DNA of 64,000 nucleotides, taken from NCBI RefSeq assembly GCF_014279975.1, contig NZ_CP047936.1:2294001-2358000 (forward strand). Reading direction: 5' to 3'. The translations under genes and the position numbers were made by a program. Under the pieces are notes generated by a model, which was not told the origin of the DNA, ran no database searches, and saw only the letters and a list, made by a program, of their open reading frames with translations. This document shows, piece by piece, positions 1 through 64,000 of the stretch. Each line of letters begins with the position of its first letter. Positions within the stretch are counted from its first letter, which is position 1. The DNA is from Synechococcus sp. BIOS-U3-1 (GTDB lineage Bacteria > Cyanobacteriota > Cyanobacteriia > PCC-6307 > Cyanobiaceae).

Positions 1-914
1 GTCTCGACCTGAGTCCAGCTGATGCGGCTTCGAGCGCCACGACACTGGCCACGCTTGGTCACAAAGTTGTAAATGCCGCCGACTCCGTTTTCGTCACCTG
101 CGTACCAGTTCTGAACGGTGGAATATTTGATCGAGGCATCGTCAAGCGTCACAAGCTCAACCACCGCGGCATGGAGCTGATTGGTGTCAAACATCGGAGC
201 AGTACAGCCCTCGAGATAACTAACGGAAGCACCTTCTTCCGCCACAATCAGAGTGCGTTCAAACTGTCCGGTATCTCCTGAATTGATCCGGAAGTAGGTG
301 GAAAGCTCCATTGGACATTCAACACCCTTAGGGATGAAGACGAAGGAACCATCACTGAAAACAGCAGAATTGAGCGCTGCAAAATAATTATCATTACTTG
401 GCACCACTGAACCTAAATAGCGTTCGATCAACTCCGGATGATCTTTAACAGCTTCGGTGAAAGAGCAAAAAACAACACCATGCTCAGCTAATTTCTCTTT
501 GTAAGTAGTTGCTATCGAAACACTGTCAAAAACGGCATCGACAGCAACATTGCTTAAACGTTTTTGCTCGCTTAGGGGGATTCCGAGCTTATCGAAAGTT
601 TCAAGAAGCTTTGGGTCAACTTCATCAAGCGAGCTCTTTTTAATTTGCTGCTTGGGCGCTGCGTAATAAATAATCTCCTGATAATCAATCGGGTCGTAAC
701 CCAATTCAGCCCAGTCGGGCTCTTCAAGAGTGAGCCAATGCCGAAAAGCTTTTAGACGGAAACGAAGCAGAAATTCGGGCTCTTCTTTCTTACTGGAGAT
801 GAGCCGCACGATCTCTTCACTAAGACCCTTAGAAATCTTCTCTGTTTCGATATCGGTGACAAAACCGTATTTGTACGGCTGGCTGACAAGATCACGCGTG
901 GAGGTAGAGGTCAT
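1..914 (-). CDS. sufB: SufB, Fe-S cluster scaffold subunit (3' end outside window)
   Basis: SufB is the scaffold subunit of the SufBCD complex, which assembles iron-sulfur clusters in the cytosol; in cyanobacteria this is the main Fe-S route and feeds photosystem I and ferredoxins. The reading frame on the minus strand starts at an ATG at 914 (first residues [18 protein letters not shown]) and stays open to the window edge, giving 304 residues of a protein that is usually about 480. Typical SufB stretches are visible, including [16 protein letters not shown] and the segment around EGCTAP. It is divergent from sufR, and a candidate SufR operator lies about 200 bp upstream of this start. The rest of the suf operon would lie beyond position 1. 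Identity is near certain. Confidence 0.95.
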
Positions 915-1508
915 GGCGCTCAACCTTCGGAGGCGTGAATTGTGTGCTTGGTGAAAATTCGAAGTTTCCCATGGAAAGAGCGACTATTAGCTGTTGACTC
1001 GATCTCAACAAAATTAAGGGCAGCTGCAGGGCTCTCCCAGCTCGTTTCTCGATTGCTGACAGGGGCAGCAGACATGGCGGCGAACATTTGCAAGAGTGTC
1101 GTAGCCAGGGAGATACGAAACAAAATGGTTTCGTATTTGGAGCCTAGAGCACGGATCCATTACCCGACCATGTGACCATTGTGACGGACATCGGTTCTAG
1201 CTGGAAAACCCTGCTGGTGTGGTGCCACCAGACAGCAACGCGTCGGGGTAGCCCAAAGATGCTTTCAAATGCTGCTGTTACAGGGCAAAACCCAGTGAAA
1301 GCGTTGATTGCCATCCACGCGTTGATGCCCTTATGTCCAACCAAGGCATTCACCGCCCTGATCAAGCAACGAGAGTCAAAAGGGATTCACTTCAGCGGAC
1401 GTTGCACTGGCCGGGCCTTGTTCTGGAATCGTTCTCGACGTCTGCCCGCACATGACTCAAGGCAATTGATGCGTTCCCGTGGCATGGTGAAACAATCAAC
1501 CCGATCTC
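915..1508. other. sufB-sufR intergenic region, no convincing gene
   Basis: This 594-bp gap between divergent sufB and sufR is long for such a compact genome. Several short open frames cross it on both strands, but none resembles a known family and they overlap each other, so none is called. A minus-strand frame between 920 and 1123 begins with a hydrophobic stretch and ends just before sufB; it could be translated leader sequence but nothing supports that. The one clear element is the inverted repeat at 1113-1136. Confidence 0.6.
1113..1136. promoter_or_regulatory. Candidate SufR operator (inverted repeat)
   Basis: Perfect 9-bp inverted repeat ATACGAAAC-N6-GTTTCGTAT. SufR of Synechocystis is known to bind a CAAC-N6-GTTG type inverted repeat in the sufBDC control region; this site keeps the AAC-N6-GTT core with the same 6-bp gap. 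It lies between divergent sufB and sufR, where it could control sufB and also sufR itself. The operator role is inferred. Confidence 0.72.
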
Positions 1509-2183
1509 ATGGGCGCGTCAGCTCAGGCTCCCACTCGTGAAGCGACGCTCACTTTGCTCCTGCGGCAAGGTGAAATCAGTGCTGGCGACTTGGCCAGGGA
1601 ACTGGGAATCTCGGTGCAGGCGATGCGCCGTCATCTGCGCACCCTGGAAGAAGAAGGTCTGGTAGAGGCGAGTCCGATCACCGCTGGGCCGGGCCGGCCC
1701 TCTAACCAGTGGAGGCTCACCCAACAAGGGCATCAACATTTCCCCGATGGCAGTGACACCTTTGCGCTGAATCTGCTCGAGTCGATGGCGACAAGCCTGC
1801 CGCCCGAAACTCTGGCAACGCTGCTGGAGCGACAGGCCCATGAGAAAGCACATCAATACAGGCACCAACTCGGCGATGGGCCGCTCGAACAGCGCATCAG
1901 CGGGTTGGTGAGTCTGCGCAGCAAAGAGGGATACGTGAGCGAAATGGTTCCAGCTGAGAACGGGCGCGGATGGTGCATCAATGAATTTCATTGCTCCGTG
2001 CAGAGAATCGCTGAAGAATTCCCAGCCGTCTGCGACCAGGAACTTCAACTGATCCGGATGACTTTCCCTGACTGTCATGTGGAAAGAGTGCACTGGCGGC
2101 TGGAATCGGGACACTCCTGCGGTTTTCAGATCAGCCCGTCCAACACACCATCCAACGAATCCAAACCAGGCTTCAGCTCGTGA
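1509..2183 (+). CDS. sufR: SufR, Fe-S-sensing repressor of the suf operon
   Basis: This 224-aa protein is a DeoR/MarR-like winged-helix repressor that holds an Fe-S cluster and represses suf genes when clusters are sufficient. The DNA-binding region is at residues 20-53 (GEISAGDLARELGISVQAMR then RHLRTLEEEGLVE). The C-terminal half holds Cys162, Cys175, Cys189 and Cys204 with spacings 12, 13 and 14. This is exactly the CX12CX13CX14C signature of cyanobacterial SufR; a further Cys156 precedes it. It is divergent from sufB across a long gap with a candidate operator. Its TGA overlaps the GTG start of the next gene by 4 bp, so the two are probably co-translated. Confidence 0.96.
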   Translation: MGASAQAPTREATLTLLLRQGEISAGDLARELGISVQAMRRHLRTLEEEGLVEASPITAGPGRPSNQWRLTQQGHQHFPDGSDTFALNLLESMATSLPPETLATLLERQAHEKAHQYRHQLGDGPLEQRISGLVSLRSKEGYVSEMVPAENGRGWCINEFHCSVQRIAEEFPAVCDQELQLIRMTFPDCHVERVHWRLESGHSCGFQISPSNTPSNESKPGFSS

Positions 2184-2563
2184 GCGTTGATCCAGTGCCG
2201 GTTTCAGGCCCGTTGGACCGGCAGCAGATCGAACGCATCGACGCCACGCTTCTGCCCGCCGTCGACCGCCACCTTCTGCGGCTCCAGGCCCATTGCCTGG
2301 CAACGTTTAAGCAGATCGCCATGCCGGTGCAAGAGGGGCCTCTGCCAACACGTGATCACTGGCAGGACTGGTGTGATCGCCAGCCTCAACTGGCCAATGA
2401 TGCGGACTTTCGGGAACAGCTGATGATGCAGTTCACGGTGATCGCAAGCCAGCTTGAGGAGCTCGCCAGGCAGCTCAAGCTGACTCCCCTCGAGCTCAAG
2501 CTCAACGATTTGATCCGAAACGCCGAAGCAAACAGCCGTCAACGCTTGTCGAACTTGGAGTGA
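2180..2563 (+). CDS. Conserved hypothetical protein downstream of sufR
   Basis: A 127-aa soluble protein, starting at a GTG that overlaps the sufR stop (GTGA). It has no signal peptide or membrane segment. The N-terminal half looks helical and has two tryptophans in the stretch RDHWQDWCDRQPQL; the C-terminal half is an amphipathic, probably coiled-coil region rich in Leu, Glu and Gln. I do not recognise a named family. The overlap with sufR suggests one transcript and a possible link to Fe-S metabolism, but that is inference from position only. Confidence 0.72.
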   Translation: MSVDPVPVSGPLDRQQIERIDATLLPAVDRHLLRLQAHCLATFKQIAMPVQEGPLPTRDHWQDWCDRQPQLANDADFREQLMMQFTVIASQLEELARQLKLTPLELKLNDLIRNAEANSRQRLSNLE

Positions 2564-2641
2564 ACTGATCGCAGCACGCCCCCAGAAAATCGCGAACCGA
2601 TCGCTGTCCTGCGATCATCCAAAGGAGACCGTCCGCAGCCG

Positions 2642-3232
2642 ATGACCCTGGACATCCCCGACGCTCCAACATTCTTCCGACTGAGCTGCGGAAGCTGGCG
2701 TTCACAACGAAGTGTGCATCACCTTCTACACCGTCGCAGCGAAGCAGGCGGCTCACTGATCGTGGTCGAAGACCTCGAACTGAATGACGAACGCTTGCTG
2801 GCGATGGCACGCCAGCACGACCAAGATCCTGGCCTGATCATCGGCGGCAGCTACGTGCGCTGGAGCGCCTCGATGGCCTGGGACCGCGATGGCGATGCCC
2901 ATGACGGTGAAACCTGCTTCGCTTTGGTTGGAGAGAGTGAGACCGCTCGCTCCGGCACCATGCTCCGCGATCAGGGCTACGCAGAAAAGTCGCCTGCAAC
3001 GTCGACTTTCGATATGGACGACCGGGATGGACTGATTCTTTGCACGAGCTACGGAATGATGACCGTGTGGGAACGCTTCAGTTTCTCCGGCCCCGATGCG
3101 CGCATTCGTTCCAGCACCGTTGAGGGACTGTCTAACAACGCGTCCTTCTGCGTGGAGACCAGGCTTAAAAACGACAGCACATCCACCGGCCCAGAAGGGA
3201 TAACAGCGCTCGCATCACCCTTCGGCTGGTGA
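2642..3232 (+). CDS. CpcS/CpeS-family phycobiliprotein bilin lyase
   Basis: A 196-aa member of the CpeS/CpcS lyase family, lipocalin-like beta barrels that attach phycocyanobilin or phycoerythrobilin to a cysteine of phycobiliproteins. The family start FFRLSCGSWRSQRSVHHLLH (residues 11-30) is clear. The central EDLELNDERLL and SYVRWSASMAWDRDG segments and the ERFSFSGPDARIRSSTVEG segment near residue 150 also match. The ATG is preceded by AAAGGAGA. It lies upstream of the cpcG linker, as expected for a phycobilisome gene cluster. Whether it acts on phycocyanin/allophycocyanin (CpcS) or phycoerythrin (CpeS) cannot be decided here, so no symbol is given. Confidence 0.88.
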   Translation: MTLDIPDAPTFFRLSCGSWRSQRSVHHLLHRRSEAGGSLIVVEDLELNDERLLAMARQHDQDPGLIIGGSYVRWSASMAWDRDGDAHDGETCFALVGESETARSGTMLRDQGYAEKSPATSTFDMDDRDGLILCTSYGMMTVWERFSFSGPDARIRSSTVEGLSNNASFCVETRLKNDSTSTGPEGITALASPFGW

Positions 3233-3325
3233 GTGTCCTCTGTTACGGACTGTGAGTAGGCCGGAGGCAGCTTGGGAGAGTGATGACTCCCACTAATACG
3301 ATCCAGCCAGTGTGTTCCGACTCGA

Positions 3326-4084
3326 GTGGCCATTCCTCTTCTTCAGTACGCACCGACCACGCAGAACAACCGCGTCGCAGCTCTCAGCGTTGCTTCTGAA
3401 GAGACCCAGCGTTCCCTTCAGATGGACATCTCGATGGACGCTGACAACTTCGACACGGTGATCGAATCGGCTTACCGCCAGGTTTTCTTTCACGCGTTTA
3501 AGAGTGACCGCGAGACCTTCCTGGAATCACAGCTGCGTGATGGGCAGATCACCGTTCGCGACTTCATCCGGGGTTTGTGTCTCTCTGACACCTTCAAGAG
3601 AACGTTTTACGGCTTTAACTCGAACTACAAGGTGGTTCGTCACCTCGTCCAGAAAATTCTGGGTCGCAAGACCCACGGACGTTCTGAGGAAATCGCGTGG
3701 TCGATCGTGATCGCGACCAAGGGTGTCGAAGGCATCGTTGATGCCCTTCTTGACAGTGAGGAATATCTCGACGCCTTCGGATACGACAACGTCCCCTTCC
3801 AACGCAATCGCGTGCTTCCAGGCAGGGAGCTCGGTGAGACCCCCTTTAATATCACCACCCCGCGCTACGACGAGTACTACCGCGGAATTCTCGGTTTCCC
3901 CAAGATCATCTACACCGGCAAAGCCAAGAGCCTGCCGACACGAGCCAACCGCTCCCGAGGCGGTTTCAGCGAAGATTATTTGCCGTGGGTCCGAGGCATG
4001 GCCGTCGCAGGCTCAGCTTCTCCCGAAGGCAACCTCGAGATGGACTATCTGTCGAAAGTTCCTTACCGCAGCATCAGCCGCTGA
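3326..4084 (+). CDS. cpcG: CpcG, phycobilisome rod-core linker polypeptide
   Basis: A 252-aa phycobilisome linker that joins phycocyanin-containing rods to the allophycocyanin core at the thylakoid surface. The start MAIPLLQYAP (GTG at 3326) is the conserved CpcG N terminus. The Pfam PBS linker domain follows, with AYRQVFFHAFKSDRETFLES (residues 50-69), RDFIRGLCLSDTFKRTFY, and the later EEYLDAFGYDNVPFQRNRVLPG. The C-terminal basic tail (KAKSLPTRANRSRGG) is typical of rod-core linkers. The length matches the family. It lies 93 bp after the lyase gene and ends in a strong terminator. Marine Synechococcus can have more than one CpcG; which paralogue this is cannot be told from the window. Confidence 0.95.
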   Translation: MAIPLLQYAPTTQNNRVAALSVASEETQRSLQMDISMDADNFDTVIESAYRQVFFHAFKSDRETFLESQLRDGQITVRDFIRGLCLSDTFKRTFYGFNSNYKVVRHLVQKILGRKTHGRSEEIAWSIVIATKGVEGIVDALLDSEEYLDAFGYDNVPFQRNRVLPGRELGETPFNITTPRYDEYYRGILGFPKIIYTGKAKSLPTRANRSRGGFSEDYLPWVRGMAVAGSASPEGNLEMDYLSKVPYRSISR

Positions 4085-4111
4085 ATCGCTTTCCAAGTCG
4101 AAGATGTTTGC

Positions 4112-4141
4112 CCGGAGTCCCCTGTGGGGCTCCGCTTTTTT
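4112..4141 (+). terminator. Rho-independent terminator after cpcG
   Basis: GC-rich hairpin CGGAGTCCCC-TGT-GGGGCTCCG with one bulged base, followed by C and six T residues, 30 nt after the cpcG stop codon. Confidence 0.88.
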
Positions 4142-4278
4142 GTGCCCAGCGTCAGGCCTGAAATGGAAGCGGTCCTGGCAGGTCATGCCGTCAGAAGATG
4201 CTGACCACGGGCAATCAAGCGCCCTGAAAACCAGGACTTTCCAGCAAACTGATCCCAAAGAAACCCGGTAGCCCGACC

Positions 4279-5358
4279 GTGACGCAAGCCATCACATCCC
4301 TCGCCCGCATGACCCTGCGTCAGCTGCGTCAGATGGCCAGTGATCTCGGCGTGACTCTCTACAGCCGTAAGAGCAAGGAGGACTTAGTTTCCGCGATTGC
4401 CAAGAAGCAGGAGCGCCGTAGCGGCGATCTCAAGGCCATCGAAGCGGAACTCAATCCACCCTCTCGTCTTCAGTCTGAAACCCGCGTGGTCTTCCTGCCC
4501 AGGGACCCCCAGTGGGCCTATGTGTTTTGGGAGATTTCAGACGACGATCGTCGCCGCGCTCAAAGCGAAGGCGCCGCGCACCTCAATCTTCGTTTGGCTG
4601 ATGTAACCGGCCTCCAGAACGGTTCGGCCCATCCCCACACCCTCCAAGAAGTCCCCGTTGATAGTCACAGCACCGAGTGGTATCTTCCCGTACCTCTCTG
4701 TGATCGGGACTACCGCGTTGAACTCGGTTTCCGCGCGGGCAGCCAATGGATCTCCTTGGCGTTCTCCTCTGTAGCCAGGGTTCCGGCCTTGCACCCCAGC
4801 GACCAGATCCTCGATCAGTTCGTACCTTTCAGCCTCGAAAGCGCTGCTCCTTCACCGGCACCGGCACCGGTCAGCACACCCAGCTTCGAGCCCAGTGACA
4901 GCGGCTTGCATGAGCGCCTCTATCAAAGTGCTACCACCCACTTCCGCAGCCGCCGAGTCGGTTCAGAGGTGCTGCACGAACAGGACTCTCTTTCGGGCGA
5001 TCAGCGTGGACTCAGCGATTCCGGGGCTGGACTGTGGGCCAGCGGCCGCAATGAGTCCGGTCTCGGAGGAGTAGCTCCTCGCCAACGCACCTTCTGGTTG
5101 GTGGCTGATGCAGAACTGATTGTTTACGGCGCCACCGATCCTTCCGCCCGCCTGACCATTGGCGGAGAGGAAGTGCCCCTCTCCAGCGATGGAACATTCC
5201 GCATCCAGGTTCCATTCCGTGATGGCGAGCAGGTGTATGCCGTTGAAGCAACAGCCGCAGATGGTGAGCAGAAGCGCAATATCACGCTCAACTTCGAACG
5301 CGTTACCCCCGAAGACAACAGCAACCCAGCTAGCGAAGCCAAAGCCGAGTGGTTCTGA
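4279..5358 (+). CDS. DUF4912 protein with Rho-N/SAP-like N terminus
   Basis: A 359-aa cyanobacterial protein. Residues 10-40 (MTLRQLRQMASDLGVTLYSR, then KSKEDLVSAI) form a Rho-N/SAP-like helix-hairpin motif often linked to nucleic-acid binding. Residues 65-170 match DUF4912, with RVVFLPRDPQWAYVFWEISD and a paired TEWYLPVPLCDRDYRVELGF. A Pro/Ala-rich linker (about 180-200) and a Gly/Ser-rich segment follow. A C-terminal beta domain (about 265-345) contains LVADAELIVYGATDPSARLT, a pattern repeated in many DUF4912 proteins. GTG start at 4279. The function is not established; family members are repeatedly seen near cell-envelope or carbohydrate genes. The next small gene begins 4 bp after its stop. 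Confidence 0.85.
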   Translation: MTQAITSLARMTLRQLRQMASDLGVTLYSRKSKEDLVSAIAKKQERRSGDLKAIEAELNPPSRLQSETRVVFLPRDPQWAYVFWEISDDDRRRAQSEGAAHLNLRLADVTGLQNGSAHPHTLQEVPVDSHSTEWYLPVPLCDRDYRVELGFRAGSQWISLAFSSVARVPALHPSDQILDQFVPFSLESAAPSPAPAPVSTPSFEPSDSGLHERLYQSATTHFRSRRVGSEVLHEQDSLSGDQRGLSDSGAGLWASGRNESGLGGVAPRQRTFWLVADAELIVYGATDPSARLTIGGEEVPLSSDGTFRIQVPFRDGEQVYAVEATAADGEQKRNITLNFERVTPEDNSNPASEAKAEWF

Positions 5359-5362
5359 TCCT

Positions 5363-5551
5363 GTGGGAGTGAACCAAAAAGCCCTGCGCTGGATTGTGGC
5401 CATGACCCCCGTTGCTGGAGCCGTGGCATTCCCGATTCTTGTCCCTCTCACGATGGCAAAAGTTGGGATTGGAGCCGGTGTTGGCTTGGCACTCGTGCTG
5501 AGCAGTCTCTGGTTTGTCGGAATGCTGAAAACCTCTGAAATGCCCCACTGA
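5363..5551 (+). CDS. Small two-helix membrane protein
   Basis: A 62-residue frame from a GTG at 5363, 4 bp after the DUF4912 gene, so probably part of the same transcript. Two hydrophobic segments (WIVAMTPVAGAVAFPILVPL and GIGAGVGLALVLSSLWFVGM) separated by a short loop predict a helical hairpin in a membrane. A second GTG two codons downstream (5369) is an equally possible start. I do not recognise the family. Confidence 0.6.
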   Translation: MGVNQKALRWIVAMTPVAGAVAFPILVPLTMAKVGIGAGVGLALVLSSLWFVGMLKTSEMPH

Positions 5552-5602
5552 CGGTTTCATCTCCATGTCAGTGGAACACTGCCAGCAACTGAAGCTCAGT
5601 GC

Positions 5603-7024
5603 GTGCTGGACAGGCAGCTGAAACACCTTCCACGACTTGCCCTACTGCCTCTACTGACACCAGTAATGCTGGGCTGCAGCCAGGCAGGTCAAGTTGTAGG
5701 AGCAGGGATACCTGATCTGCCCTTGCCGCAGAACTTTCAGCTGCACTTCAATCATCGGGACAGCGGGCGCTACCGAAACCCGCTAAGTGGCCAGTGGCGT
5801 AACGGCGACAACCTTGAACAACAGTTGATCCAACAGATCAATGCGGCGAAAGAGGAAGTGCAGATGGCCATTCAGGAACTCACACTTCCCCAAATCTCAC
5901 ACGCCCTGATTCGAGCCAATGAGCGAGGAGTCCGCGTTCAGATCGTGCTGGAAAACAAATACAACCAGCCCTGGTCGAAACAGCATCCCAGCGATTTGTC
6001 AGCTCACAGCAAGCGGCGCTACCAGCAATTGCGACTGCTGGCAGACAGCACTCGCGACGGGAGGCTCTCTGCTGAGGAACGGTTAGCTGGCGATGCCATC
6101 GCACTCCTGAAGCGGGCTGGAATACCGATGATCGACGACAGCGAAGACGGCAGCCGAGGCAGTGGCCTGATGCATCACAAATTTCTTGTGGTCGATCGAT
6201 CTCTGGTGATCATCGGCAGTGCCAACTTCACCAGCTCTGGGATCCATGGTGATGCGGGAGCATCGCGCAGTCGCGGCAATGTGAATCACCTGCTGAGCAT
6301 CCGAAGCTCCGAACTGGCTGAGTTGTTCCAGGAAGAATTTCAGCGGATGTGGGGAGATGGTCCGGGAGGTGATCAGAACAGTCGCTTCGGACGTGACAAA
6401 GACAGCCCAGGAGTACAAACCGTTCAAGTCGATGGAATACCAGTGAATGTGCTGTTCGCACCTCATTCCAAGAAAAGCTCAGAACATGGACTGATCTTGA
6501 TCAGTAAGCAGCTGGCTGCAGCGAAGCGAAGTATCGACATGGCGCTGTTTGTGTTTTCAGACCAAAGCCTGACCAATGTTCTGGCAGATCAAATGGCTGC
6601 ACGCGTCGAAATTCGACTCTTAGCGGATCCAGGCTTCGCAAGCCGCTCTTTTTCAGAGGTGCTTGATCTGCTTGGCGTGGAACTCCCCGACCGTTTTTGC
6701 AAACTTGAGAGAGGCAATCAACCTCTCAAAACACCACTGCGAACCGTGGGAACGCCGAAACTGGCCAGGGGTGACAAGTTGCACCACAAGTTCGCGGTGA
6801 TCGACAACAAAACAGTGATCACAGGCAGCTTCAACTGGTCACCCGCTGCTGCACACACCAACGATGAAACATTGCTAGTGATTCACTCACCCATGCTTGC
6901 TGCTCACTTCACTCGTGAGATGGATCGGATGTGGCGTGGTGCGGAGCTGGGGATTACACCCCACATTCAACGCAAGCTGGAACGGAAGCAAGCAAAGTGC
7001 GGGAGCGGAACTGAGAGAAACTAA
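5603..7024 (+). CDS. Phospholipase-D-family lipoprotein with two HKD motifs
   Basis: A 473-aa PLD-superfamily protein (nuclease/phospholipase/cardiolipin-synthase-like). The N terminus is a lipoprotein signal (LLPLLTPVMLGC, lipid-modified Cys25), so it should be anchored in the envelope. Both catalytic motifs are intact: H191-x-K193-x4-D198 in LMHHKFLVVD followed by GSANFTSSG, and H394-x-K396-x4-D401 in KLHHKFAVID followed by GSFNWSP. Two complete half-sites are needed for activity, so it looks functional. GTG start at 5603 (VLDRQLKHL). The substrate cannot be deduced; the lipoprotein signal suggests an extracytoplasmic phosphodiester target. Eroded copies of its 3' half occur at about 13968-14662 and 18222-18500 in front of two TPR genes, so this gene is a likely parent or sister of those remnants. 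Confidence 0.88.
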   Translation: MLDRQLKHLPRLALLPLLTPVMLGCSQAGQVVGAGIPDLPLPQNFQLHFNHRDSGRYRNPLSGQWRNGDNLEQQLIQQINAAKEEVQMAIQELTLPQISHALIRANERGVRVQIVLENKYNQPWSKQHPSDLSAHSKRRYQQLRLLADSTRDGRLSAEERLAGDAIALLKRAGIPMIDDSEDGSRGSGLMHHKFLVVDRSLVIIGSANFTSSGIHGDAGASRSRGNVNHLLSIRSSELAELFQEEFQRMWGDGPGGDQNSRFGRDKDSPGVQTVQVDGIPVNVLFAPHSKKSSEHGLILISKQLAAAKRSIDMALFVFSDQSLTNVLADQMAARVEIRLLADPGFASRSFSEVLDLLGVELPDRFCKLERGNQPLKTPLRTVGTPKLARGDKLHHKFAVIDNKTVITGSFNWSPAAAHTNDETLLVIHSPMLAAHFTREMDRMWRGAELGITPHIQRKLERKQAKCGSGTERN

Positions 7025-7691
7025 AGAGCGAAGGACAGTATAAATTTTCTCCAATAAGCGAATTAGAGTCCTATGCTCATTACTTGCATCAACATTAGCC
7101 ATAAGTCTCTACCTAACCGCGGGGGATAAAAACGAAAAGCAAGCTGGTATCCAAACGCTTGATCAAATCTGGCCGCAATACGAAATCCCTTGCAGTAAAT
7201 GAGGCCAAAATCATTAACTGCTGCAGAAACCAAACGGACAGCATCCCTTCAATTTGTAGAAGCAACCCATCATCTGGGAGCAGCCATACATCAACCCTAG
7301 AAGATTCAACAAATACAGTTATTTTGCAGGCAAATATGGAGATTTGCAAATAGCATCCAGAAAAATACTTACTTTTAATTGCGAGCAGTTCGTCAGCGCA
7401 CCCGAGGCGAATCAGAAGTGGCGTCGCGGATAACTGAAACTAGGGTTCGTTAATAGCCATCATCACCCCGAGAAAGGCATAAGAAGCGTAAATATCGGAA
7501 TCGTAATGCAAGCAAAAAATTGATAAGCAGTAAATCAGTGGTTGAAAGGAAAAACCACGAATGGTCACTAAAGCCCTATCAAAAAATGCTGGGAGAAAGT
7601 GGACATTTAAAGTAATAAATCAGGCAAAACAAGTTTTATTTAAAATTTATCCAAAAATTTAATACGACACTCCCTTTGCTCTGCCATGAAA
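7025..7691. other. Gene-free AT-rich start of the accessory island
   Basis: Composition becomes clearly AT-rich after the PLD gene. No complete gene is supported. On the plus strand around 7068-7190, a frame without a standard start reads like a short hydrophobic leader (SLLASTLAISLYLTAG) followed by a polar stretch and a stop. The same frame becomes protein-like again at about 7290-7430. This could be a decayed exported protein, but I cannot name it. Confidence 0.4.
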
Positions 7692-8834
7692 CTATAAGAT
7701 ATTAAACCTGTTTGGATATTTATTAGCGAAAAAAGCTTTTACCCAATACACCACATAGTCAATATCGCAATCATTCATGCCAGGATGACATGGCAAGCTA
7801 ATAAGCTTCTTCCATTCAACATCTGCAACAGGGTAATCGCGCTGGTTCATATTTTTTACGATGTCGTAGAGGTGGAGAGGCTTAAAATGAACACTTGTGT
7901 GTATATTTTTTTCAGCTAAAAATGAAATAAGATTATCACGATCTTCAGGATCGACCTTGGCACAATAGTACTGCACTGTTTCACTATGTGGGGGCGCTTG
8001 AATAAAGCCAGCCAACTCCTCATTATATCGTTTCTGCACACGCCTTCTTATCTGCAAATGCTTTGGCAACTTTTTCATTTGCTCCAAGCAAATTGCCGCC
8101 TGTAAATCAATCATATAGCATTTATAACCTAAAATATCAACCTGATAATCCCAGGAATAACCAGGCTTACCCGACAAACAATCGTCTTTTTTTATTCTAG
8201 AATACGTGCTACTGATTCCGAGCCAAGTCATTGGCACTAATTTCTCATATAGCTCTTTATCGTCTGTAGTAATCATACCTCCATCGCCACAAGGCATTGT
8301 TTTGACAGCTTGAAATGACCATACAGCCGCATCACCCTTAGAGCCTGCGCCAGGGGTATAGCAACTGTGAGCACAATCTTCCAATATAAAACCATCATAA
8401 AAGCTTCGAATTTGATCTATAGGAGCAGGAACACCAGCCTGATTAACAGCAATAATTGCATTAGTATTAGATTTCAAGTTTTTTCTTACATCTTCTGGAT
8501 CAAGACACATTGTAAACGGATCGACGTCTACAATGTTTGAAGTGCAATTGTTCCATAAAGGAATAACCGCTGTAGACATAAAAGATATGGTTGGGTTTAT
8601 GATGTCACAGTCTTTAATTCCCAACGCTTTTAAAACAAGGTCTTGGCCACTGGTGGCACTATTTATTGCTACCGCATATTTAGCACCTACGAGTTCAGCG
8701 AACTCCTTTTCAAACTGAGCCACTTTCGGACCTTTACCCCACCAACCACTTTCTATTACCTCTCGAATTGCGTTAATTTCCTCATCTCCTCCAACAGGTC
8801 GGAGTACTGGCAAGATTGTATCTCTGATTTTCAC
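7692..8834 (-). CDS. DegT/DnrJ/EryC1/StrS-family sugar aminotransferase
   Basis: A 380-aa PLP-dependent aminotransferase of the DegT/DnrJ/EryC1/StrS family, which transaminates nucleotide-linked keto-sugars to amino sugars for surface glycans. The PLP-binding lysine is Lys178 in SFQAVKTMPCGDGGM; ILEDCAHS (residues 150-157) holds the cofactor-ring aspartate, and INSATSG (58-64) is the family phosphate-binding motif. Length is normal for the family. Base composition is AT-rich compared with the core genes, suggesting horizontal origin. It stands alone on the minus strand. The nearby GNAT acetyltransferase (22491) and GT41-like proteins would fit an acetylated amino-sugar pathway, but no dehydratase or nucleotidyltransferase partner is in the window. 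Confidence 0.9.
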   Translation of the reverse strand: MKIRDTILPVLRPVGGDEEINAIREVIESGWWGKGPKVAQFEKEFAELVGAKYAVAINSATSGQDLVLKALGIKDCDIINPTISFMSTAVIPLWNNCTSNIVDVDPFTMCLDPEDVRKNLKSNTNAIIAVNQAGVPAPIDQIRSFYDGFILEDCAHSCYTPGAGSKGDAAVWSFQAVKTMPCGDGGMITTDDKELYEKLVPMTWLGISSTYSRIKKDDCLSGKPGYSWDYQVDILGYKCYMIDLQAAICLEQMKKLPKHLQIRRRVQKRYNEELAGFIQAPPHSETVQYYCAKVDPEDRDNLISFLAEKNIHTSVHFKPLHLYDIVKNMNQRDYPVADVEWKKLISLPCHPGMNDCDIDYVVYWVKAFFANKYPNRFNIL

Positions 8835-8917
8835 GCGAGCAATCTTTAAAACGTATACTTCTGATTATATAGCTTCTGTTGACAGAATTGAGCGCGGCAG
8901 CCTGTCGCTGCAAATTT

Positions 8918-8964
8918 CTGTATCATCTATAGCACATCAATAATAGTATAAGCTGATGATACAG
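8918..8964. repeat. 10-bp inverted repeat upstream of the aminotransferase
   Basis: CTGTATCATC (8918-8927) and GATGATACAG (8955-8964) are perfect reverse complements separated by 27 bp. It lies 84-130 bp upstream of the aminotransferase start on the minus strand, so it could be an operator or an mRNA leader structure. Confidence 0.5.
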
Positions 8965-9087
8965 ATATTGAGATCCTGCCTCGAAATCAGAATTAATTTT
9001 TACTTTAAAAAAAGGAAGCCCACTAAATTTAGTCTAAAAAGCAAAAATCAAATAGCACGGCAGAATTTCATGAAACACACAAAATCT

Positions 9088-9113
9088 CATGGCAGACTAA
9101 GGAGTCTGCCATG
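9088..9113. repeat. Perfect 11-bp hairpin
   Basis: CATGGCAGACT-AAGG-AGTCTGCCATG is a perfect hairpin with a 4-nt loop. It has no strong T-run on either side, so it is a weak candidate for a terminator. It may be the remains of a mobile element end or a small-RNA structure. Confidence 0.55.
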
Positions 9114-9465
9114 AAAAAGGGTATTCTTTAACCAGATTGCCGAATAGAAGTTGGCGAAAAATTGAGGTTTAATTCTTGAAGAATTTAAAACCACATAAAA
9201 ACCAACGAATACCAAGGTAAGAAGCTCGAGCCTCCTTATAGGCAAATTCGAAGCAGAGGAACAAGCAGCAATGGTTGCTAAAAATAATCGGGAAGGGCCA
9301 ACTGCTCAGGAAAGTTACAGAGTTATTGAAACTTGCAGATAATCAAGACCTCGTAAATCTCACTGAGGGAAGCTGCCTTAGACAGTCAACAACCCGCTAG
9401 TGAAATTGACATGGCGTCACCCCTTAGGCAATTTGACGACAGGCAATTACAAACAGATACGGGCT

Positions 9466-9486
9466 CACACGAATTCGATTCGTGTG
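9466..9486. repeat. Palindromic site CACACGAAT-TCG-ATTCGTGTG
   Basis: Perfect 9-bp arms around a 3-bp centre. The geometry would suit a dimeric regulator as well as a hairpin. No flanking gene is close enough to decide. Confidence 0.45.
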
Positions 9487-9794
9487 TGCAGAAGGAAACC
9501 GTAGAACGTTACTCACAGCCTTTTCTGACGGTTCTCCTACCTCTAAAAAGCCAGGGTCAAGAGGGCTCTGAAAAGAACTCAAATCATGAGATAGCAGAAA
9601 GCTCTTGGTAATGAGAACACCCAAGTCCTTATGTTCCACTCGATGCGCAGAAGGTCAGTCAATATACGAAGAGCCTTGCCTTTAGCTCCATCGCATGCCA
9701 CAAAATCAATTGACCATGAAACCAAATGGGCAAAAAGTTTCATCAAGTTGGACAGGCATGATTTAGAGGACTTAGATAAAAGATTCTCTTAGAG

Positions 9795-10000
9795 GTTTTT
9801 TGATCAGCTTGCCCCCCATCCATTCCCTGATTTAATTTCTCAGACCAGGGAATGGAATTACAGTCCACGCCAATAAACCTTGGAATATCCCTACAACCAT
9901 TCAGCTGTAGATGGTTGCAGGGCTGACGCAGACTATCTCGAAGACCTCCCTCATACGAATGATCGAATGGGTAGGGTACTGCGCAGCATCAGTCTTCCTA
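9795..10000 (-). pseudogene. Decayed AlpA-like phage regulator
   Basis: Read on the minus strand, this region gives RMREVFEIVCVSPATIYS, a stop, then MVVGIF in one frame. The neighbouring frame continues IPRFIGVDCNSIPWSEKLNQ, and WMGGKL returns in the first frame. That order (R-x-x-E-V-x-x-x-x-x-x-S-x-x-T-x-Y, then G-x-F-P, then W and a final W-M/I) is the AlpA/CP4-57 family helix-turn-helix layout, here broken by stops and frameshifts. AlpA-type regulators mark prophages and integrative elements. No integrase is next to it. Confidence 0.45.
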
Positions 10001-10305
10001 CTGAGGGTAGAATCCAGCATATTTGTCTCTCTTAACCACAGGAAGTCCATGGTCTACTGCCTTAAGAAATTGATCTAAATTCCTGATGACCACCTGGTTC
10101 TTAGATATATCTGGTTAAGATGAGTGAAGCAGTTCATTGAAGCTCTTCATCTCACCCATCACCTTCGGCTGTCAAAATTTGCAATTCGTCTTTCAGTAAC
10201 CTGAGATACCATGACAGCAAAGATGACTATAAAACGAGAATCTCAAAGGAATCACTACAGTCCTAGCTTGGTCGAACTCGGAGACGCCAACGCTTCGGCT
10301 ACCCC

Positions 10306-10375
10306 ACTCCTAAATGCCCCGTGCATGATCTGAATTCAGGGGGCATCCGCCTAGTCCTCGGAGTCGTTTAGGAGT
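10306..10375. repeat. Nested inverted repeat
   Basis: ACTCCTAAA (10306-10314) pairs with TTTAGGAGT (10367-10375), and inside it ATGCCCC (10314-10320) pairs with GGGGCAT (10340-10346). The arrangement could fold as a branched RNA or mark the end of a lost mobile element. Confidence 0.42.
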
Positions 10376-10529
10376 CCATAGAACTGACCGATAGAGACGA
10401 AATGAACGCGTCAAAAGTCTAATTCGGTCATTGAAAGAGGCTGAAAGACAGTTGAGCGCTGGCTTAAGACACGAACCGAAAATTGCTCAAACGACTTAAA
10501 TTACTCCCCAGGCAAGGCGTAAACACCTC

Positions 10530-13500
10530 GTGAATCAAAAGACTATTCAGGATCTCTCATCCGCTGGACAACATCAGGAGTGCCTACAGGCTTGTCAAAA
10601 ACTTCTCCAGAGCGAACCTGAAAACCCCTTCGCCTGGAAATACGCAGGTAAATCACTCATAGCCCTACAGCAATTTGAAAGGGCTCGACAGTTCTTGGCC
10701 AAAGCCCACCAAATTGATAAAAACGATCCGGAGACGATGAAAGACATCGGAAATATCTACCTAAACACAAAAAACAAAATTATTGCCATCAAATGGTACA
10801 AAAAAGCCCTAGAAGCAAATAATCTATTCGCACCTGCAATTAACAATCTTGCCAACCTTAAGAAGCAGGATGGCAATCACAAAGCTGCCATTGATCTATT
10901 CAAACAATCTATAGAGGCAGACCCAAAACTGATCCAATCATACATTGGTGCAGCAGCAAGCTTTCTGGAATTAGGAGAACTCGATCAAGCAACATCATTG
11001 GCAAAAAAAGCTCTAAAAATGAACAAAGACGTCCAGACTATAAATGAAATCCTCGGAGTCATCTTCCAGAAAAAAAACAATATTCAACAAGCAATAAAAT
11101 ATTACCAGAAGGAACTAGCGATAAATCCGCGATCGAGCACCTCACTTCTAAACATAGGCCTACTGCACTTACAGCAAGGGAAGGCAGCAGAGGCTATCGA
11201 GCCGCTTTCAATCGCATCCGCCCTTGTCCAAACCGAACAGTGCTCACTTCTCTTGGCGCAGGCATATCAAAGTCTTGGAGATTTTAACAATGCAATAATT
11301 GAATACAAGAAAATGAATATCAACAAAACAAGAAATAAGCTGATTCCATTCAACCTTGGACTCTGCCTACTTGAGACTGGGCGCAATAGTTCTGCCATAG
11401 AAGCATTCAAAGTCGCCGTTCAGCTAGACGAGTCTTTTATCCCCGCATGGGGAAACATTGGGACTGCTCTCATGAACGAGGGGAGGCATCAAGAAGCACG
11501 CCTCGTAACACAAAAAGTTCTTGAAAAAGATCCAGACAATCCCACTGCCCACATGAACTTGGGCAGCATTTACAAAGCCTTCGGCAACCTTGATCAAGCT
11601 CTTGCTTCAACTTTGAGATCCCTAGAGCTTAAGCCTGATAACCCCACTGCCCACATGAACTTGGGCAGCATTTACAAAAATCTTGGCAAACTTGAGCCAG
11701 CTCTTGCTTCGACATTGAAATCGCTAGAGATCAAACCTGATAACCCCGATGCTCACATGAACCTGGGCAGCATATACAAAGATCTTGGCAAACTTGAGCC
11801 AGCTCTTGCTTCGACATTGAAATCGCTAGAGATCAAACCTGATAACGCCGATGCTCACATGAACCTGGGCAGCATCCAGAAAGATCTTGGCAATCTTGAT
11901 CTAGCTCTTGCCTCCACTCTCAAATCTCTAGAACTCAAACCTGATAACCCTGACGCCCACATTAACTTAGGCGGCATCTACAAAAAGCTCGGGAAACTTA
12001 ATCAGGCCGTCGCCTCAACACTCAAGTCCCTAGAGATCAAACCTAATAACCCAGTAGCACACTCGAATTTGGGCAGCATCTATCAAAAACTCGGCGAACT
12101 CAATCTAGCTCTTGCCTCAACACGCAAATCCCTAGAACTCCAGCCTGACAACCCTGATATCCACTTAAACCTAGGTAGTATCCATAAAGACTTAGGCAAT
12201 CTTGATCAAGCTCTTGCCTCAATAGATAAATGCTTAGAGCTTAAACCTAATACCCCCGTTGCGCATTTGAACCTAGGCAGCATCTACAAAGATATGGGCA
12301 AGGCTGATCTTGCAATTGCATGTTTTGAACGCTGCTGCCAAACCCCGGATATCTCACCCTCGGAAACAGTGGCGGCGATTACAGGGCGCATTGCCTGCCT
12401 AATGGCACTGGATTGCTACGACGAAAGCCTCTTGGTGGCAGACAGTTGCAGTGACGACCGGCGCTTGCAGCTGATGACACGACTACATGTCCTACCGGTT
12501 CTATATGCAACGGATCATGAGGTCGCTGCAGTTCGCAAACGCTGGGAAAAAGATGCCGTAGATCTCTACAAGCTGTTGAAAGGCATCACTCAAGAGGACC
12601 CAGCCTGGGAACAACTTTATGTCCACGCCTGGACACTAACGAACTTCCATCTCGCCTATCAGATGGAAGACGATCGCCCTTTGCAGGAACTTTATTCAGG
12701 CATTATTGATCGAATCCTACGCCCCAGGCTTGGGGCGTTCATGCAACCTTTACCCCAACGCAATCCTTCAAACATCTCTCCGCTGCGGGTGGGAGTTATC
12801 TCCCCCAATTTGATGAACCACAACGGATCAATCTGGGCACTGGGATGGTTGGAAGGCATGGCCAACCATCCCGGTTACGAGATCTTCAGCTACAATCTCG
12901 GAACAAAAGAAGACTCAGGCAGTCAGAGATTCGCGGCTCTAGGAAGCTACCGCCATCTGCCTCTACGCGGAGAAAACCCTGAGGTCATGTTGCAGCAAAT
13001 CCTCAAGGATCAGCTAGATCTCCTGATCTACACCGATATTGGAATGCATCCGGCCAGCAATGTCACATCCGTGCTGCAGCTGGCTTCTATTCAGGCTCAG
13101 GGCTGGGGGCACCCGATCAGTAGTGGTTCCAAAACCATCCACTACTACTTCTCAGGCGAAGGGATGGAACCAGAAGGCAATGAAGATCATTACAGCGAAA
13201 CGCTGTATCGCTTGCCCAAAACAGGGCTAAATTACAATAAACCTGCCACAATCCACGACGGTCAACTGCTATTCGACAAATTTAATCTTCCCCGCAATAG
13301 ACCGATCCTCAATTCATTGCAGAGTACCTTCAAGTATCTGCCACGCAACGACTGGACATTCGCTGAGATTGCCCAGCGGCATCCCGAAGCCTTAATCGTT
13401 TTAGTTAGTGATAAAGGCAACGGAAGCATTGCCAAACGCCTATACGAGCGTTTAAAACCCCATTTTGAACACCGTGACCTCAATATCGAGAACCATCTGC

Positions 13501-13889
13501 GCATCTTGCCGAGACTGGATTACGGGGACTACATGGGGCTATTCGCGATCAGTCATCACACCATCGACACGATTGATTGGAATGGGGGCAACAGTTCAAT
13601 GCAATCATTATCACTCGACTGCCCCGTCGTCACTCTGCCCGCTAGTTTCATGCGCGGGCGTCACACAGTGTCGATGCTTGAAGTCCTAGAGTTACCCGAA
13701 TTGATTGCCAAAAATGTCGATGATTACATCGCGATCTCATGCCGGCTATTGAAAGAACAAAGTTTTTATCAAGACATGCGCGCTGCCATTAAAGCGCGAA
13801 AGGCCTGGTTGTTCCATGACAAAAGTGTGGCCAAAGCCTTTCAGGTTGCAGTAGATACAATTTGCCGCAAGCCACTTAAGCGAAATTAA
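10530..13889 (+). CDS. TPR-repeat protein with GT41 (O-GlcNAc-transferase-like) domain, copy 1
   Basis: An 1119-aa protein, GTG start. Residues 1-610 are TPR repeats: about eight divergent units, then eight near-identical 34-residue units (consensus MNLGSIYKDLGNLDQALAST). Residues from about 752 to 1110 form a SPINDLY/OGT-like catalytic region: VGVISPNLMNHNGSIWALGW (N-lobe), QAQGWGHPISSGSKTIHYYF and ETLYRLPKTGLNY (C-lobe), and NGGNSSMQSLSLDCPVVTLP (nucleotide-sugar end). GT41 enzymes add a sugar from a UDP- or other nucleotide donor to Ser/Thr of proteins held by the TPR superhelix. Its N terminus (MNQKTIQDLSS) matches copy 3, while its catalytic domain differs from copies 2 and 3. Enzyme activity is inferred. 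Confidence 0.88.
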   Translation: MNQKTIQDLSSAGQHQECLQACQKLLQSEPENPFAWKYAGKSLIALQQFERARQFLAKAHQIDKNDPETMKDIGNIYLNTKNKIIAIKWYKKALEANNLFAPAINNLANLKKQDGNHKAAIDLFKQSIEADPKLIQSYIGAAASFLELGELDQATSLAKKALKMNKDVQTINEILGVIFQKKNNIQQAIKYYQKELAINPRSSTSLLNIGLLHLQQGKAAEAIEPLSIASALVQTEQCSLLLAQAYQSLGDFNNAIIEYKKMNINKTRNKLIPFNLGLCLLETGRNSSAIEAFKVAVQLDESFIPAWGNIGTALMNEGRHQEARLVTQKVLEKDPDNPTAHMNLGSIYKAFGNLDQALASTLRSLELKPDNPTAHMNLGSIYKNLGKLEPALASTLKSLEIKPDNPDAHMNLGSIYKDLGKLEPALASTLKSLEIKPDNADAHMNLGSIQKDLGNLDLALASTLKSLELKPDNPDAHINLGGIYKKLGKLNQAVASTLKSLEIKPNNPVAHSNLGSIYQKLGELNLALASTRKSLELQPDNPDIHLNLGSIHKDLGNLDQALASIDKCLELKPNTPVAHLNLGSIYKDMGKADLAIACFERCCQTPDISPSETVAAITGRIACLMALDCYDESLLVADSCSDDRRLQLMTRLHVLPVLYATDHEVAAVRKRWEKDAVDLYKLLKGITQEDPAWEQLYVHAWTLTNFHLAYQMEDDRPLQELYSGIIDRILRPRLGAFMQPLPQRNPSNISPLRVGVISPNLMNHNGSIWALGWLEGMANHPGYEIFSYNLGTKEDSGSQRFAALGSYRHLPLRGENPEVMLQQILKDQLDLLIYTDIGMHPASNVTSVLQLASIQAQGWGHPISSGSKTIHYYFSGEGMEPEGNEDHYSETLYRLPKTGLNYNKPATIHDGQLLFDKFNLPRNRPILNSLQSTFKYLPRNDWTFAEIAQRHPEALIVLVSDKGNGSIAKRLYERLKPHFEHRDLNIENHLRILPRLDYGDYMGLFAISHHTIDTIDWNGGNSSMQSLSLDCPVVTLPASFMRGRHTVSMLEVLELPELIAKNVDDYIAISCRLLKEQSFYQDMRAAIKARKAWLFHDKSVAKAFQVAVDTICRKPLKRN
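11532..12345 (+). repeat. 102-bp coding repeats in TPR copy 1
   Basis: Eight consecutive 102-bp units, each one TPR. Motifs such as CACATGAACTTGGGCAGC and CTTGCTTC recur with little change at the DNA level, also in wobble positions. The units starting near 11739 and 11841 are almost identical to each other. Confidence 0.85.
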
Positions 13890-13967
13890 TTACAACTTCA
13901 TTCACAAATATAGAATATTTCCACAAAGAATAGGCAGGAACGTCGCTATACATAATTTCACGGGTAT

Positions 13968-14662
13968 GGATGCTGAGTGAGGTCAGCCTTGGCGCTTCAA
14001 CCAATCACACTGTCAACGCTCATTACTTACAGCGTCACTGATCCTTAAACCCGCCTCACCATAGGAAAGTAGATCAGGCTCTAGTGATCACAGTCAGTGC
14101 CAAAATCAACAGCTCAGAAATCATTGGTGATGCAAAACTATTCGCAATCACGACAATAAGATTCACACATTGAATACCCAAAGCTTCGAACTGACTGGAG
14201 TATTCCGTGAAGAATTGAAGCGGTGTGAGACGATGATTCGGAAGGAAATCAGGACAGTGCATTCGGACGTGGCAAAGTAAACCCAGATGTTCAAGCTATC
14301 CATGTCCCATGGTGCTTTTTACTAGGCGTGGAGCTACCCGAGCGCTTTTGCAAGCTTGAATCAGAAAATCAAACTCTCAAAACCGGATACATACCACCGG
14401 CTTTCCGTAACTGACCGGCAGCGACAAACACCATGACAAGTTCGCCACACTCGTGAACGAATCCTGATCACGAGATCCTTCAAATGATCGCCCTCTGGTT
14501 CTCACGCCAACGATGTGAGCTTTCTTGTGATTCACTCCACAAAACTTGCTACTCACTTCACCCCGGAGATAAACCGACTCTATGAAGCCGCTGTGCTGGG
14601 GAACACAGCACACATCCAATTCAAACTCGACCATCAGCGAATCAAGTGCGAAGATGGGATAT
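13968..14662 (+). pseudogene. PLD-gene remnant in front of TPR copy 2
   Basis: This non-coding stretch aligns by eye with the PLD gene at 5603-7024. Shared pieces include CGAACTGACTGGAGT/CGAACTGGCTGAGT, CAGTGCATTCGGACGTGGCAA against CAGTCGCTTCGGACGTGACAA, and GGCGTGGAGCTACCCGAGCG against GGCGTGGAACTCCCCGACCG. About 240 bp corresponding to 6430-6665 of the intact gene are missing, joining the HKD1 region to the HKD2 region, and stops and indels break every frame. The start is approximate. It ends just before the next TPR gene, matching the end of the PLD frame. Confidence 0.8.
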
Positions 14663-14733
14663 AGAGACATTGCTAGTAGCAGAAATGATAGATTAAGCTG
14701 TAGGCAACGCTTAGGGAATATCCCACAAAAAAA

Positions 14734-17700
14734 ATGTCAGGATTTGGAGAGGAAAAAAGCAAGAAGAAGAAAAACCAGCGTGGGCGAATTAGCCAACCGG
14801 ATGGAAAGTCTCTTTATAGGAGCGCAATCAACCACCACGCAAAAGGAGACCTAGCCAATGCCGAAAAGGATTATAGGGAAGCAATAAAGACTGGCTTTTT
14901 TCATCATTCCTTGTTCTCAAACCTCGGGGTTATTTGTAAAGACAGTGGAAGGCCAGAAGAAGCAACCAACCTATACAAAAAAGCAATTGAAATAAACCCT
15001 AACCATCCTGACGCTTACTCTAATCTCGGCAGTTTATACAAAGATCTCGGCAACCTTGATCAAGCTCTTGCCTGCACACTGAAATCACTAGAGCTCTATC
15101 CCAACAACCCCACTGCCCACATGAACTTGGGCGGCATCTACAAAGAACTCGGCAACCTTGATCAAGCTCTTGCCTACACACTAAAATCACTAGAGCTCTA
15201 TCCCGATAACCCTACTGCCCACATGAACTTGGGCGGCATCTACAAAGGCCTCGGCAACCTTGATCAAGCTCTTGCCTACACACTGAAATCATTAGAGCTA
15301 GAGGCCGATAATCACGATTCATACCTGAACCTAGGAGTCATCTATAAAGATCTCGGCAACCTTGATCAAGCTCTTGCTTCCACACTGAAATCACTAGAGC
15401 TCTATCCCAATAACCCCACTGCCCAAATGAACTTGGGCGGCATCTACAAAGACCTCGGCAACCTTGATCAAGCTCTTACTTCCACACTGAAATCACTAGA
15501 GCTAAAGGACAATAATCACGATGCGTACCTGAACCTGGGCGGCATCTACAAAGACCTCGGCAACCTTGATCAAGCTCTTGCCTACACACTGAAATCACTA
15601 GAGCTCTATCCCAATAACCCCACTGCCCACATGAACTTGGGCGGCATCTACAAAGACCTCGGCAAACTTGATCAAGCTCTTGCTTCCACACTGAAATCAC
15701 TAGATCTAAAGGCCAATAATCACGATGCGTACCTGAACCTAGGAGTCATCTATAAAGATTTCGGCAACCTTGATCAAGCACTTACTTCCACGCTGAAGTC
15801 TCTAGAGCTCAAGCCAAATAATGCCGAGTGTCAAATGAACCTAGGTGCCATTTACAAAGATCTGGGGCACCTTGATCAAGCTCTTGCCTCAACACTGAAA
15901 TCCATCGAGCTAAAGGGCGATAATCACGATGCATACCTGAACCTAGGAGTCATCTATAAAGATCTCGGCAACTTTGATCAAGCACTTACCTCCACGCTGA
16001 AGTCTCTAGAGCTCAAGCCTAATAATGCCGAGTGTCAAATGAACCTAGGCGCCATCTACAAAGATCTCAGCAAACTTGATCAAGCACTTACGTACACACT
16101 TCAAGCTCTAGAGATCAGGCCCGATAACCACATTGCACATATGAACCTGGGGAGCATCCACAAAGATCTTGGGAACATTGATCAAGCTCTTGCTTGCACT
16201 CATACATCTCTAGAACTCAAACCTGACAACCCTGAGGCCCTGCTTAATCTGGGGGGAATTCACAAAGACCTCGGCCAGCTTAATCAAGCTCTTTCATTAA
16301 CACTAAAATCCCTAGAAATTAAGCCTGATAACCCGACAGCACTCCTGAAACTCGGAAGCATCTATAAAACACAAAAAGATTATGATAAAACCAAGGAATC
16401 ATATAGAAAAGCCTTTGAGCATGAACCAACTATTGAAAATGCATGCCTATCAAGATTAAATTTTCCATGGAACACAGCTTGCCAAGGAGACACTGAAAGG
16501 CTTAGATCTGAATATATCAAAAATGCAAGAGAAATATTTGCGAGCAGTCGCCCAAAAACTACAAAAAGCTTCTTAGACCTGTCTTTATTCATGCTATCCT
16601 ATCAAAATGGCAGCGATGACAAAGATTTCCTAGAAACAATAGGCAAACTAGTAAACCCGTGGCTTGCCATAAAATCAATGGACGAAGAAATAGCAATAGA
16701 AAGACTACAATGTCTCAAAAGTGACTCTGGAGAGAAACTCTCGCCTAAAGTTGGATTTTATTTCGACAATACCGAAAAAGATCATGTAGTATTTAGACAT
16801 TATTTTAATATGGTAAAAAATTGCCATGAAAACGGAATTGAAGTCATCATAATTAAAGGACCCATGGCTGCAAAGCAGAACAGCAATGAATTAGAAAATC
16901 AATCATCATGCGTCATACAGCTTTATCCGAACTTTGAGCAATCAGTCAAAACCTTAAAAAGGCTGAATTTGCAGATGCTCATATATACAGAGATTCACTC
17001 GTCTCCTGCGCCTTACTGCTTAGCTCACAACAGAATCGCACCAATTCAAGCAGTATTTCCAGGCAATTTAATAACAACAGGCATTCCCACCATGGACTAC
17101 TTTATTTCGAGCGAGTGCATGGAAACAAGCAACTCAAAAGATCAATACACCGAAAAATTAATCAAGCTCAAAGGGATGCCTCATGGAATCACAGACATCC
17201 CTAAACTTAGCCACAAAAAGGATCGCAAATATTTCAATCTTCCTCAAAAGTGTAGAATATTTGGATTATTGCATAATTTGATAAAGTTTCACCCAGACTG
17301 GGACAATTTACTAGAACGAATAGCCAAAGATAGCGAAAAAACTATTTTCATAGTTGCAGGAGAAGGCAGTTGTTCCAGCCTCTTCCTTAAGAACAGGTGG
17401 AAAGAGAAGGCGCCGACCTTTTTATCCAAATGCAGATTTTTCAATCAAATGTCACAGGACGAATACTTTAATTTACTGGCATGTGCAGATGCAGTTCTTG
17501 ATCCAATTCACATAGGCTGCGGAACAACTTCGATTGATGCCCTAAGTCTAGGAATCCCAATTGTCACAAAACCAGAAGTCCATCCTCGAACCAGAATTGT
17601 GCATGGACTTTATGAAATCATGGGCATAAAAAATGCCCCAATTGCACATACGGACTCAGATTATGTCAATTGCTGCACTGAAATACTTAGCACTAAAGAA

Positions 17701-17820
17701 GGATACATTAGACTCAAAGAGTCAATCAGAATGAACTACCATAAGGTTGTAACCGCGAACCAGCAATCGATAAATCAAATCACAGAAGAAATCAAAAAAA
17801 TGGTAACTACTTCCCCTTAA
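14734..17820 (+). CDS. TPR-repeat protein with divergent GT41-like domain, copy 2
   Basis: A 1028-aa protein with a short Lys-rich N terminus (MSGFGEEKSKKKKNQRGR), unlike the other two copies. After two divergent TPRs come 14 tandem units of 34 residues (roughly residues 90-560), many sharing GNLDQALA. The C-terminal region from about 668 is a diverged GT41-like domain: VGFYFDNTEKDHVVFRHYFN, IAPIQAVFPGNLITTGIPTM, EKLIKLKGMP, then CGTTSIDALSLGIPIVTKP near the end. This last motif is the nucleotide-sugar region of OGT-like enzymes. The C-terminal half is closely similar to copy 3. The gene is AT-rich and ends without an obvious terminator. Protein O-glycosylation is the likely role, but donor sugar and target are unknown. 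Confidence 0.86.
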   Translation: MSGFGEEKSKKKKNQRGRISQPDGKSLYRSAINHHAKGDLANAEKDYREAIKTGFFHHSLFSNLGVICKDSGRPEEATNLYKKAIEINPNHPDAYSNLGSLYKDLGNLDQALACTLKSLELYPNNPTAHMNLGGIYKELGNLDQALAYTLKSLELYPDNPTAHMNLGGIYKGLGNLDQALAYTLKSLELEADNHDSYLNLGVIYKDLGNLDQALASTLKSLELYPNNPTAQMNLGGIYKDLGNLDQALTSTLKSLELKDNNHDAYLNLGGIYKDLGNLDQALAYTLKSLELYPNNPTAHMNLGGIYKDLGKLDQALASTLKSLDLKANNHDAYLNLGVIYKDFGNLDQALTSTLKSLELKPNNAECQMNLGAIYKDLGHLDQALASTLKSIELKGDNHDAYLNLGVIYKDLGNFDQALTSTLKSLELKPNNAECQMNLGAIYKDLSKLDQALTYTLQALEIRPDNHIAHMNLGSIHKDLGNIDQALACTHTSLELKPDNPEALLNLGGIHKDLGQLNQALSLTLKSLEIKPDNPTALLKLGSIYKTQKDYDKTKESYRKAFEHEPTIENACLSRLNFPWNTACQGDTERLRSEYIKNAREIFASSRPKTTKSFLDLSLFMLSYQNGSDDKDFLETIGKLVNPWLAIKSMDEEIAIERLQCLKSDSGEKLSPKVGFYFDNTEKDHVVFRHYFNMVKNCHENGIEVIIIKGPMAAKQNSNELENQSSCVIQLYPNFEQSVKTLKRLNLQMLIYTEIHSSPAPYCLAHNRIAPIQAVFPGNLITTGIPTMDYFISSECMETSNSKDQYTEKLIKLKGMPHGITDIPKLSHKKDRKYFNLPQKCRIFGLLHNLIKFHPDWDNLLERIAKDSEKTIFIVAGEGSCSSLFLKNRWKEKAPTFLSKCRFFNQMSQDEYFNLLACADAVLDPIHIGCGTTSIDALSLGIPIVTKPEVHPRTRIVHGLYEIMGIKNAPIAHTDSDYVNCCTEILSTKEGYIRLKESIRMNYHKVVTANQQSINQITEEIKKMVTTSP
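15010..16375 (+). repeat. 102-bp coding repeats in TPR copy 2
   Basis: About 14 units of 102 bp. Two alternating types can be seen: one with an ELYPNNPTAHMNLGG junction and one with an ELKANNHDAYLNLGV junction. Higher-order units of 204 bp are therefore present, for example the pairs near 15730-15930 and 15930-16130. Confidence 0.82.
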
Positions 17821-18221
17821 AACAACAATCTCTAATTCTTAGACATTTCCCGCCAAAGCAATCTACTCTGAGCAAAAAGTTGAGGAATTTAATGCGCTAT
17901 TGTCAAGAGGGAAGTGGCAGTGGCGATTCGAATTCAATTATTAATCTTTTCTAGCAATTTAAGCTCTTATATACGAAAGAGCCGGAAAGCATTGAAACCC
18001 TTAAACGAGTCCATAAAATCATTGTGCAATAAGAAAGCAATACTCACAAGTAAGCTAGTTTCTGAAAAAGCCATCACTTAAGAGGCAACAGTCATCCTTG
18101 ACTGCTTGTTCTCCATTGAAAAACCCTGAAGCACTGAAAAGATACTCATCTCGACTTCCCCCAATGAGCTTTAAAGGTTGAGAAAAGAGCTAGATCCCCC
18201 AGCTAAGCATTTCACCCAAGA
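17821..18221. other. Spacer between TPR copy 2 and the second PLD remnant
   Basis: AT-rich, no gene supported. No clear promoter or terminator seen. It may include further eroded PLD sequence too diverged to recognise by eye. Confidence 0.4.
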
Positions 18222-18500
18222 TTTCGATGAAAATGGCTTACCTATGGCGAAAAGCTGCATCACGAGATCTCGGTCATAGACAACTAAACCATGATCACAG
18301 GAAGTTTAAACTGGTCACCCATTCAGCTCACACCAACGATAAAATTCCACTGGTGGACCACTCACCCAAGCTTGCTACTCATTTCACAAGTGAGATTAGG
18401 CGGATATGGCGAAGTACTGAGCTGGAACTCACCACTCAAATACGCCAGACGAAGAAACAGAAATCAATCTGCGAAAGCAGGGTGGAGGAAAATTTAATAT
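18222..18500 (+). pseudogene. PLD-gene remnant in front of TPR copy 3
   Basis: Corresponds to the last part of the PLD gene (about 6755-7020). CATGATCACAGGAAG and TTTAAACTGGTCACCCAT match the HKD2 region, and CACTCACCCAAGCTTGCTAC and GAGATTAGGCGGATATGGCG match its end. An open frame of 91 codons survives (18227-18502) and reads HTNDKIPLVDHSPKLATHFT, but the HKD motif itself is destroyed and the N-terminal three quarters are gone, so it is not a working enzyme. Confidence 0.78.
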
Positions 18501-18518
18501 GACCTGGGTAGTAGCTTT

Positions 18519-18560
18519 AAGAGTGACTTAAGAGTGACTTAAGAATGACTTAAACGACTT
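18519..18560 (+). promoter_or_regulatory. Tandem 11-bp direct repeats upstream of TPR copy 3
   Basis: AAGAGTGACTT (18519-18529), AAGAGTGACTT (18530-18540), AAGAATGACTT (18541-18551) and the shortened AAACGACTT (18552-18560). One repeat per helical turn is the layout bound by OmpR/PhoB-type response regulators, and the spacing resembles cyanobacterial Pho boxes, though the bases do not match the Pho consensus well. The repeats end 31 bp before the start codon. A regulatory role is inferred. Confidence 0.45.
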
Positions 18561-18591
18561 AGAATTTACTCAGAAATAGCGATGGCACTGA

Positions 18592-21500
18592 GTGAATCAA
18601 AAGAGAATTCAGAATCTCTCATCAACTGGCCGTCATCAGGAGTGTCTGCAGGCTTGCCAACAACTTCTCGTGAGCGAACCTGAGAACCCGTTTATCTGGA
18701 AGTTCGCAGGCAAATCACTTTTAGCTCTAGGGCAGTTTGAAAAAGCTCAACATTTCCTAGCCAAAGCTCATCAGCTCGACAGCACCGATCCCGAAATACT
18801 CAAAGACATTGGCAATATTTTCAATGCCCTTCAAAACGACATGGAAGCGATAAGGCTTTATAAAGCAGCTCTATCCATCGATCAAAATTATGCAGCAGCA
18901 ATCAACAATCTTGGATTAATCGCTAAGCGACAAAGAGACCTCAGCACCGCAGAACAATTAGTCAAGAAAGCTGCAGATTTAGAGCCATCATTTGCACCAT
19001 ATCATCTCAACCTAAGCAGTATTTACAAAGACCTCGGCAAGCTTGATCAAGCTCTTACTTCCACTTTGAAATTCCTAGAGCTCAAACCTAATAACCCCAA
19101 TGCCTACATGAACCTGGGCAGCATCTACAAAGACCTCGGTAACCTTGATAAAGCTCTTGCTTCAACATTGAAATCCTTAGAGCTCAAACCTGATAACCCC
19201 AATGCCCACATGAATCTGGGCAGCATTTACAAAGACCTCGGCAACCTTGATCAAGCTCTTGCTTCAACATTGAAATCCCTAGAGCTCAAACCTGACAACC
19301 CAGATGCTCACATGAACCTGGGCAGCGTATACAAAGATCTTGGCAAACTTGATCTAGCTCTTGCTTCAACATTGAAATCCCTAGAACTTAAACCTGATAA
19401 CTCCTATGCACATAAGAACCTTGGTGGTATCTACACAGACCTAGCCAAGCTTGATTTAGCTCTTGCCTCCACATTGAAATCCCTAGAGCTCAAACCTGAT
19501 AACCCAGATGCCCACATGAATCTGGGCAGCATTTACAAAGACCTCGGCAACCTGGATCAAGCTCTTGCTTCCACACTGCAATCCCTTGAGCTCAAGCCTG
19601 ATAACCCCACTGCCCACATGAACCTAGGCGACATCTACAAAGATCTCGGCAACCTTGATCAAGCTCTTGCTTCCACACTGCAATCCCTTGAGCTCAAACC
19701 TGATAACCACAATGCCCATATAAACCTGGGCAGCATCTACCAAGATCTTGGCAACCTTGAACAAGCTCTTGCTTCCACACTGCAATCCCTAGGACTCAAA
19801 CCTGATAATCCCGATACCCACAAAAACCTTGGTGGTATCTACAAAGCCCTCGGCAACCTTGATCAGGCTCTTGCTTCCACACTGAAATCAGTAGAGCTCA
19901 AATCTGATAACCCCACTACCCACATGAATTTGGGCGGTATCTACAAAGAGCTCGGGAACCTTGATCAAGCTCTTGCTTCCACTCTGAAATCCCTTGAGCT
20001 CAAACCTAATAACCCCGACACCCTCATAAACCTGGGCATCATCCATAAAGACCTCGGCAACCTGGATCAAGCTCTTGCTTCCACACTGCAATCCCTTGAG
20101 CTCAAGCCTGATAACCCCACTGCCCACATGAACCTGGGCGGCATCTACCAAGACCTCGGCAACCTTGATAAAGCTCTTGATTCCACTCTCAAATCTCTTG
20201 AGCTCAAACCTGATATCCCCACTACCCACATGAACCTGGGCAGCATCTACCAAGACCTCGGCAACCTTGATCAAGCTCTTGCCTCCACATTGAAATCCTT
20301 AGAGCTCAAACCTGACAACCCCACTGCCCACATGAATTTGGGCGGTATCTATAAAGACCTCGGCAACCTTGATCAAGCTCTTGCCTCCACATTAAAATCC
20401 GTAGAACTCAAACCTGACAACGCCGATGCCCTACTCAACCTGGGCGGCATATACAAAAAGCAAAAAGATTACGATAAAACAAAGGAGTCATACGAAAAAG
20501 CCTACGAGTATGAGCCAACTATTGAAAATGCATGCCTAGCAAAATTAAATTTTCCGTGGAACATAGCCTGCCAAGAAGACGTCGAAAAACTTAGATCTGA
20601 ATACATCAAAAATGCAAAAGACATCTTTGCAAACCATCAGAAAAAAGCTACAAAAAACTTTTTAGATTTATCGCTATTCATGCTAACTTACCAGAACGGC
20701 AGCAATGACAGATATTTTCTGGAAACAGTAGGAAAACTATCAAATCCTTGGCTTGCAATAAAATCAGTACCAGAAGACACAAATAAACGACAACATCCCA
20801 TAGCAGATGGTGAGCAAAAAATCTCACCTCGAGTTGGTTTTTATTTCGACAATACTGAAAAAAGCCATGTAGCCTTTAGGCATTACTTTAATATAATAAA
20901 AAATTGCCATAAAAACGGAATTAAAGTTATAATAATCAAAGGGCCAATGGCAGCCAAACAAAACAGCGATGAACTAGAGAAACACTCATCATACGTCGTA
21001 CAAATTTATTCAAACTTTGAGCAAGCAGTTAAAACCTTAAGAAGGCTGAATCTACACGTTCTCATATACACAGAAATTCATTCATCTCCTGCGCCATACT
21101 GCTTAGCTCACAACAGAATTGCACCAATTCAAGCAGTACTTCCAGGCAATTTAATAACAGCAGGAATCCCCACCATGGACTACTATATTTCAAGCGAATA
21201 CATGGAAACAAGCAATTCACAAGATCAGTACACGGAACAGTTAATCAAACTCAAGGGAATGCCTTGGGGCATCACCGATATTTCTAAGCCTAGCCATGAA
21301 AAGACTCGAAGCAATTTCGGCCTTCCCAGACAATCTCGCATATTTGGCTTATTGCATAATTTGATAAAATTTCATCCAGACTGGGACGATTTACTTGAAA
21401 AAATAGCGCAAAACAGCGAAGATACAATTTTTATTCTGACAGGAAAAGGCAGCAAACCCAGTCTCTTTCTTAAGAATAGATGGAGAGATAGTGCGCCAAT

Positions 21501-21903
21501 ATTTTTGTCTAAATGCAAATTTTTTGACCAAATGCCAAAAGACGACTATTTAAATTTACTGGCATGCGTTGATGTAGTACTCGATCCAATTCATATGGGC
21601 AGCGGTACAACTTCGATTGATGCTCTCAGTATGGGCATTCCGATTATCACAAAACCAGAAGATCATCCTCGAACACGTCTTGTGTATGGATTATATAAAA
21701 TTATGGGCATTAACAATGCTCCAATCGCGCAAACAGAATCAGACTATTTCACTTACTGCACTAGATTACAAAGCAACAATCAAGAATACGCTGAACTCAA
21801 AGAATTAATTAAAAAGAACTATCCCAAGGTTATAACTTCAAGCCACCAATCAATAAATCAAATCACAGAGGAGATAAAAAAGCTAACAAAGCAATCAAAT
21901 TAA
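18592..21903 (+). CDS. TPR-repeat protein with divergent GT41-like domain, copy 3
   Basis: An 1103-aa protein from a GTG at 18592. Its first 80 residues (MNQKRIQNLSSTGRHQECLQ...) closely match copy 1, while everything after the repeats (from about residue 630) matches copy 2, so it is a mosaic. Fifteen tandem TPR units (about residues 137-640) are almost identical, most reading MNLGSIYKDLGNLDQALAST. The GT41-like region starts near 746: VGFYFDNTEKSHVAFRHYFN, APIQAVLPGNLITAGIPTMD, QLIKLKGMPWG and SGTTSIDALSMGIPIITKP. The start follows the 11-bp repeat block. The same role is proposed as for copy 2. The high repeat identity suggests recent expansion or gene conversion. Confidence 0.87.
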   Translation: MNQKRIQNLSSTGRHQECLQACQQLLVSEPENPFIWKFAGKSLLALGQFEKAQHFLAKAHQLDSTDPEILKDIGNIFNALQNDMEAIRLYKAALSIDQNYAAAINNLGLIAKRQRDLSTAEQLVKKAADLEPSFAPYHLNLSSIYKDLGKLDQALTSTLKFLELKPNNPNAYMNLGSIYKDLGNLDKALASTLKSLELKPDNPNAHMNLGSIYKDLGNLDQALASTLKSLELKPDNPDAHMNLGSVYKDLGKLDLALASTLKSLELKPDNSYAHKNLGGIYTDLAKLDLALASTLKSLELKPDNPDAHMNLGSIYKDLGNLDQALASTLQSLELKPDNPTAHMNLGDIYKDLGNLDQALASTLQSLELKPDNHNAHINLGSIYQDLGNLEQALASTLQSLGLKPDNPDTHKNLGGIYKALGNLDQALASTLKSVELKSDNPTTHMNLGGIYKELGNLDQALASTLKSLELKPNNPDTLINLGIIHKDLGNLDQALASTLQSLELKPDNPTAHMNLGGIYQDLGNLDKALDSTLKSLELKPDIPTTHMNLGSIYQDLGNLDQALASTLKSLELKPDNPTAHMNLGGIYKDLGNLDQALASTLKSVELKPDNADALLNLGGIYKKQKDYDKTKESYEKAYEYEPTIENACLAKLNFPWNIACQEDVEKLRSEYIKNAKDIFANHQKKATKNFLDLSLFMLTYQNGSNDRYFLETVGKLSNPWLAIKSVPEDTNKRQHPIADGEQKISPRVGFYFDNTEKSHVAFRHYFNIIKNCHKNGIKVIIIKGPMAAKQNSDELEKHSSYVVQIYSNFEQAVKTLRRLNLHVLIYTEIHSSPAPYCLAHNRIAPIQAVLPGNLITAGIPTMDYYISSEYMETSNSQDQYTEQLIKLKGMPWGITDISKPSHEKTRSNFGLPRQSRIFGLLHNLIKFHPDWDDLLEKIAQNSEDTIFILTGKGSKPSLFLKNRWRDSAPIFLSKCKFFDQMPKDDYLNLLACVDVVLDPIHMGSGTTSIDALSMGIPIITKPEDHPRTRLVYGLYKIMGINNAPIAQTESDYFTYCTRLQSNNQEYAELKELIKKNYPKVITSSHQSINQITEEIKKLTKQSN
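19003..20470 (+). repeat. 102-bp coding repeats in TPR copy 3
   Basis: Fourteen near-identical 102-bp units plus one diverged last unit. Stretches such as GACCTCGGCAACCTTGATCA recur many times exactly. This is the most homogeneous of the three arrays and the one most likely to vary in copy number between strains or to be misassembled. Confidence 0.85.
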
Positions 21904-22490
21904 GACACATGCAATCTTTGCGAATAACGCAAAATAGCCACATGCAATGCATCAAAAAGATATTCATTAATAAAAGAAAAATTTATTAATTTGCGACCAT
22001 TCAAAACATGAAAAAGAGATCTTTGCGGCAATCAAGACCTCTTCACTTAGAATTTTATTAAAAAACCTCAAGACAGCTGATCAATTTCGTAAACTTCTTG
22101 CAAAGGACTAGTTTGCTTTCTAGTGATGACTGTAGGCATCATCCGATAGGTATGAATCAAACTGACTCATACTGCAGGCAGTTACAGAGCTAGACGAGCG
22201 ATTCCCTCTCTGCCATAGCTCCACAATCGTAGCTGGAGTGGGACCATGAGGCAGAGCGAAGGTCAAGAAATTAGTCAGCTTCATCGAAGACAGAGCTGTT
22301 TTATCAACAAGCTCCCCTGATGACCAAGGAAATGAACGCGCTACTGAAGCAGGCTTAGCAAATGAACTGGGAGCTCGCCTGTTCCATCGGAGCTTCCAGA
22401 AAGCACAACATATAAAATAGAACTTTGCCCTCTCACACGAGAATTGACCATAATGGTTATTAAAAGACTGCTTCACAGGCACTAAAACAT
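21904..22490. other. Spacer with one doubtful minus-strand frame
   Basis: An AT-rich spacer. A minus-strand frame at 22120-22482 (120 codons, GTG start) is open. Its second half (ALSSMKLTNFLTFALPHGP) has protein-like composition, but it has no recognisable domain and no clear ribosome-binding site. It could be a decayed gene. Nothing else is seen. Confidence 0.35.
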
Positions 22491-22976
22491 ATGCTTAAAA
22501 TAGTTAAAGCAGAGATTTGTGATTTGACAAATAGCAATTTAGAATCAATATACAACTGGAGATTCAAAGAATATCGATGCTTTTTCGCAACTGAATATGT
22601 ACCATCCTTTCAAGACCACAAGGAGTTCATATCCAAGGAAATAAAGGAAAATTCTGTGAGTTGGTTTTTTGGTTATTTCCAAGAAAAAATAGTATCATGC
22701 TGCTGTATTGAGAAACGCTCGCACAAAATAAATAGCGACAGATTTACCATGATTCTAACAAGAGTCATGGTAAATCCAAGATGGAAAAGAAAAGGATTTG
22801 CCCGGCAAACAATATCGCACGGCATTGAATGCGTGAGAAGAAATAGAGAAAAATACAGAGTAGTGCTAGAAGTATTTAATACAAATTCCAATGCGATTAA
22901 ACTCTACGAGAAAATGGGTTTTGTGGACACACAATCAAAAGGAAGAATGAGGACGATGGAGCTCCGACATGATTAA
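22491..22976 (+). CDS. GNAT-family N-acetyltransferase
   Basis: A 161-aa GNAT-fold acetyltransferase. The acetyl-CoA-binding motif A is TRVMVNPRWKRKGFARQTIS (about residues 87-106), where RKGFA corresponds to the Q/R-x-x-G-x-G/A loop. Motif B follows as LEVFNTNSNAIKLYEKMGFV. The layout is RimI-like, but GNATs of this size also acetylate amino sugars (for example PseH/WbbJ-type roles). The gene is AT-rich like the TPR genes, which argues for a shared origin in the island. With the DegT aminotransferase at 7692 it could make N-acetylated amino sugars, but protein or small-molecule substrates are equally possible. Confidence 0.85.
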   Translation: MLKIVKAEICDLTNSNLESIYNWRFKEYRCFFATEYVPSFQDHKEFISKEIKENSVSWFFGYFQEKIVSCCCIEKRSHKINSDRFTMILTRVMVNPRWKRKGFARQTISHGIECVRRNREKYRVVLEVFNTNSNAIKLYEKMGFVDTQSKGRMRTMELRHD

Positions 22977-23119
22977 AAAACATTACTAAAATCTCGCGCA
23001 ATCCTGTTACTAGATGATTAAATTTTACCTAAAAGAGTAGGCGAATAAATGCCGACCTATTTGGCTTGATTGAGCTGAATTTCATTACAACAATCTCCTC
23101 TTCCCAGAAACGTTCTCCC

Positions 23120-23275
23120 TTAGGTATTAGCCAAGTCTCTCGTTGGTATTACGCTGTTCTGGATAAAAAAACAGATGCCCAACAGCACTGAGGACAACAC
23201 AAGCTGAAGCGGCAGCATGCCCATTACGTGAGTGGCATGAAACGAAGGAAGCACTAGTGCAACCGTCAATCCCAA
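23120..23275 (-). CDS. Possible small membrane protein
   Basis: A 51-residue frame from a TTG at 23275. The predicted product has two closely spaced hydrophobic segments (GLTVALVLPSFHATHVMGM and LQLVLSSVLLGICFFIQN) and a short polar tail ending RDLANT. It is divergent from the secreted protein gene at 23307. The composition is convincing for a membrane protein, but the start codon is weak and I know no family, so it remains a candidate. Confidence 0.35.
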   Translation of the reverse strand: MGLTVALVLPSFHATHVMGMLPLQLVLSSVLLGICFFIQNSVIPTRDLANT

Positions 23276-23306
23276 GCCAGAATGCCTCCAGTGTTGAGCG
23301 ATCCCC

Positions 23307-23678
23307 GTGAGACTGCCACTGATCCTGTTGGGGTTTGCCTTGGTGTTGCCTACAGCTGCTCAGGCCCAGCAGAAAAAAGTTCCCTTCCCGACACGGGAGG
23401 AATTGCGTTCACTGCAGTTGCTGGCCTACAGCTGCTCACGCGCCAACGATCAGGACAGCTGTGGCAAGACTCGCAATCTTGCCGATCCACTCATGGACCA
23501 CCCCAGACTGTCGGCAGCATGCAAAGACAACATCTGGGAACTAATTCAGGCTTCACAGGTTGTGTCCTCCAACAGCTTCCAGCGCCGCGACAGCATCGAC
23601 CGACCTGCACGCCGGCTGACGCTGGTCTGTTCAGAGCCTGAAAAACCGAAGCAACCTACTGCACCAACCAAGACCTGA
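23307..23678 (+). CDS. Small secreted protein, function unknown
   Basis: A 123-aa protein with a clear Sec signal peptide: MRLPLILLGFALVLPTAAQA, cleavage probably after AQA at residue 20. The mature part has four cysteines (YSCSR, DSCGK, SAACK and LVCSE) that could form two disulfide bonds in the periplasm. The C terminus is Pro/Lys/Thr rich. GTG start at 23307; the frame upstream of it lacks a better start. It seems to be a short family of marine picocyanobacteria, with no known role. Confidence 0.75.
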   Translation: MRLPLILLGFALVLPTAAQAQQKKVPFPTREELRSLQLLAYSCSRANDQDSCGKTRNLADPLMDHPRLSAACKDNIWELIQASQVVSSNSFQRRDSIDRPARRLTLVCSEPEKPKQPTAPTKT

Positions 23679-23951
23679 GACTTGAGATCAGCGGATGTGA
23701 GCGAAGCTCAGGAATCAGCTCTTTCACATCTCCTTCAGCGAGCCCATGGCTGGACATCCTGGATTCCAGGCGTTTCTGAAAGTGCTTAACACCATCTCTC
23801 TCTTCAGACAGCTGGCCAGCATTGGAGGAATTGATGTCAATAACGCCTCAGCCGCCGTTACCGCTGGAAGGTAGCTGCGACAAGTGGTCGCGCCGGCAAC
23901 CCTAAACAGCATCTGGCGTGTAAAGGTTCTTGGTATCCGCTCCCGTCAGGG

Positions 23952-25610
23952 ATGACCGCCTCCGCCTCGGCCGAACCCGCTCAAACCTTCGTGCGGCTCG
24001 AAGCCCCTTTTACCGACCAAAAGCCAGGAACCTCCGGATTGCGCAAAAGCAGTGCGCAGTTTGAGCAGCCGCACTACCTCGAAAGCTTTATTGAGGCTGT
24101 GCTTCGCACCCTTCCAGGCGTGCAGGGAGGCACGTTGGTTCTTGGAGGCGACGGGCGTTACGGCAATCTGCGCGCCATCAATGTGATCCTGCGCATGGCT
24201 GCGGCTCACGGCCTGAGCAAGGTCATCACCACCACCGATGGCATTCTCTCCACACCGGCAGCCTCAAACCTGATCCGCAAGCGAGAGGCCATCGGAGGGA
24301 TCATTCTCTCGGCCAGCCACAATCCAGGCGGCCCTCATGGTGACTTCGGAGTGAAGGTGAATGGAGCCAATGGTGGCCCCACACCGGGATCCTTCACCGA
24401 TGCGGTATTCGAGTGCACCAGGTCATTAGATCAATACACCCTTGTTGAAGCTCCCGAGCTGAATCTCGGAACTCCAGGAACGCACAGCATCGGTGCGATG
24501 GAGGTCGAGATCATCGATGGCGTCGATGATTTTGTGGCGTTAATGAAGCAGTTGTTCGATTTCGATCAAATCAAAGCTTTGCTGGCCAGCGATTTCCCGC
24601 TGGCATTTGACGCCATGCATGCCGTGACGGGTCCCTACGCCAAACGTGTCTTCGAGGATCTGCTGGGGGCCCCATCAAGCAGCGTGCGCAATGGCATTCC
24701 ACTCGAAGATTTCGGCGGCGGCCATCCGGATCCCAACCTCACTTACGCACACGAACTTGCGGATCTTCTGCTCAAAGGAGACGACTACCGCTTCGGTGCT
24801 GCCTGCGACGGTGACGGCGACCGCAATATGATCCTCGGGCACCACTGCTTCGTCAATCCCAGCGACAGCCTGGCCGTGCTGACCGCCAACGCCACGCTGG
24901 CGCCGGCCTATGCAGCAGGCTTGGCAGGAGTCGCCCGCTCCATGCCGACCAGCTCCGCTGTTGATGTGGTGGCGAAGGAACTGGGCATTGAATGCTTCGA
25001 AACGCCAACGGGTTGGAAGTTCTTCGGGAATCTGCTGGATGCAGGCCGCATCACTCTCTGCGGAGAAGAAAGTTTCGGCACTGGCAGTAACCACGTGCGT
25101 GAGAAAGACGGTCTCTGGGCCGTGCTGTTCTGGTTGCAGATCCTCGCGGTGCGCCGTTGCAGCGTGGCGGAGATCATGAGCAACCACTGGAATCAATTCG
25201 GTCGTCACTATTACTCACGTCACGATTACGAAGCGGTGCCCAGTGAGGCAGCACATGGCCTCTATGAACGACTTGAAGGTCTCCTCCCTGGGCTCATAGG
25301 GCAGAACTTCGCTGGTCGCAAAATCACTGGTGCAGACAATTTCAGTTACACCGACCCTGTTGACCAGTCGGTGACTCAGGGTCAAGGCTTACGCATCCTT
25401 TTAGAGGATGGCAGCCGCGTTGTAGTGCGCCTATCGGGCACGGGTACCAAGGGGGCCACCATCCGGGTGTACCTCGAGAGCTATGTACCAAGCAGTGGTG
25501 ATCTCCATCAGGATCCTCAGATCGCCTTGGCCGACATGATCAGCAGCATCAACTCGCTGGCGGAGATTCAGCAGCGGACAGGAATGGATCGACCCACCGT
25601 GATCACCTGA
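23952..25610 (+). CDS. pgm: Phosphoglucomutase (alpha-D-glucose specific)
   Basis: A 552-aa phosphoglucomutase that interconverts glucose-1-phosphate and glucose-6-phosphate, linking photosynthate to glycogen and to nucleotide sugars for envelope glycans. All four signature regions are visible: PFTDQKPGTSGLRKS at the N terminus, the phosphoserine loop IILSASHNPGGPHGDFG (around residue 120), the metal-binding loop DGDGDRNMI (around 280), the sugar-binding GEESFGTGSNHVREKDG (around 370) and the C-terminal phosphate-binding RLSGTGTKGATIR. Length fits the family. It stands alone on the plus strand, convergent with the efflux operon only 3 bp after its stop. Confidence 0.96.
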   Translation: MTASASAEPAQTFVRLEAPFTDQKPGTSGLRKSSAQFEQPHYLESFIEAVLRTLPGVQGGTLVLGGDGRYGNLRAINVILRMAAAHGLSKVITTTDGILSTPAASNLIRKREAIGGIILSASHNPGGPHGDFGVKVNGANGGPTPGSFTDAVFECTRSLDQYTLVEAPELNLGTPGTHSIGAMEVEIIDGVDDFVALMKQLFDFDQIKALLASDFPLAFDAMHAVTGPYAKRVFEDLLGAPSSSVRNGIPLEDFGGGHPDPNLTYAHELADLLLKGDDYRFGAACDGDGDRNMILGHHCFVNPSDSLAVLTANATLAPAYAAGLAGVARSMPTSSAVDVVAKELGIECFETPTGWKFFGNLLDAGRITLCGEESFGTGSNHVREKDGLWAVLFWLQILAVRRCSVAEIMSNHWNQFGRHYYSRHDYEAVPSEAAHGLYERLEGLLPGLIGQNFAGRKITGADNFSYTDPVDQSVTQGQGLRILLEDGSRVVVRLSGTGTKGATIRVYLESYVPSSGDLHQDPQIALADMISSINSLAEIQQRTGMDRPTVIT

Positions 25611-25613
25611 GCG

Positions 25614-25922
25614 TCAACGACGCCGCTTCCCCTGCAAAGTTGTCTTATTCGAGCGGTACTCCTCCTCGGGTGCACTCTCCTGGAGCTGACGCATGCTTTC
25701 GATCGATGAACCAAACAGTACGGCGGAGAAGGTCACGACTGCATAGAGATAAAACAATCTTGCTGTGGGGAGATCGGCAGGGGTGTTGCGGATGAATGTG
25801 TTGAGAAAAATCGAGAGCACGACGCCGATACCTGCACCAATGAACGCAGCCCAGAGAACTTTGAAACCGTTGAATCGAGAAGGGTCATCATTGCGGGAGT
25901 GAGGCCTCGGAGAGCGACTCAT
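25614..25922 (-). CDS. Small membrane protein at the end of the RND operon
   Basis: A 102-aa protein with two predicted transmembrane helices (VLWAAFIGAGIGVVLSIFLN and LFYLYAVVTFSAVLFGSSIE) and basic, polar termini. Its ATG overlaps the stop of the RND permease gene by 4 bp, so it is translated with it. I do not recognise a named family. It may support the efflux system, which is inference from position. Confidence 0.72.
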   Translation of the reverse strand: MSRSPRPHSRNDDPSRFNGFKVLWAAFIGAGIGVVLSIFLNTFIRNTPADLPTARLFYLYAVVTFSAVLFGSSIESMRQLQESAPEEEYRSNKTTLQGKRRR

Positions 25923-28900
25923 GAGCTGATCAGTCTCGAACCATCCGAGCGCCCGAGCAGAGACTTGAGAACGACATAAAACACCGGGACAACGAACAAC
26001 GAGAGAACGGTGGCGATCAACAGACCACCAAACACCACAGCACCGAGGGACGTCTGGCTACGGGCGCCGGCGCCACTGGCGAAGACCAGCGGAATGAAGC
26101 CAAACAGCGAAGAGATTGCCGTCATCAGGATCGGCCTCAGACGGGAACCTGCAGCAAAACGAGCGGCCTCCAGGGCATTGGCACCGGCCTGCATCCGCTG
26201 ATTGGCCATATCCACGATCAGGATTCCGTTGCCAGCCGCCAAACCGATCAACATCACCAGGCCCACCTGGGCATAGACATTGAGCACCTCACCCCTCAAG
26301 GCCAGAAAGGCGAGCGCACCCAACATGGCTGTGGGTACCGTCATCAGAATGATCAGCGGATCGGCGTAGCTTTCGTACTGCGCAGACAGCACCAGGTACA
26401 CCGCCAAAATGCCAAGTGCAAAGATCACCACCGCAAGAGCACCGGCCTTCACTTCCTCACGAGAAATTCCGGTCCAGTCGAAACTGAGGCCCTGGGGATT
26501 GATGGTCTCAAAGATCCCCTTCATCGCTGTAATCGCCTGACCGGAACTCTTTCCGGCCGCAGGAGTGCCTTCAATCTTGATCGCTCTATAGAGATTGAAG
26601 TGAGGGACCACCGTGGGGCCGAGCGTTTCATGCACACTGAAAAACTCCGCCAGCGAAATCAGTTCACCATTGGAGCTCTTGACGTAAAGAGCTGACAGTC
26701 GCTCGGGGGTTGCACGACTTTCAGCATCGGCCTGAACGTAGATCCGACGCACCTTGCCCTCCTGGAAGGTGTCGTTCACATAGAGGCCACCGAAGTTGAT
26801 ACTGAAGGTCTGCATTGCAGTACCGAAGTCGACATCAACAGCGGCCATTCGATCGCGATCCACCTGAATCTCGATCTGAGGGGATTCAGGCGCAAACAAT
26901 GTGTAAACGCGTTCAAGATCAGAATCGCGATTGCCCTGCTGAATGAGGCGCCCCGCCGCCCCATAGAACTCAGGCAGGCTGTAGCCCCCACCGCTCTGAT
27001 CCAGGAGCTGAAATTCGAAACCACCGCCTGTTCCATAGCCAGGGATCGCAGGTGGTTCCACCACAACGACTCTGGCGTCATCCACTGAACGTGCCAACTT
27101 CTGATTTAGCCGCTCCACGATGGCCGCAACGGTCTGATCAGGTTCCTTCCTGTCAGCCCAGTTTTTAGTTCCGAAGAAGAACAGGCCCTTATTGGGACTA
27201 TTACCATCCAAGCTTGCGCCACTGAACAGCGAAGCCGACGTGATGTTGTCTTCAGTACGCAGCACTGCGGCCACCTGCTCATTAATCGCCTCGGTGACCT
27301 GGGTGGAAACGCCTTCCGGAGCCTGGACAACTCCAATCGCGTACCCCTGATCTTCGATCGGCACGAAGCCACCGGGGATAGCCCGGAAAGCAACGGCCGT
27401 GAGCAGAATGCCGATACTGAGCATGCTCATCACCAGTCGACGTCGACTGAGAGCCCACTCCAAAGCGGAGGCGTACCGGCTCTCCATCACGGCATAAAGG
27501 CTGTTGAACTTGGCGAAAATAATCGGTGTGAACCAACCCAGGGCCAAGCCCAAAGCTGGATAGACGGTCACCGGGATGACGCGGCTCACACCAACAAGAA
27601 TCAAGCCGGTGATGGCACCGCCAATGGTGAACGGCAGTGTGATGGGTCGATCGATGAAGCGCCCCAACAGCAGACCCATCAAGGCAGCAACCGCCAGCGG
27701 AATCAGCGCCAAAGGCGCTCCACGACCGACCACCAGCAATCCATACACAAAACCGATCACTGTGCCGGCGATGGCATAGTTCCGCCGTCCGGGATCCTTC
27801 GCTTCACGCGCCAGCAGTAGTGCTGACAACATCGGTGAGAAGGTGAGCGCATTAAAGGTAGAAATGGCGATCGAGAAGATCACCGTGGCCGCGAACTGTT
27901 TGTAGATCGTTCCCGTCGCACCAGGGAAAAACAGAACTGGCAGGAACACCGCGAACTTCACCAGCGAGGTGGCGATGATCGCTGAGAACAGCTCGTCCAT
28001 GGTGGCTTTCGCCGCCTCCAGGGCCGTCATCCCCTCCCATTTCTTGGTGGAGGTGTCCTCGATCACAGTGATCGCATCGTCGACCACGAGCCCCGTGGCC
28101 AACACAAGACCAAACAGGGTGAGTTGATTCAGGGAAAAGCCAAACCCGAGCACCAGTCCGAAAGTACCGATCAGTGCCACGGGGATCGCGATCCCCGGTA
28201 CAAGGGTGGCCTTCCAGTTTTGTAGGAACAGGAAAAGAATCAGAACCACGAGCACCACCGCATCCCGCAGAGAATTCACCACGCCCTGGATGGAGGCGGA
28301 GATGAAGTCGGTGTTGTCGTAGACCTTCTCCATTTTCATGCCCACCGGCATAGTCGTCTCAAAGTCGGCCAACACCTGTTTCACACCATCCGACACCTCG
28401 AGCGCATTGCTGCCTGACAGCTGATAGACGGCAAGACCAACAGTGGGAACACCGTGAAGATCGGTGGCGCTCACGGAATAGGTCTCACCACCGAGTTGCA
28501 CGCTGCCCACATCTTTGAGGCGAACCAGACCACCTCCCTCGACGGTGCGCACCACCATGGACTCAAAGTCCTCCACGCTGCGCAGACGACCCTGAAGCTG
28601 AACAGTGAACGTGAACTGCTGTCCCTGCGGTGCCGGCTCGCTCCCGACTTGGCCTGCAGAAACAAGGCGGTTCTGACTTTCAAGCTGACTGACAACATCG
28701 GTGGAGGTGAGACCGAAGCTGGCAAGCTTGTCGGGATCTAACCACAACCGAAACGCCAGTTTGCGATTGCCGAAATAAGTGAGTTCACCAACGCCGCTGA
28801 CTCGCTTGATGGCATCGGTGAGGTTCAGATCCAGCAAGCCGCTGATCGTCTCTGCGCTGTAGGTAATCCGATGCGGATCCTCGCTACCGAAGTTGTAAAC

Positions 28901-29320
28901 GAGCAGGATCGAGTTCGATGCCTTGTTGACGGTGACACCCGCCTTGCGGACTTCATCAGGCAGCTGAGGTTCCGCTAGTGACACCCGGTTCTGAACATTG
29001 ACCTGGTTGATGTCGCCATTAGAGCCGCTGGCGAAGGCCACATCGATTGAACTAATCCCGTCTCCTGAACTGGTGGACTTGATGAAGTCCATGTTCTCGA
29101 CACCATTGATCTGCTGCTCAAGAACACTGGTGACGCCCTCCTCAACCGAGACAGCATCGGCGCCGGTGTAGTTGGCCCTCACCTTGACGGTAGGAGGAGC
29201 AATGTCAGGGAGATTCTCGATCGGAAGAATTGGAATCGCGATCAATCCCACGATCACGATCAAGAGGCTGCAAACCGTTGTGAGAACCGGTCTGGTGATG
29301 AAATTATTAGAGGCGGACAT
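25919..29320 (-). CDS. RND (HAE1-type) efflux permease with unusual insert
   Basis: An 1133-aa inner-membrane proton-driven efflux pump of the AcrB/MexB type. Features are the first helix (PVLTTVCSLLIVIVGLIAIP), the proton-relay pair Asp414-Asp415 in TGLVVDDAITVIEDT, two large periplasmic porter loops and the C-terminal helix bundle ending near VVPVFYVVLKS. The protein is about 85 residues longer than AcrB. The extra length sits between the sixth helix and the second half (about residues 510-605) as three to four hydrophobic segments, where AcrB has only a short cytoplasmic linker. It is preceded by its membrane fusion protein gene (11-bp gap) and followed by a small membrane gene. The TolC partner may be the gene at 63072. 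Substrates cannot be predicted. Confidence 0.94.
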   Translation of the reverse strand: MSASNNFITRPVLTTVCSLLIVIVGLIAIPILPIENLPDIAPPTVKVRANYTGADAVSVEEGVTSVLEQQINGVENMDFIKSTSSGDGISSIDVAFASGSNGDINQVNVQNRVSLAEPQLPDEVRKAGVTVNKASNSILLVYNFGSEDPHRITYSAETISGLLDLNLTDAIKRVSGVGELTYFGNRKLAFRLWLDPDKLASFGLTSTDVVSQLESQNRLVSAGQVGSEPAPQGQQFTFTVQLQGRLRSVEDFESMVVRTVEGGGLVRLKDVGSVQLGGETYSVSATDLHGVPTVGLAVYQLSGSNALEVSDGVKQVLADFETTMPVGMKMEKVYDNTDFISASIQGVVNSLRDAVVLVVLILFLFLQNWKATLVPGIAIPVALIGTFGLVLGFGFSLNQLTLFGLVLATGLVVDDAITVIEDTSTKKWEGMTALEAAKATMDELFSAIIATSLVKFAVFLPVLFFPGATGTIYKQFAATVIFSIAISTFNALTFSPMLSALLLAREAKDPGRRNYAIAGTVIGFVYGLLVVGRGAPLALIPLAVAALMGLLLGRFIDRPITLPFTIGGAITGLILVGVSRVIPVTVYPALGLALGWFTPIIFAKFNSLYAVMESRYASALEWALSRRRLVMSMLSIGILLTAVAFRAIPGGFVPIEDQGYAIGVVQAPEGVSTQVTEAINEQVAAVLRTEDNITSASLFSGASLDGNSPNKGLFFFGTKNWADRKEPDQTVAAIVERLNQKLARSVDDARVVVVEPPAIPGYGTGGGFEFQLLDQSGGGYSLPEFYGAAGRLIQQGNRDSDLERVYTLFAPESPQIEIQVDRDRMAAVDVDFGTAMQTFSINFGGLYVNDTFQEGKVRRIYVQADAESRATPERLSALYVKSSNGELISLAEFFSVHETLGPTVVPHFNLYRAIKIEGTPAAGKSSGQAITAMKGIFETINPQGLSFDWTGISREEVKAGALAVVIFALGILAVYLVLSAQYESYADPLIILMTVPTAMLGALAFLALRGEVLNVYAQVGLVMLIGLAAGNGILIVDMANQRMQAGANALEAARFAAGSRLRPILMTAISSLFGFIPLVFASGAGARSQTSLGAVVFGGLLIATVLSLFVVPVFYVVLKSLLGRSDGSRLISS

Positions 29321-29331
29321 GACTCAGTCGC

Positions 29332-30501
29332 TCAGTTCTGCACCTTCACCGGGACACCGTGACGCAGGCTCAGAAGATTGCTGATGATCACGTTCTGCCC
29401 CAGCTTCAAGCCTTTGGTGACGGGATAGCGTTTGTTCTGCAGGGGACCGAGATTGACCGGCGTTTGTAGGGCAAACCGGGTCTCGCGGGAAATGACGCCG
29501 CGCTCCATCCCGCGCTTAATCCTGGCCAGATCGGCCTTGCCAGGCTGCGCTTCCAGTTCCTGGAGTGTGCCGAGACGGAACACGAAACTCTGCCCAGAGG
29601 TCTGCGTCACAGCAGCAAAGGGAACGGACGGTTCCTGACGGGATTCCAGCTGAACCCGGGTGCGCAACCTCTGACCATTGCGCAGCGTTCCCTCTGGATT
29701 AGGAAACTGCGCCCTCACAAGAAGGGCCTGTGTTTGGGAGTTAATCCCAGGATCAACCGACATCACGGAGCTCCTGGCCATCACCTCGTTACGGCCAGGA
29801 AGACTGAGCAACACCGGCAGACCAACCCTGATGCGATCAGCCAAGGTGGACGGCACCTCCACCTTGGCCTCCAAGGTGTTGTTTCGAATCAGCTTGGTGA
29901 ATGGGTCGCCATTTCTCACCACATCCCCGACCTGCACGGAGACGTCTGCCACTGTCCCAGCGATCGGTGACTGAAGATTGCTGTAGGCCAGGGTTGCCTC
30001 TTGAGCTCTGACCTCTTCTCTCGAGGCGATGTAGATCGCTCGCCGCTGATCACGCTCCGAGGCTTGCACGGCACCAAGAGGCAACAGGAATTCATAGCGT
30101 TTCAGCTCTAGAAGATCCTTCTGCTCTTTGGCTTTCAACCCGGCCAGCCTGGCCTGCTCCTGAGCTTGATCGAGGGTCATGAGCAGCTGCCCAGCGGACA
30201 CCCGATCTCCCTGCGCGATTTTCAATTCGATGATCCGGCCTGATGCCAGAGCTGCCAGCTGAACCAGATCACCGGCCTCCAGCGTGCTCACCGTGTCGAC
30301 ATCCTCTGTGAATACAGCCTCAGTGACAGCAGCTTGCCTCACTTCTGGCATGGGCCTCTGGGCATCGCCCCCATCACCGCAGGCACCGAGCATGATGCTT
30401 ACCAGTGCCAGGGGAATGACGGAACGGTTCAGACGCACGGGCACAACTCGGACGGCCGCATTATGACCGCGCTGATGACATCGAAGGCTCAACTTGAGCA
30501 A
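29332..30501 (-). CDS. RND membrane fusion protein (AcrA/HlyD type), lipoprotein
   Basis: A periplasmic adaptor linking the RND permease to an outer-membrane channel. A lipoprotein signal (SVIPLALVSIMLGACGDGG, lipid-modified Cys at about residue 41) anchors it to the inner membrane. It then shows the barrel-sandwich/lipoyl segment (SGRIIELKIAQGDRVSAGQL), a coiled-coil hairpin with many Gln, Glu and Lys, the returning lipoyl half (LQSPIAGTVADVSVQVGDVV) and the beta-barrel region. The listed start gives 389 aa, but a GTG at 30438 (VRLNRSVIPLAL) gives a more normal signal peptide and 368 aa and may be the true start. It is the first gene of the three-gene efflux operon. Confidence 0.93.
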   Translation of the reverse strand: MLKLSLRCHQRGHNAAVRVVPVRLNRSVIPLALVSIMLGACGDGGDAQRPMPEVRQAAVTEAVFTEDVDTVSTLEAGDLVQLAALASGRIIELKIAQGDRVSAGQLLMTLDQAQEQARLAGLKAKEQKDLLELKRYEFLLPLGAVQASERDQRRAIYIASREEVRAQEATLAYSNLQSPIAGTVADVSVQVGDVVRNGDPFTKLIRNNTLEAKVEVPSTLADRIRVGLPVLLSLPGRNEVMARSSVMSVDPGINSQTQALLVRAQFPNPEGTLRNGQRLRTRVQLESRQEPSVPFAAVTQTSGQSFVFRLGTLQELEAQPGKADLARIKRGMERGVISRETRFALQTPVNLGPLQNKRYPVTKGLKLGQNVIISNLLSLRHGVPVKVQN

Positions 30502-30539
30502 GAATCGTCTCAGCAGGAACTGACGCCGTAAGCGGACCT

Positions 30540-32744
30540 TTGAAACAGGATCTGTTCAGCCATCACGGGGAAGCTGCGCGGCGGAGGCAGGCACCGCTCG
30601 CCGATCGCCTGCGGCCGCGCAATCTCGATGAATTCGTTGGGCAGGGAGCAATTTTGGCGGAGGGGCGCCTGCTGCGCCGAGCCATCTCGGCTGATCGAGT
30701 CGGAAATCTGATCCTGCATGGCCCACCAGGGGTCGGGAAGACGACATTGGCGCGCATCATCGCCAATCACACAAGAGCCCATTTCAGTTCTCTCAATGCC
30801 GTGCTTGCCGGTGTGAAAGACCTGCGCTCCGAAGTGACCGATGCCGGTCAACGGCTCGAACGCCATGGACTTCGAACCATTCTGTTTATCGATGAGGTGC
30901 ATCGATTCAACAGCTCGCAGCAGGATGCATTGTTGCCTTGGGTGGAGAACGGCACACTCACGCTGATTGGTGCCACCACAGAAAACCCCTTTTTCGAAGT
31001 CAACAAGGCGCTGGTCAGTCGGTCCAGGTTGTTCCGCCTGCAGCACTTAGAGCCGGAAGACCTCAGTCGATTACTGCAGACAGCGCTGCACGACAAAGAA
31101 CGTGGCTACGGCGACCGCCATGTGGAGATCAGCGCTGAAGCATCGGCCCATCTCGTCAATGTGGCGGGAGGTGACGCACGCAGCCTGCTCAATGCGCTCG
31201 AGCTAGCCGTGGAAAGCACCCCTGAAAGTCACCAGGGAGTGATCAACATTGACCTTGGCATTGCTGAGGAATCCATTCAGCAGCGCGCAGTGCTGTACGA
31301 CAAGCAGGGTGATGCGCACTTCGACACGATCAGCGCATTCATCAAATCCCTGAGGGGCTCGGACGCCGACGCAGCACTGTTCTGGCTGGCACGGATGATC
31401 GAAGCCGGTGAAAACCCACGCTTCATTTTCCGGCGCATGCTGATCTCTGCCGGCGAAGACGTGGGCCTCGCCGACCCCCAGGCCGTGGTGGTGGTCGAGG
31501 CCTGCGCCGCGGCCTTTGAGCGCATCGGACTGCCGGAGGGTCTTTATCCACTGGCCCAGGCAGCTCTCTACCTGGCATGCACTGAAAAAAGCAACAGCAC
31601 CAGCGGCATGTTCGAAGCACTGCGTCAGGTCCGTGAAGCGCAGCGTCAGGAGGTGCCTCCCCACCTTCGCGACGCGAACCGTGATGGCGATGCCTTCGGG
31701 GACGGCAAGGGCTATCGCTACCCCCATGCTTTTCGTGAACACTGGGTAGCTCAGCAGTACTTACCCAGTGCCCTTCAGGGTGAAGCCTTCTGGTCACCAA
31801 GTCGCCAGGGCTGGGAAGGACAACGACGTGAACGGATGCTGGAACGGCGTGCCGCTCAGCTGGCGGCATCAGCAGAGGCTGTCGATGAACATCCGCTATT
31901 GGTCAGCAGCGGACCGGAGCAACCTCAACTGGAGCGTTGGCTGCAACGTCAACTGTCCGTGGATGGAGAACGCCTGCAGGCGCTTCGACAGCGACTTTGG
32001 TCCGATCTCTCCTGGCAACGCACGGATCGTGTGCTGATTCTTGGCGGTCGGTCACTACTTTGGTCGCTTGATCCCCTTGGAGCCGTGGCCGAGGGTGGCC
32101 TCACGATTCTCTGTGCATCCTCAACGGAACAGCTGCGACTGGAGGCGCAGTTGCAGCTGCTGGATCCTCTCAATCAACCGGTGATTCTTGCCGATGCTGC
32201 TGAACTGGAGCGACTGAGCCTTGACTATCAGTTCGAAGTGGTGGGGGGTCGACTGAACCAGGAGGATCTCAAAGCTCCTGACCTTGAGACGTTCTGGGCC
32301 AGGGTGAGCTCCCGCTCAACAAGCGGCGCGCAGCTGAGGTTATTGCTGAGTGAACCACAACTCGGGCCCGCTGGGGGACTGCTGGAGCTGCTCGTCAAAG
32401 AAAGGAAGGCGAGCAAGCCAAGTTCATCGCTGCAGACCCTGGCTGCACTGGAATCCATCTGGCTGAGTCAGGCGGAACAGCGTCAGCTGCTGCTAAACCA
32501 CCTGGAGCGGTGCGGCTGGGTGATGAACCAGAGCAGCTGGCAGGAATCGCTCAAGCTATCCATTGAGCCGAGCCTGATCGAACGATGGCTCGGAGAAGAC
32601 CGCCCTTACCGCCGGGCTCTTGAAGAAACCGGTGAGGCGAGTGACTCCGCACTGTCGGAGCTGCGTCGCGAACTTTTGAAGCAACGTGGCAAACATCTTC
32701 CTCAGAGTCTTCGTCACTGGCGAATCGAAGGTCGACTGGCTTAA
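30540..32744 (+). CDS. rarA: RarA/MgsA-like AAA ATPase fused to an extra C-terminal domain
   Basis: A 734-aa protein. Residues 1-440 are a complete RarA (MgsA) ATPase acting at stalled replication forks: LADRLRPRNLDEFVGQ, Walker A GPPGVGKTT, Walker B LFIDEVHRFN, sensor GATTENPFFEVN and the tetramerisation end FREHWVAQQYLPSALQG. RarA alone is about 440 residues. Here a further 290-residue domain follows, with a Rossmann-like pattern (TDRVLILGGRSLLWSLDPLG, then ...GGLTILCASS) that resembles a degenerate methyltransferase fold. Such RarA fusions are known from cyanobacteria, and the role of the extra domain is not established. TTG start at 30540. Its upstream region is shared with the divergent efflux operon. 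Confidence 0.88.
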   Translation: MKQDLFSHHGEAARRRQAPLADRLRPRNLDEFVGQGAILAEGRLLRRAISADRVGNLILHGPPGVGKTTLARIIANHTRAHFSSLNAVLAGVKDLRSEVTDAGQRLERHGLRTILFIDEVHRFNSSQQDALLPWVENGTLTLIGATTENPFFEVNKALVSRSRLFRLQHLEPEDLSRLLQTALHDKERGYGDRHVEISAEASAHLVNVAGGDARSLLNALELAVESTPESHQGVINIDLGIAEESIQQRAVLYDKQGDAHFDTISAFIKSLRGSDADAALFWLARMIEAGENPRFIFRRMLISAGEDVGLADPQAVVVVEACAAAFERIGLPEGLYPLAQAALYLACTEKSNSTSGMFEALRQVREAQRQEVPPHLRDANRDGDAFGDGKGYRYPHAFREHWVAQQYLPSALQGEAFWSPSRQGWEGQRRERMLERRAAQLAASAEAVDEHPLLVSSGPEQPQLERWLQRQLSVDGERLQALRQRLWSDLSWQRTDRVLILGGRSLLWSLDPLGAVAEGGLTILCASSTEQLRLEAQLQLLDPLNQPVILADAAELERLSLDYQFEVVGGRLNQEDLKAPDLETFWARVSSRSTSGAQLRLLLSEPQLGPAGGLLELLVKERKASKPSSSLQTLAALESIWLSQAEQRQLLLNHLERCGWVMNQSSWQESLKLSIEPSLIERWLGEDRPYRRALEETGEASDSALSELRRELLKQRGKHLPQSLRHWRIEGRLA

Positions 32745-32766
32745 GGGGCTTCCATCAAAAGAAGCC

Positions 32767-32795
32767 ATAAAAAAAGCTCCGGCAATGCCGGAGCT
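32767..32795 (-). terminator. Rho-independent terminator for the DUF1400 gene
   Basis: On the minus strand the sequence reads AGCTCCGGCATTGCCGGAGC followed by a run of seven T residues, a perfect hairpin 40 nt after the DUF1400-domain stop. No T-run is present in the plus direction, so it is not a good terminator for rarA. Confidence 0.85.
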
Positions 32796-32834
32796 GAAAA
32801 AGAAAGTCGATGAACCCGTGAGGGTTCCCAACAA

Positions 32835-33461
32835 TCACCAGAGGCCGCGAACAGGAGCTGCAGAACGAACTGGCTCAGCGGGAAGGATCTGATTGGCCTG
32901 CACACAAGCGGGCAGGAACACATACCAAGACAGCAGGGATGTGGACTGAGGCTCATCAAGACCGTCCTTACAGACGTTCTGGGAACCGTCAGAGACACCG
33001 TTGTCGTTCAGACGGAAGTCAACGGGGAGCTGCCTCATGATGCCGGCTGAGGAGATTTCTCCATCGGCTGCATCAAGGATGATGGCGGAGCGAAGAGCGA
33101 CCACGGCGGTCTTCTTCTTCTGCCAGTAGGGGAAGTAGCTGCGAGTCTGGTCGTCCAGGAACTTCACGCCATCGGCGGAATACAGGAAGCGAGAAACACC
33201 AACCAGATCTACGTCGTAGCTCTTGGTCATGCCCTCTTGAATTTCATCAGCAGTCCAACCGGAGTTGTTGATGCCTGCTTGAAGGGCACGGTCAGTGATT
33301 TCGCCATCGTTAAAGAACTTGGCGAAAGCTGAGGCTTTGGTGGTCCAGACAGCGCCACCTGACACCCAGCGCACGGGGCGCTTGGTGCCAGCTTCAGCGG
33401 CGACAGCCAGAGTGGAAATGGAAGCGGCGGCGAGAGCGCCGGCTGCAAAACGGGTGAACAC
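32835..33461 (-). CDS. Secreted DUF1400-domain protein
   Basis: A 208-aa exported protein with a signal peptide (MFTRFAAGALAAASISTLAV, cleavage after AEA). Residues 35-150 match DUF1400, a cyanobacterial domain usually found in front of alpha/beta hydrolases. The diagnostic parts are FFNDGEITDRALQAGINNSG, VDLVGVSRFLYSADGVKFLD, ALRSAIILDAADGEISSAGI and MRQLPVDFRL. No hydrolase domain follows; the C-terminal 60 residues contain two cysteines (QNVCKDG and LPACVQ) that could pair. It is therefore a stand-alone DUF1400 protein of unknown role in the periplasm or thylakoid lumen, ended by a strong terminator. Confidence 0.75.
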   Translation of the reverse strand: MFTRFAAGALAAASISTLAVAAEAGTKRPVRWVSGGAVWTTKASAFAKFFNDGEITDRALQAGINNSGWTADEIQEGMTKSYDVDLVGVSRFLYSADGVKFLDDQTRSYFPYWQKKKTAVVALRSAIILDAADGEISSAGIMRQLPVDFRLNDNGVSDGSQNVCKDGLDEPQSTSLLSWYVFLPACVQANQILPAEPVRSAAPVRGLW

Positions 33462-33691
33462 GGACGGCGAGAAAAGACGTCTTTTTAATCCTATCCACAG
33501 GAAAAAGAGTTGCCAACAAAATCACCGCCTAAAAGCGCAAATGGGGACAAATTCGCCTCATAAGGATCACCCAAGCAAGACTCATGAATCTCAGTGGATG
33601 CATGGATCTCGTGATGAAGCATCGTTGTTGATTCGTTGATCGAGTGAGGTTGTTCCCTCAGGTCATTGATGTCACTTGACCTGATGATTAT

Positions 33692-34360
33692 TCACGCTGT
33701 GCAGAGCAGACAGTCCTGCAGAAATGCCTGCTCTGCAACGACAACTCCAAGACGCCATTCCCCCTGAGACCTCAACTGGGCAACAACCTTGAGATCCAAA
33801 CCGCGATGCAGGGCAGCACAAAGGCTGGAGCTCACCTCCCAAAATCCAAGATCCCGAGCAAGGGATCCTCTCTGCCACTTGATCGCAGCCTCCTTGACCA
33901 GCCACCGATCCAGAACCTGCTGTCGCAGCTGATCCCCCTCCAATCCCCCCAACTCACTCTGCTCAGACTCGGTGAAGAAACGGCGCATCAAGGCGGCCGC
34001 GGCATGGAGCTTTCGGTCAGCACGCTCCAGGTCAACCCCGATGGGCTGTTGCGACCAACCCAACAGACAAGCGTCAACACAGTGACTGAGGCTCACATAG
34101 CCCCAGTCGTCGGAGAGCCGAGGTGGAGCAGCCGGTGGAGCAGTCAGCGGCACCTGCATTGGGCTAGCACCATGCAGCGTGGCCAAACAACTGCGCATCC
34201 AGCTGCGTGAAGCCAGGAAGTGCTGGGCTCGAGACGCCGTCAATCCTGCAGCCCAAGCGCGCTCTTGATTGCTCACCACAAGTTCACCGGCAGCAGCATC
34301 AGGGCCGATCGGGTGCATCCACAACGCAGTTACGCTGCCGCCGACAGTCCGGCTACCCAT
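33692..34360 (-). CDS. 4'-phosphopantetheinyl transferase (Sfp/HetI type)
   Basis: A 222-aa transferase from the chosen ATG at 34360. It moves the phosphopantetheine arm of CoA to a serine of acyl carrier protein. Sfp-family motifs are present: YVSLSHC (substrate side), the metal-binding QPIGVDLERADRK and RWLVKEAAIKWQRG. Marine picocyanobacteria use such an Sfp-type enzyme for fatty-acid ACP. The start is uncertain: a longer frame reaches 34426 and a shorter ATG lies at 34318. The 34360 start keeps the usual first strand (VTALWMHP). That ATG overlaps the start codon of the divergent peroxiredoxin gene inside a single CATG. Confidence 0.88.
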   Translation of the reverse strand: MGSRTVGGSVTALWMHPIGPDAAAGELVVSNQERAWAAGLTASRAQHFLASRSWMRSCLATLHGASPMQVPLTAPPAAPPRLSDDWGYVSLSHCVDACLLGWSQQPIGVDLERADRKLHAAAALMRRFFTESEQSELGGLEGDQLRQQVLDRWLVKEAAIKWQRGSLARDLGFWEVSSSLCAALHRGLDLKVVAQLRSQGEWRLGVVVAEQAFLQDCLLCTA

Positions 34361-34826
34361 GACTCTGCAGATCGGCGATCCCGCCCCTGACTTCACACTT
34401 CCAGATGAGAACGGCGAGCCCCTCACACTTTCATCTCTGAAAGGACAACGAGTGGTGATCTATTTCTATCCGAAGGATGCCACCCCAGGCTGCACCAAGG
34501 AAGCGTGCAACTTCCGCGACCGCTGGGGCGACCTCAAGGCCCATGGCATCAAGGTGTTGGGTATCAGCAAGGACAACGCCGCATCCCACACACGCTTCAT
34601 CGCCAAGCAGGAACTTCCCTTCACCCTGCTCACCGACGAAGAACCATGTGCTGTGGCCAGCAGCTACGAGAGCTATGGCCTAAAGAAATTCATGGGCCGT
34701 GAGTTCATGGGAATGATGCGTCACACCTTCGTGGTGGATGCTGAGGGCAAACTTGAGCTGATCTATACAAAGGTCAAAGCGGCTTCAATGGCCGATCAAG
34801 TGCTCAGCGATCTGGGGCTGGGCTGA
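34359..34826 (+). CDS. bcp: Thioredoxin-dependent peroxiredoxin (Bcp/PrxQ)
   Basis: A 155-aa peroxiredoxin that reduces hydrogen peroxide and organic peroxides using thioredoxin, important under photo-oxidative stress. The peroxidatic site is PKDATPGCTKEACNFRD. The two cysteines five apart (PGC-TKEA-C) are the catalytic and resolving pair typical of PrxQ. The N terminus MTLQIGDPAPDFTLPDENGE is the normal family start, so the longer frame that begins at 34269 is not used. The downstream motif MRHTFVVDAEGKL is also present. The 3' end overlaps the convergent pantothenate kinase gene by 23 bp. Confidence 0.95.
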   Translation: MTLQIGDPAPDFTLPDENGEPLTLSSLKGQRVVIYFYPKDATPGCTKEACNFRDRWGDLKAHGIKVLGISKDNAASHTRFIAKQELPFTLLTDEEPCAVASSYESYGLKKFMGREFMGMMRHTFVVDAEGKLELIYTKVKAASMADQVLSDLGLG

Positions 34827-35502
34827 CCAGCGTCACCAGCGACTGCATCACAAGATCAGGGGCATAGTTGAGCTCAAGCCCCTGCGTCTGCAATTCTCGG
34901 ACCAGCAATGGAGCATCTCCGCCGCAGAGCCAAAGCGGAGAGGAATCGAGCTCTTGGGCTCGGAGAATTAGACCGACGAGACTTTCGATCACTCCCCGGC
35001 GCATCGCCTCGCACGAATCCCGAGGAAACGACACGTCATCGCAGGACTCCTGCCTCTGGTCGTCAGGATCTGTAAGCGCCTGAGTGCCTGCAGCCATGGC
35101 CTGCAACTGCAACCGCAATCCAGCGGCAAGCCAGCCGCCATTGAATTCGCCGCCTGCAGTCACCCGCGTCAAGCTGAGCACGGTGCCAGCATCAACAACT
35201 TTTACTGGGCCAACCCCTTTTGACTGGGTCCAGGCGCCCCATCCCGCAAGCGCCCTGTCGATGCCAAGCCATGGCGGTGCATTTCGAAGCGGAATCGCAT
35301 CGAGACAGAGCCGAGTGTCAGGCCTAAGCAAGGGATGGACAGGTACAGGTCCCACTGCCGCCCACGAGCAAAGCGGGGAAAAGCCAGACAAAACCGACGG
35401 CTGCGGCTGGGAATGGCTGTAGCTCCAGGCACCGCTCCTGGATTGCACAGCCCAGTGCCAGCGACTATTACCGATCAGCAGACAGCGCTGCTCAGAGGGC
35501 AT
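34804..35502 (-). CDS. coaX: Type III pantothenate kinase
   Basis: A 232-aa CoaX kinase, first step of CoA synthesis (pantothenate to 4'-phosphopantothenate). The start chosen is ATG 35502 (MPSEQRCLLIGNSRWHWAV), placing the nucleotide-binding GNSRWHWA at the very N terminus as in the family, although the frame is open further upstream. PWLGIDRALAGWGA and VDAGTVLSLTRVTAGGEFNG GW (residues about 115-140) are the pantothenate and catalytic Asp motifs. The C terminus contains PLWLCGGDAPLL. It follows cysH with a 2-bp gap and overlaps bcp at the 3' end. It has diverged from well-studied CoaX proteins but the motifs are clear. Confidence 0.88.
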   Translation of the reverse strand: MPSEQRCLLIGNSRWHWAVQSRSGAWSYSHSQPQPSVLSGFSPLCSWAAVGPVPVHPLLRPDTRLCLDAIPLRNAPPWLGIDRALAGWGAWTQSKGVGPVKVVDAGTVLSLTRVTAGGEFNGGWLAAGLRLQLQAMAAGTQALTDPDDQRQESCDDVSFPRDSCEAMRRGVIESLVGLILRAQELDSSPLWLCGGDAPLLVRELQTQGLELNYAPDLVMQSLVTLVSPAPDR

Positions 35503-35504
35503 GG

Positions 35505-36287
35505 TCAGATGCCATCGCCCATCACTCCGGGCACGTGAATTCCGCACTCCTGACGCTGTCCGCCGAAGCGGGTGCCGCGGCCCTCAGACTCAAGGCCGTC
35601 GGGAGCACTGGAATGCCAGTCGCCAACAGTGGAGTACCCCTGATCGAAGAGCGGATGCTGAGGCAGATCATGCTCCTGCATGTAATAGAAGACATCCCGA
35701 TTGGTCCAGCGCAACAAAGGGCGCAGAGACAGACGCTCACGAATCGGATCGAGCACGGTCATGGTCTTGCGCAGCTCTGTTTGGCCACGTCGCACGCCAC
35801 TGGCCCAGCAGCTCACCTCGCGTCCACTAAGTGCTTCCTCCAGCGGCTCCACTTTGCGAAGACGCAGATACAAATCCAGATCCTGCTCTCGTCCGGTCTC
35901 CCAAAGCCTGCCGTGGACTGCTTCCATCCGGGCAGGAGACACCGAAGACTGCGCCACAACGAGCTGAGTGCCCAGTCGCTCACACAGAGTGCTGGCGTAG
36001 CGATAGGTCTCTGCAGGCAGATATCCCGTGTCCACCCAGATCACAGGCACGGTGTCTCCTCCAGAGAGGCGACTGAGCATATGCAGCAACACTGACGACT
36101 GGATACCAAAGCTGGTGGTCATCGCGAAGCCGGAACCGAATCGATTGAGAGCCCACTGCAAACGCTGCAGCGGCTCCAGCAGCTCCAGCTCTGCTCGCAG
36201 GGTCTCGAGGCCTGCGGCCGCAAGGCCCGAATCCACACCGCCAGCGGTGCTGATCATGTCTGTGGTGCCCTGGCTCATGCACTCCAT
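35505..36287 (-). CDS. cysH: Phosphoadenylyl-sulfate reductase
   Basis: A 260-aa CysH that reduces PAPS to sulfite using thioredoxin in assimilatory sulfate reduction. The substrate-binding P-loop-like segment (AMTTSFGIQSSVLLHMLSRL), VIWVDTGYLPAETYRYA and LRPLLRWTNRDVFYYMQEHD are typical. The catalytic cysteine is in the C-terminal QECGIHVPG. The paired CC...CxxC of APS-type (Fe-S) reductases is absent, with only one internal Cys in VSCWASG, so PAPS rather than APS is the expected substrate. It is first in a two-gene unit with coaX. The ATG at 36287 is used; an ATG three codons later is also possible. Confidence 0.93.
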   Translation of the reverse strand: MECMSQGTTDMISTAGGVDSGLAAAGLETLRAELELLEPLQRLQWALNRFGSGFAMTTSFGIQSSVLLHMLSRLSGGDTVPVIWVDTGYLPAETYRYASTLCERLGTQLVVAQSSVSPARMEAVHGRLWETGREQDLDLYLRLRKVEPLEEALSGREVSCWASGVRRGQTELRKTMTVLDPIRERLSLRPLLRWTNRDVFYYMQEHDLPQHPLFDQGYSTVGDWHSSAPDGLESEGRGTRFGGQRQECGIHVPGVMGDGI

Positions 36288-36347
36288 CCTCCAATGCCGA
36301 GGTGACCACAGGTCTGCCTATGGTTTCAGTACGCACCAGAGAATGCC

Positions 36348-37520
36348 TTGACTCCCCCTGCCAGCGGGCAAGTTCAACCGATCGTGGTGATCGGTGGTGG
36401 ATTCGCCGGATTGTCGACGGCGCTTGCCTTCAGTCGCCTGCATCCAAGACCAGCGATCGTGCTGATCGAACCTCGTGACCGCTTCGTCTTCGTTCCTCTG
36501 CTCTACGAATTACTGAGCGGAGAACTCAAGGGATGGGAAGTTGCACCCAACTACGCATCCTTGCTGCAGGGGCATGGGATCAGTCACCTGCAGGACCGTG
36601 CGAGCTCCATCGATCTCGATACCCGGTGTGTCACCACAACATCGGGCCGCGCCCTGCATTACAGCCAGCTTGTTTTGGCTACAGGTGCACAACCCGCGGA
36701 CTTTGGGATTCCAGGAGTCCGCGACAATGCCCTCAATTTTCACACTCTGTCTGATCTGCAACCTCTGCAGGACCGACTGCAGGAGCTGCGTCGGCGCCCG
36801 TCAGGCAGTAGCTCCCTCGTGATTGCTGGTGCTGGTGCCACAGGAGTTGAACTGGCTTGCAAGGCCGTGGACCTGCTCAATGGAGCCGCCACGGTGCAAC
36901 TCGTTGAACTCGGTGATCAGATCTTGCCTAGATCGAAAGCCTTTAACAGGGAGCAGGCCGAGAAAGCCCTGAAAAAACGTGGTGTCACCGTTCACCTCAA
37001 CACCAAAGTGGACTCGGTGACAGCAACTTCCGTGATCCTGAGCGGAGCACAGGGCTCATCTCAACTAGACCATGACGGACTGATATGGACCGCAGGCAGC
37101 CGACCCACCATTCCGGAAATCTCTCCCAAGCAGGCGCTTCATCAAGGGCGACTGCCAGTCACTGAATCGCTCCGTCTGCAGGCCTACCCGGATGTTCTGG
37201 CACTCGGAGATATTGCTGTGAATCCCAATGCAGACCTGCTTTCCAGCTGGCCACATTCGGCTCAGACGGCCATTCAGCAAGGTCAGTTTGCAGCCAAAGC
37301 GCTCAAGGCAAAGCTTCAGAACAGTGAGACAAACGCCTTTGTGTTTAAGGATCTCGGCGAAATGCTCAGCCTTGGCGTTGGAGATGCCTCGATTACCGGA
37401 TTAGGACTGACCCTCGCTGGCCCTCTGGCCTTCAAGCTACGCCGACTGACCTATCTGACCCGGTTGCCAGGGCTTTCGCTGGGGCTTCGCGCAGCCGGAG
37501 CCTGGCTGGTCAGTCCTTGA
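36348..37520 (+). CDS. Type II NAD(P)H dehydrogenase (NDH-2)
   Basis: A 390-aa flavoprotein of the NDH-2 family, transferring electrons from NAD(P)H to quinone without proton pumping. Residues 11-25 (IVVIGGGFAGLSTAL) are the FAD dinucleotide fold, with RDRFVFVPLLYELLSG as the family motif. SLVIAGAGATGVELACKAVD (about 150-170) is the NAD fold, and VLALGDIAVNPNADLLSSWP the second FAD contact. The C terminus has only weak membrane character. TTG start at 36348. The TTG start of hflX overlaps its stop by 4 bp, indicating co-translation. In cyanobacteria such enzymes often act as redox sensors of the quinone pool. Confidence 0.9.
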   Translation: MTPPASGQVQPIVVIGGGFAGLSTALAFSRLHPRPAIVLIEPRDRFVFVPLLYELLSGELKGWEVAPNYASLLQGHGISHLQDRASSIDLDTRCVTTTSGRALHYSQLVLATGAQPADFGIPGVRDNALNFHTLSDLQPLQDRLQELRRRPSGSSSLVIAGAGATGVELACKAVDLLNGAATVQLVELGDQILPRSKAFNREQAEKALKKRGVTVHLNTKVDSVTATSVILSGAQGSSQLDHDGLIWTAGSRPTIPEISPKQALHQGRLPVTESLRLQAYPDVLALGDIAVNPNADLLSSWPHSAQTAIQQGQFAAKALKAKLQNSETNAFVFKDLGEMLSLGVGDASITGLGLTLAGPLAFKLRRLTYLTRLPGLSLGLRAAGAWLVSP

Positions 37521-39229
37521 AACAAGCTCACCTGGCAGGACGAACCAGGGGGCTGCGTCCATCACAGCTCAAACAGCTGGATCGTCTCAGCCATCGTCGT
37601 CACCCTGATGATTCCGGCGCTGACGCCTTCACGCTGGAGCGGCTCGCAGAGCTGGCTGTAAAGCTTGAGGAAACGCTGCATCTGCTGATCGACGACCGTG
37701 GCGTTTGCCGCCTGCTTTGGGTTGGCCCACTTGGAGAATCCGATCGACTGGACCGACATCTTCAGGGCGGCTCCAGGCGTCGGTCCAGGCAATGGCGCCT
37801 GATCAGCACACTGCATGAGCGCCGTTCTCCGGAGCTGGTCCCTGATGGTCGCGATGCGGTGATCGCCCTAGACGTTCAGCCCGAGTCATGGCTGCGGTAT
37901 CAGGCCGTGATCTCTCGTAGTGGGATCCGTTCCGGTGCCCTATGGGTTCCGGATCACAAAGCCGGTGGCGGCTGGAGTTGCGGCGAAACAGGCGATCTGA
38001 CGATGCTCTGCCGCTGCGACACCCCTGTCGGGAATGCCGATCGGCGTGGCGAAACACTGCAGGGAACAGAAGAGCCCACTGCAACGGTGGAGCAGGTGCT
38101 GCTGCTCACTCTCACCGGCGCGGACCCAGCACGAAACGAGCGAGAACTGGCCGAACTGGAGGGGTTGACCCGTAGTGCTGGAGCAAAAACGGTTGCAGTC
38201 TGCCGCCAGCGTCAGGGACAGATCAACCCTCAGACCCTCTGGGGTACGGGCAAGCTGCAGGAGGCTGCCCTGGACATCCGCAAGCACGGCGCCACGCTTG
38301 TCATTACCGACAGAGAGCTCACTCCTGTTCAAGCCAGAAACATGGAGCAGCTTCTGGACAGTCCTGTGATGGATCGCAGCGAGCTGATCCTCGACATCTT
38401 TGCCCAGAGAGCCTCCAGTGCTGCAGGTCGCCTGCAAGTGGAACTGGCTCAGCTCCGCTACCGACTTCCAAGGCTTAAGGGACGCGGATTGAGCCTGTCT
38501 CGGCAAGGGGGGGGCATCGGCACCCGCGGGCCGGGAGAAACACAGCTCGAAAAAGACAGGCGTGCCATCAGCCGCCGCATCGAACATCTGGGTCGGGAAT
38601 TGCGCCAGCTAGGGGCGCACCGAGCCAGGCTCAGAGAGGGACGCCAGGACCTACCTGGTGTGGCCCTGGTTGGGTACACAAATGCTGGCAAGTCGTCGCT
38701 GCTCAATGCGCTCTGTAATCGCGCTCCGGGAGGACCGGTCCAAGCCGAAAACATCCTGTTTGCAACCCTTGATCCCACAACACGTCGTCTCTGCTTGCCA
38801 AGGGCTGGAGCCGCACCGCGTGAACTGTTAATCACCGACACGGTGGGCTTCATTCGTGAACTACCGGCGCCCCTGATGCAAGCCTTCATGGCCACGTTGG
38901 AGGAAACACGCAATGCAGACCAGCTCCTGCTGGTGGTGGATCTCGGTGATCCCGACTGGCAGGGACAACTCAAAGCTGTTCACGCCATCCTCGATGGTCT
39001 TGGCTGTGAGCAGCCCAGACAGGTGCTGGCTAACCAGATCGACCGGTGTCATGCAGGAGCCCTGGAGCAGATCCGTGAACTGGAACCCGAAGCCCTCTAC
39101 CTCTCCGCCACTCTGGGAACAGGCCTGAAGGGTCTGCGAACATGGCTTGAACAGACGTTCTGGGAGTCCACACCAGAAACAGTCAGCCCACCTGTCACGG
39201 AGCCAACAGGCGCACCCCCCAATGGTTGA
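37517..39229 (+). CDS. hflX: GTPase HflX
   Basis: A 570-aa HflX, a ribosome-associated GTPase that splits stalled 70S ribosomes. It has an extended N terminus (about 180 residues) typical of cyanobacterial forms. The HflX domain follows (AGAKTVAVCRQRQGQINPQT, TLWGTGKLQEAALDI), then the Gly-rich GGGIGTRGPGETQLEKDRR. The GTPase domain has G1 GYTNAGKSSLLNAL, G3 DTVGFIRELP and G4 NQID. TTG start overlapping the NDH-2 stop. The following transporter gene starts inside its last codons, so hflX heads a run of overlapping genes. Confidence 0.95.
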   Translation: MKQAHLAGRTRGLRPSQLKQLDRLSHRRHPDDSGADAFTLERLAELAVKLEETLHLLIDDRGVCRLLWVGPLGESDRLDRHLQGGSRRRSRQWRLISTLHERRSPELVPDGRDAVIALDVQPESWLRYQAVISRSGIRSGALWVPDHKAGGGWSCGETGDLTMLCRCDTPVGNADRRGETLQGTEEPTATVEQVLLLTLTGADPARNERELAELEGLTRSAGAKTVAVCRQRQGQINPQTLWGTGKLQEAALDIRKHGATLVITDRELTPVQARNMEQLLDSPVMDRSELILDIFAQRASSAAGRLQVELAQLRYRLPRLKGRGLSLSRQGGGIGTRGPGETQLEKDRRAISRRIEHLGRELRQLGAHRARLREGRQDLPGVALVGYTNAGKSSLLNALCNRAPGGPVQAENILFATLDPTTRRLCLPRAGAAPRELLITDTVGFIRELPAPLMQAFMATLEETRNADQLLLVVDLGDPDWQGQLKAVHAILDGLGCEQPRQVLANQIDRCHAGALEQIRELEPEALYLSATLGTGLKGLRTWLEQTFWESTPETVSPPVTEPTGAPPNG

Positions 39230-41066
39230 GCTCAGTGCCGCTCTTCAGAACGGAGACGCTCTGATCACTCTGGCTGTGCTGCTAGTCGCGGTGGCCCTAT
39301 TCATCAGCGGAGCAATGGCACCCGAACTGGTAGGGCTGCTCTGTGTGTCGCTGCTGATGATCGGTGGCGTGCTCACCCCTTTACAGGCACTGAGCGGCTT
39401 CGGCAGCCCAGCACTGATCACGCTGATGGGACTGTTCGCCGTTTCAGCAGCCCTGTTTCGCAGCGGCGCCCTTGATCGACTGAGAGAACTGATTGCATCC
39501 GAAAGCATCCGCACGCCCAGGCGCATGGTGGGCTTGCTGACCCTGGTGGTGGCGCCGATCTCTGGCGTGGTGCCCAACACCCCGATTGTGGCCAGCCTGC
39601 TTCCGGTGCTGGAGTCCTGGTGCCAGAAGCGAGGGATCGCGACATCCAGAGTGCTTCTACCTCTTTCATTCGCCACACTTCTGGGGGGCACCCTGACCCT
39701 GCTCGGCAGCTCAGTGAATCTGCTGGCAAGTGACATCAGCCAGCAACTGGGATACGGATCCCTCGATCTGTTCAGCTTCAGCGCCATCGGAGTGCCGGTT
39801 TGGCTTGCCGGAGCGAGCTACATGCTGCTTGCCCCTCGCACATTGCTGCCAGACAGAAGTGCCCCCGATGATCAGCTCAACACCAACTCGTCGCTCACTG
39901 GATACTTCACCGAAGTCACGATCCCAGGCTCGTCCTCCCTTGTCGGACAAACCCTGCGGCACAGCCGTCTGCAACGTCGCTTCGATGTGGACGTTCTGGA
40001 GCTGCAAAGAGGTAGCGAGCGAATTCTTCCACCCCTGGCCGACCGCTGCATCGAGGCCGAGGACCGCCTGCTGCTGAGAGTCACCCGCGAAGATCTGCTC
40101 CGACTGCAACAAGAGCACACGATTCAGCTGGCCACCTCCAGTCGTCCTTCCGCTGATCAACCCGCCGTGGTCAACACTGAACCGGCCTTGTCCAGCCAAG
40201 GTACAGACGGTCAGAAAACCGTTGAGGTGCTGCTACCTGCTGGGTCCACACTAGCCGGTGCAAGCCTGCGGGAGCTGCGCTTTCGACAACGCCACAACGC
40301 AACGGTACTGGCACTGCGCCGTGGTCAGCAAACGGTTCAAGAGCGACTTGGCCAGGCCGTTCTTCGTGAAGGTGATGTTCTGCTCTTGCAAGCTCCGCTG
40401 GATGCGATCCGAGGGCTTCAGGCGAGTAACGATCTGCTGGTGCTCGACCAGCTTGAAAACGATTTACCCACCATCCGCCGCAAACCTCAGGCCATCACCA
40501 TCACGGCTCTGATGCTGCTGGTCCCCACAGTCACCGCCGTGCCTCTGGTGGCCGCCGTGCTACTGGCTGTTGTCCTGCTGGTGCTGATGGGATGCCTAAG
40601 AACAGGTGAGGTGCAGCGCTCGATCAGGCTGGACGTCATTCTTCTGCTCGGGTCCCTCTCCAGCTTCAGCGTGGCTCTGCAAACCAGTGGCCTGGCCAAC
40701 GCAATGGCCTCCGACATGGAGAGACTGCTGCTGAACTGGCCGTCTTACTGGGCGTTACTGGTGATTTTTCTAGCCACCAACCTGATCACCAGTGTGATGA
40801 GCAATGCAGCCTCGGTGGCACTGCTGGTTCCCGTGGCAACTCAACTCGCCCCCTCTTTGAACCTTCCCCCCCAGGCTCTTTTGCTCACGGTTCTGTTCGG
40901 AGCCAGTCAGTCGTTCCTGACTCCAATGGGATACCAGACCAACCTGATGGTTTTCGGACCAGGGCGTTACCAGTTCTTCGATGTGGCTCGCTATGGGGCT
41001 GGTCTCACATTGCTGATGACCTTTCTGGTCCCAGGACTGATCCTCTCCCAGGCGGGAGGTCGCTGA
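39222..41066 (+). CDS. SLC13/DASS-type anion transporter with TrkA-C domains
   Basis: A 614-aa membrane transporter of the divalent-anion:sodium symporter/SLC13 group, whose cyanobacterial members carry sulfate. The ATG at 39222 overlaps hflX by 8 bp; the frame is open upstream but that part reads as hflX-overlapping sequence. Helices begin with ALITLAVLLVAVALFISGAM. Two cytoplasmic TrkA-C-like domains are inserted (about 215-300 and 330-415, with LVGQTLRHSRLQRRFDVDVL and LAGASLRELRFRQRHNATVL). The second membrane half has TNLITSVMSNAASVALLVPV and FGASQSFLTPMGYQTNLMV, the SLC13 substrate/sodium motifs. Exact anion is inferred. It is followed 4 bp later by the potassium transporter. Confidence 0.9.
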   Translation: MVELSAALQNGDALITLAVLLVAVALFISGAMAPELVGLLCVSLLMIGGVLTPLQALSGFGSPALITLMGLFAVSAALFRSGALDRLRELIASESIRTPRRMVGLLTLVVAPISGVVPNTPIVASLLPVLESWCQKRGIATSRVLLPLSFATLLGGTLTLLGSSVNLLASDISQQLGYGSLDLFSFSAIGVPVWLAGASYMLLAPRTLLPDRSAPDDQLNTNSSLTGYFTEVTIPGSSSLVGQTLRHSRLQRRFDVDVLELQRGSERILPPLADRCIEAEDRLLLRVTREDLLRLQQEHTIQLATSSRPSADQPAVVNTEPALSSQGTDGQKTVEVLLPAGSTLAGASLRELRFRQRHNATVLALRRGQQTVQERLGQAVLREGDVLLLQAPLDAIRGLQASNDLLVLDQLENDLPTIRRKPQAITITALMLLVPTVTAVPLVAAVLLAVVLLVLMGCLRTGEVQRSIRLDVILLLGSLSSFSVALQTSGLANAMASDMERLLLNWPSYWALLVIFLATNLITSVMSNAASVALLVPVATQLAPSLNLPPQALLLTVLFGASQSFLTPMGYQTNLMVFGPGRYQFFDVARYGAGLTLLMTFLVPGLILSQAGGR

Positions 41067-41070
41067 GCGC

Positions 41071-42474
41071 ATGGCACTGCCTCGAGCCATTCATCGCACT
41101 CAGGCGTGGTATCGGCGCCTCACGGTGCCCCAGTTCACGGTCGTGACGGGATTGCTGGTGATCACCATCGGGACACTGCTGCTGTCGAGCCCGCTCTGCT
41201 CCAGCACGAGTGTCGGACTCTGGGAAGCACTCTTCACAGCCACCTCCGCGGTCACCGTGACAGGCCTCACCGTGATTGATGTCGGCAAGGATCTAACCGT
41301 CGTCGGTCAGGCCGTTTTAGCGGTCATGATCCTGGTGGGAGGTCTAGGCCTGATGGCGATCACCACTTTTCTTCAGGGGTTCGTGGTGCGGGGAGCCTCC
41401 CTGCGACGTCGCTTGGATCGTGGCCAGACCCTCGATCAATTCGGAGTGGGTGGCGTCGGCGGCACATTCAGAAGCATTGCCCTCACTGCAGCGGTGCTGA
41501 TCATGGTGGGCGCCGTCGTGCTCTACAGCTACGGATTTTCAGACCTTCCTGCGGGTGGAGAAAGGCTGTGGGCATCGGTGTTTCACAGCATCTCGGCCTA
41601 CAACAACGCAGGTTTCGGCCTCTGGAACGACAGCCTCGAGAGCTACCGGACAAATCGGGTGGTGAATGCTGTGATCATGCTGCTGATCGTTCTAGGAGGC
41701 CTCGGCTGGCGTGTGACCAGCGATCTCTGGAGCAACCGACAACGACTTAAACGCCGCAATCTCAGTCTTCACACACGACTGGTTCTGAGAACGTCGATTC
41801 TGCTGATCCTGATCGGGACCTTCGGGCTGCTGCTGACTGAATCCCTTTCCAAAGGGCACATCCTCACCACGATGGGCTGGCCTGAGAGGCTGATGAGCGC
41901 CTTGTTCGAATCCGTGAGTGCTCGAACAGCGGGCTTCACCACTGTTCCGCTCTCAGAGCACAGTGTTTCTGACTCCGGACTGTTGCTGCTGATGGCATTG
42001 ATGTTCATCGGAGCCAGCCCTGGAGGCACCGGTGGAGGCATCAAGACCACCACGGTGGCAGCACTGATGGCCGCCACCCGATCCACACTTCGCGGTCAAG
42101 ATGATGTCGTTATCCGGCATCGTCAGATTCCCGACAAAGTGGTGCTGAGGGCAGTAAGCATCGTGATGGCGTCGCTGATGTTTGTGCTTGTGATGGCACT
42201 GCTTCTCGCCCTGACCACCAATCAGAACGGCGAGGAGCCACTCACCTTCCTGGAACTGCTGTTCACCTGCATCTCAGCGTTTGCCACCGTGGGGATGGAT
42301 CTTGGAGTGACGGAACAGCTGGGGCGGTTTGGACAGCTAATCCTGGTTGTGGGAATGTTTGTGGGCCGACTTGGAATCCTGCTGCTGCTGAGTGCCATCT
42401 GGGAGAGCTTCGACCGAAACCAGCTGCAGCGCCAGAATCGGATCGGTTATCCCCGTGAGGATCTCTATGTCTGA
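41071..42474 (+). CDS. ktrB: KtrB/TrkH-family potassium transporter, membrane subunit
   Basis: A 467-aa membrane subunit for sodium-dependent potassium uptake. The four pore loops of the Trk/Ktr/HKT family are visible: ATSAVTVTGLTVIDVG, SISAYNNAGFGLWNDS, SVSARTAGFTTVPLSE and CISAFATVGMDLGVTE, each with the selectivity glycine. The family-typical GASPGGTGGGIKTTT lies between them. The partner RCK subunit follows 24 bp downstream. In cyanobacteria the Ktr system is important for survival of salt and osmotic shock. Marine strains commonly place it beside a SLC13 transporter, as here. Confidence 0.95.
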   Translation: MALPRAIHRTQAWYRRLTVPQFTVVTGLLVITIGTLLLSSPLCSSTSVGLWEALFTATSAVTVTGLTVIDVGKDLTVVGQAVLAVMILVGGLGLMAITTFLQGFVVRGASLRRRLDRGQTLDQFGVGGVGGTFRSIALTAAVLIMVGAVVLYSYGFSDLPAGGERLWASVFHSISAYNNAGFGLWNDSLESYRTNRVVNAVIMLLIVLGGLGWRVTSDLWSNRQRLKRRNLSLHTRLVLRTSILLILIGTFGLLLTESLSKGHILTTMGWPERLMSALFESVSARTAGFTTVPLSEHSVSDSGLLLLMALMFIGASPGGTGGGIKTTTVAALMAATRSTLRGQDDVVIRHRQIPDKVVLRAVSIVMASLMFVLVMALLLALTTNQNGEEPLTFLELLFTCISAFATVGMDLGVTEQLGRFGQLILVVGMFVGRLGILLLLSAIWESFDRNQLQRQNRIGYPREDLYV

Positions 42475-42498
42475 ACGCGACTCATTGGGGCTAATGCC

Positions 42499-43203
42499 AT
42501 GAGGGATTGGTGGCACTGGTCGCCTGCTGAAGACAGCGACCCCCGCAGCTTCGGAATCGTGGGCGTCGGACGCTTCGGCAGTGCTGTTTGCCGCCAGTTG
42601 ATGCAGAGCGGGGCAGACGTACTTGCAGTGGATCGTTCCTCGAAAGCGATCGAGGAACTCAGGCAACTTGAGCCGTCGATCGAAGCAAGGGTCTTGGACT
42701 GCACCGATGAGGAATCACTCAGGGAAGCGGGGATCCTCGACATGGACACTGTGGTTGTAGCGATCAGTGAACCGATCGAAGCCAGCATCACGGCCACCCT
42801 GATCGCCAAAGACAGCGAGGGCACTCGAGTTCGCCGGGTGATTGCACGGGCCACCAGCGATCTGCACGAAAAAATGCTGAAGCGCGTCGGTGCCGACCGC
42901 GTGGTGTTTCCCTCGCGGATGCAAGGAGAGCGTTTGGGTCTTGAGCTAGTGCGACCCAACCTGATGGAGAGGTTGGAGCTGGACGAGCTCAACTCGATCG
43001 AGGAGATCAAAGTGCCAGAGCGCTTTGTTGGACTGTCGCTGCGCGATCTCAACCTGCGTAAGAACTACCGAGTCAATGTGCTGGCCGCCGGTCCCGCTGC
43101 GGACTTGATGGTCAATCCACCCGCATCACACGTTCTGATGGAAGGCCACGTTCTGGTGGTGATGGGGTTGACGGATGACCTTCAAAACCTCCCCCGCACC
43201 TGA
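42499..43203 (+). CDS. ktrA: KtrA/TrkA-family RCK regulatory subunit
   Basis: A 234-aa cytosolic RCK protein that binds NAD(H)/ATP and gates the KtrB channel. The RCK_N Rossmann motif FGIVGVGRFGSAVCRQLMQS (residues 17-36) is followed by the acidic end VLAVDRS and by TVVVAISEPIEASITATLIA. The RCK_C domain is at about 150-230 (FVGLSLRDLNLRKNYRVNVL, then VLMEGHVLVVMGLTDD). The ATG at 42499 gives a short extension MRDWWHWSPAEDSD before the Rossmann fold. It is directly downstream of ktrB. Confidence 0.94.
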   Translation: MRDWWHWSPAEDSDPRSFGIVGVGRFGSAVCRQLMQSGADVLAVDRSSKAIEELRQLEPSIEARVLDCTDEESLREAGILDMDTVVVAISEPIEASITATLIAKDSEGTRVRRVIARATSDLHEKMLKRVGADRVVFPSRMQGERLGLELVRPNLMERLELDELNSIEEIKVPERFVGLSLRDLNLRKNYRVNVLAAGPAADLMVNPPASHVLMEGHVLVVMGLTDDLQNLPRT

Positions 43204-43211
43204 CCGGAATC

Positions 43212-44366
43212 ATGCGCGTTCTCGGGCTGATGAGCGGCACCAGCGCCGATGGAGTGGATGCCGTTCTTGCTGAGTTCAGTGGACCATCGAGCAGCCCAAG
43301 CTGGACCCTCATCCACAGTGCATCCTGCCCCTATCCCTCCAATCTGCGCGCGCGCATGCTGGCCATGGCCCAGGGGGAAGCCGCACCTGCAGCAGCCGTT
43401 CTGGAACTGGCTGAAGCGATCACTGAACAACAGGCAAACGCCGCTGAAGCCTGTGATCCTGATCGTTCAGCCAGCCTCGTTGGCTGCCATGGTCAAACAA
43501 TCTGGCATCGCCCTCCTGACGACGACGCGAAAGGCAAGCGCCGACGTGGGAGCAGCTGGCAGATGCTTCAGGCCACTCTGCTCGCACAAATGCTGCAGCG
43601 ACCAGTCATTCACGATTTCCGTGCCGCCGACCTCGCTCTGGGAGGTCAGGGTGCACCACTTGTACCCATGGCCGATGCGGCTCTGATGGGCAAGATCGAA
43701 GGCTGGAGAGCGCTGCTGAACCTCGGTGGCATCGCCAACATCACCCTGATTCCCCCGTTACGCGGCCCAGACCGGAAACGCCCAGTGCTCGGCTGGGACT
43801 GCGGTCCCGCCAACAGCCTGATCGACCTAGCGATGACAGCTTTCAGTGATGGGCAAGAGCGCTATGACCGGAATGGAGACATGGCTGCGCTGGGAGAGGT
43901 GATCGATGCACCGCTGACAAGCTGGCTCCGTGAGCCCTACTTTCTGAAGAAAGCACCAAAGTCAACCGGTCGGGAGCTGTTCGGCCGCGAGGATCTTGAA
44001 CGGAGGCTCAGCGAGCTTCATCCGGCCGGCCCCGAGGACCAGATCGCCACTCTCACAGCCTTAACAGCTGCAGTGGTGGCTCAGGATCTGCAGCATCTGA
44101 GCGATCTAGACCTTCCCTTGCCGGTGGAAATGGTGGTAGCCGGGGGAGGCCGCCGCAACAGAACCCTGATGCGGGAATTGCAGTCGCGTTGCCATGGCCT
44201 CAGAGTGCGCCCCAGCGACGAGCTAGGTCTTCCATGCGAGACGCGTGAAGCGTTGGTGTTCGCACTACTGGCCTGGTGGCATCACCGCAATCATCCCGGA
44301 AATGCGCCCTCCATCACTGGGGCTGAGCGCAGCTGTGTTCTGGGGGTGCGCGCCGAACCGGTCTAA
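43212..44366 (+). CDS. anmK: Anhydro-N-acetylmuramic acid kinase
   Basis: A 384-aa AnmK that phosphorylates and opens 1,6-anhydro-MurNAc released in peptidoglycan turnover, giving MurNAc-6-phosphate for recycling. Family motifs seen: VLGLMSGTSADGVDAVLAEF at the N terminus, VGCHGQTIWHRPP, HDFRAADLALGGQGAPLVPM, LNLGGIANIT, WDCGPANSLID and the C-terminal VVAGGGRRNRTLMREL. Length matches the family. It starts 8 bp after ktrA and so may share its transcript. Confidence 0.96.
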   Translation: MRVLGLMSGTSADGVDAVLAEFSGPSSSPSWTLIHSASCPYPSNLRARMLAMAQGEAAPAAAVLELAEAITEQQANAAEACDPDRSASLVGCHGQTIWHRPPDDDAKGKRRRGSSWQMLQATLLAQMLQRPVIHDFRAADLALGGQGAPLVPMADAALMGKIEGWRALLNLGGIANITLIPPLRGPDRKRPVLGWDCGPANSLIDLAMTAFSDGQERYDRNGDMAALGEVIDAPLTSWLREPYFLKKAPKSTGRELFGREDLERRLSELHPAGPEDQIATLTALTAAVVAQDLQHLSDLDLPLPVEMVVAGGGRRNRTLMRELQSRCHGLRVRPSDELGLPCETREALVFALLAWWHHRNHPGNAPSITGAERSCVLGVRAEPV

Positions 44367-44372
44367 GCCCTT

Positions 44373-44726
44373 TCAGCCGGGTCGATGCAACCGCAAACGC
44401 CTGGGAGCACCCCGGAGTCGACGAGGTTGCTGGGCCTCTAAAGCGGAACGCAATCGCTCCGTCGGAGTAGGAGTTTGCACCCCGGAGGAACCAGCCTGCT
44501 CTAGTCGCTGAACCCCTTGCTGGATCAACACTTTGGCCATGTTGCTGACAGTTCGACACTCCTGCTCAGCCAGAGCTGTCAGCCGATAACAGAGCTCTTC
44601 GGGCAGAACCACCTGAATCCGAGGCGATTTCGGCTTCCCGCTAGATGAGTTTTGGCGGGTCGCCACGATCCGTGAGGCAGAGATACCTAAAAGTGTACTG
44701 AGATGCGCAAGGGTAGTATCCAGCAC
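44373..44726 (-). CDS. Ribbon-helix-helix (CopG/Arc-like) protein
   Basis: A 117-aa protein. Residues 34-72 read PRIQVVLPEELCYRLTALAE and QECRTVSNMAKVLIQQGVQR. This is a beta strand plus two helices as in CopG/Arc DNA-binding ribbons. The C-terminal 45 residues are Arg/Pro rich and probably disordered. The N-terminal part before the ribbon is atypical, so a later start is possible. It overlaps the 5' region of the divergent frame but not the start chosen for the next gene. No toxin partner is next to it, so a solitary regulator is more likely than an antitoxin. Confidence 0.65.
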   Translation of the reverse strand: MLDTTLAHLSTLLGISASRIVATRQNSSSGKPKSPRIQVVLPEELCYRLTALAEQECRTVSNMAKVLIQQGVQRLEQAGSSGVQTPTPTERLRSALEAQQPRRLRGAPRRLRLHRPG

Positions 44727-44807
44727 TATGCTGTGGTCATCGATTCCCTCCCTGAAACGCGGCTCATCAACTCAGGACTGCACATCAACGATTCCGCCAG
44801 GACCGCC

Positions 44808-45122
44808 ATGCCACGTACAACCAGCCAGGCCCCCAGCACCCGCCAGGCAGCACCACGCAACCGCAGGGCTGCCGGGTCTCGCCGATCCCGCCGTGCCGCT
44901 GATCAAAGTGATGTACTGGTGTCTGCTGTGATCAGTTCCTATCTGCTAACCCACCTGCACCACGTGCTGCAGCGAGCTGAGTACGGAGCGGTCAAGGAAG
45001 GCAGGCTGTCCCAGGCGGCCAACTATGCCCAACTCCGCAAGGTTCTTTGTATGGATGCGCGCAGCATGGAAGATGCTTCCGCATCGGGCCTCAAAGAAGC
45101 CGACCTCGACCAAGCCGCATAA
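44808..45122 (+). CDS. Basic conserved hypothetical protein
   Basis: A 104-aa protein from the ATG at 44808 (MPRTTSQAPSTRQAAPRNRR). The first 45 residues are very basic (Arg/Ala/Ser), possibly for nucleic-acid or membrane binding. The rest is helical: VLVSAVISSYLLTHLHHVLQ, RAEYGAVKEGRLSQAANYAQ and LRKVLCMDARSME. The frame is open to 44703, but the upstream residues look like 5' noncoding sequence and overlap the divergent ribbon-helix-helix gene. I do not recognise a family. Confidence 0.6.
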   Translation: MPRTTSQAPSTRQAAPRNRRAAGSRRSRRAADQSDVLVSAVISSYLLTHLHHVLQRAEYGAVKEGRLSQAANYAQLRKVLCMDARSMEDASASGLKEADLDQAA

Positions 45123-45188
45123 GGGAGAGCGGCCATGGGCATAGAGAGCGGCCATGGATAGGGTTCATCTCGGAAATGGTGGTGCGCC

Positions 45189-45416
45189 ATGGGCAACGCA
45201 GCAGAGCTCTACGCAAAAATCGAACAGGACCGGGATCTGACACGCGCCCTGTTCAGACAGGCTCTTCAGAATCCTGACGGAGCCGTTCGGGCCATTTGTC
45301 AGGTCGGGGAACAGATGAACCTTCCGGTGACCCATGACGAGGTCAAGGCGTTCATCAACGGCCTGGATGACGAACTCAGCAAACAGTGGCTGGTCAAAGC
45401 GAGGGGCGGTCTTTAA
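45189..45416 (+). CDS. Nif11-like leader-type protein ending in GGL
   Basis: A 75-aa protein with a Nif11 domain over most of its length (AELYAKIEQDRDLTRALFRQ, then LQNPDGAVRAICQVGEQMNL, then THDEVKAFINGLDDELSKQW). Nif11 sequences are the usual leader of ribosomally made peptides such as prochlorosins in marine cyanobacteria, where a Gly-Gly cleavage site separates leader and core. Here the protein ends ARGGL and then stops, so the double-glycine is present but there is practically no core. It may be a core-less leader, a decayed precursor or a Nif11 protein with another role. No lanthipeptide synthetase is in the window. Confidence 0.78.
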   Translation: MGNAAELYAKIEQDRDLTRALFRQALQNPDGAVRAICQVGEQMNLPVTHDEVKAFINGLDDELSKQWLVKARGGL

Positions 45417-45564
45417 TCAATTGGCTGGTCTGGGGGGGCGAAGCCGGGACAGGCAGACGATCCCTGCTGCCACCTCCACCGGCCCAGCTGAAGAACAACC
45501 AGTAACTCACCAGAGCCAGCCCTGCGGCCACCACTAGGGCGGTGACCTGCTCCAGCATTCGCAT
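45394..45564 (-). CDS. Small single-helix membrane protein, convergent with Nif11 gene
   Basis: A 56-residue frame from ATG 45564 (MRMLEQVTALVVAAGLALVS). One transmembrane helix is predicted (VTALVVAAGLALVSYWLFFS), followed by a Gly-rich turn and a Pro/Ser/Arg-rich tail. It overlaps the 3' end of the Nif11 gene by 23 bp on the opposite strand. The helix and the start position support a real small gene, but I know no homologue. Confidence 0.5.
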   Translation of the reverse strand: MRMLEQVTALVVAAGLALVSYWLFFSWAGGGGSRDRLPVPASPPQTSQLIKDRPSL

Positions 45565-45640
45565 CAACGCTGCATCGTTCTGACATCACAGTCTGACCAC
45601 ACCCGACACGAGATGATGGTGCTTCTCTGCGTCTTCGCCG

Positions 45641-47365
45641 GTGCTGCGACTCGAGCACGTCAGCAAGATCTATCCCACAGGGGAAGTGCTCCGGGACGTC
45701 ACCTGGGAAATCAAAGCGGGCGACCGCATTGGCCTGGTGGGTGTTAACGGCGCAGGCAAATCAACTCAAATGCGATTGATCGCTGGCCATGAAGAGCCGA
45801 CCAGCGGCTCGGTCGTTCGCCAGGGAGAACCACGCATCGCATTCCTGCAGCAGGAATTCGATGTGGACCCCTACCGCTCAGTTCGGCAGGAGCTCTTCCA
45901 GGCCTTTGGAGAAGCCGCCACCGTGCTGAACCGTCAGCGTGAAGTGGAAGACGCAATGGGCTCTGAGAAAGCAGCTGAAGATCCCGACCATCTCGATGAG
46001 CTCATCCACGAGCTGGGACAGCTGCAAAACCGATTCGAAGCCCTGCATGGCTACGAACTGGATGCTCGCATCGACAAGCTGCTGCCCACCATCGGCTTCA
46101 CTCCAGAGAGTGCGGAATGCCTGGTCGGGGACTATTCAGGCGGATGGCAAATGCGGATCGCCCTCGGCAAGATTCTTCTTCAGGACCCGGATCTATTGCT
46201 GCTCGATGAACCGACCAACCACCTGGATGTGGAAACCATCCAGTGGCTCGAGGGCTATCTGCAGGAACAAACAGCAGCACTGGTGGTGATCAGTCACGAT
46301 CGCACCTTTCTTGATCGCGTCTGCAACCAGATCGTGGCCACTGAAAGGGGAATCTCCAGAAATTATCTCGGCAATTACACCGCCCATCTGGAGCAAAAGC
46401 AGATGGAACAAGAGGCGACTCAAGCAGCCTTCAACCGTCAGCAGAAGGAGATCGCCACCCAGCAGGCCTACATCGATCGATTTAGGGCCAGTGCCACACG
46501 GAGCACCCAAGCCAAAAGCAGGGAAAAACAACTCGACAAGGTGGAGCTGGTTGACGCTCCTATCGAAAGCGTTGGCGGACCAAGTTTCCGCTTCCCGGAT
46601 GCACCTCGCTCCGGCGCCCAAGTCGCGCTGATGGAAAACCTCACCCACAGCTATGGCGATCAAATCCTTTTTCTCGGAGCCGAACTGGAGGTGGAACGGG
46701 GAGATCGCATTGCCTTTGTCGGGCCGAATGGAGCCGGGAAGTCCACGCTTCTGCGACTAATCATGGGGATGGAGTCACCGGACGAGGGCTCAGCTCGCCT
46801 AGGTGAACACAACGTGATCGCGCGTTATTTCGAACAAAACCAGGCAGAAGCTCTTGACCTGGGCAAAACGGTGATCGACACCATGTTTGAAGCGGTACCC
46901 GACTGGACGCAGACCCAGGTGCGCTCGCTGCTAGGCAGCTTCTGCTTCAGCAACGACACCGTCTTCAAAGAGGTCGGGAAGCTCAGCGGTGGCGAGAAGG
47001 CACGACTTGCACTGGCCCTGATGCTGCTGACACCATGCAATCTCCTGGTGTTGGACGAGCCCACGAATCATCTCGACATCCCAGCCAAGCAGATGCTGGA
47101 AGACGCCCTCTGCGCCTATGAAGGAGCTGCACTACTCGTATCCCACGATCGGTATTTCATCTCGCGGGTCGCCAATCGCATCGTTGAGCTGAGGGATGGA
47201 GAGCTGGTGCTTTACCGAGGGAACTACTCCTATTACGTCGAAAAGAAAGCCGAGGAGAAAGCGGCCGCTGAAGCCGCCCTCCAACAGGCACAACAGGAAG
47301 CGAAGAAAAAAGCCAAACGAGAGAAGCAAAAAGAGCGGGACGCAAAACGCAAAAGCGCGGCTTGA
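45641..47365 (+). CDS. ABC-F family ATPase
   Basis: A 574-aa soluble protein with two ABC ATPase domains and no membrane part, as in ABC-F factors (EttA, Uup, YheS) that act on the ribosome. Domain 1 has Walker A GVNGAGKST (about residue 35) and Walker B LLLDEPTNHLD. Domain 2 has GPNGAGKST (about 367), signature LSGGEKARLAL and LLVLDEPTNHLD. The interdomain P-site linker (about 245-305, rich in Gln, Lys and Arg) is present. The C terminus is a highly charged Lys/Glu/Ala coil (KKKAKREKQKERDAKRK). GTG start at 45641. Which ABC-F subfamily it belongs to cannot be settled by eye. Confidence 0.94.
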   Translation: MLRLEHVSKIYPTGEVLRDVTWEIKAGDRIGLVGVNGAGKSTQMRLIAGHEEPTSGSVVRQGEPRIAFLQQEFDVDPYRSVRQELFQAFGEAATVLNRQREVEDAMGSEKAAEDPDHLDELIHELGQLQNRFEALHGYELDARIDKLLPTIGFTPESAECLVGDYSGGWQMRIALGKILLQDPDLLLLDEPTNHLDVETIQWLEGYLQEQTAALVVISHDRTFLDRVCNQIVATERGISRNYLGNYTAHLEQKQMEQEATQAAFNRQQKEIATQQAYIDRFRASATRSTQAKSREKQLDKVELVDAPIESVGGPSFRFPDAPRSGAQVALMENLTHSYGDQILFLGAELEVERGDRIAFVGPNGAGKSTLLRLIMGMESPDEGSARLGEHNVIARYFEQNQAEALDLGKTVIDTMFEAVPDWTQTQVRSLLGSFCFSNDTVFKEVGKLSGGEKARLALALMLLTPCNLLVLDEPTNHLDIPAKQMLEDALCAYEGAALLVSHDRYFISRVANRIVELRDGELVLYRGNYSYYVEKKAEEKAAAEAALQQAQQEAKKKAKREKQKERDAKRKSAA

Positions 47366-47480
47366 GTCCAATACGACGGCCTACAAGACGAAACTTCACA
47401 AACTGTTAGGCAGGAAGACTTATTTCCCTTTACCCGTTCGGAACGTGTGCATAGGCTGACATCACCGATCCCGGCACTCG

Positions 47481-47672
47481 ATGAGAAACGCTGAAACTCA
47501 GTCCGCCGGTATCCATGACGTCAATCTGAGCAGCCCCCATCCAGCAGGCGACCATGAGCAGACATGGGATGCAGTGGAGACCTATTTCGAGTGCATCACC
47601 ACATGCTCCCTGGACGATGGTGAATGCATCACACGCTGCGTTGAGCAACTGAAGGATGCGGATGACGCCTGA
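47481..47672 (+). CDS. Small acidic cysteine-containing protein
   Basis: A 63-aa protein from ATG 47481. The C-terminal half contains ETYFECITTCSLDDGECITR followed by CVEQLKDADDA: four cysteines with spacing C-x3-C-x6-C-x3-C, a pattern that could bind a metal or form two disulfides (twin CX3C helical hairpin). The N-terminal half is polar and has no signal peptide. It lies convergent to the protease gene, 6 bp from its stop. It looks like a conserved short protein of marine picocyanobacteria, with no known function. Confidence 0.72.
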   Translation: MRNAETQSAGIHDVNLSSPHPAGDHEQTWDAVETYFECITTCSLDDGECITRCVEQLKDADDA

Positions 47673-47678
47673 CCCAGA

Positions 47679-48860
47679 TCAAGGCATCTTCAGAGCACGC
47701 ATTTCAACGGGCCTCACCGTTACAGGCAGTTCCTTTCCTTGTCGTTGGATGTTGAGTACCAGTGGCTGACCAACACCGCTGCGATCAATGGCTGTCACCA
47801 CTTCAGCCGGATTACGCACTGGCTTGCCTGCCACTGACACGATGACATCGTTGACCTGAAGGCCGGCCAGAGCTCCAGGACCACCGGGCATCACCGAACG
47901 CACAACAGCACCGGGGGGCACGGTCCCGCTGGGCATCGAGGCAGGAATCGTGGAGAGACCAATCCCCACCATGGGGTGGCTGGCTCGTCCCTCGTTCACC
48001 AGCTGCAAGGCGATCGTTCTTGCTCTGTTGATCGGGATGGCAAATCCAAGGCCGGCGCCGGGGCCTGAGCGCACCAACGTGTTGATTCCCACCACCTCAC
48101 CGGCGGAATTGAGCAACGGGCCACCGGAGTTCCCGGGGTTGATCGCCGCATCGGTCTGAATCAGATCCAGACGTTTGCCCCGAATGCCGAGCTGGGACAC
48201 GTTCCTGTTGAGGTTGCTCACGATTCCCAGGGTCACAGTGTTTTCAAGACCGAAAGGATTGCCGACAGCGATGGCCCAGTCACCAACGCGGAGTCGATCC
48301 GAATCGCCAAGAGGAGCGGTCGGCCAGAGACCTCCTCCATTGAGCTTCACAACCGCGAGATCGGTCACCGAGTCCTGACCCACCACCTGACCGGAGACTC
48401 TTCTGCCATCAGGCAATCCCACCATCACCCGATCCGTGTTCTCAACGACATGGGCATTGGTCAGCACCAGTCCCTGGCCATCGAAGATCACACCACTGCC
48501 CTGCCCACGTTCAACACGAGCCCTGGGAGCCGCTGAACCCTGTAAACCGAAAAATCGCTGAAAAAAGGGATCAATCAGCAGTCCGTCTGGCAACCCCGAT
48601 CCACCTGCTGTTCGTACCGTTCGCTGCGTTTCCAGAGTGACCACCGCAGGACCGCTTTTCGCCACGGCCGCTGCCACGAAGGATTGAGCCGGCAGACCGG
48701 CTGAGGCTGAGAGCTGAGGTGCCGCGGTAGCACTCTTCTGCGGCAACACCAGACCTACTGGTGCCACGAACGACAGGCCCATCATCAGAGGCAGGACCCT
48801 GCGGCTGACACGCACAACCGGAGCAGGCTTCTTGACGGAACTAAGGGGTGCCACAGCCAT
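47679..48860 (-). CDS. HtrA/Deg-type serine protease with one PDZ domain
   Basis: A 393-aa protease from ATG 48860. A basic N terminus plus hydrophobic segment ([20 protein letters not shown]) acts as signal or anchor. The trypsin-like domain has the complete triad: His137 in LTNAHVVEN, Asp167 in SVTDLAVV and Ser245 in [11 protein letters not shown]. One PDZ domain follows ([20 protein letters not shown] and onward). Such HtrA/HhoA/HhoB enzymes degrade or refold damaged proteins in the periplasm and thylakoid lumen under light and heat stress. The frame extends to 49013, but the added residues are not signal-like and a normal start lies at 48860. It cannot be assigned to HtrA, HhoA or HhoB. 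Confidence 0.95.
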
Positions 48861-49051
48861 GGAGAGGGCAACGACGAATTTCGAGAAACTGACCTTAATG
48901 AGGGCAAACCACCGCGGATAGGGGGGATCGCCATTGATTCCATGACCAGATGCAACCCAACAGTGCGCCATGAACGAGCACAACTGGGCCAGGAATGGCG
49001 ATGATGGGGGCAAGAGAGGGTGTGTCCCAGCTCGACAACCGCCGTCATCCC

Positions 49052-49315
49052 ATGATCAGCAGTCTTTTTCCCCTGATTTACGGACTGGTCTTCCTGGCCC
49101 TGCTTTGGCAAGCCTTCAGGGTGATGGGACGCGGGTTCAGCGCAGCAGTGCGCTCTCCAGGAGCGATGGCCCCACCAGCAGACCGAACCGGCAAGGTGAC
49201 CATTCACCCGGAACTCCTCGATGGTGACGGCCGATTGACCGAGGAAGACCTGCTCACCGTTCGATTCAGTGGTGAGGACGAGACTGGGGAACCTGGCGTG
49301 CGCCCCAATGAATAG
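49052..49315 (+). CDS. DUF2973-like small membrane protein
   Basis: An 87-aa protein from ATG 49052 ([20 protein letters not shown]). One N-terminal transmembrane helix is followed by a polar part ([20 protein letters not shown]) as in the cyanobacterial DUF2973 family. The open frame begins upstream at 48995, but the helix-first start is the family pattern. Divergent from the protease gene. No function known. Confidence 0.75.
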
Positions 49316-49371
49316 GTTAGGTAGGAAAGCTGCGTGGCAGCTTGACTCGGACTCATAGGGGGAACCTTCTG

Positions 49372-49755
49372 GTGGATCAAAGAACACGGATCGTTGCCGC
49401 GGTAATCAAATCCGTGAAACTTCCTCCCCGCTTTCGCTTGCGGCTGCTCAAGGAGGATCCAGTTCGTCTGGAACTCAGCCTCACTCCCGCCTATGGCAAG
49501 GATCCAATCCAAGTAGGGCTGGTGGAATCACTGGACCTAGTCGCCAGACGCGACCGAGAAGGGCGAATCCCCCGGGATCTTCAAGGCACCTGGGACTGGA
49601 CGGTCAGGCATGGCCAGGTGAGCACTGGTGGCTGGAACCCCTACCTGAAAGAAGCCCTCCAGACGATGTTCGAGACCGGACTGCCTGCGATTGTCTATGA
49701 GGAACTCACTGGAGAGGATTACCATCCAGTTGACGGAGCCCGCCACGTCCGCTGA
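49372..49755 (+). CDS. Conserved cyanobacterial hypothetical protein
   Basis: A 127-aa soluble protein; the GTG at 49372 (VDQRTRIVAAVIKSVKLPPR) is preceded at a suitable distance by a purine run (GGGGGAA), so it is preferred to a TTG at 49342. The sequence mixes beta-type stretches (FRLRLLKEDPVRLELSLTPA) with a helical end (YLKEALQTMFETGLPAIVYE). It has no cysteine, signal peptide or membrane helix. I cannot name a family. The stop is followed by a small membrane frame. Confidence 0.68.
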   Translation: MDQRTRIVAAVIKSVKLPPRFRLRLLKEDPVRLELSLTPAYGKDPIQVGLVESLDLVARRDREGRIPRDLQGTWDWTVRHGQVSTGGWNPYLKEALQTMFETGLPAIVYEELTGEDYHPVDGARHVR

Positions 49756-49881
49756 CCCCCGCAGACTGCAGCCGCTGCCTGCTTCTGGCACCTTGCTGCG
49801 TGTAACGCAGTGCCAACAGATACAGCCAAGGCGGCCAACAACGGGCTAAACAACTCACGTCAGGCCCTTAAGCATTTCTTC

Positions 49882-49986
49882 ATGGCCACGCTGAAACATC
49901 GCAACGCTCCGCTGATCCGACTGCTCACCGCCATGGGGGCACTGACCAGCATTTTGCTGCTGGGCGTTCTCAATTTCATCCACTGA
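49882..49986 (+). CDS. Very small membrane protein (34 aa)
   Basis: ATG 49882 to TGA 49986. The product has a basic N terminus (MATLKHRNAPLIR) and one hydrophobic helix (LLTAMGALTSILLLGVLNFI). Size and layout resemble the small single-helix subunits of photosynthetic complexes, but the sequence does not match one I can name. It ends 15 bp before the hrpB start. Confidence 0.5.
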   Translation: MATLKHRNAPLIRLLTAMGALTSILLLGVLNFIH

Positions 49987-50001
49987 CGCCGATCGTCGCC
50001 C

Positions 50002-52539
50002 TTGGGTTCTTTTCCCATTGATGGTCTTCTGGCTGAGCTCTGCGCACGACTGCACAGCTCAGGAACGTTGATCCTTCAGGCACCACCGGGTGCAGGCAAG
50101 ACCACTCGGGTTCCCCTGGCTCTGATCGGGGAACTGGTTCAAGCACCGCGAGCTGAGGGCCGCATCCTGCTCATTGAGCCACGACGACTGGCGGCCAAAG
50201 CAGCTGCAACGCGACTGGCTGAGTCCATCGGTGAACCCGTGGGTCAACGCGTGGGGTACTCCGTCCGCAACGAACAGAAACGCTCAGACGCCACGACCAT
50301 CGAAGCCATCACCGACGGACTGTTCTTGCGGCGTCTTCAGTCACAGCCAGACCTGCCTGGGGTGGGCGTCGTGATCTTCGATGAATTCCACGAGCGCCGC
50401 CGCGACAGTGACGTCGCCTTGGCCCTGCTCCGAGAAGCAAGACGCGTACTGAGGCCTGATCTGAAGCTGTTACTGATGTCAGCAACTTTGCAACTCGAGG
50501 CGCTGAGTGCTCAGTTCGATTCTGCTGACACGCTCACCAGTCAGGGACAAGCCTTTCCGGTGAAGACGCGCCACTGCCCGCCTCGCAACAAAGAGCAGCT
50601 CGAAACGCACGTGCTGCGCGTACTCGAGGAGGAATTGATCGAGCTCGAGGATGGGCGCCACAAAGGTGAAATCCCTCCTGGGGTGCTCGTTTTCCTCCCC
50701 GGTTTGCGTGAAATTGATCGGTGCCGACAGAAGCTCATGGGAGTGCAACGTCTGCAGAACTGGCAAGTGCTGACGCTGCATGGCCAGCTCTCTCTCAAAC
50801 TTCAGACCGAAACACTCAGATCCTGCGACCAGCGCTGGAGTGGACGCATCGTGCTATCGACGTCCATCGCGGAAAGCTCTCTCACTTTGGATGGCATCCG
50901 CCTCGTGGTGGATGCAGGACTGAATCGGCATACGCGATTTGATCCAGGCACCGGCATGGAAGGGTTAGTCACCGTGCCAGCAAGTATTGCCAGCGCGGAT
51001 CAAAGACGGGGACGAGCCGGACGTCAGGGACCCGGACGCTGCATTCGCCTTTGGTCAGCGGCCGACGAGCAACGTCGACCAGCGCAAGACCCACCGGAAC
51101 TGCAACGGGCCGATCCACAACCCACCGTGCTTGATCTGGCTCAATGGGGCGCTGGCCTGGGCGAAAACCTCGACTGGCTGGAACCTCCGCCCAAACCACT
51201 GCTCCAGGAAGGACAGCAACAGCTGAAGCAGCTGAAACTACTAACGGATCAGGGGCAGATCACAGCCCTTGGCCAACAAGTAGCAGCGTTCGGCATGCAC
51301 CCAAGGCTGGGGCTGATGTTGATCGAGGCGAGGCGTTCGGGACTGGAGGCATTGGCCTGCGATCTGGCTGCATTACTGAGTGAACGGGATATCCCCGGGA
51401 GCCGCGATCTCGGGTGTGACATCAGCCACCGCCTTCAGCGCCTGAGAAACACAACGCGATCAGATCCTCACGACGGCCTTGGTCGCATGCGCCAGCAGAG
51501 CCGGCAATGGCAAAAACAGTTGCGGGCGCTCAAGCCAGCCGCTGCGCAGGTGCCGATGAATGCGCCGGAGGACCTCGCCATCGCGCGGCTGATCGCCACG
51601 GCATTCCCCGAGTGGATCGCCCTAGCCCGACCGGGACGAACAGGGGCATTTCTGCTGCGTCAGGGTCGCGGCGCTGTGCTGGCGACGGCAGACCCTTTAA
51701 GCAGCGCCGAGGCCCTTGTGATCGCTCGGCTTGACCTTAAGGAGCGTGATGCACGCATTCGCTTGGCAGTGCCCATTAGCCGGAACTTTCTCAACAACCT
51801 CGCCTCAGAACAGGGGGAATGGCGCGAAGACGTCTCCTGGAACGACAGACAGCAGGGAATCCGCGCTGAGCGCGTGCTGAGGCTTGGTGCGATCGAATTG
51901 CAGCGACAACAACTTCCCCGCCCCTCCGCCGATCTGGTAAGCCAGGCATTGCTACAGCGCCTTCGCGACCATGGACTCGAACTTCTCCCCTGGAACGAAC
52001 GCTGCGAGCAGCTGCGTCGACGCCTTCAGATTGCCCATAGCCACTTGGGAGCCCCATGGCCCAATCGCACACTCCAGGAACTGCAGAACACTCCTGAGCT
52101 CTGGATCGGAGAGGTCAGTCTGAACTTCAGCAGCTGGCAGGACCTGGATAGCAATGGCCTGATCGAAGCGTTATGGAGCGATCTCACCTGGGCACAGCGA
52201 AGAGAACTAGACACGTTGCTCCCCGAGCGGCTGAGGATTCCGAGCGGCAGAGAAGCCAGAGTGACCTACGGAGAGGACGACGCTGTGCTTTCGGTGAAGC
52301 TGCAGGAGATGTTTGGCTGCGACCAAGCACCGATTCTTCTCAACGGGACACTGCCGGTGACCCTTGAACTGCTCTCGCCAGCTGGCCGCCCCTTGCAGCG
52401 CACCAAGGACCTCGAAGGCTTTTGGGCAGGCAGCTACAACGACGTCCGCCGTGAGATGCGCGGCCGCTACCCCAAACACGCGTGGCCAGAGTCACCGATG
52501 ACAGCGGCTCCAACTAGCAAGTCGAAGAAGTGGTCGTAA
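50002..52539 (+). CDS. hrpB: ATP-dependent DExH helicase HrpB
   Basis: An 845-aa DExH-box helicase of the HrpB family. Motif I is PPGAGKTTRVPLAL, Ia LLIEPRRLAAKAAATRLAES, motif II DEFHERRRDSDVALALLREA, motif III LMSATLQ, motif V STSIAESSLTLDGIRLVVDA and motif VI QRRGRAGRQGPGRCIRLW. The C-terminal HrpB domain ends in the family signature SYNDVRREMRGRYPKHAWPE. In bacteria its target RNA or process is not well defined. TTG start at 50002. Length is normal. Confidence 0.95.
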   Translation: MGSFPIDGLLAELCARLHSSGTLILQAPPGAGKTTRVPLALIGELVQAPRAEGRILLIEPRRLAAKAAATRLAESIGEPVGQRVGYSVRNEQKRSDATTIEAITDGLFLRRLQSQPDLPGVGVVIFDEFHERRRDSDVALALLREARRVLRPDLKLLLMSATLQLEALSAQFDSADTLTSQGQAFPVKTRHCPPRNKEQLETHVLRVLEEELIELEDGRHKGEIPPGVLVFLPGLREIDRCRQKLMGVQRLQNWQVLTLHGQLSLKLQTETLRSCDQRWSGRIVLSTSIAESSLTLDGIRLVVDAGLNRHTRFDPGTGMEGLVTVPASIASADQRRGRAGRQGPGRCIRLWSAADEQRRPAQDPPELQRADPQPTVLDLAQWGAGLGENLDWLEPPPKPLLQEGQQQLKQLKLLTDQGQITALGQQVAAFGMHPRLGLMLIEARRSGLEALACDLAALLSERDIPGSRDLGCDISHRLQRLRNTTRSDPHDGLGRMRQQSRQWQKQLRALKPAAAQVPMNAPEDLAIARLIATAFPEWIALARPGRTGAFLLRQGRGAVLATADPLSSAEALVIARLDLKERDARIRLAVPISRNFLNNLASEQGEWREDVSWNDRQQGIRAERVLRLGAIELQRQQLPRPSADLVSQALLQRLRDHGLELLPWNERCEQLRRRLQIAHSHLGAPWPNRTLQELQNTPELWIGEVSLNFSSWQDLDSNGLIEALWSDLTWAQRRELDTLLPERLRIPSGREARVTYGEDDAVLSVKLQEMFGCDQAPILLNGTLPVTLELLSPAGRPLQRTKDLEGFWAGSYNDVRREMRGRYPKHAWPESPMTAAPTSKSKKWS

Positions 52540-52608
52540 TGCTGCGTTCACGACAGGCAACAAAACTCCATTGTTTGTTACATTGGTGGAAGTCAAGGAT
52601 TACGACCC

Positions 52609-52752
52609 ATGTCTGACAACGCATCCCGCTTCGGCTTCGTCAACTTCGCTGAAACCTGGAACGGCCGCTTGGCCATGATGGGCTTCGTGATCGGTTTGGG
52701 TACTGAGCTGCTCACCGGTCAAGGCATCCTTGCCCAAATTGGTCTCGGCTGA
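52609..52752 (+). CDS. hli: High-light-inducible protein (single-helix Lhc-like)
   Basis: A 47-aa high-light-inducible protein. These one-helix thylakoid proteins bind chlorophyll and carotenoids and dissipate energy while photosystem II is repaired. The chlorophyll-binding motif ETWNGRLAMMGFVIGLGTEL (residues 15-34) holds the conserved Glu, Asn, Arg and Met. The N terminus MSDNASRFGFVNFAE is typical of the short marine forms. The upstream region has a lone GTTACATT, half of the HLR1 element bound by RpaB. A strong terminator follows. Confidence 0.95.
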   Translation: MSDNASRFGFVNFAETWNGRLAMMGFVIGLGTELLTGQGILAQIGLG

Positions 52753-52790
52753 TCGCGGCATCACGTACTGAGAGCCATCGGCCCTCATCA

Positions 52791-52820
52791 ACCCCATTGG
52801 CAAGCCGATGGGGTTTTTTA
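52791..52820 (+). terminator. Rho-independent terminator after hli
   Basis: CCCCAT, a 10-nt loop and ATGGGG, followed by TTTTTT, 39 nt after the hli stop. Confidence 0.88.
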
Positions 52821-52845
52821 ATGTCTGCCGTCACTGCGAGAGAGT

Positions 52846-53043
52846 GTGAACAGCCGTTCTCTGCCCTTGCCCCGTTTCTTCGTAGGCAACCGCCGCGATG
52901 GTGCCAGGTTGCTGAGCAGTGCACTGGTGTTCCTGTCGATCGGACTGACACAGCTGGACCATCAATGGGGGCGGATCCTCAGTGTCATTGCTGGCGCTGT
53001 CTGCATCTACTGGGGTCTCGCCTATCGCCGCCTTGATCGCTAA
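52846..53043 (+). CDS. Small two-helix membrane protein
   Basis: A 65-aa protein from GTG 52846. A basic N terminus (PRFFVGNRRDGARLL) precedes two hydrophobic segments (LSSALVFLSIGLTQL and ILSVIAGAVCIYWGLAYRRL). It overlaps the start of xseA (TTG at 53033) by 11 bp, so the two are probably co-translated. No family recognised. Confidence 0.6.
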   Translation: MNSRSLPLPRFFVGNRRDGARLLSSALVFLSIGLTQLDHQWGRILSVIAGAVCIYWGLAYRRLDR

Positions 53044-54211
53044 CGCCATCCCCAGCTACTCCGTTAAGGAGCTCAACAGCGCGGTTGGCTCACTACTGGA
53101 ACGCGGTTTCGCCCCCCGCTTTCTGGTTCAGGGCACTGCGTCACGTCCCCAGGTCAAGAAGGGACACCTCTGGATGAACCTCACCGATGGAGAGGCCACC
53201 ATCACAGTGGTCTGCTGGGCTTCTCGGTTGAACCAGCTCGATTACGTCCCAGCGGATGGTGACGGAATCACAGTGGTGGGAAAACTGAATTTCTGGGCCG
53301 CCCGCGCCAGTCTGGCCGTACAGGCCATCGACATTCGCCCGAGTCTCTCCACTGTTGAACGACGCTTTGAAGCCGTCAAAGCGCTGCTGACATCAGAAGG
53401 GTTAATTGATCCAACAGCACGAAGACGCCTGCCATTAAGCCCCAAGCGAATTGCTCTATTAACGAGCGTTCCAAGTTCAGCCCTGGCGGACATGCTGAGG
53501 ACTGCCCGAGAGCGCTGGCCTCTGGCAGAGCTGCTTGTCGTTCCAATCCCTGTTCAGGGCACCGTCTCTCCACAGATCTGCGCAGTCCTAGAGAAGATCA
53601 ACCAAGCCCAACCCCAATTGAAGCTGGATGCTCTGGTCCTGGCCAGGGGAGGGGGCAGCCGAGAGGATCTGATGGTGTTTGACGATGAACAGGTCTGTCG
53701 CGCCATTGCTTCGTTCTGCTGTCCGGTCGTGACAGGTCTGGGGCATGAAGACGATCTCACCGTGGCCGACCTGGTGGCTGATCACCGTGCTGCCACCCCC
53801 ACCGCAGCAATCGTCAGCCTTTTCCCGAATCGAGTGTCAGCCTTGCAGACCGTCCGGCAGCAACGTTTGCAGCTGGTGCAACAACAGCAATGGCGTCTCA
53901 ATCGCGAGAGAGAACGGCTTCAGCAAAAGCATCAACTGCTTCGAAATGTTCATCCGCAAACTGTGTTGCAGCGCAGCCGTATGCAGTTGCGTCAACGACA
54001 GCAACTGCTCAAAGCCCTCTCACCGGATCGCTGGTTAAGCCGAGGTTTCGCCAAAGTGATTCAAAGGGACGGAACAGTGCTGGAGTCCGTCAGTCAAGCC
54101 AATCCCAACGACGATCTGATGATTCACGTCCGAGACGGGCAAATCAGTGTCACTGTCCAATCCATTCAGACCAACGATGGATCACTCCTAACTCCAGACG
54201 AAAACCACTAA
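53033..54211 (+). CDS. xseA: Exonuclease VII large subunit
   Basis: A 392-aa XseA from the TTG at 53033, giving LIANAIPSYSVKELNSAVGS at the N terminus. A longer version from GTG 52982 is possible but overlaps the previous gene heavily. It has the OB-fold nucleic-acid domain (about 5-95: RPQVKKGHLWMNLTDGEATI), then the catalytic part with PKRIALLTSVPSSALADMLR, LVLARGGGSREDLMVFDDEQ and CPVVTGLGHEDDLTVADLVA. A long Gln/Arg-rich coiled coil is followed by LSPDRWLSRGFAKV. With XseB it degrades single-stranded DNA in repair. xseB follows 26 bp later. Confidence 0.94.
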   Translation: MIANAIPSYSVKELNSAVGSLLERGFAPRFLVQGTASRPQVKKGHLWMNLTDGEATITVVCWASRLNQLDYVPADGDGITVVGKLNFWAARASLAVQAIDIRPSLSTVERRFEAVKALLTSEGLIDPTARRRLPLSPKRIALLTSVPSSALADMLRTARERWPLAELLVVPIPVQGTVSPQICAVLEKINQAQPQLKLDALVLARGGGSREDLMVFDDEQVCRAIASFCCPVVTGLGHEDDLTVADLVADHRAATPTAAIVSLFPNRVSALQTVRQQRLQLVQQQQWRLNRERERLQQKHQLLRNVHPQTVLQRSRMQLRQRQQLLKALSPDRWLSRGFAKVIQRDGTVLESVSQANPNDDLMIHVRDGQISVTVQSIQTNDGSLLTPDENH

Positions 54212-54237
54212 CAGACAACCCACATCTCCATTTCTCA

Positions 54238-54519
54238 ATGCCAAAGAAATCCCAAACGGTCAAGAACGATCCACAGGCAACTTGGCGCAAGGATGCTGAG
54301 GGACTGAACTACGAGGAGGCGCTGCAGGCACTCGACCTGCTCTTGGCCAGGCTTCAGGACGAGTCTTTACCGCTGTCCGAACTGCAAAGCAGTCATCAGC
54401 GGGCAGAGATTTATCTGAGTCGATGTGAACAACTCCTCAGCGAAACAGAACAGAATGTTCTTCAACTTGATCCTCAGACATTGACCACCGAGACCTACGC
54501 GCCGCAGAACGATGCGTAA
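54238..54519 (+). CDS. xseB: Exonuclease VII small subunit
   Basis: A 93-aa XseB from ATG 54238. The family motif is LNYEEALQALDLLLARLQDE, followed by SLPLSELQSSHQRAEIYLSR and CEQLLSETEQNV, the two-helix hairpin that wraps the large-subunit coiled coil. A longer open frame starts at 53890, but it runs through xseA in another frame and is not used. The next gene begins inside its last codons (8-bp overlap). Confidence 0.93.
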   Translation: MPKKSQTVKNDPQATWRKDAEGLNYEEALQALDLLLARLQDESLPLSELQSSHQRAEIYLSRCEQLLSETEQNVLQLDPQTLTTETYAPQNDA

Positions 54520-54880
54520 CGTTCTGACCTGGAGCTATCTGTTTTTAGCGTTGCTGGGTGCAGTTCTGCCCTGGCAAGCCAATCTGGAATTCATGCAGGC
54601 GGGATCAGGAACAGGGTTCGACCTAAGTGGCTTCATCAGAGATGCCAATTTGACTGCAGCATCACGATCCCTCAGTCGGGATCTGATCATCGGCGCCACG
54701 GCGTTCACGATCTGGATTGCCGTCGAAGGTCGGCGTTTGCAGGTCAAAGGTTGGTGGATTTCCTTGGTGCTGTGCGTCACCGTGTCGTTTGCTTGCGGAG
54801 GACCATTTTTTCTGCATTTGCGTGAACGCCGACTTGTCGAGCTTGAGACAGACAACGCACCGATCAAAACAATTGAGTGA
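54512..54880 (+). CDS. DUF2834-like membrane protein
   Basis: A 122-aa protein, ATG 54512 overlapping xseB. Three hydrophobic segments are visible (VLTWSYLFLALLGAVLPWQA, DLIIGATAFTIWIAVEGRRL and WWISLVLCVTVSFACGGPFF), ending in a charged tail. This is the DUF2834 layout of small three-helix membrane proteins. Function unknown; it is translated with the exonuclease genes, but that need not mean a shared role. Confidence 0.78.
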   Translation: MRNVLTWSYLFLALLGAVLPWQANLEFMQAGSGTGFDLSGFIRDANLTAASRSLSRDLIIGATAFTIWIAVEGRRLQVKGWWISLVLCVTVSFACGGPFFLHLRERRLVELETDNAPIKTIE

Positions 54881-54900
54881 CCAACTAAAGCAGTGAAGAC

Positions 54901-55251
54901 TTAGCTTTCAACATCTTCAGCCGTGACATCAATCGTGACGGAACTGGCAGGTGTTGAATCAACTTCAACCTGGGGGCTGGCAGCCTGCGAGCTATCAGCA
55001 TTTGAGAAAGCAGCCCCACAAACAGCACAAACTGGGGTTGCCTGCAGCGAGGCGGAACCGCAGTTGGGACAGACCTGCATTCGGCTTTGCAACACCTTCC
55101 ATCCAATCCAGCCAAGACCTCCGAGGATCAAAGGAAGTGCAAGCAAAACCAGCGCAACTCCGCCAAGAACATCGATCAAAGCTCTACCAACAGGCGTTGG
55201 TAGCAAGAGCAATAGGGCCACGAGCCAGACCAGTGGGGGCAGACGACCCAT
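54901..55251 (-). CDS. Membrane protein with zinc-ribbon
   Basis: A 116-aa protein. Two hydrophobic helices (PPLVWLVALLLLLPTPV and VLGGVALVLLALPLILGGLG) are followed by a short cytoplasmic zinc ribbon, CPNC at residues 71-74 and CAVC at 85-88, which fits binding of one zinc. The C terminus is an acidic, Ser/Thr/Val-rich tail. It is convergent with the DUF2834 gene. I do not know a named family; zinc-ribbon membrane proteins of this type are common in cyanobacteria. Confidence 0.72.
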   Translation of the reverse strand: MGRLPPLVWLVALLLLLPTPVGRALIDVLGGVALVLLALPLILGGLGWIGWKVLQSRMQVCPNCGSASLQATPVCAVCGAAFSNADSSQAASPQVEVDSTPASSVTIDVTAEDVES

Positions 55252-55300
55252 ATCAACCGGGACCCGTTGAATGAAAGATCTCCATGATTACTGATTCAAG

Positions 55301-56248
55301 TCAATCTTGGACGACACGCAAGAACGGATCACCGCTCTTCTTCATACGCATATTGGCCAACTCAACACTCCAACACTGTCCGAAATAAATCACAACGCCA
55401 ACCATCCAGATCCAAAGAGTCAAGACAAGAACTCCACCGATGACTCCATAAGCTTGGAATCTTGATCCCAGTGAAAAAATACTTCGACTGACTGCAAGAT
55501 TGAGGATTGTCAGCAGAAAACCAATCAACAAAGACCCAGGAATCAGCGGCAGAAAAGGAACTTTTCGACTCGGAAGCAAGAACTGCAACAGCAGAGCCAT
55601 CCCCGAAAAACCCATAAAAGGAATCAACAGACGGCCGAACTGAATCACCGGCAAATCAGGGAAAATATCAGCCAACCATGGCAAGGATCGAGCCAGTTCA
55701 TCAACAAAAGCCGCTGGAACCATTCGCAGATTGGCACTGATTTGATCTGCAACGATCAATAGACCTATCAGAATCACTACGAAAAAGGCTTCAATTCTCA
55801 CCCGTACAAAGCGATAAGCCTGAGCCCCAAGCGGCAATGCATCAGGCAATGGCTGCAGTACATCGCGCCACAAACGGTCAGCTCCACGCTGCAAGGTCAA
55901 ATAAACATTCCCAGCCGTTACCAACAAAACGGCTGCGCCGAGGAGACCAGCGCCAAACCCCTGAGAAACAAGCTGCATCAAAGTCTGGCGAATAATCTCA
56001 ATCGCCGGTGGTGGCAGCACACCACTTGCATAGATCAGAATCTGTTCATCAAGGTTCTGCTGCCGCCCCAGAAGCCAGGACGTCAAAGACAATGAAATGA
56101 GCAGAATCGGAAAGATTGACTGAAGAGTGTAATAGGCAAAAGCAGCACTGAGATCAACACAATCAGTAGATGCCCAACGTAAATATGCCCTCCATAGAGA
56201 GCGGCAAATTTGACGAATCGACAGCATCTTCGCCATGAATTCTGTCAA
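55301..56248 (-). CDS. YihY/BrkB (UPF0761) family membrane protein
   Basis: A 315-aa integral membrane protein of the YihY/BrkB family, once wrongly called RNase BN; its function is not firmly known. Typical parts are DLSAAFAYYTLQSIFPILLI (residues 33-52), LVTAGNVYLTLQRGADRLWR and the later VIGGVLVLTLWIWMVGVVIY followed by FGQCWSVELAN. Six transmembrane helices can be counted. ATG 56248 is the longest start; ATG 56227 (MLSIRQICRSLWRAY) is equally likely. It lies just downstream of the rRNA operon on the same strand but behind its terminator. Confidence 0.9.
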   Translation of the reverse strand: MTEFMAKMLSIRQICRSLWRAYLRWASTDCVDLSAAFAYYTLQSIFPILLISLSLTSWLLGRQQNLDEQILIYASGVLPPPAIEIIRQTLMQLVSQGFGAGLLGAAVLLVTAGNVYLTLQRGADRLWRDVLQPLPDALPLGAQAYRFVRVRIEAFFVVILIGLLIVADQISANLRMVPAAFVDELARSLPWLADIFPDLPVIQFGRLLIPFMGFSGMALLLQFLLPSRKVPFLPLIPGSLLIGFLLTILNLAVSRSIFSLGSRFQAYGVIGGVLVLTLWIWMVGVVIYFGQCWSVELANMRMKKSGDPFLRVVQD

Positions 56249-56277
56249 AGTTATCGATCCAAACTAGCGCGTCAGGG

Positions 56278-56310
56278 CACAAAAAAAGCCATCCTCCAGG
56301 ATGGCTTTCT
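56278..56310 (-). terminator. Terminator of the rRNA operon
   Basis: On the minus strand AAAGCCATCCT-GG-AGGATGGCTTTTTTT: a perfect 11-bp stem with a 2-nt loop and a T-run, about 30 nt past the 5S 3' end. Confidence 0.9.
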
Positions 56311-56339
56311 TCGCATCACGTGCGTGATAGAAATGTTTT

Positions 56340-56457
56340 ACCTGGCATCGAGCTATTTTCTCAGGGGGCTACCCCCCAAATATCGTCGCCGCTGCTGCGT
56401 TTCACAACCGAGTTCGAGATGGATCGGAGTGGTTCCACAGCGCTATGGACACCAGGA
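56340..56457 (-). rRNA. rrf: 5S ribosomal RNA
   Basis: The minus strand begins TCCTGGTGTCCATAGCGCTG and ends CGATGCCAGG, with the conserved loop GATCCATCTCGAACTCGG between. Last gene of the operon; the length of about 118 nt is normal. Confidence 0.93.
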
Positions 56458-56575
56458 TAGAAAACATTCCCAAGGTTGAACCCTGAGAACTGCATAGGAC
56501 ATCATCAACAACTTTCATCGTTAATGATGTGTCTGAATCGAATAAAACTTCGCCTCAGGCAAGAACCAAATCATG

Positions 56576-59440
<2,865 letters not shown>

Positions 59441-59828
59441 TAATCTCCAAAACGCTTGCTGTTGTTGAAACAGATTCTGAAAAATTCATTTCTGAATTCA
59501 TCATCAAACTCCTATTTGCTCGACACAATTAGAAGAACGTTATGGAGTCTCGGCTCTTGCTCAAGAATTGACATCATCCTAAAAAGAATGATGCATCCAT
59601 GAGAGATGCTTTATTCTTACAGACTTTTCCTATGCAGTTGTCAAGGTTCTGCTAAACATCAAACTGATAAATCAGTTCGAGCCCAGCATCTTATCAACTA
59701 AAAAATCGTGATGACTCACGCTCTTTCAGAATGACAGGAAGCTAGGTTCATGTCAGCGGACACATCTAAATCACAACACACTCGAATTTACCTTCCTTGT
59801 TCAGAAGATGGAGATTGAGTTCGATCAG
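59441..59828 (-). other. Spacer between tRNA-Ala and 23S with boxA-like antiterminator
   Basis: Minus-strand GAACCTTGACAACTGCATAG (about 59631-59650) matches the cyanobacterial boxA antitermination element located before 23S. Its AACTGCATAGGA part also pairs perfectly with a segment behind 23S at 56488-56499, so it is part of the pre-23S processing stem as well. Small hairpins occur near 59575-59620 (CATC...GATG and GCATC...GATGC). No gene. Confidence 0.7.
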
Positions 59829-59901
59829 TGGAGGTTAGGAGACTCGAACTCCTGACATCCTGCTTGCAAAGCAGGCGCTCTACCAACTGAGCTAAACCCC
59901 C
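59829..59901 (-). tRNA. tRNA-Ala (anticodon TGC)
   Basis: Minus strand GGGGGTTTAGCTCAGTTGGT at the 5' side, anticodon loop CTTTGCAAG and TTCGAGTC in the T loop. The acceptor GGGGGTT pairs with AACCTCC, followed by discriminator A. CCA is not encoded. Placed after tRNA-Ile in the rRNA spacer, the usual order. Confidence 0.95.
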
Positions 59902-59910
59902 AACACCGAA

Positions 59911-59984
<74 letters not shown>

Positions 59985-60019
59985 AGGAAGACTCAACCCT
60001 TGTGGGATGTGAACTAGAC

Positions 60020-60035
60020 AAAGTTTAGGAACTGA
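60020..60035 (-). other. 3' arm of the pre-16S processing stem
   Basis: AAAGTTTAGGAACTGA here is the exact reverse complement of 62003-62018 upstream of 16S. The two would pair in the transcript and enclose 16S, forming an RNase III-type processing stem. Confidence 0.75.
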
Positions 60036-60167
60036 AAATTTCCACCAAGCAATCCATATTTCTATGCATTCTTGACTTCAAAATTGAGGTACCGATCGAC
60101 CTAAGGTGACAGGATTTCGGCCTAAGAATGAATTACTCAGACATCAAAATCATTGTTTGTCTCCCTG

Positions 60168-61652
<1,485 letters not shown>

Positions 61653-62253
61653 AGATCAAGTCCTCTTAAAGGCTTTCACCTCTTCAACTTGATTTGCTTT
61701 ACCCACTCATCAGCACTGGCGCACTGATTGCAGTTAAAACCACCTTCCTCTGACAGAAGGGTTCATAAGAGTGCACTTAGAATCTCTCCTTCGTGACTTT
61801 CCAGGATCTCAGATCCGGTCGTTGCTCCACAACATGCACACCGACAACATCGAAAGCTCGTGAAAACTTTCAATCTTGTAAGCACATTGCTTCTTTGCAA
61901 CTAATAATTGTTGACGGGACCTCACACTTACATCGCTATTTCATCAAGCTCAACTCACTCAACTTCTCAGCTAAGCAATCGAAACTTGACACGATGAAAG
62001 CGTCAGTTCCTAAACTTTTCGATTGTCCAGGTTCTGCCGGCGCGTTCCCTCTCAGGAACGGTTGGCGGTGCGGTCTCGCGACCGCTTGTGAAACTTACAA
62101 CACCGTGGGATCTCTCCCTCTAGGCCTTGTAAGCACCCCCAAACATTACAAGCTCGCGCTCTTCATGCTTAGAAGCTGCGCTCCAGGCTTCCGCCTGCCG
62201 CGCAGTCCAAAAACATAGCCCACTTACACCCCTCTTCGCAACTGATTAGCGAA
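61653..62253 (-). other. Leader and promoter region of the rRNA operon
   Basis: No gene is supported. The 5' arm of the pre-16S stem is at 62003-62018. Two small GC-rich hairpins lie close together, GTTCC...GGAAC (62044-62059) and GCGGTC-TCGC-GACCGC (62070-62085). Further upstream the inverted repeat CTTGTAA...TTACAAG (62126-62152) could be a regulator site near the promoter. A clear -35/-10 pair was not identified by eye. Confidence 0.6.
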
Positions 62254-63075
62254 TCAAGGAAGCAGAAGTGACTCTCCCCATGGCCTTAGGCGCTCAAGTT
62301 CAGCCTGCGAACTCGCTGCAAGCACAGGAAAACTGACATCAGAAAGATCTTGTCCAGGCGTCAGGGCCGCGGGATCGTGATCAAGCCATTGCAGGGAACA
62401 GCCCAGTTCGCTCAGAACGAGCCAAGCTGCCGCTAAATCCCAAATCTTGGGTGTGGCCTCCAAGGCTGCCACTGTCTGCCCCATCGCCACGCTGACCAGA
62501 TTCAGGCTGGCAACACCAAGCAAACGAATTTTTCCTGGGAAAGGATCCTGATGGCGGCGCTGCAGCACCCGAATTGCACGACTACAAAGCGACACACAAG
62601 CACTGCCAGCTTGCAGGCGGGTCTCAGGTGAGAGAGGTTTGCCATTGCGCCAGGCGCCTCGACCGCGGATCGCCACAATGCGCTGACGCAGAGAAGGAAT
62701 CTCAAGAAAAGCCTCGGTAGGACGTCCGTCAACAAAACGAGCCACGGAGATCGCCCAATAAGGAATGCCAGCAGCGAAGTTGGTGGTGCCGTCAAGAGGA
62801 TCCACCACCCAGAAGGCTGAAGAGGAGGGGCAGCTCTTGTCACCCTCCTCACTGAGGGTGAATTCCCCGGGAGCGAGCTCAGAAAGCCCTTCCACCAGGG
62901 CCTCATCGCTCCAGCGATCACAGGCAGTGATCAAGGAACCATCAGCCTTGATATCGGAAACAATATGCCCGAAATCTTGTCGTTGCCGATCGGCGACCCT
63001 GTCGAGCAGCTGATGAACTGCAAGTAACTGCTGAGGATTAAGGAGTCTTGAGGTCAACGTCGCATCATTGTTCAA
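62254..63075 (-). CDS. Inositol-monophosphatase-family phosphatase
   Basis: A 273-aa lithium-sensitive phosphatase-fold protein. The metal-binding motif WVVDPLDGTTNFAAGIPYWA (residues 89-108) with Asp92, Asp95 and the GTT turn, the upstream Glu-Glu in TLSEEGDKS, and IWDLAAAWLVLSELG (about 210) complete the active site. Members act on inositol phosphate, PAP (CysQ) or fructose bisphosphate; the sequence does not decide. Its ATG overlaps the stop of the TolC-like gene by 4 bp, suggesting co-translation. The rRNA operon begins downstream, on the same strand. Confidence 0.9.
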   Translation of the reverse strand: MNNDATLTSRLLNPQQLLAVHQLLDRVADRQRQDFGHIVSDIKADGSLITACDRWSDEALVEGLSELAPGEFTLSEEGDKSCPSSSAFWVVDPLDGTTNFAAGIPYWAISVARFVDGRPTEAFLEIPSLRQRIVAIRGRGAWRNGKPLSPETRLQAGSACVSLCSRAIRVLQRRHQDPFPGKIRLLGVASLNLVSVAMGQTVAALEATPKIWDLAAAWLVLSELGCSLQWLDHDPAALTPGQDLSDVSFPVLAASSQAELERLRPWGESLLLP

Positions 63076-64000
63076 GAACCCAATAGGGACGCTTGGCAGG
63101 CAGGAAGGTTGGGTGAGGGTTTGATCTGAACCTCTTCCGATTCAGGGCGTTGTGGCTTATTAGACGGCAAAACTTTAGGTGGGCAGGAAATGACCTGGTC
63201 GAGCCCGGTGTATCTCCTTAACTCAGCAATGGTGATGTTGTAGAGGGAAATAGCATCAACATACTGAAACTGTGCTCGAGTGAGGTCTCTTTGGGCATCA
63301 ACCACTTCACGTTGTGACGTGACGCCTGCAGCAAAACGAAGTCTTGAGAGTCGCAATGATTCGCGTGCTGATAAAACCTCTCGAGTGCTCGTGAAGATGG
63401 TCTGCTGATTAGCACGCAAATCGTAGAAACTTTGTTCAACTTGAAGGCGAATGACACCACGTTGGTTCGCAAATTCGTAAGCGCTTGCCTCGGCAGCTTG
63501 CTTTTTGCGGCGATAGTCAGCGCGTGCCCTTCCCCCATCAAAAATATTCCAAGTTGCTGAAAGACCGACTGCATTGTTCATATTCCAACCGTAAAGATCC
63601 CTGTCAGTGGAGGGATCCTGATATACCTGAGTATCATTCCGTTGCGTATTAAAAGTGTTATAAAGAGATAGAACTGGTTGCACCGCAGCAAGAGCAGCAT
63701 TAGCACTGCTATTATTGATTGAAATATCAAGAATGAACTGATCGAGCTCTTCGCGGAAGGCATAGGCAGCAACGATACTCTCCTGTAATGAGGGCTTCCA
63801 ACTCCCCACAATCACCGAAGGCGAAGCTGCAGTCGGAGTAATATCTTGAGGCAGATTAATAATTTTGGCCAAGCTTCTACGAGCTTTAGATTGAGTACTC
63901 AGAGTTTCGATTAGTTGACTCTGATTTCTAGCAAGTTGCGTTTCAGCTTCAAAGACTGCCAATTTATTAGCAACGCCGGCCTGAAAACGTGCTCTTGCAT
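63072..64000 (-). CDS. TolC-family outer-membrane efflux protein (5' end outside window)
   Basis: The C-terminal 309 residues of a TolC-like outer-membrane channel. Frame continues to the window edge (ARARFQAGVANKLAVFEAET), so the TTG at 63962 is not a start. Typical repeated helical stretches are seen, such as RARADYRRKKQAAEASAYEF, RLSRLRFAAGVTSQREVVDA and QRDLTRAQFQYVDAISLYNI. TolC trimers form the exit duct for RND and type I export systems; the RND pair at 25919-30501 has no channel gene next to it, so this is a possible partner. A Pro/Lys-rich tail with two cysteines (QVISCPP and LPACQASLLGS) ends the protein. Confidence 0.92.
   Translation of the reverse strand, partial: ARARFQAGVANKLAVFEAETQLARNQSQLIETLSTQSKARRSLAKIINLPQDITPTAASPSVIVGSWKPSLQESIVAAYAFREELDQFILDISINNSSANAALAAVQPVLSLYNTFNTQRNDTQVYQDPSTDRDLYGWNMNNAVGLSATWNIFDGGRARADYRRKKQAAEASAYEFANQRGVIRLQVEQSFYDLRANQQTIFTSTREVLSARESLRLSRLRFAAGVTSQREVVDAQRDLTRAQFQYVDAISLYNITIAELRRYTGLDQVISCPPKVLPSNKPQRPESEEVQIKPSPNLPACQASLLGS

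What the first reader, a model, noticed from the sequence alone, without database searches (positions are those of the whole stretch)
5603..21903. A duplicated PLD + TPR-glycosyltransferase unit with decayed PLD copies
The intact PLD gene is followed at two later points by fragments of itself, each lying immediately upstream of a giant TPR/GT41 gene. The pattern is PLD (intact), TPR1, PLD remnant, TPR2, PLD remnant, TPR3. This suggests repeated duplication of a module with selective loss of the PLD part and retention of the TPR part, or exchange of material through repeated recombination. I know of no described system pairing a PLD lipoprotein with TPR-GT41 proteins in this way.
Basis: partly seen in the sequence, partly recalled or inferred. 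Interest (0 to 1): 0.75.

Follow-up and report, generated by a model that had tools for sequence, protein, structure and literature searches.

The report
Gene scars from stacked mobile elements
The broken gene pieces are best read as scars left when small mobile DNA elements repeatedly inserted into the end of one conserved cyanobacterial gene, each time rebuilding that gene and setting new genes, often a giant repeat-protein gene, behind it.

Summary
In detail: two PLD remnants lie just upstream of two of the three giant TPR genes, far above shuffled sequence. The duplicated-module reading is not the best one. Across related genomes PLD pieces recur; of 46 mapped by blastn, 29 start within -20 to +7 codons of the second HKD motif, 13 later, 4 earlier. 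18 of 19 integrase N-termini of one tyrosine-recombinase clade have such a piece at 0-204 nt; the nineteenth has a short one at 210 nt. In G022 the displaced piece, from the HKD codons on, and what follows are colinear with the uninterrupted locus of G025 (95.9% over 2,225 nt), while G022's intact PLD has a different 3' end. So an element inserts in PLD, supplies a new 3' end and leaves the old one as a scar. TPR genes are cargo: 13 of 72 PLD 3' ends have a TPR start within 200 nt (chance mean 0.58). Sister integrases sit likewise beside pieces of methylpurine glycosylase and uvrA. In the window only old relics remain: no such integrase, and remnant 1 is longer than the model predicts.

The parts
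4279..5358 (+). conserved gene upstream of PLD (359 aa), left anchor of the locus
   Evidence: found upstream of PLD in 30 of 30 mapped loci
5603..7024 (+). intact PLD gene (two PLDc_2 matches, probable lipoprotein), the target gene
   Evidence: matched in 29 of 31 same-genus genomes, 24 of 24 near-complete ones
6770..6805 (+). second HKD motif of PLD (GGTGACAAG..CACCACAAGTTCGCGGTGATCGAC), inferred crossover/attachment region
   Evidence: 29 of 46 mapped fragments start within -20 to +7 codons of it (alignment); the G022 fragment starts at it
7035..7211 (+). decayed remnant of a small gene that follows a PLD fragment in G009
   Evidence: 80% identity to L040:8379-8555 (ORF)
7202..7561 (+). decayed remnant of the C-terminal end of a TPR-sulfotransferase gene
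   Evidence: 66% identity over 369 nt to the end of the G024 TPR gene and 67% over 355 nt to one in G008; the G024 C-terminal part matches Sulfotransfer_3
7692..8834 (-). DegT/DnrJ/EryC1 aminotransferase, probable cargo
   Evidence: PF01041 E 1e-78
10530..13889 (+). TPR1, TPR protein with GT41 C-terminus, cargo
   Evidence: spacer upstream aligns with PLD-to-TPR spacers of other genomes
14057..14670 (+). PLD remnant 1, codons about 191-272 and 350-473, begins at or near the first HKD motif
14734..17820 (+). TPR2, cargo; C-terminus 72% identical to that of TPR3, different N-terminus
18237..18493 (+). PLD remnant 2, codons about 387-473, begins at the second HKD motif (attachment scar)
18592..21903 (+). 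TPR3, TPR protein with GT41 C-terminus, cargo; N-terminus 64% identical to TPR1
23952..25610 (+). phosphoglucomutase, right anchor of the variable region
   Evidence: NF005737 E 3.8e-277; follows PLD in 24 of 30 mapped loci, the other six ending before it

Best explanation
The PLD remnants are attachment-site scars of a family of small integrative elements. A tyrosine integrase inserts the element in PLD at about the second HKD motif (codons about 374-401). The element brings its own PLD 3' end, so PLD stays intact with a new 3' end, and the native 3' end is pushed to the far side of the element as a truncated piece beside the integrase gene. A TPR-effector gene is a frequent cargo at the end that abuts the rebuilt PLD. 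Repeated insertion at the rebuilt site stacks elements. In the window at least two stacked elements remain as relics: TPR genes kept, integrases lost, scars decayed. Shown by comparison: recurrent 3' fragments, integrase next to fragment, one filled versus empty site, TPR adjacency. Inferred: that this integrase catalyses it, that the donor is circular, that the window's own remnants arose this way, and that the TPR gene is co-transcribed with PLD.
For: Sixteen of 31 same-genus genomes have extra PLD pieces (15, G002 added). Of 46 pieces mapped by blastn, in same-genus genomes and others, 29 start within -20 to +7 codons of the HHKF of the second HKD motif. Integrase-fragment coupling: 18 of 19 N-termini of the PLD-linked integrase clade have a PLD fragment on the opposite strand at 0-204 nt (the 0, in G009, is a cross-domain alignment; its fragment proper starts 204 nt away), and the nineteenth (L084) has a 61-nt match 210 nt away; 0 of 11 N-termini of sister integrases have one. 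Six such integrases in G055, G142, G200 and G229 were found by whole-genome search without regard to PLD and then proved to lie beside PLD pieces. The 11 fullest PLD-linked integrases form one group, support 100/96. Filled/empty site: G022's fragment and the following sequence align from base 3147 to 5370 of G025's locus at 95.9%, 3147 being at G025's second HKD motif, while the 500 nt after G022's intact PLD have no match there. The G022 fragment is 98.9% identical to G025, G022's intact 3' end 81.2%; G022 and its sister G006 share 91.8% in the 5' part and 79.4% in the 3' part. TPR start within 200 nt downstream of 3 of 34 intact and 10 of 38 fragment 3' ends, the window's two included; random placement in the same loci gives mean 0.58, maximum 4 in 2,000 draws. 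A matching layout at two other genes, MPG and uvrA.
Against: No integrase of this family is left in the window genome (0 matches; none in the window's gaps). Of the 46 mapped pieces, 13 start 12-42 codons after the motif, six of them at +26 to +30, which may be decay or another crossover place, and 4 start 101-194 codons before it, remnant 1 of the window among them. No PLD remnant was found before TPR1. Of ten sister pairs tested for a change point in PLD, two put it within 31 nt of the motif, six elsewhere and two showed none. Of 14 fragments compared, six are closest to their own host's intact 3' end (G009 f1, G014, G024, G006 f1, G007, G004) and one ties (G015 f1), which the simple model does not predict; only G022 gives a clean case. 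Only one empty/filled pair was compared. No excision or circle was observed.
Confidence: 0.82

Rival explanations
1. Tandem duplication of a PLD+TPR module followed by decay of the extra PLD copies.
For: TPR1 and TPR3 share N-terminal sequence (64%) and TPR2 and TPR3 share C-terminal sequence (72%); G008 holds what looks like a local duplicate of a fragment+TPR unit at another locus; four of 46 pieces, remnant 1 included, keep more of PLD than an HKD2 scar would; six of 14 fragments are closest to their own host's intact 3' end.
Against: None of the 46 mapped pieces keeps PLD upstream of the first HKD motif; 29 start around one motif, many beside an integrase; the G022 fragment is the native end, not a copy of the resident one.
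Confidence: 0.08
2. Foreign DNA entered by homologous recombination using PLD as the anchor gene, without site-specific recombination.
For: PLD sequences show other recombination break points; the window genome has no matching integrase; fragment starts are not all at one place.
Against: Integrase group and target gene correspond; three unrelated target genes show the same kind of layout.
Confidence: 0.12
3. Remnant 1 marks an insertion at the first HKD motif of PLD, whose DNA resembles the second.
For: Remnant 1 begins at or near the first HKD motif (codon 191), and in the ten genes printed both motifs read CAYCAYAARTTY.
Against: A single case; the other three long remnants start elsewhere, 167, 121 and 101 codons before the second motif; no integrase beside it.
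Confidence: 0.3

Closest known systems
dusA-associated integrases and islands (DAI; PMC4482086: abstract and sections 15 and 18 read)
   Same: Tyrosine integrases whose islands insert in a conserved protein gene, replace one end of it with island-borne sequence and may keep it working; variable cargo.
   Different: Target there is mostly the 5' end of dusA; here PLD 3' end, MPG 5' end and uvrA 3' end in cyanobacteria, with TPR-effector cargo. Kinship of the integrases was not tested.
Tycheposons (features taken from passages of PMC10872708; the original Prochlorococcus paper is recalled and was not among the 8 papers listed)
   Same: Tyrosine-recombinase elements carrying cargo in marine bacteria, first described in Prochlorococcus.
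   Different: Those passages describe tRNA genes at the border; the 13 PLD-locus stretches scanned held no tRNA, and the target here is a protein gene.
Genomic islands of marine Synechococcus (PMC2441476: passages found by keyword)
   Same: Variable regions with integrases and carbohydrate-modification genes between core genes.
   Different: The passages seen set island borders by mobility genes, tRNA genes or blocks of core genes; 'phospholipase', 'TPR', 'tetratricopeptide' and 'glycosylase' do not occur in the held text.
Siphovirus P-SS2 integration site in Prochlorococcus (PMC2784084: abstract and passages found by keyword)
   Same: Integrase-linked site in a picocyanobacterial genomic island.
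   Different: Its putative site is a 53-bp match in non-coding DNA with partial identity to a tRNA, not a protein gene.

Membership tests
Site-specific integrative element with restoration of a protein-gene target (DAI-like mode) | tyrosine integrase at the element edge | tested here: met
   PF00589 E 3e-18; 18 of 19 N-termini beside a PLD fragment, the nineteenth beside a short one. In relatives, not in the window.
Site-specific integrative element with restoration of a protein-gene target (DAI-like mode) | target gene intact at one edge, truncated piece at the other, empty site in a relative | tested here: met
   G022 versus G025, one pair; fragments
Site-specific integrative element with restoration of a protein-gene target (DAI-like mode) | excision as a circle | not testable with these tools
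   needs PCR or reads across the junction
Window locus as such an element | own integrase gene or remnant | tested here: not met
   no match in G000, none in the gaps; five PF00589 matches elsewhere in the genome, four over the cut-off
Window locus as such an element | target fragment starting at the attachment motif | tested here: inconclusive
   remnant 2 yes (4 codons before the HHKF); remnant 1 starts near the first HKD motif
dusA-associated integrase (DAI) family | target is dusA | tested here: not met
   targets named here are PLD, MPG and uvrA
dusA-associated integrase (DAI) family | integrase belongs to the DAI clade | not tested
   no DAI sequence was compared
Tycheposon | bordered by a tRNA gene | tested here: not met
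   no tRNA in the 13 PLD-locus stretches scanned; the window's only tRNAs lie at 59.8-60.0 kb
GT41 glycosyltransferase (TPR proteins) | PF13844 above cut-off | tested here: met
   TPR1 59.3 and TPR3 36.8 bits against cut-off 25; TPR2 has no match at E 0.001 and is assigned by 72% identity to TPR3

The most novel reading that the evidence does not exclude
One integrase family in picocyanobacteria inserts at the codons of conserved motifs in unrelated protein genes (PLD nuclease-like lipoprotein, methylpurine-DNA glycosylase, UvrA), rebuilding each gene as a chimera, and uses the PLD site to place TPR-effector genes (glycosyl-, sulfo- or methyltransferase ends) straight behind a working host gene. 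It would then both renew the C-terminus of a core enzyme and act as a delivery site for swappable TPR effectors.
Probability: 0.35. Interest if true: 0.75.

Novelty: new variant of a known kind. Interest (0 to 1): 0.6.

Why it matters
It names an insertion hot spot between PLD and phosphoglucomutase across marine picocyanobacteria where no tRNA gene was seen, gives its likely integrase, and explains why giant TPR genes gather there. Because the element brings the second HKD motif and the last 80-90 residues of PLD, each insertion would also rewrite a core enzyme. The scars are a readable record of past insertions even where the integrase is gone, as here.

Tried and rejected
Scans of IMG/VR viral contigs with the integrase and with PLD as single-protein queries (close relatives only): no relative confirmed in either. 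tRNA target: not supported. Integrase relics in the window's gaps: only chance-level hits. A change point in PLD at the insertion motif as a general test: only 2 of 10 pairs fit, so it is not used as support beyond the G006/G022 identities. A shared insertion core of PLD and MPG: both hold CACCAC, but by eye no longer common core was seen. Integration at the first HKD motif for all long remnants: not supported. Papers: ten searches; judged from the listings and the abstract starts, and from passages or sections of the five papers opened (PMC10872708, PMC4482086, PMC7779031, PMC2441476, PMC2784084), none describes PLD, MPG or uvrA as an integration site in cyanobacteria or TPR cargo on such elements. 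The library lacks most subscription journals.

Rows dropped or not followed: integrase matches lacking residues 1-25 were left out (for example two decayed ones in G028 and one in G001), three HSPs of one G007 remnant count as one, and loci L006, L007 and the single stretches of the two joined regions were left out as duplicates. Genome-wide integrase matches not mapped: G025:C1:540716 (32% identity), G028:C18:25286 (short) and G132:C92. In one search only PLD matches reaching within 25 residues of the end were counted. In one search G019 was left out because its motif reads KLAV. In one search the two pieces of remnant 1, of the L046 fragment and of the L072 remnant were each counted as one, and rows of the resident genes were left out.
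Full report
What was checked. The window lies in a 2.71 Mb, single-contig genome (G000) whose PLD protein is 82% identical to those of Synechococcus sp. AG-673-A03 and AG-679-A04. PLD (5603-7024) is intact, with two PLDc_2 matches. Two remnants lie at 14057-14670 and 18237-18493, well beyond 200 shuffles each. No remnant was found before TPR1, though the spacer upstream of it aligns with the PLD-to-TPR spacers of other genomes.

Other genomes. PLD is matched in 29 of 31 same-genus genomes, in 24 of 24 near-complete ones, and in 147 of 251 sampled genomes of the family. Sixteen of the 31 carry extra pieces of it (15, one more). Where the pieces start was recounted by blastn over 29 stretches: of 46 pieces, 29 start within -20 to +7 codons of the HHKF of the second HKD motif, 13 start 12-42 codons later (six of them at +26 to +30), and 4 start 101-194 codons earlier. 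The upstream neighbour is the same in 30 of 30 mapped loci; phosphoglucomutase follows PLD in 24 of them, after 0.6 kb (G012) to 16.9 kb (the window), with very different contents between. Six loci end before it, among them G028, which runs about 27 kb to the end of its contig.

What sits at the pieces. Of 14 fragments printed, seven are preceded by one kind of conserved sequence and three by another; four, the window's two included, by neither (shared stretches). The conserved sequences lead into the start of a tyrosine recombinase gene (L064:11071-12132, PF00589 E 3e-18). Counting N-termini only, 18 of 19 integrases of this clade have a PLD fragment at 0-204 nt on the opposite strand, usually about 180-200; the nineteenth (L084) has a 61-nt match 210 nt away. 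Eleven N-termini of sister integrases have none. The clade occurs in at least five genera (g1, g5, g10, g26, g30). Many loci were fetched because of PLD, but those of G055, G142, G200 and G229 came from a genome-wide integrase search.

Filled and empty site. In G022 the displaced piece and what follows match G025 without a break (95.9% over 2,225 nt, bases 3147-5370 of L061), starting at G025's second HKD motif; the 500 nt after G022's intact PLD have no match there. The 5' part of G022's PLD also matches G025 up to this motif, but I had cut it there, so its end is by construction. G022's intact PLD has a different 3' end (81.2% to G025 against 98.9% for the piece). This is what integration with replacement of the gene end predicts. 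It is one pair. Of 14 fragments compared, seven are closest to another genome's 3' end, six to their own host's and one ties, which may reflect repeated insertion of similar elements or gene conversion. A change-point test put the break at the motif in 2 of 10 pairs.

TPR genes as cargo. Thirteen of 72 PLD 3' ends (3 of 34 intact, 10 of 38 fragments, the window's two included) have a TPR start within 200 nt, against a chance mean of 0.58 and a maximum of 4 in 2,000 draws. C-terminal parts differ: GT41 (window), methyltransferase (G028), sulfotransferase (G024). In G028 the order PLD-TPR-integrase-fragment-TPR-integrase remnant-fragment-TPR shows stacking. A gene related to the zinc-ribbon part of phage DNA primases (PHROG matches; Pfam zinc-ribbon below its cut-off) lies in seven PLD-linked and three MPG-linked loci. 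Five elements measured 4.2-8.9 kb.

Other targets. Sister integrases (mostly 53-59% identity) lie beside 5' pieces of methylpurine-DNA glycosylase in seven of the 11 sister N-termini (pieces end at ..GGCATYCACCACTGCGTGAA or near it), and two stacked ones in G160 lie beside 3' pieces of uvrA (NF001503 E 5.3e-36), 98.7% identical to the end of a 988-codon open frame downstream. Two sister N-termini have no target named here (L101, L102). No empty site was compared for these two genes. The PLD-linked and MPG-linked integrases each form one group in the tree (supports 100/96 and 89/85). TPR genes also lie near the MPG elements of G005, G013 and G020; none was found in the G160 uvrA stretch.

Back to the window. 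Remnant 2 fits the standard scar. Remnant 1 is longer, starting at or near the first HKD motif; insertion at that motif is possible, but the other long remnants start elsewhere. No integrase of this family remains in the genome. A decayed TPR-sulfotransferase end close behind PLD (7202-7561) suggests one more, largely erased unit. I read the window as old, stacked relics of elements that are better preserved in relatives.

Novelty. The mode is known from dusA-associated islands (PMC4482086, abstract and two sections read), where the island supplies a new gene end. New here, as far as ten paper searches and the passages seen show, are the PLD hot spot, the MPG and uvrA sites, the cyanobacterial integrase family and the TPR-effector cargo.

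Noticed in passing
window 10530-21903: TPR1 and TPR3 share their N-terminal part (64% over 113 aa) but hardly their C-terminal part (27%), while TPR2 and TPR3 share the C-terminal part (72%) and not the N-terminal one: the TPR genes look like mosaics, perhaps recombined through the 102-nt repeats.
   Followed up: partly
G008:C1:112000-171999 (L074, L070, L075), offsets 24000-33600: A second array TPR-fragment-TPR-fragments-TPR far from the PLD locus, with two very similar fragment+TPR starts about 5.2 kb apart, suggesting a local duplication or a moved island.
   Followed up: partly
L040:4680, 8207, 9844; L055:4133; L069:4974; L009:1047: Six PLD fragments in four genomes start at +26 to +30 codons after the second HKD motif, perhaps a second crossover place or a common step of decay.
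   Followed up: no
L078:9713-10255 and homologues in L079, L081, L095, L099, L101: A conserved 180-aa protein of unknown function near integrases of the sister clade and one PLD-linked locus; no PHROG match and no confident Pfam match.
   Followed up: no
L073 (G028:C2:30000-45000): TPR gene with a window-like GT C-terminus, two weakly DegT-like stretches and a long PLD remnant away from the PLD locus, the same kinds of genes as window 5603-14670.
   Followed up: partly
L101 (G109) and L102 (G160): Further relatives of the integrase with no PLD or MPG piece found beside them; their target genes were not identified.
   Followed up: no
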